The notes beneath the pieces are model-generated. The model worked only from the letters and a program-made list of their open reading frames with translations. It was not told the DNA's origin and did not search any database. Shown in pieces: positions 1-33,988 of a stretch of DNA of 33,988 nucleotides. How positions within the stretch are numbered: position 1 is the stretch's first letter; the number at the start of each line of letters is the position of its first letter. The DNA comes from Nitrososphaerales archaeon (GTDB lineage: Archaea > Thermoproteota > Nitrososphaeria_A > Caldarchaeales > Wolframiiraptoraceae), in NCBI GenBank assembly GCA_023269855.1, contig JAGDWP010000077.1, positions 1 through 33,988 of the forward strand, read 5' to 3'. Position numbers and translations under genes: made by a program.

Positions 1-62
1 GAATCCTTCCTAAGACTCAAACCAGATAAGTATAAGTAGATGGCATAACCCACGACCCATAA

Positions 63-130
63 GGGAGTCCTAATCCTCTCGAAAGGTTTTCCTACCACCA
101 TCGTAACCCATCAAGAGAGGTAGGACTCCC
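63..130. repeat. Bulged 16-bp inverted repeat (hairpin)
   Basis: Positions 63-72 (GGGAGTCCTA) pair perfectly with 121-130 (TAGGACTCCC), and 75-80 (CCTCTC) pair with 115-120 (GAGAGG). Only the dinucleotide at 73-74 is left as a bulge, and the loop is 34 nt. The hairpin starts 13 nt beyond the stop of the minus-strand SHOCT-like gene, so it could be a 3' processing or termination structure, a small structured RNA, or one end of a mobile element. No T-run follows on the minus strand that would make it a standard terminator. The pairing is seen directly; the function is unknown. Confidence 0.6.
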
Positions 131-143
131 CTAAATCTTAAGG

Positions 144-379
144 TTACAGCACCCCTAAGACAACAGCACATATTATGATTATCGTCAGGGCAACCCTCTT
201 GAATGTATTTTTCCTAGAGGGAGGATATTCTTCAAGAGAATGATCTTTATCTTTCAATTCTAAATACTTAGATAGTAACAGTTCCCGTTTCTGCTGATAA
301 TATTGTTCGTCAATTAACCCTTCTTTTTGAGTTCCTCCAACTTCTCCAAGACCCTCAGAATCTTTTCATCTTCATCCAT
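144..379 (-). pseudogene. SHOCT-like small membrane protein, frame-broken
   Basis: From ATG at 379 the first frame gives 21 residues (MDEDEKILRVLEKLEELKKKG) and stops at 314. A -1 shift at the A5 run (minus-strand AAAAAGAAG, run at 324-328) continues the protein in a second open frame to TAA at 144-146, 78 residues in all. The joined protein starts with a SHOCT-type amphipathic helix pair (LEKLEELKKEGLIDEQYYQQ), has a charged middle, and ends in one hydrophobic helix (ALTIIIICAVVLGVL). That continuity across the break is strong evidence the two frames were one gene. SHOCT domains are short oligomerisation or anchoring modules at protein termini. No TATA or SD is obvious. The break may be mutation, -1 frameshifting, or a lost A in the sequence; the C-terminus of the protein encoded at 17543-18136 has the same kind of motif intact. 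Confidence 0.6.
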
Positions 380-455
380 GCACTTTACACTATGATATTA
401 TCCCTAGGCTAGATATAAGAGTTTTGAAGAAACTACAACGCTTAACTGAACTTTG

Positions 456-470
456 AGACGTTCCACGTCT
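456..470. promoter_or_regulatory. Small palindrome AGACGTTCCACGTCT
   Basis: AGACGT (456-461) and ACGTCT (465-470) are perfect inverted repeats around TCC. It lies in the 243-nt gap between the SHOCT-like gene and the ferredoxin gene, about 75 nt before the SHOCT start and about 150 nt past the ferredoxin stop. It could be an operator or chance; the rest of the gap (380-622) shows nothing else I can support. Confidence 0.25.
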
Positions 471-622
471 TCCGGGTTAACCTAAGAACTCAATAACTAC
501 CATGTATTAGAGAAGTCTTAAAAAAGGAGAGAGTGCTCAAGATTCATTTCTAGAAATAGCTTAAGTCATTTTAATTATCTGAAAATAAAGTTTGAAGGTG
601 ATGTTTTATGTGTGTTATGAGG

Positions 623-997
<375 letters not shown>

Positions 998-1146
998 TCA
1001 ACTAAAAATAATGTGAAATATTGTAAATGTTATACGAGAATGAGTATTTGAAAAGTATAAGTATATTGTTTTGTTTGCTGTACTCATAGTTAAAGAATTT
1101 ATGTATGTATCGATAGTTTCTTCTTCTTGGATAGAGAGGATGGTTT

Positions 1147-2361
1147 TTGTCGCAGAAAGTTATGGTTGTCGGTGTGGGTGGAGTAGGCCAGGTAGTTGTA
1201 TCAGCCCTCCACCCTGAAGAGTTTGTAGAAGAGATTATCGCAATAGATGTATCTGATAAGAATCTCAAGCATCTCCAAAATAAATTTGGGGAAGGTAAAA
1301 TCTCTCTACACAAAGTTGATGCAAGAGATACTAGCCAATTGAGTAGATTGATGAAGAATGTAGATATCTTAGTCAATGCAGCGCATTATTCTTTAAATCT
1401 AGAGCTTATAGATCTTTGCTTAAGACATGGATGTAATTATATTAGCTTGACGGGTGGAGAAGAACTATGGATTGAGAGAGGCTCTAGATTTAAAGAAATG
1501 GTTGAACGCCATTTGATGAGAGATTCTGAGTGGAGAAAGAATGGTTTAATTGGTGTACTGGGTTTAGGTGAAGATCCAGGTCTCTCTAACATCTTTGCAA
1601 GGTTTCTAGTAGAAAAGCTTGATGAAGTTGATGAGGTAGTGATAAGGGATGCTGATACAGTTGAAGATGATAGATTCATAATAGCTCCTCTATGGAGTAG
1701 GGAGGAATTATTGATGTCTAGTATTGCTCCAGCTATATACTATGAAGATGGAGTGTATAAGAGAGCTGAACCATTAAGCATCTGTCAAGAATATTCTTTC
1801 CCAGACCCGATTGGGGTTAAGAAGATCTATTTGAAAGAGCATCCGGAAGTCTGGACTCTCTCAGTATTCCTTCCAAAGAAAGTAAAGAAGATATCTTTCT
1901 GGTATAATTATGATGGAGCATCCGCAGACGTCATTAAAGCTTTATGGAAAATGAATCTATTATCGAGGGAGAAGATTAATGTTAAAGGAGTGCAGGTTTC
2001 ACCATTCGATGTAGTTGTTGAAGTTCTTCCCTCCCCTATAGACCTAGTCAACATTCCTGGATACGCAGGCATCGAGGTAGAAGCAAAAGGTAGAAAAAAC
2101 AATGTTTATCTCTCACAGAAGATTTTTACATATATATCTCATAGAGAAGCATACAATAGAATAGGCGTAAATGGGACGTCATACCTAGTTGGTCTACCTG
2201 CAGCAATTGGAGCTCGCTTAATACTTAGGAAAGAACTAAAAGATGTGGGGTTACTGTTTCCAGAGCAGCTTCCACCCACCATATTCATTAAAGAATTAAC
2301 AAAATATGATCTACCATTGATATTTGAGGAAAGGAGAATTATGGAGTTTAAAGAACTCTAG
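1147..2361 (+). CDS. Saccharopine dehydrogenase-like NAD(P) oxidoreductase
   Basis: A 404-residue soluble protein with an N-terminal Rossmann fold: GVGGVGQ at about residues 9-15, an acidic residue ending strand 2 (IIAIDVSDKN), and LVNAAHYSLNLELIDLCL followed by CNYISLTG, typical of the saccharopine dehydrogenase NADP-binding domain. The C-terminal half resembles the second domain of that superfamily (late segment VGLPAAIGARLIL). I start at TTG 1147 because GAGAGGA lies 7 nt upstream; the next in-frame ATG at 1162 would cut into strand 1. Members act in lysine metabolism, carboxyspermidine/homospermidine synthesis and other reductive condensations; nothing nearby identifies the substrate, so I leave it generic. 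Neighbours (ferredoxin, surface protein) are transcribed from their own promoters. Confidence 0.8.
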   Translation: MSQKVMVVGVGGVGQVVVSALHPEEFVEEIIAIDVSDKNLKHLQNKFGEGKISLHKVDARDTSQLSRLMKNVDILVNAAHYSLNLELIDLCLRHGCNYISLTGGEELWIERGSRFKEMVERHLMRDSEWRKNGLIGVLGLGEDPGLSNIFARFLVEKLDEVDEVVIRDADTVEDDRFIIAPLWSREELLMSSIAPAIYYEDGVYKRAEPLSICQEYSFPDPIGVKKIYLKEHPEVWTLSVFLPKKVKKISFWYNYDGASADVIKALWKMNLLSREKINVKGVQVSPFDVVVEVLPSPIDLVNIPGYAGIEVEAKGRKNNVYLSQKIFTYISHREAYNRIGVNGTSYLVGLPAAIGARLILRKELKDVGLLFPEQLPPTIFIKELTKYDLPLIFEERRIMEFKEL

Positions 2362-2401
2362 ACGCTATATCTTATTACATGGAGAAGGAGAAAGGATACA
2401 C

Positions 2402-2411
2402 TTTTTATAAT
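2402..2411 (+). promoter_or_regulatory. TATA box for the surface protein gene
   Basis: TTTTTATAAT lies 31-40 nt before ATG 2442, the usual archaeal spacing for a very short leader. Confidence 0.6.
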
Positions 2412-2441
2412 ATTATGCATCTTCCTTAACATTAGATAGGT

Positions 2442-5003
2442 ATGGTGGGGTTAAGGGGCTACAGTGTATTTTCTATCATTGTATGTTTAATCCTACTACT
2501 ATCGTTTCCATTTGTTGGAGTAGTGGTTGAGAGTCAGCCTACATGGAGTTTAAGAATTGAGGTTCTGCCTGGAGAATATTATATGGGTGAATGGGGCAGG
2601 ATTAGAGTAAATATTACTAATACTGATTGTGTTCAAAGTCTTAAGATAGATTTTCAGAAAGATTTCAAGAATACACGGCAAGATATCTTCATGCAGTATA
2701 TTGAAAGAGCTGAGATAATGAAGTCCATGAAATTCATAGATGATTACTTTTATAGAGTTGAGAATCTCCATGGAGCTGGAAGCGAAATCTACGGAGATTA
2801 TACACTCAACGTTCTGGGGGCATGCAAGGGTAGGAAGATAACTTTAACAGGTGTAGGTGTATGGTTTGCATGGACAGGATACGCGAGATCTCTCATGTCT
2901 TGGAAGAATGTTCAGATAGATCTTGAAGCTTTCAACCCCATCAGCTTCATTCTAAACGGATATGATAGAGCATCGTCGACAATTATTGAATTTGATTTCC
3001 TGTTTCCAGAAGATATCCATCCAGACGAGGTTAATACTCCACCATCTATAGATGTTAGAATGGTGTTCCCGGGGTGGATGGAGTATACAATAGAGAGCGT
3101 TCCATTGGTAAGTAACTTAAAGCTCTTACCATATAGGAGTTTCAACTTAACGATTACAGATTTTGATGGACTCAATATTCTTCCAGGAGCGAAACTTGTT
3201 CTCAGGAGACTTGTATACTATTACGATGTGAGAGAGTATGTTGTTCCACAGAATGGCAGAGTTAAGATACATAGGCTGCTCGATGATAAATATCAAGTAG
3301 AAGTTTACTGGAATAGTTCAGAATACCTTCAAAGATATCCCTTCATTTACTTTGAGCAGCATTGGGCATATGAGCTTGCTTCATCTAAAGTTATAAAGAC
3401 TAGATTATTTAATCCGAAGATTAAGACTCTTGATTTAAAGAATTCTACGATAGATGGGGCAAGAGTATTCTTTGACGGTATCGAGTCCTCAACGATTAAT
3501 GGAGTAACAAAGTATATGCTGGTTCCTGAGGGAAATCATACTGTCCAGGTCTATTGGAAGAAGATTAAAGTATATGATGGGTGGATGTGGGTTGGGTATC
3601 ATCCAACGATTTATCCGTGGATGACTAGGCCAGCCGTAGAGCATACGCTTATTCTCCCAGTGGGAGACTTGGTATTGCAAGCAGTAGATTCTGGTGGAAA
3701 CCCTGTGGGAGCAAACTTTACAGTAATCGGTCTCAACCCTGAGACAAGCATTGGAAACATATATGTTAGGAATGGTCTCCTCAACCTCTCCCAAGTACCT
3801 GTAGGAGAATACATGGTTAGAGCAGTAAATATCTCAAGAGTTTTCAATGAAGTTGTAGAGAATCAGGGGGTATATAGTCCAGGTACAGGAACGGTCAAGT
3901 ATATTCAGTTACCGATCCATACTGTTGAATTCAAGATAGTGAGCATGGATGATAAACCACTGCCGGGCACAGATTTCATCTTCGGACCAATACGTGGGGA
4001 GACCGACTTTGAAGGCATAGTGAAGATCTCAGGCGTCCTTAAGGGAACCTACAAGTTTAACATTTTCTGGAGAAACATCCTAGTATATGATTCCAATATA
4101 GATGTATCATCTTCCATGTCTTCCAAGATTAACGTAAACGTATATGATGTAGATATCAAGTTCACTGATAACAGGGATAGAAGACTATTATGCAGTTATA
4201 GTTTCAGAGGACCAGGCAATATCAGTGTCGAATCTAACATACCTATAGATGGATTATTCATTGAACTTGTCCCAGAAGGTTACTCAACACTTGTTATCAA
4301 GAACATTGAGGGTAAGCTACTATATAATAGTAGCTTGAAGGCTTCTGACTTTTCCAAGCTTTCACAGATCCGTTTACCTGTAGATGATTTGATAATCAAC
4401 ATTACTTGGAGTACGGGAGAACCATTAGAGAGATCTGAAGTTAAGATTAAAGATTTAAAGTATGGGTTAGAGTATTCAAAGTTTACTAATGCTAGTGGGC
4501 TAGCCATCTTTGATAGTATGGTTTTCTCAAATTACTCTATTCGAGTGAACTATCCCGACACTCCTATAGCATTGAAGGTCTTTAACCAATTCTTTGATGG
4601 AGGCATAGTAAATGTTCAGGTTAAGAAAGCGTGGCTTGGAGTAAGAGTTGTTGACTCGGATGGGAACCCGATTGAGAAAGCAGAAGTAACCGTCTTCTAT
4701 GGATTAGTATCACTTGGTAAAGCTTACACAGACAAGAATGGATACGTATTCTTCAAGACTCTACCAGAATTTCCATCATATAGTATCATAGCAAAGCATC
4801 GAGGTAGCGAGCAGACTCAGACAGCTATACCAAACTCTACTATAACTTTTACATTTGAGAAGCCTATGTTTACAGAAGAATTAATCAACATGATTATACA
4901 ATTATCTGTAATGATTGGAGTAGCAGCTTTAGCAGCGGTAATTATCTATAAGGTGGCTAAATATGTAAAAAAGAGTATTGAATCAATACCTTCAAAACCT
5001 TAA
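2442..5003 (+). CDS. Large secreted surface protein with Ig-like (CNA-B/carboxypeptidase-regulatory) repeats
   Basis: This 853-residue protein has a Sec-type signal peptide (hydrophobic residues about 9-30) and a C-terminal membrane anchor (about 820-845) followed by a basic tail, KVAKYVKKS, so the bulk faces outside. The ectodomain contains several beta-sandwich repeats with the carboxypeptidase-regulatory/CNA-B signature, for example VVDSDGNPIEKAEV then TDKNGYVFFKTLP, SMDDKPLPG then TDFEGIVKISGV, and VDSGGNPVGANFTV. Many N-x-S/T sequons suggest N-glycosylation. There is no peptidase motif. It is most likely a cell-surface or S-layer-associated structural or adhesive protein; a specific role cannot be read. 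It is a single gene with its own TATA box. Confidence 0.75.
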   Translation: MVGLRGYSVFSIIVCLILLLSFPFVGVVVESQPTWSLRIEVLPGEYYMGEWGRIRVNITNTDCVQSLKIDFQKDFKNTRQDIFMQYIERAEIMKSMKFIDDYFYRVENLHGAGSEIYGDYTLNVLGACKGRKITLTGVGVWFAWTGYARSLMSWKNVQIDLEAFNPISFILNGYDRASSTIIEFDFLFPEDIHPDEVNTPPSIDVRMVFPGWMEYTIESVPLVSNLKLLPYRSFNLTITDFDGLNILPGAKLVLRRLVYYYDVREYVVPQNGRVKIHRLLDDKYQVEVYWNSSEYLQRYPFIYFEQHWAYELASSKVIKTRLFNPKIKTLDLKNSTIDGARVFFDGIESSTINGVTKYMLVPEGNHTVQVYWKKIKVYDGWMWVGYHPTIYPWMTRPAVEHTLILPVGDLVLQAVDSGGNPVGANFTVIGLNPETSIGNIYVRNGLLNLSQVPVGEYMVRAVNISRVFNEVVENQGVYSPGTGTVKYIQLPIHTVEFKIVSMDDKPLPGTDFIFGPIRGETDFEGIVKISGVLKGTYKFNIFWRNILVYDSNIDVSSSMSSKINVNVYDVDIKFTDNRDRRLLCSYSFRGPGNISVESNIPIDGLFIELVPEGYSTLVIKNIEGKLLYNSSLKASDFSKLSQIRLPVDDLIINITWSTGEPLERSEVKIKDLKYGLEYSKFTNASGLAIFDSMVFSNYSIRVNYPDTPIALKVFNQFFDGGIVNVQVKKAWLGVRVVDSDGNPIEKAEVTVFYGLVSLGKAYTDKNGYVFFKTLPEFPSYSIIAKHRGSEQTQTAIPNSTITFTFEKPMFTEELINMIIQLSVMIGVAALAAVIIYKVAKYVKKSIESIPSKP

Positions 5004-5060
5004 AACCAAGTGTGAAATATAGAAAAATAACGGGCCAGTAGCTTCCGGAACTATGAATTT

Positions 5061-5858
5061 TTACAATAATCCAAGCCTAGCTTTTATCTCGGCAATGTCT
5101 TTCTCAATCTTTACTAATCTCTCATCGAGGATCGTCTTCAAATCTTTCCTCAGCTCTCTAACCTCACCTAGAATCTGCTGGTCTATCTTTAAGGACTCAT
5201 CCCTGAAAGACCGGAGCTCATTTAGAATCTCACCACTGATCTTTAAGGATTCATTTTTAAAATTTCTGAACTCTTCTCTGTAATTTCTAAAATCGTTTCT
5301 ATAATCTTGAAATTCTTCTCTATAGTCTGTGAATTCATTTCTGAATTCTTTGAATTCATTTCTCAATTCTTTGAATTCTGATAATAGCTTAGTGAAGTAT
5401 AGTTTAGCCCATTCAAGGCTTTCGACAGTTTCTCTTTCGATAGGTCTAACAGTTTCTTCACCATAATCTATCTCGAATTGGCTATATTGTTTCCAGGGAC
5501 CTTTATACCCGGGGTCGCCCTCCCTGACCACCTCAATCCTGTCAACATTTAAGCTTAAGATATCATCTGGTCTACCTTTAACATTAATTAATTTTAGAAA
5601 TCTATTTAGTATCTCTTCTTCTGCTTCAGCGAAGATCTCGACAAAGCCGTTCTCGAGATTTCTCACCAAGCCTTTTACATTAAGTATCCTAGCGATATTC
5701 TTAACTAAGGCTCTGTATCCAACTCCTTGAACGTTTCCATAAACTCTTATGTTAGCCTTAATGGGCAACTCTCCAACCTTAATCGTAGATAAACCCTCGA
5801 ATATATTAATGTTAAGACAGCTAGGGTTGAAACTCTGTTGCTGAACATTTTTACTCAA
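5061..5858 (-). CDS. Acylphosphatase domain fused to a heptad coiled coil
   Basis: The 265-residue protein has a complete acylphosphatase domain at about residues 33-133: VQGVGYR with catalytic Arg49 and GLVRNLENG with catalytic Asn67. The family hydrolyses carboxyl-phosphate bonds and is normally about 90 residues standing alone. Here it is followed by a long charged helix (about 150-262) that starts with near-perfect 7-residue repeats at 161-202 (EFKELRN, EFKEFRN, EFTDYRE, EFQDYRN, DFRNYRE, EFRNFKN) and ends EIKARLGLL. A region of about 35 residues precedes the catalytic domain; the ATG at 5858 is the only good upstream start. The coiled coil should make it an oligomer. Both catalytic residues are present, so it could be active; the substrate and the reason for the fusion are unknown. 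Confidence 0.8.
   Translation of the reverse strand: MSKNVQQQSFNPSCLNINIFEGLSTIKVGELPIKANIRVYGNVQGVGYRALVKNIARILNVKGLVRNLENGFVEIFAEAEEEILNRFLKLINVKGRPDDILSLNVDRIEVVREGDPGYKGPWKQYSQFEIDYGEETVRPIERETVESLEWAKLYFTKLLSEFKELRNEFKEFRNEFTDYREEFQDYRNDFRNYREEFRNFKNESLKISGEILNELRSFRDESLKIDQQILGEVRELRKDLKTILDERLVKIEKDIAEIKARLGLL
5253..5378 (-). repeat. In-frame 21-bp repeats encoding E-F-x-x-[YF]-R-[NE] heptads
   Basis: Six consecutive 21-nt units encode residues 161-202 of the acylphosphatase fusion. The units are recognisable at DNA level (repeated gaattc/gaattt-type segments), consistent with tandem duplication of a 21-bp unit, and could support repeat-number variation between strains. Confidence 0.6.
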
Positions 5859-5915
5859 TTAACGATACTATTTTTTTACGAGTGTTGTGTTAGGTTTTTC
5901 TTTTCCATACTCTTT

Positions 5916-6314
5916 CTATTCTAGTATAGTGTAGCTGGATTTTTTTGTCGTCGCTGTTTTTATTATGTTGTGGGGATCATGTAATGGTTTTCCGAATGTT
6001 AATGCATCTAGGATTACTCCCAATCCTCCCTCTATGCTTTCTTCAAGTTCTCTCGGTGTTAGCCATATGTCTTCGATTAATATATCTTCATCTTTTAATG
6101 GTAGGAGTTTCATTCTTCTCTCAACAGGGTTTTCTGGAAGATTTTCTGCGATTACGAGTAGGTCTATATCGCTTTCAGGGAATGGTTTAGCTTTGTCTTC
6201 AGCTATTGAACCGAACAGTATTACTGCTTTCACATTCTCCATCTTCATGAGTTTCTCCAAATATCTTCTTAGCCGTGTTCTGTATGGTTCAGTTATCTGG
6301 TCTAGGTTTAACAA
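5916..6314 (-). CDS. MNT-type nucleotidyltransferase, module 1
   Basis: A 132-residue minimal nucleotidyltransferase of the polymerase-beta superfamily. The active-site signature is present: ILFGSIAEDKAKPFPESDIDLLVI, i.e. the G-S helix turn followed by the metal-binding D-x-D; a third acidic residue is expected in DILIEDIW. In HEPN-MNT toxin-antitoxin pairs this protein is the antitoxin, neutralising the HEPN RNase by AMPylation in characterised cases. It overlaps the 3' end of the module 1 HEPN gene by 7 nt (6308-6314), so the pair is cotranscribed. Because that HEPN gene is broken, this antitoxin may be orphaned. The family is certain; the TA function is inferred from pairing. Confidence 0.85.
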   Translation of the reverse strand: MLNLDQITEPYRTRLRRYLEKLMKMENVKAVILFGSIAEDKAKPFPESDIDLLVIAENLPENPVERRMKLLPLKDEDILIEDIWLTPRELEESIEGGLGVILDALTFGKPLHDPHNIIKTATTKKSSYTILE

Positions 6315-6714
6315 TCCATCTCACCTATTAGCTTTCTTGTGCTCGCTATGATTAGCTCCGCATTTTCTAGTAAGGCTTTTGCTTTCTCTTTATCGTATAT
6401 CTCTGAGGGTTTGATTATTCTATTTCTTGTCTCCCATCCATACTTGGGCATTACTCCCTGATCTTCTAAGGTTATCGCATATGATATGATTGTTTGGAGT
6501 TTTTCCATCAATTGTTTTTCTAGTTGTATTAGTCCTCCAGCTATTAGTGCTCTTATTTGGAGTGTTGGTTTATGGGTCTTAATTGTTCAAAGCCTAAAGT
6601 TGTTAATATTGCTTTTAATGCTTTCTGGGAAGCTAGTTCAGCATGAAGGACAGCGCTTGCATAGCTTCTCGCCTCATTGTCTCTGAAAGCATCTCTGAGA
6701 TCATCTTCAGCCAT
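6308..6714 (-). pseudogene. HEPN domain protein, module 1, frame-broken in the R-T-H motif
   Basis: From ATG 6714 the first frame encodes 53 residues (MAEDDLRDAFRDNEARSYAS...) to TAA at 6553. The -1 frame continues the HEPN fold (LQIRALIAGGLIQLEKQLMEK) to the end at 6308 and keeps the C-terminal signature KPSEIYDKEKAKALLENAELI. The break is at about 6575-6578: inserting one A turns LRPIN into LRTHK, restoring the R-T-H motif that module 3 shows intact. A reading with the shift gives about 135 residues, the family length. As read, the protein would lose the conserved His and all later helices. It is either genuinely inactivated or a one-base sequence error. Confidence 0.7.
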
Positions 6715-6830
6715 AGAAATTCAATCCAAAGTCTTCCTATTCTTCATATCTTATACTAGTCAAAGTTATGGTTAAACTACTAGTTAATTTTTCATTAGTA
6801 TACCCTCTTCCCTATTTTTGTTCTCTAGAA

Positions 6831-7178
6831 TTATTCTGGTTTGATTTCTATTTTCTTTTTTGCATGTTTTAGGTACTCTTCTGCTTCTTCCATGCTTGTT
6901 ATGTGGAGTTCTATTGGTGCGTCCCATGGTAGACCGTATTGGTCTATTGCTTTTGTGAGGACCTGGATATAGAGTTTCCTCTTATTCGCTAGGTTTTCTC
7001 TCGGTGTTATGATGAGTATATCTATATCGCTTAATACTGTTATTCTCTCTTCTCCTACCCCACCTATCACATAGACTTTCGAGTCTGGAGCTATATCTGA
7101 GACTGCTCGCGCTATACTCTCAGCATACTCTCTCCACTTCTTCAAGTGCTGGAAACGTTGTCTAACCCAGCTTGACAT
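6831..7178 (-). CDS. MNT-type nucleotidyltransferase, module 2
   Basis: A 115-residue minimal nucleotidyltransferase: VYVIGGVGEERITVLSDIDILII carries the metal-binding D-I-D, while the usual G-S of the signature is G-G here. The partner acidic strand is probably APIELHIT. It overlaps the preceding HEPN gene (7162-7578) by 17 nt, the classic HEPN-MNT arrangement, and is probably its antitoxin. The ATG at 7178 sits inside the HEPN C-terminus, which argues for translational coupling. The G-S to G-G change could weaken catalysis, but a shortened motif is not rare in this family. Confidence 0.83.
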   Translation of the reverse strand: MSSWVRQRFQHLKKWREYAESIARAVSDIAPDSKVYVIGGVGEERITVLSDIDILIITPRENLANKRKLYIQVLTKAIDQYGLPWDAPIELHITSMEEAEEYLKHAKKKIEIKPE

Positions 7179-7578
7179 TCTCCGACACCTCTTCTAGCAG
7201 GTTGATTAGTTTCTTAGATGTTTCAAGGAGTTTATTTACATCTTCCTCCGAGTAGCATGTCTCGCCATACCTACTCTCTATGTAGGCTTCTTCCGCAAGT
7301 ATTAGTTCTTCTCTATATTGGTTGACAAATGATTTTATCTTTTCTGATTCCTTGTTGTAGCCGTGTTGTTTAAGTGTTTCTAATAGTGTTCCTAACAGGT
7401 TTCTAATATTGTGACCTCTAATTTTTTCTCCGAATAATTCATAATATGTTGCTTTAATGTATATTTGGGCGGCTTGCTCTATAAAGAACATTGCAAGATC
7501 TTTATCGATTGTTGTTACAGCCTCTCTCAAGAAGCTTTCTGAACGCTTCTTCAATCTCTTTACGTATTCTCCACTCAA
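7162..7578 (-). CDS. HEPN domain protein, module 2 (probable toxin)
   Basis: A 138-residue all-helical HEPN protein. The family pattern is visible: DLAMFFIEQAAQIYIKATYYELFG in the first two helices, then IRGHNIRNLLGTLLETL with the conserved R-x-H motif (RGHN), and a C-terminal helix. The start is TTG at 7578: an in-frame TAG lies two codons upstream and the next Met is deep in the domain, so TTG is the only workable start. An AT-rich TATA-like stretch lies about 30 nt upstream. HEPN proteins of such pairs are usually RNA-cleaving toxins. The substrate is unknown. Confidence 0.83.
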   Translation of the reverse strand: MSGEYVKRLKKRSESFLREAVTTIDKDLAMFFIEQAAQIYIKATYYELFGEKIRGHNIRNLLGTLLETLKQHGYNKESEKIKSFVNQYREELILAEEAYIESRYGETCYSEEDVNKLLETSKKLINLLEEVSENVKLG

Positions 7579-7696
7579 GCACTATCCAAGATCTAGATAT
7601 TCTACCTAGGATATATTAATAATTGCTGCAGCGTGATCTTTTCTAAATGACGGTAATGATAGTATTTATCTGGGAGAATATGTATAGGTGCTCCCG

Positions 7697-8050
7697 CTAG
7701 GATATGGCTTCTCTTATTAACTTTGCTTCTTCTCTTACTTGTTTAATCCATGTGAGATCGCTTTCCCATTCTCGTTGTGTGTATATTTTAAGGTCTATTC
7801 TCGGTTTTAGTGTTTCCTTGAAGAGTGTTAGTCTTTGGAGCATGTTCATATTCTCGACTCCTTCAATCACTAGTATTATGTCTATGTCGCTTTCTTCCGT
7901 GTAGTCTCCTCTAGCTCTAGAGCCAACCAAGTATGCCTCGATAAGTTTAAGCCCATTTCTACGACATGCCTCCTCAGCATCTCTCATAAACTCTGTTAAT
8001 ATTTCTAATGCTTTCTCTTGACTCTTTAAAGCAGATTCTGCTCTACCCAT
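7697..8050 (-). CDS. MNT-type nucleotidyltransferase, module 3
   Basis: A 117-residue protein with a textbook MNT signature, LVGSRARGDYTEESDIDIILVI, and a following acidic strand RIDLKIY (third metal ligand). It overlaps the module 3 HEPN gene by 25 nt and is almost certainly translated with it. It is the best-preserved nucleotidyltransferase of the three modules. Expected role: antitoxin that binds or adenylylates its HEPN partner; inferred from the family, not shown by the sequence. Confidence 0.88.
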   Translation of the reverse strand: MGRAESALKSQEKALEILTEFMRDAEEACRRNGLKLIEAYLVGSRARGDYTEESDIDIILVIEGVENMNMLQRLTLFKETLKPRIDLKIYTQREWESDLTWIKQVREEAKLIREAIS

Positions 8051-8415
8051 CTTACCACCTTCTCAGCCCTTTTTACTAATTCTCTCGCTTTACCTTCATC
8101 GTAGAGTTCAGACGGTAGAGCGTTAGCCGCGTTGGGATATCTTGAGATTGTGTAGTGTATAGTTAGTTCTCTCAAGTCTTCATGTATTTCTGAAGTGCTG
8201 ATTTTAATTTCTTGTTCTACTATTTTTCCTAGTTCTAGGAGGTTGTGGGTTCTAGTAGTTTTCCCAAATGCTAGGAGGAGGGCTTTCAATGCTTTTTCAG
8301 ATGCTTGTTGAGACCAGAAGGCTGCGGAATCCCAGTCACATGTTTGGAGATCGTTAAATGCTTTCCTTAGATCTGATCTTGCTTGCTTAAACCACATCTC
8401 AGCCTCAACACGCAT
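8026..8415 (-). CDS. HEPN domain protein, module 3 (probable toxin)
   Basis: A 129-residue classical HEPN protein (PF05168 type): FKQARSDLRKAFNDLQTCDW, AFWSQQASEKALKALLLAFG, then RTHNLLELGKIV with the conserved R-T-H, YTISRYPNAANALPSELYD, and a final helix rich in Lys/Arg. All diagnostic segments are intact. The start ATG at 8415 is the first Met. It is the promoter-proximal gene of module 3 and precedes the nucleotidyltransferase, as usual for these pairs. The three HEPNs are clearly divergent from each other, so this is a cluster of different modules rather than a recent triplication. Confidence 0.88.
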   Translation of the reverse strand: MRVEAEMWFKQARSDLRKAFNDLQTCDWDSAAFWSQQASEKALKALLLAFGKTTRTHNLLELGKIVEQEIKISTSEIHEDLRELTIHYTISRYPNAANALPSELYDEGKARELVKRAEKVVRWVEQNLL

Positions 8416-8715
8416 AACCTATCTCTCTAATGATAAGAGCATAGGCATCTTTAATTAGTATTTCTCCTTAGAAAAGCAGAGGATTTACATCGTTATAATA
8501 TCGGGGTGGATGATTTACAGACTTCCAGCTAACTTTATCAACATCTTTATCATTTCGTATTTAGATTGCTTTTGTTAGAGAGGCATTGATTTCCTATTCT
8601 TGTTTTTCTAGAATGTTTTAGACATTATACGTTAAAAAGCTGGAGGGATTAAAATAGTCGTTTTATCCTGGTAAGTCATATATAGTTGATGATATATGGG
8701 AAAAATTAGCTTAGT
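8416..8715. other. Divergent intergenic region, 300 nt
   Basis: AT-rich spacer between the leftward HEPN-MNT array and the rightward glycosyltransferase. CATATATAG at 8679-8687 is a good TATA box for the start at 8716 (about 30 nt). I see no RNA gene and no convincing ORF (the longest ATG reading is about 22 codons). Confidence 0.5.
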
Positions 8716-9702
8716 ATGTCAACTAGAGTGTCTATCGTTATTCCTACGACGGGTTCAAGAGAATCTCTGGGAGAAACTGTAGAGAGTTTAAGCGAGTTAG
8801 AATATTTTGGAGAATTTGATGTTATCGTGGTTTCTGATAAAGAGACCAGCTTAAGCAACTTTATTAGCAAAGACTTGAGAGTCATTGTTCATGGAGGTAA
8901 GCCTGGACTTAAGAGAAATATAGCAGCTATGCTTTCTAATTCAGAAATATTGGCCTTTATTGATGACGATGTAATAGTTACGAAAAATTGGCTTAGAAAT
9001 ATTGTAAGATTTTTTGAGAATAATGAAAACGTATGCGTCGTCGGAGGGCCAAACCTAACACCATCAAATTCAAGCATAAAGGAAAGAGCTAGTGGATACA
9101 TACTGTCGTCGTTTCTTGGAACAGCTACTATGTCAGCAAGATACTCTTTAAAAGAGTATTCAGGAATCTGCGATGAACGTTACTTAATGAGTTGTAATCT
9201 AGCAATAAAGCGTAAGGCATTATTGGAAATAGGTGGTTTTCCTGAAGACTTGTTTCCAGGTGAAGAGACTATCTTACTGTATAGGTTAAGGGATATGGGT
9301 TATAACATTTACTATGATCCCAATATTGTGGTGTATCACTATAGGAGACCATTATTTATTCCACATATGAAGCAATTGTTTTCTTATGGTAAGAGTAAGG
9401 GAATAATGATTAAAATGTTTGGATTAAACATTGGCCTACTATCTTTTCTCCCACTTTTACTCGTGTGTTACCTCATCTTAACACCAATCATAGCTGTCTT
9501 ACTGAACTCTGTTAACTTGTTGCTAGTCTATGGATTAAGTATATTGGCTGGTTTTGTTCTATAATTTAGCGAGAGTTTGAGGATAACTTTGTCTAATAGG
9601 GATTATAAGGTTTTACCATACCTCATTCTAGGATTCATTCTTCACCATATTTCATACGGTTTGGGTGTAATATTAGGACTATTCTCTCATCGGAAGGGGT
9701 GA
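8716..9702 (+). pseudogene. GT2 family glycosyltransferase with an in-frame TAA
   Basis: A GT-A fold glycosyltransferase, using a nucleotide-sugar donor on the cytoplasmic face. Visible motifs: VSIVIPTTGSRESL at the N-terminus, AFIDDDVIV with the DxD-type metal motif at residues 83-85, then CNLAIKRKALLEIGGFPED and GEETILLYRL. Hydrophobic segments follow residue 235. The frame stops at TAA 9562-9564 after 282 residues. The same frame then stays open and encodes a matching membrane C-terminus (SLRITLSNRDYKVLPYLILG, then FILHHISYGLGVILGLF) to TGA 9700-9702, 328 codons plus stop. So one nonsense codon separates the catalytic part from the last membrane helix. The 282-residue product may still be active. 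The true 3' end abuts the next gene. Confidence 0.75.
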
Positions 9703-9706
9703 GAGA

Positions 9707-11137
9707 TTGAAGTTGAAGAGGTTCATTATTCTATTAGCGATGCTTATTGTTTCTATGATTATTAGGATGTTTTTCTGGATCTTTGGTTATTCTTCGTATA
9801 CTAATTGGAGTATATATGATGTTGGTTATTATGTTGATTCAGGGGAGAAGCTAATTGTCTCACTGCTTTCCTTCAACCTGGATGTGGTTAAATCTTATCT
9901 TTTTCATCCTTTATTGGGATATTATACGACAGGTTTTACTTCAATTCTTTTTAGAGTTTTCCTAGATAAGTATAGTGCCGGTCTCCTCTCACCTATCTTG
10001 TTCTCTTCTCTTATGTGTCTTATTGTCTATCTTATTGGTGAGAAGATAGGTGGTTTCAAGATGGGCTTCATTGCATGGCTTCTAGCAACTTTTGATCCAT
10101 ACTCCATACAGTTCTCGACAACCTTTCTAGATATGCCTGCAACATTCTTCACAGCATTATTCTTCTATCTACTGGTAAAGTATTCTTCCAATGAAAACTT
10201 AAAGAAGTATTTGTTGATGGGGGTTGCCGGCGGATTGGCCATATCTTCTAAACATATCGTTATACCGACGATACTATTGCTAACAATCTTCTTCACTAAG
10301 AAAGCAAAGAATATCTTGCTCATCATAGCCGTAGCTATTCTTACATATGTTACTGTAAATATTGTGAAGTTTACTAGCTTAGAAAATCTAAGCTTAATAT
10401 TGTCATCAAACATTGAAGGTGGAGGAATAGGTATCCCTGCAATAATATATGGACCAATAGAAATAGGAAAACCATACACATACCCATGGTACATACTAAC
10501 ATACCTAGGATTAGGATACACAGGAATCGGAGTAGCGCCATACATAACACCTGTGATAACATTCATACTATTTTGCTACTATCGAATCTCTAAAAAATTA
10601 AAGGTTCTGAACGTGAAAAAGGAAAACTATAGTAGGACAATAATGTGGGTAGCCTGCTCCCTTATACCACTAATTCTACTCCCAAGAAACTACTGGATAC
10701 CTTTAAGCAGATTTCCGGGAATATCTTCTGAAAGTAACATATTGACAAAATTCTTCTATCCATACTATTACGTAATTACAATTGCGGCACTCTCTATCTT
10801 TATGGCATACCTAGTTATAAAAGAACCAAAACTGGATAATCAGGTCTTAAAAAATGTATCTACCCGTTACATAGACCGTGTACTCTTATCAGTTTCTCAT
10901 ATTATAGTTGTCCTTTTCCTATTACTATCTCCGTTAGGGCTTGCTGCTAATACTATCTATCCTTTCTGGGACTTTATTTTTACATTAATCATAAATATTG
11001 AAAAGGAGGAACCGATTATAAAGACTATGGGCGCTCAATTGTTAATCCTTACAGCGTTACTGCTAGTAGGGATACTGACAATAGCTTTGGTAGCTGAAGA
11101 TAAAAAAGGAGATAGTGTTTACAGAGTAGTTAACTAG
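9707..11137 (+). CDS. PMT/ArnT-like polytopic glycosyltransferase (GT-C)
   Basis: A 476-residue membrane protein with roughly 10-12 hydrophobic helices. After the first helix comes an acidic loop, NWSIYDVGYYVDSG, matching the conserved Asp of dolichyl-phosphate-sugar transferases of the PMT/ArnT/GT-C type; later FLDMPATFFTALFFYLLVK is a typical family segment. These enzymes move sugars from a lipid-phosphate donor to proteins or lipids on the outer face. The start is TTG 9707, preceded by GGGGTGAGAG that overlaps the stop of the glycosyltransferase gene, so the two are coupled. The pair is probably a glycan assembly/transfer unit. The acceptor is unknown; the Thr-rich proteins downstream are candidates only by proximity. 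Confidence 0.75.
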   Translation: MKLKRFIILLAMLIVSMIIRMFFWIFGYSSYTNWSIYDVGYYVDSGEKLIVSLLSFNLDVVKSYLFHPLLGYYTTGFTSILFRVFLDKYSAGLLSPILFSSLMCLIVYLIGEKIGGFKMGFIAWLLATFDPYSIQFSTTFLDMPATFFTALFFYLLVKYSSNENLKKYLLMGVAGGLAISSKHIVIPTILLLTIFFTKKAKNILLIIAVAILTYVTVNIVKFTSLENLSLILSSNIEGGGIGIPAIIYGPIEIGKPYTYPWYILTYLGLGYTGIGVAPYITPVITFILFCYYRISKKLKVLNVKKENYSRTIMWVACSLIPLILLPRNYWIPLSRFPGISSESNILTKFFYPYYYVITIAALSIFMAYLVIKEPKLDNQVLKNVSTRYIDRVLLSVSHIIVVLFLLLSPLGLAANTIYPFWDFIFTLIINIEKEEPIIKTMGAQLLILTALLLVGILTIALVAEDKKGDSVYRVVN

Positions 11138-11155
11138 ATTTTTGAGCTAGCGACC

Positions 11156-11557
11156 TTATGGAACTAAAACTGCTGTTGGATATAGTTTTCCACCAGTGGT
11201 ATGCAAAGCGATCTCATTAGTAACGCCTCCTGTACTTAAGTACGTTGCACTAAATGGGATAGTTATCGTGGTACTGTTACCAACTGTCATCTGAATTGAA
11301 ACTGTTGATGAAAGTTTCCCGTTTATGAATATAGCGTCTATTACCGTATCGGATGAGCCGGTATTCTTCACGATCAACACGACCTGAGACTTACCAACGT
11401 CAGCATATGCTGATGTTATTTCTAGTTTCTCGAATCTTGTGAATATTCCTACTAGTCCTGATGCCCAGAATGCTACTGCGATAGCTATGACGATGGCGAC
11501 GGCGACAAGGATAACCGTGGCAACGACAGGGCTTATACCAAGCCTACTCCTACTCAT
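11156..11557 (-). CDS. Type IV pilin-like protein (archaeal pilin N-terminal domain)
   Basis: A 133-residue protein beginning MSRSRLGISPVVATVILVAV, a class III signal peptide: short basic leader, Gly before the hydrophobic helix, and the archaeal pilin ISPVVA motif. PibD/FlaK-type peptidase should cut after Gly7, leaving a 25-residue hydrophobic assembly helix and a small beta-rich head (VVLIVKNTGSSDTVIDAIFI). I start at ATG 11557, not at a longer upstream reading, because the signal peptide begins exactly there and a TATA element lies 29 nt before it, giving a leaderless mRNA. It is transcribed alone, just beyond the platform protein gene, and is the best candidate for the main subunit of the filament. 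Confidence 0.85.
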   Translation of the reverse strand: MSRSRLGISPVVATVILVAVAIVIAIAVAFWASGLVGIFTRFEKLEITSAYADVGKSQVVLIVKNTGSSDTVIDAIFINGKLSSTVSIQMTVGNSTTITIPFSATYLSTGGVTNEIALHTTGGKLYPTAVLVP

Positions 11558-11875
11558 GTATAGAAATGCTCCATCCCTCGAAATAAATTTTACTATAACA
11601 AAAAAGACAAAATAACCTGAAGTAATACACAGAGAACACAATGATATACTCGATCACTAAAGAATAATCTTTTTGGCCATCAACACTCAAGGAATTAAGT
11701 TAAAATATTGAAAGAACGTTATAACAATCTTATCTGCAAGTCTGGATATCTATAGAGATGCATGTGTAAGTCTCTAACCTGATTTACTTATGATGTTGCA
11801 TGAACATTTTGCTCACATTTTTCTATTCTCATCAATCTTCTCTTCATCAAAGCTTGGAATATTGGTGAAGGATGT
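11558..11875. other. Intergenic region, 318 nt, with pilin promoter
   Basis: The minus strand carries AAAATTTATTT at 11581-11591, the probable TATA box for the pilin (29 nt before ATG 11557). The remainder is the 3' flank of the platform gene. I see no further gene. Confidence 0.5.
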
Positions 11876-13654
11876 TCAAGGTGTGGCCATTGGTGTAGCG
11901 AATATCTTGATCGATATTGTTCCTGAGAGCCATACAGCTATGAATGATACGATTGATAGAATGAATGCATGCTTAAACCCTGCTGCTATTACTCCTGACG
12001 AAACCTTGCCTGCTACAAGCCCACTGATAACAGCTATAATTATGACTGGTGGGAGGAAGAAGTGGATGAACTCTGCTAGTGAGATGTAGATTCTAGCGAT
12101 CTGGAGTAGGTTACGCATAAAGCTTACAAGTATGACTACTACGACTACGAGCATTATCGCAGTCATGTAGGGTATCATCATGAGAGGGAGGAGAGTAGAC
12201 CTCTTCTGCTTCTCAATCTCTTCAAGATTCTCCATGAAAGTAGCCAATACGTCGAAAGTCTCAGGCGCACCTCCACCCACATCTATAGCATCAATCAAAA
12301 CATATAGACTTGCTCTACTCATCCATCCGTGAACCCGCTTAACAAAATCTTGATAAACCTTCCTTAGAGACTCCCCCCAACCAATCTGCCTCGCAATAAT
12401 CTTCAAATGCTTGCTGAAACCACCGTATGGACGATCCTTCAAAGTAATAATACATTTCTCAGGGCTCATCCCTGTCTTCCTAGCTTCCGTCAAATCTCTC
12501 AAGAACAAAGTCATACCATGGAGGATACTTATACTCTCCTTACCGTATCTTTCATAGAAGACCATTCCTGGAGCAAATAAAACCATAAAGAATATGCATA
12601 GACCTAGCGAAGACTCATATCCTTGGACAAGACCCATAGCCTTCCTCAACTCAACAATTAACTGACTGGTGGCATCGAAAGGTGGAATAAATCTTAAGAC
12701 ATCAAGGAAGAATGGAGCAACAAACAACATCAAGATAATAGATGCGAAAGGTATAGTTAGATAGAAGACTTTGTATGGACGTGTATCAGTCATAGGATAT
12801 TTGGGCTGAGTGATATCTGCTAGATAGAGGAAGACTAGTGATAGTAGAGGCATGACGAGGTATGCGAATATTACGAACTGCTCCGAGGGCAAGGTCATGA
12901 ACTCGGAGGGCATAGCTCTAGAAACAATATAAACAATGTATACGACGAGTGAGAGCATCATTGTGATAGCTGCATAAGCCTCCATAAGCATACCCATCCT
13001 CTCACCTATAATCCTCATCTTACCCATACGGGAATCAAAGATCTGCTCAGTCTTACGTATCAAGAAGTGTACAACATCTCCACCACTCCTAAGAGTGGAG
13101 GCATAACCCATAATCAAGTCACGGTAATCTTTCGATGGAACACCTTTAGCCATATTCTCCAATGCAGATACGGGATCTATCCCTCCAGTCTTAACAGCAA
13201 TCTCCGCATTCCGAGCGGCCTTCGCAATATTAGGCATAAGCTCACCCTTCGCAATACGGCTAAGACTAGTATATGGAGCGATACCCCCAGTCGCCATAAC
13301 AGCTAGATACGTAGCAGCGTACGGTACCTCGCTCTCAAGAACACTGGAGACAGATGAAGCTTCACCATAAGGATAGAGAACGCCCATCATAAAAACAAGA
13401 AGAGGAATAGTAAGCAATAATAGAGAAAATAGTAGGTTACCAGTAAATAAGAAGATGAGGAGTGAGCCAGCGCCTGTAGCGAGCAATGAGATAACGGTTA
13501 AACCTGCAACAATGGAAGCGTATGCTTCTGGATGAATACGTTTCCCAGAGCTTTCAAGCTTAGCAGCAATCCCTGGAAATAACTTCAAGATATACAATCC
13601 TATACCTCTAAAATTAGCATATGAGAATCCACTAAAACTCTCTAGGAAACCCAT
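11876..13654 (-). CDS. Type IV pilus platform membrane protein (TadC/FlaJ, GspF family)
   Basis: A 592-residue integral membrane protein with two GspF/T2SSF-type cytoplasmic domains. The first is at about 100-230 (ESEVPYAATYLAVMATGGIAP, ISALENMAKG-like segment, IMGYASTLRSGGDVVHFLIR) and is followed by helices. The second is at about 385-510 (FLRDLTEARKTGMSPEKCII, VLIDAIDVGGGAPETFDVLA) and is followed by helices to the C-terminus. It is the membrane platform that the secretion ATPase (15656-17467) drives to extrude pilins. The doubled layout is typical of archaeal pilus and archaellum platforms. The start ATG 13654 is 29 nt from a TATA box (13676-13690), so it is transcribed separately from the GTPase operon. 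Confidence 0.9.
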   Translation of the reverse strand: MGFLESFSGFSYANFRGIGLYILKLFPGIAAKLESSGKRIHPEAYASIVAGLTVISLLATGAGSLLIFLFTGNLLFSLLLLTIPLLVFMMGVLYPYGEASSVSSVLESEVPYAATYLAVMATGGIAPYTSLSRIAKGELMPNIAKAARNAEIAVKTGGIDPVSALENMAKGVPSKDYRDLIMGYASTLRSGGDVVHFLIRKTEQIFDSRMGKMRIIGERMGMLMEAYAAITMMLSLVVYIVYIVSRAMPSEFMTLPSEQFVIFAYLVMPLLSLVFLYLADITQPKYPMTDTRPYKVFYLTIPFASIILMLFVAPFFLDVLRFIPPFDATSQLIVELRKAMGLVQGYESSLGLCIFFMVLFAPGMVFYERYGKESISILHGMTLFLRDLTEARKTGMSPEKCIITLKDRPYGGFSKHLKIIARQIGWGESLRKVYQDFVKRVHGWMSRASLYVLIDAIDVGGGAPETFDVLATFMENLEEIEKQKRSTLLPLMMIPYMTAIMLVVVVVILVSFMRNLLQIARIYISLAEFIHFFLPPVIIIAVISGLVAGKVSSGVIAAGFKHAFILSIVSFIAVWLSGTISIKIFATPMATP

Positions 13655-13675
13655 ACCACTAAAAAATCAACCACC

Positions 13676-13690
13676 AAATATATAAAATTT
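13676..13690 (-). promoter_or_regulatory. TATA box of the platform protein gene
   Basis: The minus strand reads AAATTTTATATATTT, centred about 29 nt before ATG 13654, fitting a leaderless transcript. Confidence 0.6.
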
Positions 13691-13743
13691 CTTAGAACCG
13701 GAAACCTAACCACGATTATTAAAGATTGAAGACCCAATTTGAA

Positions 13744-13763
13744 AAGGTCAAGCCTTGAGCCTT
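13744..13763 (-). terminator. Possible hairpin after the GTPase operon
   Basis: AAGGTCAAG and CTTGAGCCTT form an imperfect stem (one bulged G) followed on the minus strand by TTTT, just past the GTPase stop at 13778. Archaeal termination rarely needs a hairpin, so this is tentative. Confidence 0.25.
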
Positions 13764-13777
13764 TCAAGTACAGTATA

Positions 13778-14341
13778 TTATTGTTTCTCAGTATTTTTGA
13801 GACCTCTTTGTTTAATTATGATAGATCTATCGGTCTCGATGAGATTAATCAGTGCTTCCAAGACTTTGACTACACTCTCTTTATCATATGCCACGGTTGG
13901 GTATACGGGGGTTGTCTCCGGAACTTTCAAAGCAGACCTAATAGCTTCTACACTTAACTTTTTATCCTTATCATACTTGTTCGCAGAAACTATATGCACC
14001 GTTTTCGGATTCATAGACCTGAAATATATATACATGTGGAGTGCCTCGTTTAAACTCGTGGGGTCACTGCTATCAACCATGAAGAGATAACCATCCATCC
14101 CTATTGAGAGAACCCTCCACATAAAATGGAACCTACTCTGACCAGGAGTACCGAATAATCTAACAAAGTGTCCACCTACTCTTACAAGCCCGAAATCCAG
14201 AGCAACAGTAGTCGTTGATTTTACTTGATCATCTGATAGAACCCGTTTATCAGTTGTAAGCGCCTCCCCACATATAGTCTTGATTAGAGTAGTCTTACCA
14301 GCATTATAAGGTCCAGTAACAACTATCTTATAGATCTTCAT
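13778..14341 (-). CDS. Small Ras-like GTPase (COG2229 / MglA-like)
   Basis: A 187-residue GTPase with all G motifs: P-loop GPYNAGKT (residues 10-17), switch I Thr in KSTTTVALDFG, switch II LFGTPGQSRFHFMW (64-74; Gly where Ras has Asp), and NKYD (121-124) for guanine recognition. The GTPGQ-x-RF-x-FMW signature is that of the COG2229 family, which accompanies roadblock proteins in bacteria, and MglA is a related regulator of pilus polarity. The ATG overlaps the stop of the roadblock gene upstream (ATGA, 14338-14341). By context it probably switches the pilus machine, with the roadblock proteins as GAP or effector partners. The GTPase call is firm; its role is inferred. Confidence 0.88.
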   Translation of the reverse strand: MKIYKIVVTGPYNAGKTTLIKTICGEALTTDKRVLSDDQVKSTTTVALDFGLVRVGGHFVRLFGTPGQSRFHFMWRVLSIGMDGYLFMVDSSDPTSLNEALHMYIYFRSMNPKTVHIVSANKYDKDKKLSVEAIRSALKVPETTPVYPTVAYDKESVVKVLEALINLIETDRSIIIKQRGLKNTEKQ

Positions 14342-14706
14342 GGCTTACCTGATAAGAACGCTTCAAGTATCAAGTTGATGAATCCGAGATTCGGGTTAGG
14401 CTTAGTAACACAGATAACATAGTGATCCCTATACAATCTAATAAGCAAGTATCTCTTATCTTTCAATTGGACATCAATCTTTTCATAACTCTTAGAATTC
14501 AGTAATTCGACAACAGCTGCGGCTGCTCCACCGATCGCCGCTGTAGCTGCGGCAATATACTCAGGGTTGAAGTCTATGTTTGCACTAAATGTTACAGGGC
14601 TCCCATCTTGCGAGACTATAGCTACTGCGTCAACCCAACCTTTACTGCTAACCATGATGCTTTCAACGAGAACCTGGAAAGTCTCATACGCTGTGGCCAT
14701 ACTCAT
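14338..14706 (-). CDS. Roadblock/LC7-like protein (MglB-like)
   Basis: A 122-residue protein with the roadblock fold pattern: helix, beta hairpin VDAVAIVSQDGSPVTFS, long Ala-rich helix (AAATAAIGGAAAAVVELL), then strands YEKIDVQLKDKRYLLIRLY and HYVICVTKPN, and a C-terminal helix. Roadblock proteins dimerise and bind Ras-like GTPases, acting as GAPs (MglB) or GEF platforms. It is the middle gene of a three-gene operon with 4-nt overlaps on both sides. The protein encoded at 24049-24480 is its closest relative here (shared VQL-DKR and C-terminal FI-LILE). A partner of the GTPase encoded next to it is the simplest reading. Confidence 0.8.
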   Translation of the reverse strand: MSMATAYETFQVLVESIMVSSKGWVDAVAIVSQDGSPVTFSANIDFNPEYIAAATAAIGGAAAAVVELLNSKSYEKIDVQLKDKRYLLIRLYRDHYVICVTKPNPNLGFINLILEAFLSGKP

Positions 14707-15308
14707 CCACTCTTCTTGATAATTGATGTAACATAATCTTTCAAGAGCTGCCTGGCTTCATCCACATCTATCACGGTGTCTGGGCCTCCAAGCAATAATG
14801 CGAAGACCTCCATCTCACCTACCTGCGTAACAGATAGTATATAACCTTGAACACTATCTTTTATGTTGATCACCTCAGTAGGGAAACCGCTCCTCCTCAA
14901 AGTTGCAACGATATCTGCGAGGATAGCTGCCAGCTTATCCTCCTCCTTAACATTGTATGCTTCAATCGACATTCCCGCTAGATTGAATAAGAAAACAGAA
15001 TTTACGGCTAGAGCTGCAGAGATTTCTTCAAGAGATTCAAGTCCTCCCGCAATCCTAACAACTTCAGTAGGTTGAGGTTTTTGAATAGCTTTAGTAGTTG
15101 AAACAGTAGAAGATGGTGGGATTGAAGGTGCCGCAGGTGTAGGAGAAGGTGAAGTCTGAATAGAGGCGACGACTCTGGACACTTTTCTAGCTAAAGTAAG
15201 TATGAAAACAAGTGATAGAATAGAAAAAGCAACAGCGACAATAACGAGGATAAAGATCAAGAATGGGCTTGAAAGTATGCTTGTAAGAGTGTCTAGTAAT
15301 CCGTCCAT
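14703..15308 (-). CDS. Membrane-anchored roadblock-domain-like protein
   Basis: Starting at ATG 15308, about 201 residues: a single N-terminal membrane helix (LIFILVIVAVAFSILSLVFI), a Ser/Pro/Thr-rich linker (SPSPTPAAPSIPPSS), and a C-terminal domain with roadblock-like topology (SVFLFNLAGMSIEAYNV, LAAILADIVATLRRSG, GYILSVTQVGEMEVFALLLG). I prefer 15308 to the upstream ATG at 15404 because AATTTAAG (about 15334-15342) is a TATA box 30 nt away and the upstream 32 residues look like antisense of a promoter. It would tether the GTPase/roadblock complex to the membrane near the pilus. The domain call rests on pattern similarity with its operon neighbour. Confidence 0.65.
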   Translation of the reverse strand: MDGLLDTLTSILSSPFLIFILVIVAVAFSILSLVFILTLARKVSRVVASIQTSPSPTPAAPSIPPSSTVSTTKAIQKPQPTEVVRIAGGLESLEEISAALAVNSVFLFNLAGMSIEAYNVKEEDKLAAILADIVATLRRSGFPTEVINIKDSVQGYILSVTQVGEMEVFALLLGGPDTVIDVDEARQLLKDYVTSIIKKSG

Positions 15309-15655
15309 ACTGTATAAAATACACTTTTCCTTACTTAAATTATTTTTCGCGACGTTTTTCCCATACCTCGATCTAGGGTAATACCCGAAAACTTTATGCT
15401 TCACTCATGCTGAGACCACTCCATTGTAAGATTGAGAAGACCTGGGAAACAATAACTTATCATATTCTAGACTTGGAAGACTGTATGGATGACTGTCTGG
15501 CCAAAACCTAACAGCGAAAGATCATCACGATGGATATGGGAAACACTGTGTAGAGTTTTCAGGCTAGATTAACTCATTAGACCTGGAATGATACTGGAGG
15601 GAAAAAGAATTTAAGACTGGTTTGGCAGAATTATCATTAGTGGAGAGGGTACTAG
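15309..15655. other. Divergent promoter region of the pilus locus, 347 nt
   Basis: It holds the leftward TATA (AATTTAAG on the minus strand, 15334-15342) for the roadblock-GTPase operon and, for the rightward operon, an AT element AAGAATTTAAG at 15605-15615 with a strong GGAGAGGG at 15642-15649 before ATG 15656. The middle (about 15410-15600) shows no gene I can support and is where shared regulation of both arms would act. Confidence 0.5.
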
Positions 15656-17467
15656 ATGCCCTTATTTATGAAAGAGAAGAAAGAAGAGAAACCGAGAGAG
15701 GATAAAGGTTTCAGGGTTGATCCTGTGCCTCCAGATTATGAGGTTCTCCAACGCTACCCTGTAAGAGAAGAATTTGCTGAAGTAGTCATAGCAGCTAAGC
15801 CTGGAATAGTTGTTGAACCCATCTACTTCGTTAGAGAAGTAGAGTTGAACGAGCAGGAAGCTAAGGCATTGGAGAGATTGAAAGACTTTCTAGCTAAAGA
15901 GCTTGAGCCTCCCACTGTTGGAGAAGAACAGGAAGTTAAGAAGATACTCCTCGACTCAGCAGATAAGCTATTGAAGAAATATGGTAAGGGAATAGGAGTA
16001 GTTACTGAAGATTCTAAGAAGAAGCTCTTCTACTATCTTGAGAGAGACCTTCTCGGCTTTGGTATTCTTAACGTGATCATGGAGGACTACAGGATCGAAG
16101 ACATATCCTGTGATGGAGTGAACGTTCCAATATATGTATGGCATAGAGATTTCGAAAGCATGCCTACAAACATAATGTTTACAGATAGAGCAGTATTAGA
16201 CGACTTCATAATCCAGCTAGCTCACAAAGCGGGAAAACACATCTCCTCTGCCTTCCCAATGCTTGACGCAATGATATATGGGAAACACAGGCTTGCAGCA
16301 ACCTTCAGAGAAGAAGTCTCGCCACGTGGGTCAACATTCACTATTAGGAAGTTTAGAGAGAAACCGTTCAGCATAATCGAGCTTATACAGAGCAACGTAA
16401 TCAATACAGATCTTGCAGCGTACTTCTGGCTACTCTTAGAGAATAAAGCAAACATAATGGTTGCTGGAGCAACGGGAAGCGGAAAAACGACACTGCTGAA
16501 TGCTTTATCATGCTTCATCAAGCCGAGGATGAAGATAATAACATGTGAAGAGACAGCTGAGCTAAACATGCCGACTGAAAACTGGGTGAGATTCGTAACC
16601 CGTGAAAGCTATGGACTAGGATCGACAAAGACTGGAGAAATAACCTTATACGACCTAGTCAGAATGAGCTTACGATACCGCCCCGACTACCTAATCGTAG
16701 GAGAGATAAGAGGGGAAGAAGCATTCGTCCTATTCCAAGCTATCGCGACAGGTCATGGAGGCCTCTCCACTGTACATGCTGAGAGTATTGAGACTGCTGT
16801 TAGAAGGCTTACAAGTCCGCCGATGAATATTCCTCCAAGTCACATTCCGCTCCTCGATGTTTTATGTCTTGTTGAGAGAACGCTGCTTCCTAAACCATTT
16901 AAAAGGGCAACCTTCGGTAGAAGGATGAGATATGTTTGGGAGATTGCAGACTATGAGAAATATATTACGGTTGCTGAATGGGATCCGTTAACCGATAGTT
17001 TCACAATTGATTTTGATAAGAGTGTGCTTCTAGATCAGATAGCTTTGAGATGGGGTAAGAAGAAACCCGATATGATTAGGGAGGTAATGAAGAGGAAGGC
17101 TCTTCTTGACTGGATGGTTAAGAAGGATGTTAAAGAAATAAGCGAGGTCGCTAGAATAGTCTACTCATACTATACTGACCCTGACCGTTTAATTAGAGAA
17201 CTAGGCATTAGGGTTGAAGAGATAGTTGTTCCAACGATATCTGTTAAGCCGAGGGAAGTACCATTAGAGAAAGTTGAACTAGCAATAGGATACATAATTG
17301 AGCTTCTCAGAGCAAATAATGGGACCGTACCTTATTATCAAGTCTTCGTTAAGATACCTTTACCAAAAGACGTCATCGTTGAAGCATTGAAACAATTAAG
17401 AGAAGAAGGAACAATATATATCGAATCAATGAATGTTAAACTGAGGGAAGCAGCTAGAAGTATGTAG
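15656..17467 (+). CDS. Type IV pilus/secretion ATPase (TadA/FlaI/VirB11 family)
   Basis: A 603-residue cytoplasmic ATPase that powers pilin assembly. Visible features: a divergent N-terminal domain (1-130), Walker A GATGSGKT (271-278), CEETAEL with the Asp-box glutamates, Walker B-type LIVGEIRGEEAFVLFQA, and the His box TGHGGLSTVHAES. An extra C-terminal region (about 500-603) reads like a helical winged-helix segment (LAIGYIIELLRANNGTVPYY, then VIVEALKQLREEGTIYIES) beyond the usual FlaI end. It pairs with the platform protein encoded on the opposite arm of the divergent locus. It is preceded by GGAGAGGG. Direction (pilus, archaellum or competence-like) cannot be told, but no FlaH, FlaX or other archaellum core gene is present. 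Confidence 0.93.
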   Translation: MPLFMKEKKEEKPREDKGFRVDPVPPDYEVLQRYPVREEFAEVVIAAKPGIVVEPIYFVREVELNEQEAKALERLKDFLAKELEPPTVGEEQEVKKILLDSADKLLKKYGKGIGVVTEDSKKKLFYYLERDLLGFGILNVIMEDYRIEDISCDGVNVPIYVWHRDFESMPTNIMFTDRAVLDDFIIQLAHKAGKHISSAFPMLDAMIYGKHRLAATFREEVSPRGSTFTIRKFREKPFSIIELIQSNVINTDLAAYFWLLLENKANIMVAGATGSGKTTLLNALSCFIKPRMKIITCEETAELNMPTENWVRFVTRESYGLGSTKTGEITLYDLVRMSLRYRPDYLIVGEIRGEEAFVLFQAIATGHGGLSTVHAESIETAVRRLTSPPMNIPPSHIPLLDVLCLVERTLLPKPFKRATFGRRMRYVWEIADYEKYITVAEWDPLTDSFTIDFDKSVLLDQIALRWGKKKPDMIREVMKRKALLDWMVKKDVKEISEVARIVYSYYTDPDRLIRELGIRVEEIVVPTISVKPREVPLEKVELAIGYIIELLRANNGTVPYYQVFVKIPLPKDVIVEALKQLREEGTIYIESMNVKLREAARSM

Positions 17468-17542
17468 CTGAACATTACTAAGTCAACATCACCTTATATT
17501 ATTGTGATAACATTTAAAAACATGGGATACAAATTACATCTT

Positions 17543-18136
17543 ATGCCTAAGAAGATAGTTTTCTATACATCTGAGGATGAATTATCTTCCAAGGTTCTAA
17601 GAATACTGAATGGTTTAATTGGTGAAGTAAAAAATATGGCCAAATTATCTTCACGAGATCAATGGCCTGCCTTCTCTATAACAAGCGTAAAGATTAGTCT
17701 ACCTTCAACGCTTGGAAAGAGTGAAGAGCTTGAATGCGAGATCTGGACAGCGCCGAAAAGCTATGAAGAATCCCTGAAGACGAAATATGGTTTAGCAGGT
17801 TTACCCGCTGTTAAGATAGGTGACTCAGTCTTCATAGGAGAACATGCTCTAAGTATTGCTTCAGACCTGCATACGCTATTGACAGCTAGTAAGTTTACGA
17901 GCGCTGAGCAGATACTCTACCATCTAGCTGCTACAGCTAAAAGCCTTGCCGAAGCACAGATAGAAGAAGCCAGGAAAGAATTCGAATTAAAGGAAGCACC
18001 GATATCTAACGTTTTTAGACAGACTATAAGTGAGAAACTATCCAACCTAGAGAAACTGTATAAAGAGAAGAAGATAGATGAAGAAACATATAGGAAGATG
18101 AAGAAAACGTATGAAGAACTCCTCGGAAGAGCTTGA
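17543..18136 (+). CDS. Thioredoxin-like domain protein with SHOCT C-terminus
   Basis: About 197 residues from ATG 17543; GTG 17504 and ATG 17522 are alternatives in the same frame. I prefer 17543 because the first beta strand starts there (MPKKIVFYTSEDELSSKVL) and ATTTAAAA lies 27 nt before it. The pattern of strand, helix, YGLAGLPAVKIGDSVFIGE resembles a thioredoxin/glutaredoxin fold with its cis-Pro loop, but I see no CxxC, so it is probably not a redox enzyme. The C-terminus, LEKLYKEKKIDEETYRKMKK, is a SHOCT motif. It sits 36-75 nt after the ATPase gene, which suggests a pilus-related accessory role. The fold assignment is moderate. Confidence 0.6.
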   Translation: MPKKIVFYTSEDELSSKVLRILNGLIGEVKNMAKLSSRDQWPAFSITSVKISLPSTLGKSEELECEIWTAPKSYEESLKTKYGLAGLPAVKIGDSVFIGEHALSIASDLHTLLTASKFTSAEQILYHLAATAKSLAEAQIEEARKEFELKEAPISNVFRQTISEKLSNLEKLYKEKKIDEETYRKMKKTYEELLGRA

Positions 18137-18272
18137 AGAATTAATGAGAAGCTATTGCATCTTTTTCAAACATGTAAAATTACTTGAGAAACTGATTATT
18201 GCATCATTGGATGATAAGGGATTAAGGCTTGTGGTGAAATGGCCAACAGGGAGCAAGACACGAGAAGAATGA
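18111..18272 (+). CDS. Possible small overlapping ORF, 53 residues
   Basis: ATG 18111 opens a 53-codon frame that overlaps the previous gene by 26 nt and ends at TGA 18272. The peptide begins MKNSSEELEEL and has a mixed hydrophobic/basic body (FFKHVKLLEKLIIASLDDKG) with a charged tail. Composition is protein-like and it is in the operon direction, but there is no strong SD and I recognise no family. It might be chance in an otherwise 280-nt gap. Confidence 0.3.
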   Translation: MKNSSEELEELMRSYCIFFKHVKLLEKLIIASLDDKGLRLVVKWPTGSKTREE

Positions 18273-18365
18273 TTATCTCAATAGATAAGGGGAGAAGCTT
18301 TTGCAGAGAGTAACTAATAATGTAACCTCTTAAGATTCAATTCGAGGAGGATTTATTAAAGAAAT

Positions 18366-18374
18366 AATTATATA
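18366..18374 (+). promoter_or_regulatory. TATA box of the roadblock gene
   Basis: The TAATTATATATCC region is centred about 47 nt before ATG 18417, and GGGTGGTG at 18403-18410 gives the ribosome site, so this gene starts its own transcript with a short leader. Confidence 0.5.
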
Positions 18375-18416
18375 TCCAGTTGTTTGATTTAGTGACGTTA
18401 TAGGGTGGTGTAGCAT

Positions 18417-18785
18417 ATGTCTACTCGTGCTGAAAAGATAAGAAGTGTAGTTAGTGAATTTATGAGGGGTAACCCTGATGTTACAGGCTTGGCTATAATT
18501 AGTGTTGAAGGATTAGTAATTGAGAGTAGTTTACCTCCTGGACTGGATGAAGAACGTGCTTCAGCTGCTTTCTCAGCTCTTCAAAGCATCGTTGAGAGAG
18601 TTGCAGACCAAGTAGCATTGGGTAAATTGAACTTCCTAATACTTCTCACAGATAAGGGTGGAGCGATACTTTACCCTGGAAAGAAATCATCACTAATCAT
18701 ACTAATGAGTCCTAAAGCGAAGATAGGACTACTAGTAATAGACGTAAAAGATCTGGTAGAAAAATTGAAAGACATAATTGATTAA
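18417..18785 (+). CDS. Roadblock/LC7 domain protein (MglB-like)
   Basis: A 122-residue canonical roadblock/LC7 protein and the clearest of the four in this window: N-terminal helix with a run to VTGLAIISVEGLVIESSLPP, central helix ASAAFSALQSIVERVADQVA, strands NFLILLTDKGGAILYP and SSLIILMSPKAKIGLLVIDV, then a C-terminal helix. The family makes homodimers that bind Ras/MglA-type GTPases. It lies between the pilus ATPase and the secreted pilin-like genes, so it is a strong candidate partner of the GTPase encoded at 13778-14341. ATG 18417 is 6 nt after GGGTGGTG. Confidence 0.88.
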   Translation: MSTRAEKIRSVVSEFMRGNPDVTGLAIISVEGLVIESSLPPGLDEERASAAFSALQSIVERVADQVALGKLNFLILLTDKGGAILYPGKKSSLIILMSPKAKIGLLVIDVKDLVEKLKDIID

Positions 18786-18990
18786 ACACAACCTCCTATT
18801 TTGGCCAGCAATCTCAACCTAAAAATGCTATAGACAAACTAACTTTCCAACGTACCCTAGTATTGAAAAATCATGAATCTAATCTTATAACCATAATCTT
18901 ACTATGCTTGATCTAAATAAATGACGTATTCTTTCAAGTAGCAAAAATGTTTATATATTTTGCATTCGGGTTTATAAATAAGGTTAGAGA

Positions 18991-20160
18991 TTGATAGACT
19001 ATGAGAGACTCAAACGATTAAAGAGGAAGGGATTAACAGTAGTTGAGGTAGTTGTAATTGCTTCGATTGTCTTAGCTTTAGGAATATTTCTAATGATGTA
19101 TTCTGCTGGATTATTCTCTGCTACGGCATTGGATTTAACAGAGCAGACAGATAGGAATATACAGCTTCTCAGAGGTATACTCCTCATAGAAGGAGTAGAC
19201 TACCATGTGGGGGAAGATGGAAGAGATATTGCAGAAATTTATGTTAGAAATATTGCAAAATATTCTATAGACTTGACTGTAACCAGGATAGAGCTTCTAG
19301 TCTCCAATGAAGTACTACATGATGCTATACCTAGAGGCTCATATGGATTTGGAAACTTAACTAAGTTGAGAATCGGTGAAAGAGCTAAGCTGTCTGCTCC
19401 AGTATGTAATGAATGTCAGAAAGGGGAAAAATTGATCTACAGAGTTTGGTACATCTCCTCAGCACTATACAATGTTGACAATCCCCTGTTATCTATAAGT
19501 GACATGCTGTATGTTGAAGTAAAAATAGTGAAGCCGATCGGAGCTGAGGCCGTTTTGAAATGCCCGATACCTAGTGACAACTGGATAATGATAGATTATG
19601 TAGACCCAGTAACTGGAGCAATTTTTGGACGTATAAGCAGTTTAAACCCGGTTGTTAACATAAGACCCGGTCTTGCATCCATTCAAGCTGAAGATATGCC
19701 TTTCACAGTAACTGTCACAGAGATTGAAGGCGGGAGAACGGGTACGGGATCAAGGCCAATAGATGTACCTACGGTTCGTCTTGAACGTGTTCAAGGAGAC
19801 TATGGCGGTCTCCAAACACCATATAGAATAACTATAAGCTCTGATTGGAACATCATCCAGAGAGAATGGGTTCTAGACGGTATCCCTGGAAAAATACATG
19901 TAAGTGGCATATTCTTACAGTGGTCCAGAATAGATAGAATAATTGAAGGAATTATGCTTGAACTAGGATACGGCGAGGTAGGAAACTACAAAGTTAAAGT
20001 TACTCTAAAAGATTGTGATGGAGACACACTTTACACTTCCTCGATCAATGCTACTGTTAATGAGATTAACGTGTTTGAGGTAAGATTCATCCCCGTTTCA
20101 GGGCCCACGAGATTTGACCAAGTATATTATGTTGAAACTAAGGTTGAAGAGCTGTCTTGA
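18991..20160 (+). CDS. Pilin-like secreted protein with class III signal peptide
   Basis: A 389-residue protein starting at TTG 18991 (TATA at about 18951-18959). Its N-terminus, RLKRKGLTVVEVVVIASIVL, is a class III signal: basic leader, Gly15 cleavage site, then a 25-residue helix. The exported part contains a C-N-E-C pair in SAPVCNECQKGEKL, a second Cys pair later, and beta-rich segments. It is a clear paralogue of the next protein: VRNIAKYSIDLTVTRIELL versus IRNIGKEPVIIFRLITL, IPSDNWIMIDYVDPV versus IPSRWNWIWADYVEPV, and W-x-I-I-Q-R-E-W versus W-T-L-I-Q-N-Q-W. It is probably a minor pilin or tip protein. Recognised by architecture, not by a named family. Confidence 0.7.
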   Translation: MIDYERLKRLKRKGLTVVEVVVIASIVLALGIFLMMYSAGLFSATALDLTEQTDRNIQLLRGILLIEGVDYHVGEDGRDIAEIYVRNIAKYSIDLTVTRIELLVSNEVLHDAIPRGSYGFGNLTKLRIGERAKLSAPVCNECQKGEKLIYRVWYISSALYNVDNPLLSISDMLYVEVKIVKPIGAEAVLKCPIPSDNWIMIDYVDPVTGAIFGRISSLNPVVNIRPGLASIQAEDMPFTVTVTEIEGGRTGTGSRPIDVPTVRLERVQGDYGGLQTPYRITISSDWNIIQREWVLDGIPGKIHVSGIFLQWSRIDRIIEGIMLELGYGEVGNYKVKVTLKDCDGDTLYTSSINATVNEINVFEVRFIPVSGPTRFDQVYYVETKVEELS

Positions 20161-20173
20161 GGAGGTTGAATGT

Positions 20174-21928
20174 GTGAATAGACAGGCACAGAGTAATCTG
20201 TTGGTTGTAACGATTGTTGCAGCGATAATTATAGGCGTTGGATTGTTTATGTGGGGTCTCCTTTCGGGATATGCGGCAGTAAATAGAGTTAAAGCTATGG
20301 AAGAAGTTAATGCAGAGGTTCTTGTGCTCCGTTCACTAATAACAGCAGATTATGTTATTTATCCAGGAGAAGAAGCATATATTAGGAATATAGGTAAAGA
20401 ACCAGTCATCATATTTAGATTAATAACTTTACGTAATGGTCATATTGTTTGGGATTCTTTCCAAGAGTATGGAGTAAGGGAGATCTCTAGAATAGATGTA
20501 GGATATGTTGCTAGAATATCTTTTGATTGCCCAGGATGTAGTCAAGATGACTTGGTAGTCTTGCAAGTACACTATCTTCCAGTCCAGCTATATGATCCAT
20601 CCAATCCTGAATTGATCAATCCAACCTCCGATGTTATACTATTTAGAGTAGCCTCATTCAAGGCTGAAAAGCTTACAGTGGCGCCTGGTAGCATTTGTGA
20701 GATTCCTTCAAGATGGAATTGGATTTGGGCTGATTACGTTGAACCCGTCGAAGAATTAGGCAGAGTATCGAATAAGCTCAAGATTAAATTTTCAAGAGCA
20801 TCAACTGAAGAGAATGTACTATTACATGTTAGACTTTATGATCGTGAAGGAGATATAGCTGAAGGAGAGAAGATTGTTCCAAGCGTATCTAGTGGTGAAG
20901 AAACGATAGACCTGGCTGCGCAGTCTTCACTGGAATATCCTGTAGAAGTCAATCTAAATATAGAGAATGCTAATTGGACACTAATACAAAATCAGTGGAT
21001 ATTCAGGAATGATACGACGGCGACTGTTAACAAGATTATCCTTGTCTGGAGCCCATACACTTTTAGGTTGACAAGCGCTCTCGTTACAGTAAAATATAGA
21101 GATGATGGAGAATATCTAGTCGGCGTCAAAGCATACGATTGTAATGGAATGCTTATCGCAGAAGGTCAAACCATTGATAGGGGTGTCTCGCTAGGCGATT
21201 ATAGAGAACTAGAAATAGATTATGGATTAGATCTTGACAGGAATCCTTTAATGAGCGACGTTTACAGAATAGAAGCCTATGTAATCGATATCTCTCCTGT
21301 AAAGACTGTGACTCATACAGTAACAGAGACCGTGAGGACGACATCTACTTCTACTAGTACAATCATTGAAGTTAGACCTGAAACAACAGTAATGAATACG
21401 TGGACACTACACTCAACACAAACATTGACGAGTACATCTACTTCCTACATAACGTTAAGCACTACGGTGCCCTCAACAACTATGACAGTAACATTGACAA
21501 CAACCAAGACTAGAACGATAACATTATATACAGCTACGGTGTCTCTTACGACTACAAGAACTGCTGTAGGAACAGTTACCGTTACTAGAACTACTACGAG
21601 GACCACGACTTTAACTATTCCTCAATCAACTAGGACGGTTACGAGGACGGCTACTATTTTTGTTCCAACTACTGTAACGACGAGAACGGTCACTCAGACG
21701 ATGACTTCGTACAGCACTATATCCACAGTTACAGTAACTTCTACATCAACGGTTTCAACTATCATAACATATACAACCACGACAACGACAACCGTTAAAA
21801 CTCCAGTGTGTCCCTCAAGTTCATATAGTCAAGCATCAGAGAGAGTTCTGTACTATTTTGCCTCAATAGGTATAGTGGGGGCTCCAATATTATACGTTTT
21901 TAGGAGGAGGTGGAGAAATGAATCATAA
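20174..21928 (+). CDS. Pilin-like protein with Thr-rich stalk and C-terminal anchor
   Basis: About 584 residues from GTG 20174, chosen because GAGGAGG (about 20158-20164) ends 9 nt upstream; longer readings overlap the previous gene. An N-terminal hydrophobic helix (NLLVVTIVAAIIIGVGLFMW) is followed by a region paralogous to the previous protein, including the CPGC pair. Then come about 160 residues (coding about 21300-21790) made almost wholly of Thr, Ser, Val and Arg, and a C-terminal helix, YYFASIGIVGAPILYVF, with a basic end. The N-terminus lacks the clear Gly cleavage site seen in the previous protein, so it may be a membrane anchor rather than a processed pilin. The stalk is a likely O-glycosylation target. 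Confidence 0.7.
   Translation: MNRQAQSNLLVVTIVAAIIIGVGLFMWGLLSGYAAVNRVKAMEEVNAEVLVLRSLITADYVIYPGEEAYIRNIGKEPVIIFRLITLRNGHIVWDSFQEYGVREISRIDVGYVARISFDCPGCSQDDLVVLQVHYLPVQLYDPSNPELINPTSDVILFRVASFKAEKLTVAPGSICEIPSRWNWIWADYVEPVEELGRVSNKLKIKFSRASTEENVLLHVRLYDREGDIAEGEKIVPSVSSGEETIDLAAQSSLEYPVEVNLNIENANWTLIQNQWIFRNDTTATVNKIILVWSPYTFRLTSALVTVKYRDDGEYLVGVKAYDCNGMLIAEGQTIDRGVSLGDYRELEIDYGLDLDRNPLMSDVYRIEAYVIDISPVKTVTHTVTETVRTTSTSTSTIIEVRPETTVMNTWTLHSTQTLTSTSTSYITLSTTVPSTTMTVTLTTTKTRTITLYTATVSLTTTRTAVGTVTVTRTTTRTTTLTIPQSTRTVTRTATIFVPTTVTTRTVTQTMTSYSTISTVTVTSTSTVSTIITYTTTTTTTVKTPVCPSSSYSQASERVLYYFASIGIVGAPILYVFRRRWRNES
21300..21795 (+). repeat. Thr/Ser-rich low-complexity coding segment
   Basis: About 160 codons dominated by ACN and TCN with TVTxTxTTT patterns. 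The codons vary at the third base, so the protein repeat is conserved better than the DNA. Such segments form extended, often O-glycosylated stalks. Confidence 0.7.
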
Positions 21929-22532
21929 ACCTGAGAAATTGAGAACACTTTCTGTAGTAGTTCTTATTTTAATAACTTTAGTGTTTGGGCTAGTCAGTCT
22001 ACTTCCACTATCACAGTCTGGTAAGACTGAAACTGTTACCACTACTACCACTACGACAGTGACTGTTACAGAGACCGCAACCACCACGGTCACTTCACTT
22101 TCTGGAACAACTACAATTGATACTACGGAAACCGTGATAACGAGAACAACAACTACAGTGACTCGGACACTGACGACAACCAATACTGTAAAATCAGGTA
22201 CATCTACCACAACTCGGTGGACGACTCGACTTACAACGATAACTATATCTACAGTTAGATATGTGACAGCTACCACCACTACTTGGACGACTAGGACCAT
22301 AACACGATGGAGTACTCAGTGGACTACAACTACAAGAACTTATGGTACGACCACAATCTATACGACTACCACCCAAACAAGTATGCAGCCAGTAACAGCA
22401 ACCACGACAACATACATTTACACAACGGTGTCAGTAACTGCAACAAAGACTACTATAGTAACAACCTCCGTCACAACCTCCACTACGAAAACTATAACGT
22501 CCACTTCAACTGTATGCGAAGGAGGTGGATGA
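21918..22532 (+). CDS. Thr-rich cell-surface protein with N-terminal membrane helix
   Basis: A 204-residue protein with one N-terminal helix (LSVVVLILITLVFGLVSLLP) and then roughly 160 residues that are about half Thr. The Thr tract is interrupted at intervals by Trp, Tyr and Arg (TTRWTTRLTT, TTTTWTTRTITRWSTQW), which is unlike simple stalks, and it ends STVCEGGG. It overlaps the upstream gene by 11 nt and has a strong GGAGGAGGTGG site (about 21903-21913), so it is translated efficiently with the operon. No named family is recognised. A Thr-rich glycosylated filament-associated or stalk protein is the likely role. Confidence 0.65.
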   Translation: MNHKPEKLRTLSVVVLILITLVFGLVSLLPLSQSGKTETVTTTTTTTVTVTETATTTVTSLSGTTTIDTTETVITRTTTTVTRTLTTTNTVKSGTSTTTRWTTRLTTITISTVRYVTATTTTWTTRTITRWSTQWTTTTRTYGTTTIYTTTTQTSMQPVTATTTTYIYTTVSVTATKTTIVTTSVTTSTTKTITSTSTVCEGGG

Positions 22533-22533
22533 A

Positions 22534-23811
22534 ATGAAGAAAAGTAACGGTATCTCAGCTATTATCGGTACTGCAATAGCTTTAACAATAGTCTTCGCAA
22601 TAGTTATACCATTATTCCTCTACATGCAAAGTTTACAGAGCCTCTTCATGCAGGAAGCAAATAGGAGACTCCAATATGAATTAGAGAGACTGAATGAAAA
22701 ATTGGAAGTATATACTACTATATGTGGAGGTTGGGGTACATCTGAACTAGAAGTCTGCATAGTAATATTTAATCCTGGGATATTATCTGTAGCGGTACCA
22801 TCAATATACGGAGAGAGTTATAGATATGGATTGATAAAAGAAGATAAGAATCTCTTAATCATACCAGGTGAAAAAAGAATAGTAAAACTGGATAAGATAG
22901 CTTTCAACCCTAATGTTAACGATACTCTAAAAATTAAACTCATAACATTAAGAGGGAATAGCTTTGTCTCCAAGAATATTATAGGTCCAAGACAGCTACC
23001 ATATATTCTAGCAGCCGCCGTTAAAAATATGACGGTAGGATATAGGTACGAGGTTGAGGTAAGGATGGTGGGGGTATACGGATGCATTTCTGAAGAAGTT
23101 AACCAACAATGTGGAACAGAAGCTAAACATGAATTTATACCTCAAACCTTCACAGACAAAGATGGCATAGCTGTATTTATGGTAGCGCCTGGAAACTATA
23201 CAATAACCTTACGAGTTTACGATTTCTACAGTAATAATGAGATAATAACGTTTGAAACACCATATTTAGAGATACTTGACGATACGGTAGTCAGGCTTGA
23301 TGCAACTCACCAAGTGCCATCTTTGATCCCAATACCCGTCCGTGTCTCTCTTCCGCTTATAAGAAATACCGTGATCATCATGGATAATGATACAAGTCAA
23401 GTAGCGATACCCTACATAATCTCTCTAGGAAACCGGTCTGAACCACTTAGAAGTGTGAAAATAAGAATTACTATAACACTTGAAGGACTAAATACATATC
23501 AAGGACTCTTAGAGGAAGTGAGAATTTCTAGAATCATACCTTCTGAATCAATAGTAAAATATTTCACAATAGCAGTAGAAGATGATGCGGTCATTAATAA
23601 GCAGGTAGACCCAAGTAAGCTTGGAGGACGTATATTATATACAATCAGTATATTGGGGGCAAAAGGAGAATATACGGGAACTGAATATTCACTGCAAGAT
23701 TTTGAGAAACCACTAGAAGAAGGGAGCATAACCTTATGTAGACTGTATACACAACAAGATAGAAAGTCCTCTCCTCAGCCATACCAGCTTGTATGCGAAA
23801 CACCACAATAA
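22534..23811 (+). CDS. Pilin-like secreted protein with class III signal peptide
   Basis: About 425 residues from ATG 22534; the in-frame GTG at 22525 is part of the ribosome site GGAGGTG (about 22521-22527) and is rejected. The N-terminus MKKSNGISAIIGTAIALTIV fits a class III signal (basic leader, Gly6, then a hydrophobic helix starting ISAIIG as in archaeal pilins). A heptad-like helix (ANRRLQYELERLNEKLEVY) follows, then beta-rich extracellular domains, including DKDGIAVFMVAPGNYTITLRVY, which resembles a carboxypeptidase-regulatory sandwich. Four Cys are scattered in the ectodomain. It is the last gene of the rightward operon, probably a minor pilin or adhesin of the filament. Confidence 0.7.
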   Translation: MKKSNGISAIIGTAIALTIVFAIVIPLFLYMQSLQSLFMQEANRRLQYELERLNEKLEVYTTICGGWGTSELEVCIVIFNPGILSVAVPSIYGESYRYGLIKEDKNLLIIPGEKRIVKLDKIAFNPNVNDTLKIKLITLRGNSFVSKNIIGPRQLPYILAAAVKNMTVGYRYEVEVRMVGVYGCISEEVNQQCGTEAKHEFIPQTFTDKDGIAVFMVAPGNYTITLRVYDFYSNNEIITFETPYLEILDDTVVRLDATHQVPSLIPIPVRVSLPLIRNTVIIMDNDTSQVAIPYIISLGNRSEPLRSVKIRITITLEGLNTYQGLLEEVRISRIIPSESIVKYFTIAVEDDAVINKQVDPSKLGGRILYTISILGAKGEYTGTEYSLQDFEKPLEEGSITLCRLYTQQDRKSSPQPYQLVCETPQ

Positions 23812-23847
23812 AGATAATTTAATGAATACTTAAGCCTAGACTAAAAA

Positions 23848-23897
23848 CAGGTCACTTTACAACAAAACACTTCAGGTCACTTACACTCTCAGGTCAA
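23848..23897. repeat. Three CAGGTCA direct repeats in the convergent spacer
   Basis: CAGGTCA occurs at 23848-23854, 23873-23879 and 23890-23896 (spacings 25 and 17 nt) in the 237-nt gap between the convergent genes ending at 23811 and 24049. The first two extend to CAGGTCACTT. Nothing else is visible in the gap. The function is unknown and it may be chance. Confidence 0.25.
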
Positions 23898-24048
23898 GAA
23901 CTTACCCTCTTGATAATAATGCAGAAGTAGGCTATTCTTCTAAAACTCAGACCAATTTCTTGTATAGTTCAGCCTTTCAAGATTACAGTACTATGGTCTG
24001 ACTACTGTGTAAGCCGTAAAATCTCTAGAGATTGTTGTCTCGCTGATT

Positions 24049-24480
24049 TTAAAAGTATCCATCTTTGACAGATACCTGATTTGTATTAAGCCGGCTCTCC
24101 ATATTCTCCGACTTGTAATATTCTAAGATAAGTTCAATAAACCCTATCTTTGCAAAGGGTATAGTTAAGCAGATAATGAAGTAATCTATGTATGGATAAA
24201 CTATTAGACATCTTTTATCATCTAGCTGGACTCGGATTTTCTGAGGGGGACTGAAATCTACTCCTCTCAATACTGAAGATACAATACTCACAATTGCTCC
24301 ACCTGCAGCCTCGACTTTATCACTATAATCTCTCTCATTACTTCTCATTGCCAAGATAGATAGATCCTTTGAAACAACTGCAACAACCTCCAACATACCT
24401 CTAGAAGCAGACATGATACTATCGGCAAGCCCGTCTAGATCTTGGGAGACTGCGTCAACCGTTTGAACTACTCTAACCAT
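24049..24480 (-). CDS. Roadblock/LC7-like protein, paralogue of the GTPase-operon protein
   Basis: About 143 residues from ATG 24480, preceded by GAGGAG; further upstream starts (24507, 24627) add a segment that looks like promoter sequence, with TTTATATTTTT about 30 nt before 24507. The body parallels the protein encoded at 14338-14706: MLEVVAVVSKDLSILAM, a helix with VEAAGGAIVSIVSSVLRG, then KIRVQLDDKRCLIVYPY and DYFIICLTIPFAKIGFIELI. It carries an extra hydrophilic tail (YYKSENMESRL). It lies convergent to the pilin-like operon and is transcribed alone. Most likely it is a fourth roadblock component competing or cooperating for the same GTPase. Confidence 0.7.
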   Translation of the reverse strand: MVRVVQTVDAVSQDLDGLADSIMSASRGMLEVVAVVSKDLSILAMRSNERDYSDKVEAAGGAIVSIVSSVLRGVDFSPPQKIRVQLDDKRCLIVYPYIDYFIICLTIPFAKIGFIELILEYYKSENMESRLNTNQVSVKDGYF

Positions 24481-24908
24481 GCCAAAACACTCCTCAGACA
24501 CAAACATAAAAACTAAACCATACTCAAGAGAAAAATATAAACATAGAAAATACCTAGAAAAATACATAGAAAATAGGATCATTTGGAGAATATAGACAGA
24601 TACAAAACTATCTCTATGTTCAAGCAAACTCTAGACTAGGTTCGCTGAACTCATAGGATTCACTATTAAGAAGAAGATGTAGAGACTAATAAAAGCCCTA
24701 AGCCTCCCCCCAACATTCTTTTATCACAAGACTTGCAGAGCGTGCCGAAAAATAGATCGAACATACATCGAAATTATTTGTTCAATAAACAGATGACAAT
24801 CTGTTAACCTCTCAGTTAAAATCTAACATATAAACTCTGCAAACATTCTTGGACCACTCCACAATTTTTCAACACGCTCAAACTTACATAATCAATATAT
24901 AAAAGTCC
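24481..24908. other. Intergenic region, 428 nt, upstream of a roadblock gene and downstream of a tRNA
   Basis: It contains the promoter of the minus-strand roadblock gene (TTTATATTTTT region near 24530-24540) and the T-run after tRNA-Ser (minus-strand CTTTTATATATTG just below 24907). The central part, about 24640-24880, is AT-rich with no ORF or RNA I can support. Confidence 0.45.
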
Positions 24909-25006
24909 CGCGGCGGGAGGGATTTGAACCCTCGAGGCCCGAAGGGGCCACAGGCTGACTAGCTTACTCTCCAGGCCTGCCCCTTACCTGGCTAGGGTAC
25001 CGCCGC
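24909..25006 (-). tRNA. tRNA-Ser(GGA) with a 12-nt intron
   Basis: The minus strand folds as a class II tRNA: acceptor GCGGCGG/CCGCCGC with G73 (the serine discriminator), D arm with CCC/GGG, anticodon stem CAGGC/GCCTG, long variable arm GGCCCCTTCGGGCC, and T arm GAGGG-TTCAAAT-CCCTC. The anticodon loop is 19 nt instead of 7. Removing AGTAAGCTAGTC leaves CTGGAGA with anticodon GGA, which reads UCC/UCU. CTGG and CTAG form the 4-bp central helix of a bulge-helix-bulge, with 3-nt bulges (AGA, TCA) cut between bases 2 and 3, placing the intron at the canonical 37/38 site. CCA is not encoded. Confidence 0.95.
24957..24968 (-). other. 12-nt tRNA intron at position 37/38
   Basis: The intron AGTAAGCTAGTC is defined by the relaxed bulge-helix-bulge described for the tRNA; its own apical loop is too short for a second helix, so only the exon-side helix and the central helix form. 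Confidence 0.85.
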
Positions 25007-25130
25007 TTAAGTCGCTCAATACAATGAATAATAATGCATTCTTTTAACTTTATTCTCTCTCAATAGCCTCCAGCTTAGGGGTTGATTGATTAAATTATGT
25101 AATGTTGTCTCTGTGAAGGATGTATATGTA

Positions 25131-26174
25131 TTAGATGCGTACATTGTCTGCAAGTTTCCTGAGTATTGGATGAACGTATTCTCCATCTTTTATTATGGTT
25201 TCTCCATCTATTGTTAGTGTAGGGTTTAAGCAGATACCATCAGTATGTGAGCTCGCCAACCCAAGCTTTCCCTTGAACGTTGATGATTGGCTTCCGATCC
25301 CCCATTCGACTACACCCCATACCCTCTCATCTTCTAAAATATTTCCTGTAAGCTTCGCGCCAGGATTACATCCATAAGATAAATGCGCTATACAATACAT
25401 TTTCTCATCATTAAAATTCTCCAACCACTTCTTAAAGATCTTAGCTTCTCTCCCACCAGCTATCTCTATTATCCTACCCTCCTCAACACTTAGTATAATC
25501 GGTTCTTTTAATAATCCCAGCTCGTGCGGAGGCCATATAGACCCATCGAAAACTATTCTACCATTTATTGATTCCTCGATTGGAGCCCAATCAACTTGAC
25601 CAAAGAGCATATACTCTCCTGGACCTGAAACTTCTCCTTCAACGAGGACTGGTCTCTCAGGATCATTCTCAAACTCTACCTCCATTCCAGCAGGTGATGT
25701 TATCTTCACTCTCCTACCCTTACTGGTGAGTTCTGCTAATTTTCTCTGAAACTCATATATTACTGGGATGTTTACTCGACCGATGGTTCTAACAATCATG
25801 TCAACATTCATTCCAACTAGACACATGTATCTAGTCTTCCCAACCCGCATAGCTTCTTCGTAGACGGTTGAATAAAGTAGCCAACTCTTATTAAACTCGA
25901 TCCAGACATCGGAATTCTTTACACATTCAGTTAATGGTTGAAGAGGGAGATAGGGATCTGCAGCTCGGCCTACAGCTGGCGGGGAAGGATAAAACATGAT
26001 TAATGGTTTTCCACCAACGATATATGTGGCCTCAGCGACAGCTTCAGCAACTCTCCAGTCACCAGCAGTATCAACAGTAATAACGACGTTCTCTCCCCTC
26101 CCAATCTTGAGAACATCTTTTACAAGCTTATATGCTGCAGACATCAACTCCATCGATAACATTTCTGAAAACAT
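25131..26174 (-). CDS. M29-type metalloprotein (aminopeptidase T / NicX-like)
   Basis: A 347-residue protein of the aminopeptidase T (M29) superfamily. Visible features: N-terminal domain with VVITVDTAGDWRVAEAVAEA, a middle region GEVSGPGEYMLFGQVDW, and the C-terminal metal site containing SYGCNPGAKLTG, VVEWGIG and ASSHTDGI, whose His310 and Asp312 match the H-x-D ligands, then TIDGETIIKDGEY. The superfamily holds leucyl aminopeptidases and ring-opening dioxygenases such as NicX. Because it follows a hydantoin-racemase-like gene and a DUF917 gene in the same operon (6-nt gap), a role on a heterocyclic or N-carbamoyl substrate is as likely as plain peptidase activity. The substrate is unresolved. 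Confidence 0.75.
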   Translation of the reverse strand: MFSEMLSMELMSAAYKLVKDVLKIGRGENVVITVDTAGDWRVAEAVAEATYIVGGKPLIMFYPSPPAVGRAADPYLPLQPLTECVKNSDVWIEFNKSWLLYSTVYEEAMRVGKTRYMCLVGMNVDMIVRTIGRVNIPVIYEFQRKLAELTSKGRRVKITSPAGMEVEFENDPERPVLVEGEVSGPGEYMLFGQVDWAPIEESINGRIVFDGSIWPPHELGLLKEPIILSVEEGRIIEIAGGREAKIFKKWLENFNDEKMYCIAHLSYGCNPGAKLTGNILEDERVWGVVEWGIGSQSSTFKGKLGLASSHTDGICLNPTLTIDGETIIKDGEYVHPILRKLADNVRI

Positions 26175-26180
26175 GACTCA

Positions 26181-26840
26181 TCACCACTTCCTCAGCTTCA
26201 AGGATATTAAGCTTTCAACCATTTTTAATGCAGCAGCAGCTGGATCTATTACAGGTCTCCCAATAGCTTCAGAAACTTCTCCAGCCAATCCTGCCAATCC
26301 AGTACATCCAAGGATAATTACATCTGATCCTTCTTTAACTGCTTTCATGGACTCATTTATTAATTCTCTTCTTGTAATGTCCCAGTTCTTCTCAAGGTCT
26401 ACTACATGGATCTTTATTCCCCTGATTGTAGAGATTCTTTCACTGTACCCAAGCTCACGGCATCTCTGGTTTATCAAATTTAACGCTTCACTCTCAATAC
26501 TAACTATGCCGATTTTTCCTCCAAAGACTGATGCAAATGCTAAAGAGGATTCCCCCGGACCTACGACAGGTTTATGGAGAGATTTCTTTAATTCATCTAC
26601 GCCTGGGTCTAGGAAACAGTTAACGATTAATCCATCGTAACCTCTATGAGATTCTAAGGCTTTCTCTACTACTAGAGGCTTAACTATCTCATAGTCATTG
26701 ATTGTTTCAACGCTTGGGGGGCCACTGGCTAAGCTGACTACTTCAACTTCCGTGTCTGGGGAAGCAATACTCTTAAAGAATCTCCTATCACTCTCATCCC
26801 ACTTAGTATGTCCAACCGGGTTTATTACAAGTATCTTCAA
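26181..26840 (-). CDS. Asp/Glu/hydantoin racemase family protein
   Basis: A 219-residue protein of the Asp/Glu/hydantoin racemase superfamily, with two pseudo-symmetric halves and the catalytic Cys pair: Cys75 in LIVNCFLDPG and Cys179 in IILGCTGLAG. The N-terminal ILVINPVGHT and the VVGPGESS loop match the hydantoin/allantoin racemase branch. These are cofactor-free two-base racemases. It overlaps DUF917 by 4 nt and precedes the M29 gene. The protein encoded at 28008-28700, on the other side of the divergent promoter, is a paralogue. Both are intact, so they may act on different substrates. Confidence 0.85.
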   Translation of the reverse strand: MKILVINPVGHTKWDESDRRFFKSIASPDTEVEVVSLASGPPSVETINDYEIVKPLVVEKALESHRGYDGLIVNCFLDPGVDELKKSLHKPVVGPGESSLAFASVFGGKIGIVSIESEALNLINQRCRELGYSERISTIRGIKIHVVDLEKNWDITRRELINESMKAVKEGSDVIILGCTGLAGLAGEVSEAIGRPVIDPAAAALKMVESLISLKLRKW

Positions 26841-27937
26841 ATTATCCTCTCCACAAGTTCCTCAACTGGGATATAATCAATATCGAACCCGAACTTTCTA
26901 GGGCTGAAGAATTTTAAACCATTCTTTGTTCTCCATACTTCGGCTGCTTTAGCAACGACGACGTTTACTTTCATACCCTCTCTTAAAACAGTGTTAGTTA
27001 TTCCTTCACCTTCATCATTCAAGAAGATTATGAGGTCAGGGGCCATTGTAGCAGGTTCACCGTTTATCCAAGCCATTAAATGCTCATTCATTATCCATGT
27101 CTTAAGCTGTTTACCACTCCACCTACCTATACCCTCAACGACTGCTTCTCCTCTTAGAAATCCTTTCTCATCCCTATACCGATAAGATTTAACGTATCCT
27201 TCAAATATTTTCCATCCATCCAATATTTTCACAACTTCTTCGACAGGGTTGAGACCTCTATTTTTAGCAATCCTAACTGCTTCTCCAACCTTTAGACATA
27301 AAGTCAGAGTGTCTTTAATGACGACTTTCTCTGCATCATTTATCCTTAAAGGTGTATCTACTACTGCTACAAACCTACCTGATAAGACTGACAAGTATCT
27401 CGCAATAGCTTCATAATCATCTATATCACTATACTCGTATACTACGACTTTGTTCCCAGTCTCTGAAACGATTACTGAAGGGTACATTGGGACGCCAAAT
27501 ATATGAACAGTGCATTGATGAAGTTCAGGAGCGGCTCTCCCAAGAAGGTCTCCGTCAATGACTGGTAACCCCATGTATCCACCCATGTAGAGAGCTAGTG
27601 AAGCATTAAACCCGCCTAGCTCAGAAGCTAATACAGCAGAAATCTTAACACCTAGTATACGCTCCATCTCTTCGAAAGCTACCTTGATAGGTTCATTAAT
27701 CTTAACATGCTTCTTTGTCTTAGCTTCAGGAGCTATAGTCCCAACATAGTATGGAACAACAATAACTGAATCTCTATCAACTTCGGATAAGCTTACAAGC
27801 TTAACACTGCCACCTTTCGATAATATCTCCAAAATCAATCTTAACCCTTCTTCAGGGTCTCCGCCTCCACCTGTTCCAAGAATAGTGGCCCCTCTAACAA
27901 AATCCTCCGCACGCTTGACATCTTTAATCTCAAACAT
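26837..27937 (-). CDS. DUF917 family protein (hydantoinase-linked; S-Me-thiohydantoin desulfurase-like)
   Basis: A 366-residue protein with the DUF917 hallmark Gly-rich loop ILGTGGGGDPEEG (about 19-31), LGRAAPELHQC in the middle, and the C-terminal domain with NEHLMAWINGEPATMAPDLI. The family often sits beside hydantoinases, oxoprolinases and hydantoin racemases; one branch is known as S-methyl thiohydantoin desulfurase. The operon order (DUF917, racemase, M29 protein) supports use of a hydantoin-like or other cyclic amide compound. It is the first gene of the leftward operon, with GAAGGTG before ATG 27937. The exact reaction cannot be inferred. Confidence 0.8.
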   Translation of the reverse strand: MFEIKDVKRAEDFVRGATILGTGGGGDPEEGLRLILEILSKGGSVKLVSLSEVDRDSVIVVPYYVGTIAPEAKTKKHVKINEPIKVAFEEMERILGVKISAVLASELGGFNASLALYMGGYMGLPVIDGDLLGRAAPELHQCTVHIFGVPMYPSVIVSETGNKVVVYEYSDIDDYEAIARYLSVLSGRFVAVVDTPLRINDAEKVVIKDTLTLCLKVGEAVRIAKNRGLNPVEEVVKILDGWKIFEGYVKSYRYRDEKGFLRGEAVVEGIGRWSGKQLKTWIMNEHLMAWINGEPATMAPDLIIFLNDEGEGITNTVLREGMKVNVVVAKAAEVWRTKNGLKFFSPRKFGFDIDYIPVEELVERII

Positions 27938-27967
27938 ATCTTACACCTTCAAATCATGATGTGAGAC

Positions 27968-27981
27968 CCTTTAAATAAAGG
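27968..27981. promoter_or_regulatory. Near-palindromic bidirectional TATA element
   Basis: CCTTTAAATAAAGG is palindromic except at its centre. It is about 33 nt before TTG 28008 and about 37 nt before ATG 27937 on the other strand, so one TATA element can serve both divergent arms of the catabolic/transport island. Confidence 0.55.
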
Positions 27982-28007
27982 TTATCCATCTCTCTTAACG
28001 AGTTACA

Positions 28008-28700
28008 TTGGTTCACATATTCGTCTTAAACCCTGTATCGACAAGTATATGGAACGAGCTGACTGAAAAGACCCTTAGAAGAATAGCTTGTCCCAGTACA
28101 AGATTTACAGTTGAAAATCTAGAGAAAGGTCCCAAATCTATTGAATCTGAACTAGATGTTGTCTCAGCGTCACCATATGTAGTTGAGAAGATTGCTGAAG
28201 CTCAGGAGAAAGGATACAACGTAGCAGTGATTAATTGTTTCGATGACCCCGGTCTAGAAGCAGCTAGAGAGAAAGCATCCATGCTTGTTCTAGGAGTAGG
28301 TGAGACATCAATTATCTCAGCTCTACATCTCGGATACAAATTCGCAATAATATCTACTGGAGAAAAATCTAAAGCTTCATATGATCTTAAAGCCTTGAAA
28401 CTAGGCGTAAGAAGTAGGCTAGCTTATACATCCGGCATCTCTACAAAGGTTCTTGATTTGAGAAAAGATGAAGAGAAGACTAAGCAACTACTTTTAGAAG
28501 AAGCTGTGAAGGCAGTTGAAGAATTCCATGCAGAAGTAATAGTGCTTGGATGTAGTGGGATGATCGGTCTAGCTGAATGGTTGTCAGAGAAAATCAACGT
28601 CCCAGTAATAGATCCAACGATAACAACTTTCAAGATAGCTGAAGCTCTCGCATCAATAGGGATCAAGCATAGCAAGAAATATCTGTATAGAGTTGATTGA
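28008..28700 (+). CDS. Asp/Glu/hydantoin racemase family protein, paralogue
   Basis: A 230-residue racemase-superfamily protein with Cys77 (VINCFDDPG) and Cys182 (IVLGCSGMIG), the two catalytic cysteines, and the N-terminus VHIFVLNPVST like that of the racemase encoded at 26181-26840. The TTG start at 28008 is supported by the TATA element about 33 nt upstream (leaderless) and by the exact start of strand 1. It lies just before the ABC importer genes and is probably cotranscribed or coregulated with them, so its substrate may be what the importer brings in. Confidence 0.83.
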   Translation: MVHIFVLNPVSTSIWNELTEKTLRRIACPSTRFTVENLEKGPKSIESELDVVSASPYVVEKIAEAQEKGYNVAVINCFDDPGLEAAREKASMLVLGVGETSIISALHLGYKFAIISTGEKSKASYDLKALKLGVRSRLAYTSGISTKVLDLRKDEEKTKQLLLEEAVKAVEEFHAEVIVLGCSGMIGLAEWLSEKINVPVIDPTITTFKIAEALASIGIKHSKKYLYRVD

Positions 28701-28754
28701 TAGGGCAAACTTAATAAAAGTGTGGAAAACACTAAATAGTTGAGGATGGGGAAG

Positions 28755-30440
28755 ATGAATATTAAAGCAGTATCAAAATCTTTAGTAGCCATAGTCGTCA
28801 TAGTAATATTGATTGTTGCAGCTGCTGGATTATACTTTGTTTTAACTCCTACCCCAACAACTGTGACTACGACACCTCCTACAACAGTAGCAACTACACC
28901 TACTACTCCAACCACTATTACACCTACTACGCAAGTCACTAAGAAAGTTGTAGTTTACGCATCATTGTCAGAGATGACGACAGCCGACCCCAGCACTGAG
29001 TTCTCCAATTCTATACTATGGTTATGCCTAGTCTACGAGCCTTTACTGTGGTATAACCCTCTAGAGAATAAGTTTATCCCGGCTCTCGCAGAGAGGTGGG
29101 AGAGCTCTGAAGATGGAGCTGTCTGGACCTTCTATCTTAGGAAGGGAGTAGTATTCCATGATGGAACACCATTTACAGCTGAAGCCGTCAAATCATCATT
29201 AAACAGAACTATAACACTAGGGCAGGGAGCAGCTTTCATATGGGATCCAGTAGACAAGATAGAAGTTGTAGACGACTATACTGTAAGATTTGTATTGAAG
29301 TATCCTGCTCCACTTGATAGTATTGCTGCATCTTCTTATGGTGCATGGATATTCAGCCCGAAGACGCCGAATACTCCTGAATGGTTTAACCAAGGAAACG
29401 ATGCGGGAAGCGGACCATACAAGCTTGTAAAATGGGATCCTGAAAACGAGGTTGTTCTTGAAAAGTTTAATGAATGGTGGGGTTGGAAGCTCCCCTCATA
29501 TGAGATGGCTTCACCGAAGGCTCCAGACGTATTCATCGTAAAGATAGTTAAAGATGCTGTAACTCAGGAGAGGCTAGTTGTTTCAGGAGACATAGATATT
29601 GCAGAGTATGTTCCACTAGAAGATGTTGATAGATTAAAAGCAGACCCCAACCTACATGTAACAATTAAGCCAAGCTTCCAGAACCTACTCCTCTTACTTA
29701 ATACAAAGAAGAGCCCACTGGACAATGTTCTAGTCAGAAGAGCAATCGCACATGCTATCCCATACGAAGACATTGTGAAAGTAGCTAGGTCAGGTCTAGC
29801 CTCAGTAGCCAGCGGCCCCGTCCCAACAGGGATGTTTGGACACTTTGATGGCTTCAAGTATAAATATGATTTAGATGAAGCTAGGAGACTACTCGCTGAA
29901 GCAGGGTATCCAAATGGGATCGATAAAACATTAGTCCTAGTATATACAGCTGGAGACGTATATGAGCAGAGAACATCAGAATTGATAGCTACGAGTTTAG
30001 GCAAGATTGGTATTAAGGTAGATGTTCGACCTATGAGCTGGGAAGAGCAGTGGGCTCTAGCACAGTCGGGATGGGAAGATCCTGAGAAAGCACAAGACCT
30101 CTTCATCTTCTACTGGTGGCCAACATACATAACTCCATTCGACTTCCTTTACAATATGTTCCACAGTGAATCTAAATCATTCAACCTATGCTACTATGAA
30201 AACCCTGAATTTGAGAAATTAATAGAAGAAGCAGTAAGCCTTGAAGGTGTAGATAAAAAGAAAGCATTAGAACTATACTATAATGCTCAGAAGATCCTCT
30301 ACGAAGACGTTCCAGCCATCCCATTATGGGATATGATTGACGTGAGAGTTGGACGAGCACATATAGGAAACCTAGACAATGCAGTTAACCCAGCCTACCC
30401 AACCGTCATTTTTGCACAAGTATTAAGCATTGAGAAGTAG
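28755..30440 (+). CDS. ABC transporter substrate-binding protein (SBP family 5, oligopeptide type)
   Basis: About 561 residues from ATG 28755, preceded by GAGGATGGGG; TTG 28740 and ATG 28746 are alternatives. An N-terminal hydrophobic segment (LVAIVVIVILIVAAAGLYFV) anchors or exports it. A Thr/Pro-rich linker (TPTPTTVTTTPPTT...) follows, then a class 5 binding domain: LVYEPLLWYNP, ALAERWESSEDGAVWTFYLR and GVVFHDGTPFTAEAVKSS are the family signature. It captures peptides or related amides outside the cell. The linker is typical of archaeal membrane-anchored binding proteins. TTAATAAAAG at 28711-28720 is a likely TATA. Confidence 0.92.
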   Translation: MNIKAVSKSLVAIVVIVILIVAAAGLYFVLTPTPTTVTTTPPTTVATTPTTPTTITPTTQVTKKVVVYASLSEMTTADPSTEFSNSILWLCLVYEPLLWYNPLENKFIPALAERWESSEDGAVWTFYLRKGVVFHDGTPFTAEAVKSSLNRTITLGQGAAFIWDPVDKIEVVDDYTVRFVLKYPAPLDSIAASSYGAWIFSPKTPNTPEWFNQGNDAGSGPYKLVKWDPENEVVLEKFNEWWGWKLPSYEMASPKAPDVFIVKIVKDAVTQERLVVSGDIDIAEYVPLEDVDRLKADPNLHVTIKPSFQNLLLLLNTKKSPLDNVLVRRAIAHAIPYEDIVKVARSGLASVASGPVPTGMFGHFDGFKYKYDLDEARRLLAEAGYPNGIDKTLVLVYTAGDVYEQRTSELIATSLGKIGIKVDVRPMSWEEQWALAQSGWEDPEKAQDLFIFYWWPTYITPFDFLYNMFHSESKSFNLCYYENPEFEKLIEEAVSLEGVDKKKALELYYNAQKILYEDVPAIPLWDMIDVRVGRAHIGNLDNAVNPAYPTVIFAQVLSIEK

Positions 30441-30494
30441 AACGTCTGGGAGAGCTAACCAACACTTCCATACTTTTTTTGAAGGAGGAAGTAT

Positions 30495-31517
30495 ATGCCG
30501 ATCAATAGAGAATACCTCGTTAAGAGGCTTCTCCTCCTCATATTCGTAGTCATAGGAGTCTTATTCATGACTTTCATAATTACCAGAGTTATTCCTGCGA
30601 GACCTGAACTGCTCTGGGCTGGCCCTCATGCAACCATCGAGCAGATTAAGAAAGCGAGAGAACAGCTCAACCTAGATAAGCCTCCACACATACAGTTCAT
30701 TCTCTATCTACAAGACTTCTTCCTAGGTAATTGGGGTGTCTCATGGAGGACTAGGTCCCCGATCCTAACAGACGTACTCTCAAGTTTAACAGCTACACTA
30801 GAATTAATAATTGTAGCATTTGCAATCGCTTTTATCTTGGGAGTCCCGTTCGGAGTAGTGGCAGCCGTCAAGAAGTATACTTGGATCGATGATCTAGCTA
30901 GGATCATAACGGTTATAGGCGCCTCGATACCTGTATTCTGGCTTGCGTTAATAGCTCAACTAGTCTTCGGCACTTGGCTAGGGATTCTCCCATCTGCTAA
31001 GAGAGTGGATGAATGGGTTGTGATAGTGACTGGATTTAAACAGATCACTGGGTTCTATCTCATTGATAGCCTGATTCAGGGAAACTTCATGGTTTTCATA
31101 GATTCTCTAAAACACATAATTCTTCCAGCAGTTGTCCTCGCTTCATATCCATTCTGTCTAAGTGCTAGAATGACTAGAGCTGTAATGATGGAGGTTTTAA
31201 CCGAGCCGCATGTTAGAAGCCTAGTTGCTTGGGGTCTGCCGCAGAGAACTATATTCTTCAAATACTCTCTACGGAATACGCTTGCTCCAGTCATCGCATC
31301 CATCGGTTTATCATTCGGATACACAATTGTAGGAGCATTCATGGTTGAACTAGTCTTTGTATGGCCTGGTATAGGCTTCTATGCAGCTATGTCACTGCTT
31401 AGCTTTGATTACCCTGCGGTAATCGGATGTGTAGTAATAGTTGCAATATTCTACTGCATAATAAACACTGTAGTGGATGTGATCCATTCAGTCATAGACC
31501 CGAGGGTGAAACTATGA
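30495..31517 (+). CDS. ABC transporter permease (DppB/OppB type)
   Basis: A 340-residue polytopic protein with six helices: N-terminal YLVKRLLLLIFVVIGVLFMT, the N-terminal signature region ending FLGNWGVSWRTRSPIL, and the EAA-loop region EPHVRSLVAWGLPQRTIFFKY followed by SLRNTLAPVIASIGLSFGY. It has GAAGGAGGAAG before ATG 30495. It is the second gene of the importer operon and overlaps the next permease by 4 nt (ATGA). Confidence 0.92.
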   Translation: MPINREYLVKRLLLLIFVVIGVLFMTFIITRVIPARPELLWAGPHATIEQIKKAREQLNLDKPPHIQFILYLQDFFLGNWGVSWRTRSPILTDVLSSLTATLELIIVAFAIAFILGVPFGVVAAVKKYTWIDDLARIITVIGASIPVFWLALIAQLVFGTWLGILPSAKRVDEWVVIVTGFKQITGFYLIDSLIQGNFMVFIDSLKHIILPAVVLASYPFCLSARMTRAVMMEVLTEPHVRSLVAWGLPQRTIFFKYSLRNTLAPVIASIGLSFGYTIVGAFMVELVFVWPGIGFYAAMSLLSFDYPAVIGCVVIVAIFYCIINTVVDVIHSVIDPRVKL

Positions 31518-32401
31518 GAAGATTCAGAGAACAAAGAATAGTGTTAAGCTTAATCGTTAAGAAGCCTCTATCATTCGCTAGCCTGATAATAGTGTTAACT
31601 TTCATTATAATCGGAGTATCGTCGCCATTAATTGTACCTTACCCTGAAGACGCTTGGGGGCTTACATACAATGTTGAGAAAAGATTTCTACCTCCTGACA
31701 TTGAACACCCATTCGGAACAGATGCATTGGGAAGAGACGTCTTTAGTAGAGTCCTACTAGGCTCAAGCTTCTCATTAATCATTGCTATAGGGGTAATTGG
31801 GTTAGCATTAATTATAGGGATACCTGTAGGAGTATTAGCTGGATACTATGGAGGAAGAACTGGTACAGTATTGATGAGGATTACAGATATGTTCCTAGCT
31901 TTTCCACCCCTCCTACTTGCAATAGTTCTCGCTGCAACTCTTGGAAGAGGTCTCTTAAACTTGATCATTGCTCTAGCGATATCTTGGTGGCCATGGTATG
32001 CGAGACTAGTATATGTTCAAACAAATACAGTGAAGAACATGCCATATGTTGATGCTGCAAAGATAGCTGGTCTATCAAACCTAAAAATCGTTAGTAAACA
32101 TATAATCCCAAATGCTTTAACACCTACTTTTGTTCAAGCAGCACTCGATATGGGTTCAGCGATACTTGAAGCAGCTGGACTAAGTTTTATAGGTGTAGGA
32201 GTTAAGCCTCCTACACCTGAGTGGGGTTTACTAGTAAGTGAAGGATGGCAATCAATAAACTATGCATGGTGGATAGCTTTCTTCCCAGGTTTAGCAATAC
32301 TCATAACAGTAGTAGGCTTTAACCTACTTGCAGACGCTATAAGAGAATCAGCAGACCCGAGAATTAGAAGAACTATATTGAGAAAAGTTATAAACTTTTA
32401 G
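31514..32401 (+). CDS. ABC transporter permease (DppC/OppC type)
   Basis: About 295 residues from ATG 31514, which overlaps the upstream stop (ATGA) and follows GAGGGTGAA; the longer upstream reading is only an overlapping frame of the DppB gene. N-terminal TM, the DppC-type segment HPFGTDALGRDVFSRVLLGS, and the EAA loop AAKIAGLSNLKIVSKHIIPNALTP with GLSFIGVGVKPPTPEWG are all present. No OppD/OppF ATPase genes follow: the next gene is a broken oxidoreductase, so the ATPases must be encoded elsewhere or have been lost. Confidence 0.93.
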   Translation: MRRFREQRIVLSLIVKKPLSFASLIIVLTFIIIGVSSPLIVPYPEDAWGLTYNVEKRFLPPDIEHPFGTDALGRDVFSRVLLGSSFSLIIAIGVIGLALIIGIPVGVLAGYYGGRTGTVLMRITDMFLAFPPLLLAIVLAATLGRGLLNLIIALAISWWPWYARLVYVQTNTVKNMPYVDAAKIAGLSNLKIVSKHIIPNALTPTFVQAALDMGSAILEAAGLSFIGVGVKPPTPEWGLLVSEGWQSINYAWWIAFFPGLAILITVVGFNLLADAIRESADPRIRRTILRKVINF

Positions 32402-32417
32402 AACTTCTACAAGAGTG

Positions 32418-32986
32418 ATGAGTGAAAAACTTTATTGTTACACAGGTAAAGTTCTCAGAGTTAATTTAACAGACAGGGGCTTCAAGATCGAAGAGACTAG
32501 AAGAGACTTTGTTGAGAAATATATTAGTGGCAGAGGTTTAGGGATTAGATACTTGCTTGAAGAAGTACTCCTAGGATTGATCCATTAAGTCCTGAGAATA
32601 AGCTGATTATTTCAACGGGTCCGCTACTGGGACAGTTCTTGAATAGTATTAAATGGTCTCTGATGATATGTGATTTCTGGCTCTCAAGCTATGAAGACAT
32701 GGCAAAACTACTAAAAGATGCGTTAGGGAGAGAATACAAAGTAGAAGAGTTAAGATTAATCGGGGAAGGAATCTGGAATATTTCTAGAATCTTCAATATT
32801 AGAGAAGGCTTCAAGAGAGAAGATGATACTCTTCCTCCAAAGATGTTTTACGAACCTCTAAGAGGCGGAAAGACTGATGGAAAAACAGTCGACCTAAACC
32901 AGTTCAAAGAATCACTTACAGAATACTATAAGCTGAGAGGATGGAATGAAGAAACTGGGAAACCTAAAGAAGAAACATTGATATGA
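32418..32986 (+). pseudogene. Aldehyde:ferredoxin oxidoreductase pseudogene (deleted and frame-broken)
   Basis: The start ATG 32418 opens a clear AOR N-terminus (GKVLRVNLTD, then FVEKYISGRGLGIRYLLEEV). The frame breaks at about 32568-32573; one added base restores IDPLSPENKLIISTGPLLG. The text then jumps directly into the AOR C-terminus (FNIREGFKREDDTLPPKM, VDLNQFKESLTEYYKLRGW). Roughly 400 or more residues of the usual about 600 are missing, including the pterin-binding and Fe-S cysteine region. The C-terminus is cut at KPKEETLI, where the tRNA fragment begins. Such enzymes oxidise aldehydes with tungsten/molybdopterin and reduce ferredoxin; this copy cannot. Confidence 0.85.
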
Positions 32987-33029
32987 CCTGCTGACGCAGG
33001 CTTTCGTGAGTTCGAATCCCACTCCTACA
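32986..33029 (+). pseudogene. tRNA 3'-half fragment (Leu-like, class II)
   Basis: The sequence runs as the 3' half of a class II tRNA: anticodon-stem 3' strand CCTGC, a variable region TGACGCAGGCTTTC, the T arm GTGAG-TTCGAAT-CCCAC (one A-C mismatch), and acceptor strand TCCTACA, one base short of the usual spacing. There is no matching 5' half upstream; the truncated AOR coding sequence abuts it. The pattern of a fragment from the anticodon loop to the 3' end is that of an archaeal att core left by tRNA-directed integration. The isotype is uncertain. Confidence 0.65.
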
Positions 33030-33893
33030 TCTTTTTATTTATCTTCCATGTGATTTTAATAGAAAAAGAATGGTGGGGGTTGAGGGCTTTCATCAACTTC
33101 TCCATCTTCCTCTTAATAGTGAATCCTATGAGTTCAGCAAACCTCCGCCTAGAACTTGCTCGAATATAAAGATAGTAAACATCTTTCCTTGTATAATACG
33201 TTTTTCCTATCTTTTTATCATAGAACGGTGTCCCCCTCTTTATTAATAGATGTGGTCCTGTCGCTTCTATATTCAACTTCAGTAATAGTTGTTTAACGTA
33301 GTTGAGAATTACTAGGTCTGTATTATAAACAAGTATATTTCCGTTCTTATCTACAGTCCCTTCACTATCAAAGAATGCTCTAAGAAATGATGTCATCGTC
33401 TCTACACTGTATTCAATATAGTATCTCAGTCTATCAATATCCAATGGTTTCCTCAACAATTCATATAATGTTTTTGAATATCCTTCAACAATGTAGAGTC
33501 CATTTTGTCGATCTTTTCCAATATATGGTTTTGATTGTGTAATGACTTCAAGACATTTGGCAAACTCCATGGCATGTTCAACGTCCTTACATTTTAAACC
33601 AATTATATAGTAATATCTCTTCTTTTTCTTATTTTTATATATCCGTCTCCAGCCATGTCGCCGATGATGAATGCTAACTCCTCCAATGGTTTAATATCAT
33701 CAAACATTATCGATTCTCTTCCACAGGGATTATAGATATCTCTTAACCAGTAACTTATATGTGATTTCGATAACTTCTCATTATACTTCTCTTGAATCAC
33801 CTTTATTATTTGACTATATGATAGTCCAAGCCTCCTAAGACTATGCACTTCATCGTATAATTTCACTCTTAGCTCTAGCGGTCTAAGCTTCAT
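33025..33893 (-). pseudogene. HTH-LAGLIDADG homing endonuclease, frame-broken
   Basis: From ATG 33893 (GAAGGT upstream) the first frame encodes an N-terminal HTH (LRRLGLSYSQIIKVIQEKYN, SKSHISYWLRDI) and the first catalytic motif, LAFIIGDMAGDGYI. It breaks at the A5 run (33623-33627, minus strand AAAAAGAAG). In the -1 frame it continues YYYIIGLKCKDVEHAMEFAK to the second motif, SFLRAFFDSEGTV, and C-terminus, ending at TAG 33025-33027. Joined, about 289 residues, which fits a two-motif LAGLIDADG enzyme. The stop lies inside the tRNA fragment's acceptor strand. If the break is real the enzyme is dead. It follows the membrane protein at 33898 by 4 nt. Confidence 0.75.
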
Positions 33894-33897
33894 ACCT

Positions 33898-33988
33898 TCA
33901 CACTCCTAGAAGCATCAATAGTATCGGTATAAGTAGTAGCATTGTTATTAATCCTATTAGTGGTCCAAGCGGGTCTGTTACTGGTGGT
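33898..33988 (-). CDS. C-terminus of a small membrane protein (cut by the window end)
   Basis: Only the last 29 codons are in the window. They end in a hydrophobic helix (PLIGLITMLLLIPILLMLLG, then V) and stop at TGA 33898-33900, 4 nt before the endonuclease ATG. The PVTDPLGP just before the helix suggests a short loop before the last transmembrane segment. No family can be named; it is probably cotranscribed with the endonuclease gene. Confidence 0.55.
   Translation of the reverse strand, partial: PPVTDPLGPLIGLITMLLLIPILLMLLGV

Follow-up and report, generated by a model that had tools for sequence, protein, structure and literature searches.

The divergent gene set described here may be an importer-linked catabolic operon in which a NicX-like protein replaces the ATP-dependent hydantoinase HyuA as the neighbor of DUF917, a reading to which we give an even chance and for which we infer both substrate and reaction. 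At the sequence level, its firm elements are the gene content and linkage, the alternative partners of DUF917, the catalytic cysteines of the racemases, a NicX-type metal triad, and the loss of the M29 ligands.

Organization of the divergent locus

The window, i.e., the whole stretch of 33,988 nucleotides that was analyzed, is an entire contig of a Candidatus Geocrenenecus-like genome (Aigarchaeota) from a hot-spring archaeon. The locus consists of two divergent arms with seven ORFs. The minus arm runs M29/NicX-like–racemase A–DUF917 and the plus arm racemase B–SBP5–permease–permease, and the two share one near-palindromic TATA box where they meet. The features, including two elements that lie outside the operon, are as follows:

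25131..26174, minus strand: NicX/M29-superfamily metalloprotein, 347 aa (by relation to NicX and ligand alignment)
26181..26840, minus strand: Asp/Glu/hydantoin racemase A, racA (PF01177)
26837..27937, minus strand: DUF917 / S-methyl-thiohydantoin-desulfurase-like protein (PF06032 and PF20906)
27968..27981, no strand: near-palindromic TATA box CCTTTAAATAAAGG between the arms
28008..28700, plus strand: Asp/Glu/hydantoin racemase B, racB (PF01177)
28740..30440, plus strand: family 5 solute-binding protein of the Opp/Dpp type with an N-terminal membrane segment (PF00496)
30495..31517, plus strand: DppB/OppB-type permease (PF00528)
31511..32401, plus strand: DppC/OppC-type permease (PF00528; start set from orthologues)
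32402..33000, plus strand: aldehyde:ferredoxin oxidoreductase gene remnant, outside the operon
33003..33988, minus strand: LAGLIDADG-type repeat element, outside the operon, closing the contig

The DUF917 gene and racA overlap by 4 bases. Four of five relatives share the TATA box core TTAAATAAA, and L019 has TTTATAAG at this position. All seven ORFs of the island proposed in the preliminary description were found at the coordinates given; the start of the second permease was corrected from 31427 to about 31511 by means of orthologues. Pfam backs six of the seven, the exception being the gene named "M29": racA and racB score 138.8 and 144.7 bits against PF01177 (cut-off 31), the solute-binding protein 312.9 bits against PF00496, and the DUF917 protein 149.1 and 180.4 bits against PF06032 and PF20906 (cut-off 27). 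Both racemases belong to the Asp/Glu/hydantoin racemase superfamily and retain the two catalytic-cysteine motifs, CFLDPG and GCTG in racemase A, and CFDDPG and GCSG in racemase B. Their closest solved relatives bear the names hydantoin and allantoin racemase.

Relatives of the locus and its importer

The seven genes occur in identical order and orientation in G006, G007, G019, G005, and G256/L036 (the final gene being incomplete at the contig end in the last two), with amino-acid identities of ~61-89%, and the clustering is kept in about ten archaeal families. In the relatives, the plus arm extends further, through the two transporter ATPase genes OppD and OppF and, in most cases, an M20 hydrolase gene. 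There is no ATPase gene within the window, and the place where the ATPase genes are expected is occupied by the oxidoreductase remnant, which is 89% and 99% identical to two parts of a gene on contig C106. The LAGLIDADG-type element is present in many copies within the genome. Orthologues of OppD, OppF, and M20 (77, 76, and 74%) were found on contig C65 of the same genome, adjoining the secY/truB region, which flanks the operon in G007. An Opp/Dpp ABC importer is thus represented by the solute-binding protein and permeases in the window and by the ATPase orthologues on C65.

The preliminary description had called for a search for an added hydrolase, and an M20 ArgE/DapE-like gene indeed stands next to the ATPase genes of four relatives, and C65 also carries one. 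It had also noted no hydantoinase in view, which holds for the window but not for the genome, where an unlinked HyuA/HyuB pair lies on contig C118. Our results support its grouping of the importer, DUF917, the racemases, and a metal-dependent enzyme as a functional unit.

The NicX-like protein

The first gene has no Pfam match, even at an E value of 10, and falls short of the M29 family PF02073 (27 bits). Its sole solved sequence relative is NicX, 2,5-dihydroxypyridine 5,6-dioxygenase (7cn3), with an E value of 9.7e-10 for the single sequence and 6.9e-30 with a profile. NicX is also the best fold match (Foldseek, 1.7e-15), the query being a low-confidence AlphaFold model. This model, built with just five close relatives as input, has a mean confidence of 59 and a pLDDT below 50 at residues 262-316; because it is poor at the active site, the assignment of the active site rests on the alignment. 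The alignment predicts H264, H310, and D312 as metal ligands, with E290 near the site. These residues match H265, H318, and D320 of NicX, so that the His…His-x-Asp triad is kept. In NicX, the iron is bound by H265, S302, H318, and D320, and the fourth ligand, S302, is needed (PMC7910607); in the corresponding column, the window protein and the other members of its clade have Gly.

True M29 enzymes bind their metals through Glu, Glu, His, and a C-terminal His-x-Asp motif. The window protein resembles the M29 aminopeptidases AmpT, AmpS, and PepS in its superfamily fold and in the HxD motif, but the other ligand columns carry Gln193, His264, and Glu290 in place of Glu, Glu, and His. On account of the three replaced ligands and the lack of a Pfam M29 match, we reject an M29 aminopeptidase as its identity. 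By its sequence, "M29" is a misnomer for a NicX-like protein, and the label given in the preliminary description is withdrawn.

In a tree of the NicX-like family, the DUF917-linked members do not form one clade; the link is therefore closer when viewed from DUF917. Plasmids encode further relatives of the NicX-like protein, at 25-30% identity; none of the four regions read around them, including one that lacks gene annotation, carries the operon. One such relative, in Variovorax, adjoins an M20 gene.

Partners of DUF917 and the putative pathway

Among 398 sampled genomes of the phylum, we located 83 DUF917 places, with a NicX-like gene within 2 kb in 18, HyuA in 25, and both in none (Fisher p 2.6e-8 and 6.2e-6, values that ignore relatedness). 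In a tree of 64 DUF917 proteins, the HyuA-paired members form a single clade (100/100), and the NicX-like-paired members all fall within one 26-row clade (98/99). Conserved clustering, the lack of which the preliminary description had named as evidence against its proposal, is evident, with 18 of the 27 DUF917 genes of this type, from ten families, lying within 2 kb of the NicX-like gene. The other nine lack such a neighbor, one of them being G376, where the NicX-like gene sits at the edge of another contig. Because the NicX-like protein occurs without an adjoining DUF917 in six related genomes (in those read, accompanied by a transporter and racemase), the pair is not obligatory. The mirror-tree correlation of the NicX-like protein with DUF917 (0.85) is not above that with the permeases (0.81-0.85) and hence adds nothing beyond shared inheritance. 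A hidden HyuA was also considered; in the partner count, no DUF917 of this type has HyuA as a neighbor. The hydrolase or ring-opening role proposed earlier for the "M29" protein is favored in that the protein occupies the place of HyuA beside DUF917 and never stands alongside HyuA, although the name itself has to be abandoned. DUF917, AroM, DUF1177, and the M29/NicX-like group recur jointly, with no pathway assigned to them, in both archaea and bacteria, AroM being confined in this genus to a second, paralogous locus.

The DUF917 protein has a conserved core of E106, D128, D130, R134, N284, and E285, and its only fold match is the uncharacterised 2o3i. In plasmids of Haloferax, Mesorhizobium, and Geobacillus, DUF917 adjoins HyuA; a complete ABC importer precedes them in the first two. 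Haloferax mediterranei pHME132 and Mesorhizobium sp. AR02 pMspAR02c thus share with our operon a solute-binding protein, two permeases, two ATPases, and DUF917, but have HyuA in place of the NicX-like gene and no annotated racemase alongside. As in hyu clusters, a hydantoin-type racemase accompanies an M20-superfamily hydrolase; unlike them, the window operon has no HyuA/HyuB or dihydropyrimidinase, and the M20 of the relatives and C65 is ArgE/DapE-like (PRK13983) and at most a putative carbamoylase. Clusters containing cyclodipeptide oxidase (CDO) are enriched in hydantoin racemase, DUF917, dipeptide/oligopeptide ABC transporters, and peptidases (PMC11055893). No CDO gene was seen in the window operon, nor any nitroreductase-fold (PF00881) match on C34 or C65, a model that may miss CDO proteins.

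We infer the direction of transport, the cyclic-amide class of the substrate, the division of labor, and the independence from oxygen. The Opp/Dpp-type transporter would import a small compound, either peptide-like or a cyclic amide, whose stereochemistry the two cofactor-independent racemases would equalise. DUF917 and the NicX-fold metalloprotein would then act together on the ring or amide, and the last step, the freeing of an amino acid, would often fall to an M20 deacylase. The NicX-like protein is probably an oxygen-independent, mononuclear-metal hydrolase of a cyclic amide and not an oxygenase. Only tentatively do we extend this to a clade of NicX-fold proteins as oxygen- and ATP-independent ring-opening hydrolases for cyclic amides that replace HyuA as the DUF917 partner in Thermoproteota. 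Against the favored reading, no characterised close relative of any of these genes is known to act on a cyclic amide, the DUF917 protein scores poorly with the NCBIfam desulfurase models, and SBP5 transporters also carry many non-peptide compounds.

The operon could instead serve ordinary peptide scavenging, importing linear oligopeptides, of which some would contain D-residues; the NicX-like protein and M20 would be peptidases or deacylases, the racemases would handle D-amino acids, and DUF917 would have a side role. Membership of the SBP5/Opp family fits this account, as do the M20 ArgE/DapE-like neighbor, the NicX-like genes that adjoin a canonical M29 gene (g4 genomes) or an M20 gene (G352) or, in G347, lie close to genes for a proline racemase and a DAO-type FAD oxidase, and the racemases and M24 peptidase that accompany other Opp loci of the same genome. 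We nevertheless regard it as somewhat unlikely, given that the aminopeptidase ligands are gone, that DUF917 of this lineage stays with the NicX-like gene across families, and that the racemases carry the CFxDPG motif found in hydantoin-racemase-type structures.

An oxidative N-heterocycle pathway, with a true Fe(II) ring-cleaving dioxygenase whose products DUF917, the racemases, and M20 would process, would suit the NicX relationship in sequence and fold and the conserved triad. It is improbable, however, in view of the Gly at the S302 position and the missing nicotinate-pathway partners; none of the genes flanking the Pseudosulfitobacter NicX homologue (hydrolase, isochorismatase-family, and maleate isomerase) is near the operon, and an anaerobic lifestyle is ascribed to the host family (PMC9246946). 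More improbable still is a thiohydantoin or other sulfur-compound route, with DUF917 as desulfurase and the remaining genes recycling the hydantoin formed: DUF917 shares the Pfam S-Me-THD family with S-methyl-thiohydantoin/thiohydantoin desulfurase, NCBIfam calls related proteins desulfurases, and one DUF917 gene of this type, in G069, adjoins TauE and sulphur-transport genes, but the scores against NF058532 and NF058529 (77 and 63.4 bits) lie far under the equivalog cut-offs (450 and 440), and no sulfur gene is present in the window operon or the other operons read.

The distinction from true M29 peptidases sets apart a sizeable protein group whose current annotation is leucyl aminopeptidase. 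The either-or pattern, in which HyuA or the NicX-like protein each accompanies one DUF917 clade, opens the function to direct testing. By other chemistry, the NicX-like protein may serve DUF917 in whatever way HyuA does and, if such a clade of NicX-fold ring-opening hydrolases does exist, the pair would be a new two-component hydantoinase-like system.

Layout of the divergent operon

The 33,988-base window is the whole of contig C34 of a metagenome-assembled genome totaling 1.64 Mb. Among named organisms, its nearest relatives are Candidatus Geocrenenecus, a Wolframiiraptoraceae genus (Aigarchaeota) within a lineage that has been characterized as anaerobic and thermophilic (PMC9246946). All seven genes that the preliminary description assigned to a catabolic and transport island are present at the positions it gave. 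They form two divergent arms separated by a gap of 70 bases, with a 4-base overlap between DUF917 and racemase A.

Features of the window and of two further contigs of its genome
24909-25006, minus strand, tRNA gene
25131-26174, minus strand, NicX-like gene (formerly "M29")
26181-26840, minus strand, racemase A
26837-27937, minus strand, DUF917
27968-27981, CCTTTAAATAAAGG, in the gap between the arms
28008-28700, plus strand, racemase B
28740-30440, plus strand, SBP5
30495-31517, plus strand, permease
31511-32401, plus strand, permease C
32402-33000, truncated aldehyde:ferredoxin oxidoreductase copy, in two pieces
33003-33930, LAGLIDADG-type repeat
C41:187-2881 and C10:149-7894, pieces of the second locus (also loci L030 and L031)

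For CCTTTAAATAAAGG, 0.03 chance occurrences are expected in the window at one mismatch or fewer. Because its TTAAATAAA core recurs in the inter-arm gap of four of five relatives (locus L019 has TTTATAAG at that spot), a single bidirectional promoter region likely lies between the arms.

OppD and OppF extend the plus arm in genomes G006, G007, G019, G005, and G256 (locus L036), and the first four also carry an M20 hydrolase there, scoring 540 bits against a cut-off of 333 on NCBIfam PRK13983 (M20 family metallo-hydrolase). The orthologues in the window's own genome (OppD, 77% identity; OppF, 76%; M20, 74%) sit at one end of contig C65, adjoining a secY/truB region, named by eye from sequence starts, which is the operon border in G007. 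Between permease C and the end of the window lie the oxidoreductase remnant, fused immediately 3' of the permease, and then the LAGLIDADG-type repeat. The two remnant pieces match noncontiguous stretches of an intact gene on contig C106 at 89% and 99% identity and reflect either an error of assembly or a recent duplication accompanied by deletion; the operon itself was either split by insertion or rearrangement, or is interrupted by an assembly error at the repeat.

The ~0.9 kb repeat occurs at 22 further places in this genome (23 matches, e.g., C119:14386-15248, C9:199-1076, and C115:14844-15775; 74-87% identity to the window copy), several of them at contig ends. It has no good match in the 21 further family genomes compared, and the pattern resembles the lineage-specific expansion of a homing-endonuclease element. 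Its left edge (33000-33050) contains GAGTTCGAATCCCACTCCTACATC, which resembles a tRNA gene's 3' terminus; neither ARAGORN nor Rfam calls a tRNA at this site. Several copies begin at nearly the same point, a hint that the element may move together with a tRNA end or use one as its target. The separate tRNA gene at 24909-25006 (Rfam, 47.9 bits; missed by ARAGORN) is probably, by eye, a serine tRNA with a short intron.

The NicX-like protein and the partners of DUF917

The M29 label given to the first gene proved wrong: its product matches no Pfam family, and its motifs differ from those of canonical M29. Its sole solved sequence relative is NicX, whose Fe(II) ligands, H265, S302, H318, and D320, are each needed for activity (PMC7910607). 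In a superfamily alignment, H264, H310, and D312 occupy the three His/Asp columns and Gly occupies the Ser column. Canonical M29 members from the same clusters read GE, AE, VH, and HxD, whereas the window protein's clade reads GQ, AH, mostly VE, and HxD; in the Glu290 column, three members have Val and one has Asp. By these ligand-column motifs, the clade lies outside the canonical M29 peptidases and falls short of a full NicX. A structure model, too weak at the predicted metal site to test it, has NicX as its best PDB match, followed by PepS, AmpT, and AmpS.

Among 398 genomes of the phylum, DUF917 occurs in 64 (83 places) and the NicX-like protein, at 40% identity or more, in 32. Within 2 kb of DUF917, the NicX-like protein is found at 18 places (ten family codes), short HyuA at 25 (nine family codes), and both at none (Fisher p 2.6e-8 and 6.2e-6, values that ignore relatedness). 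Four more places have a distant M29-type neighbor, and all three of those read are canonical M29 by motif. In a tree of 64 DUF917 proteins, including Haloferax, Mesorhizobium, and Geobacillus plasmid members, all 27 HyuA-paired proteins, plasmid ones included, form one clade (100/100), and all 18 NicX-like-paired proteins fall inside one 26-member clade (98/99) that contains no HyuA-paired member; this answers the relatedness problem in part. Three columns cleanly split the two types (Q141 vs. Met, S183 vs. Thr, and T195 vs. Tyr). Since five genomes (G131, G223, G270, G332, and G380) have each system at a locus of its own, the two are parallel rather than one being simply lost for the other. 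The window's genome also encodes a HyuA/HyuB hydantoinase/oxoprolinase pair, unlinked to the operon, where contig C118 ends (L112:6105-9323, minus strand).

The window DUF917 retains E106, D128, D130, R134, N284, and E285, near-invariant in 64 relatives. Both racemases keep their two cysteine motifs (CFLDPG and GCTG in A; CFDDPG and GCSG in B), as do their orthologues, barring single changes adjoining the first cysteine, and their best solved relatives are named hydantoin and allantoin racemases. In L098 (G069, 5611-9501), a window-type DUF917 adjoins a TauE/SafE exporter and a sulphur-transport gene, a possible sulfur-compound setting.

A paralogous locus in the same genus holds SBP5, DUF1177, a racemase, another DUF917, OppDF, two permeases, AroM, and a NicX-like gene. 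Genomes of genus g4, in the same family, have racemase B, Opp, NicX-like, and canonical M29 genes with no DUF917 beside them; hence, the importer is the most general associate of the NicX-like protein, and DUF917 is its associate in one large lineage. In L125 (G347, 7173-11161), a proline racemase family gene and a DAO-type FAD oxidase adjoin the NicX-like gene, a hint of imino or D-amino acid chemistry.

Proposed route and alternatives

The most likely reading, which we consider an even bet, starts with the importer supplying a small compound, either a cyclic amide or peptide-like. The racemases would render both stereoisomers usable, the ring would be opened or hydrolyzed by DUF917 and the NicX-like protein, and M20 would free an amino acid. 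The either-or partner pattern suggests that the NicX-like protein may replace HyuA, and the lost Ser ligand and the anaerobic host lineage suggest that it works without oxygen. The earlier interpretation is supported in part: its proposal of a hydrolase role for the first gene is strengthened, its M29 identity aside.

Plain peptide scavenging is a possible but less probable account; the clade's motifs depart from those of the canonical peptidases. Oxidative heterocycle cleavage is improbable, given the missing Ser ligand and a host lineage described as anaerobic. Slightly less probable still is a thiohydantoin route, as the window DUF917 falls far under the curated desulfurase cut-offs; the second-locus DUF917 (from G005), which the thiohydantoin desulfurase model scores at 307 bits, comes nearer.

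For CDO-containing gene clusters, it has been proposed that DUF917 proteins may be hydantoinases and that their neighbors include hydantoin racemases, AroM, and dipeptide transporters (PMC11055893). The kind of cluster is already known; the novelty here is a variant in which DUF917 has a NicX-like partner.
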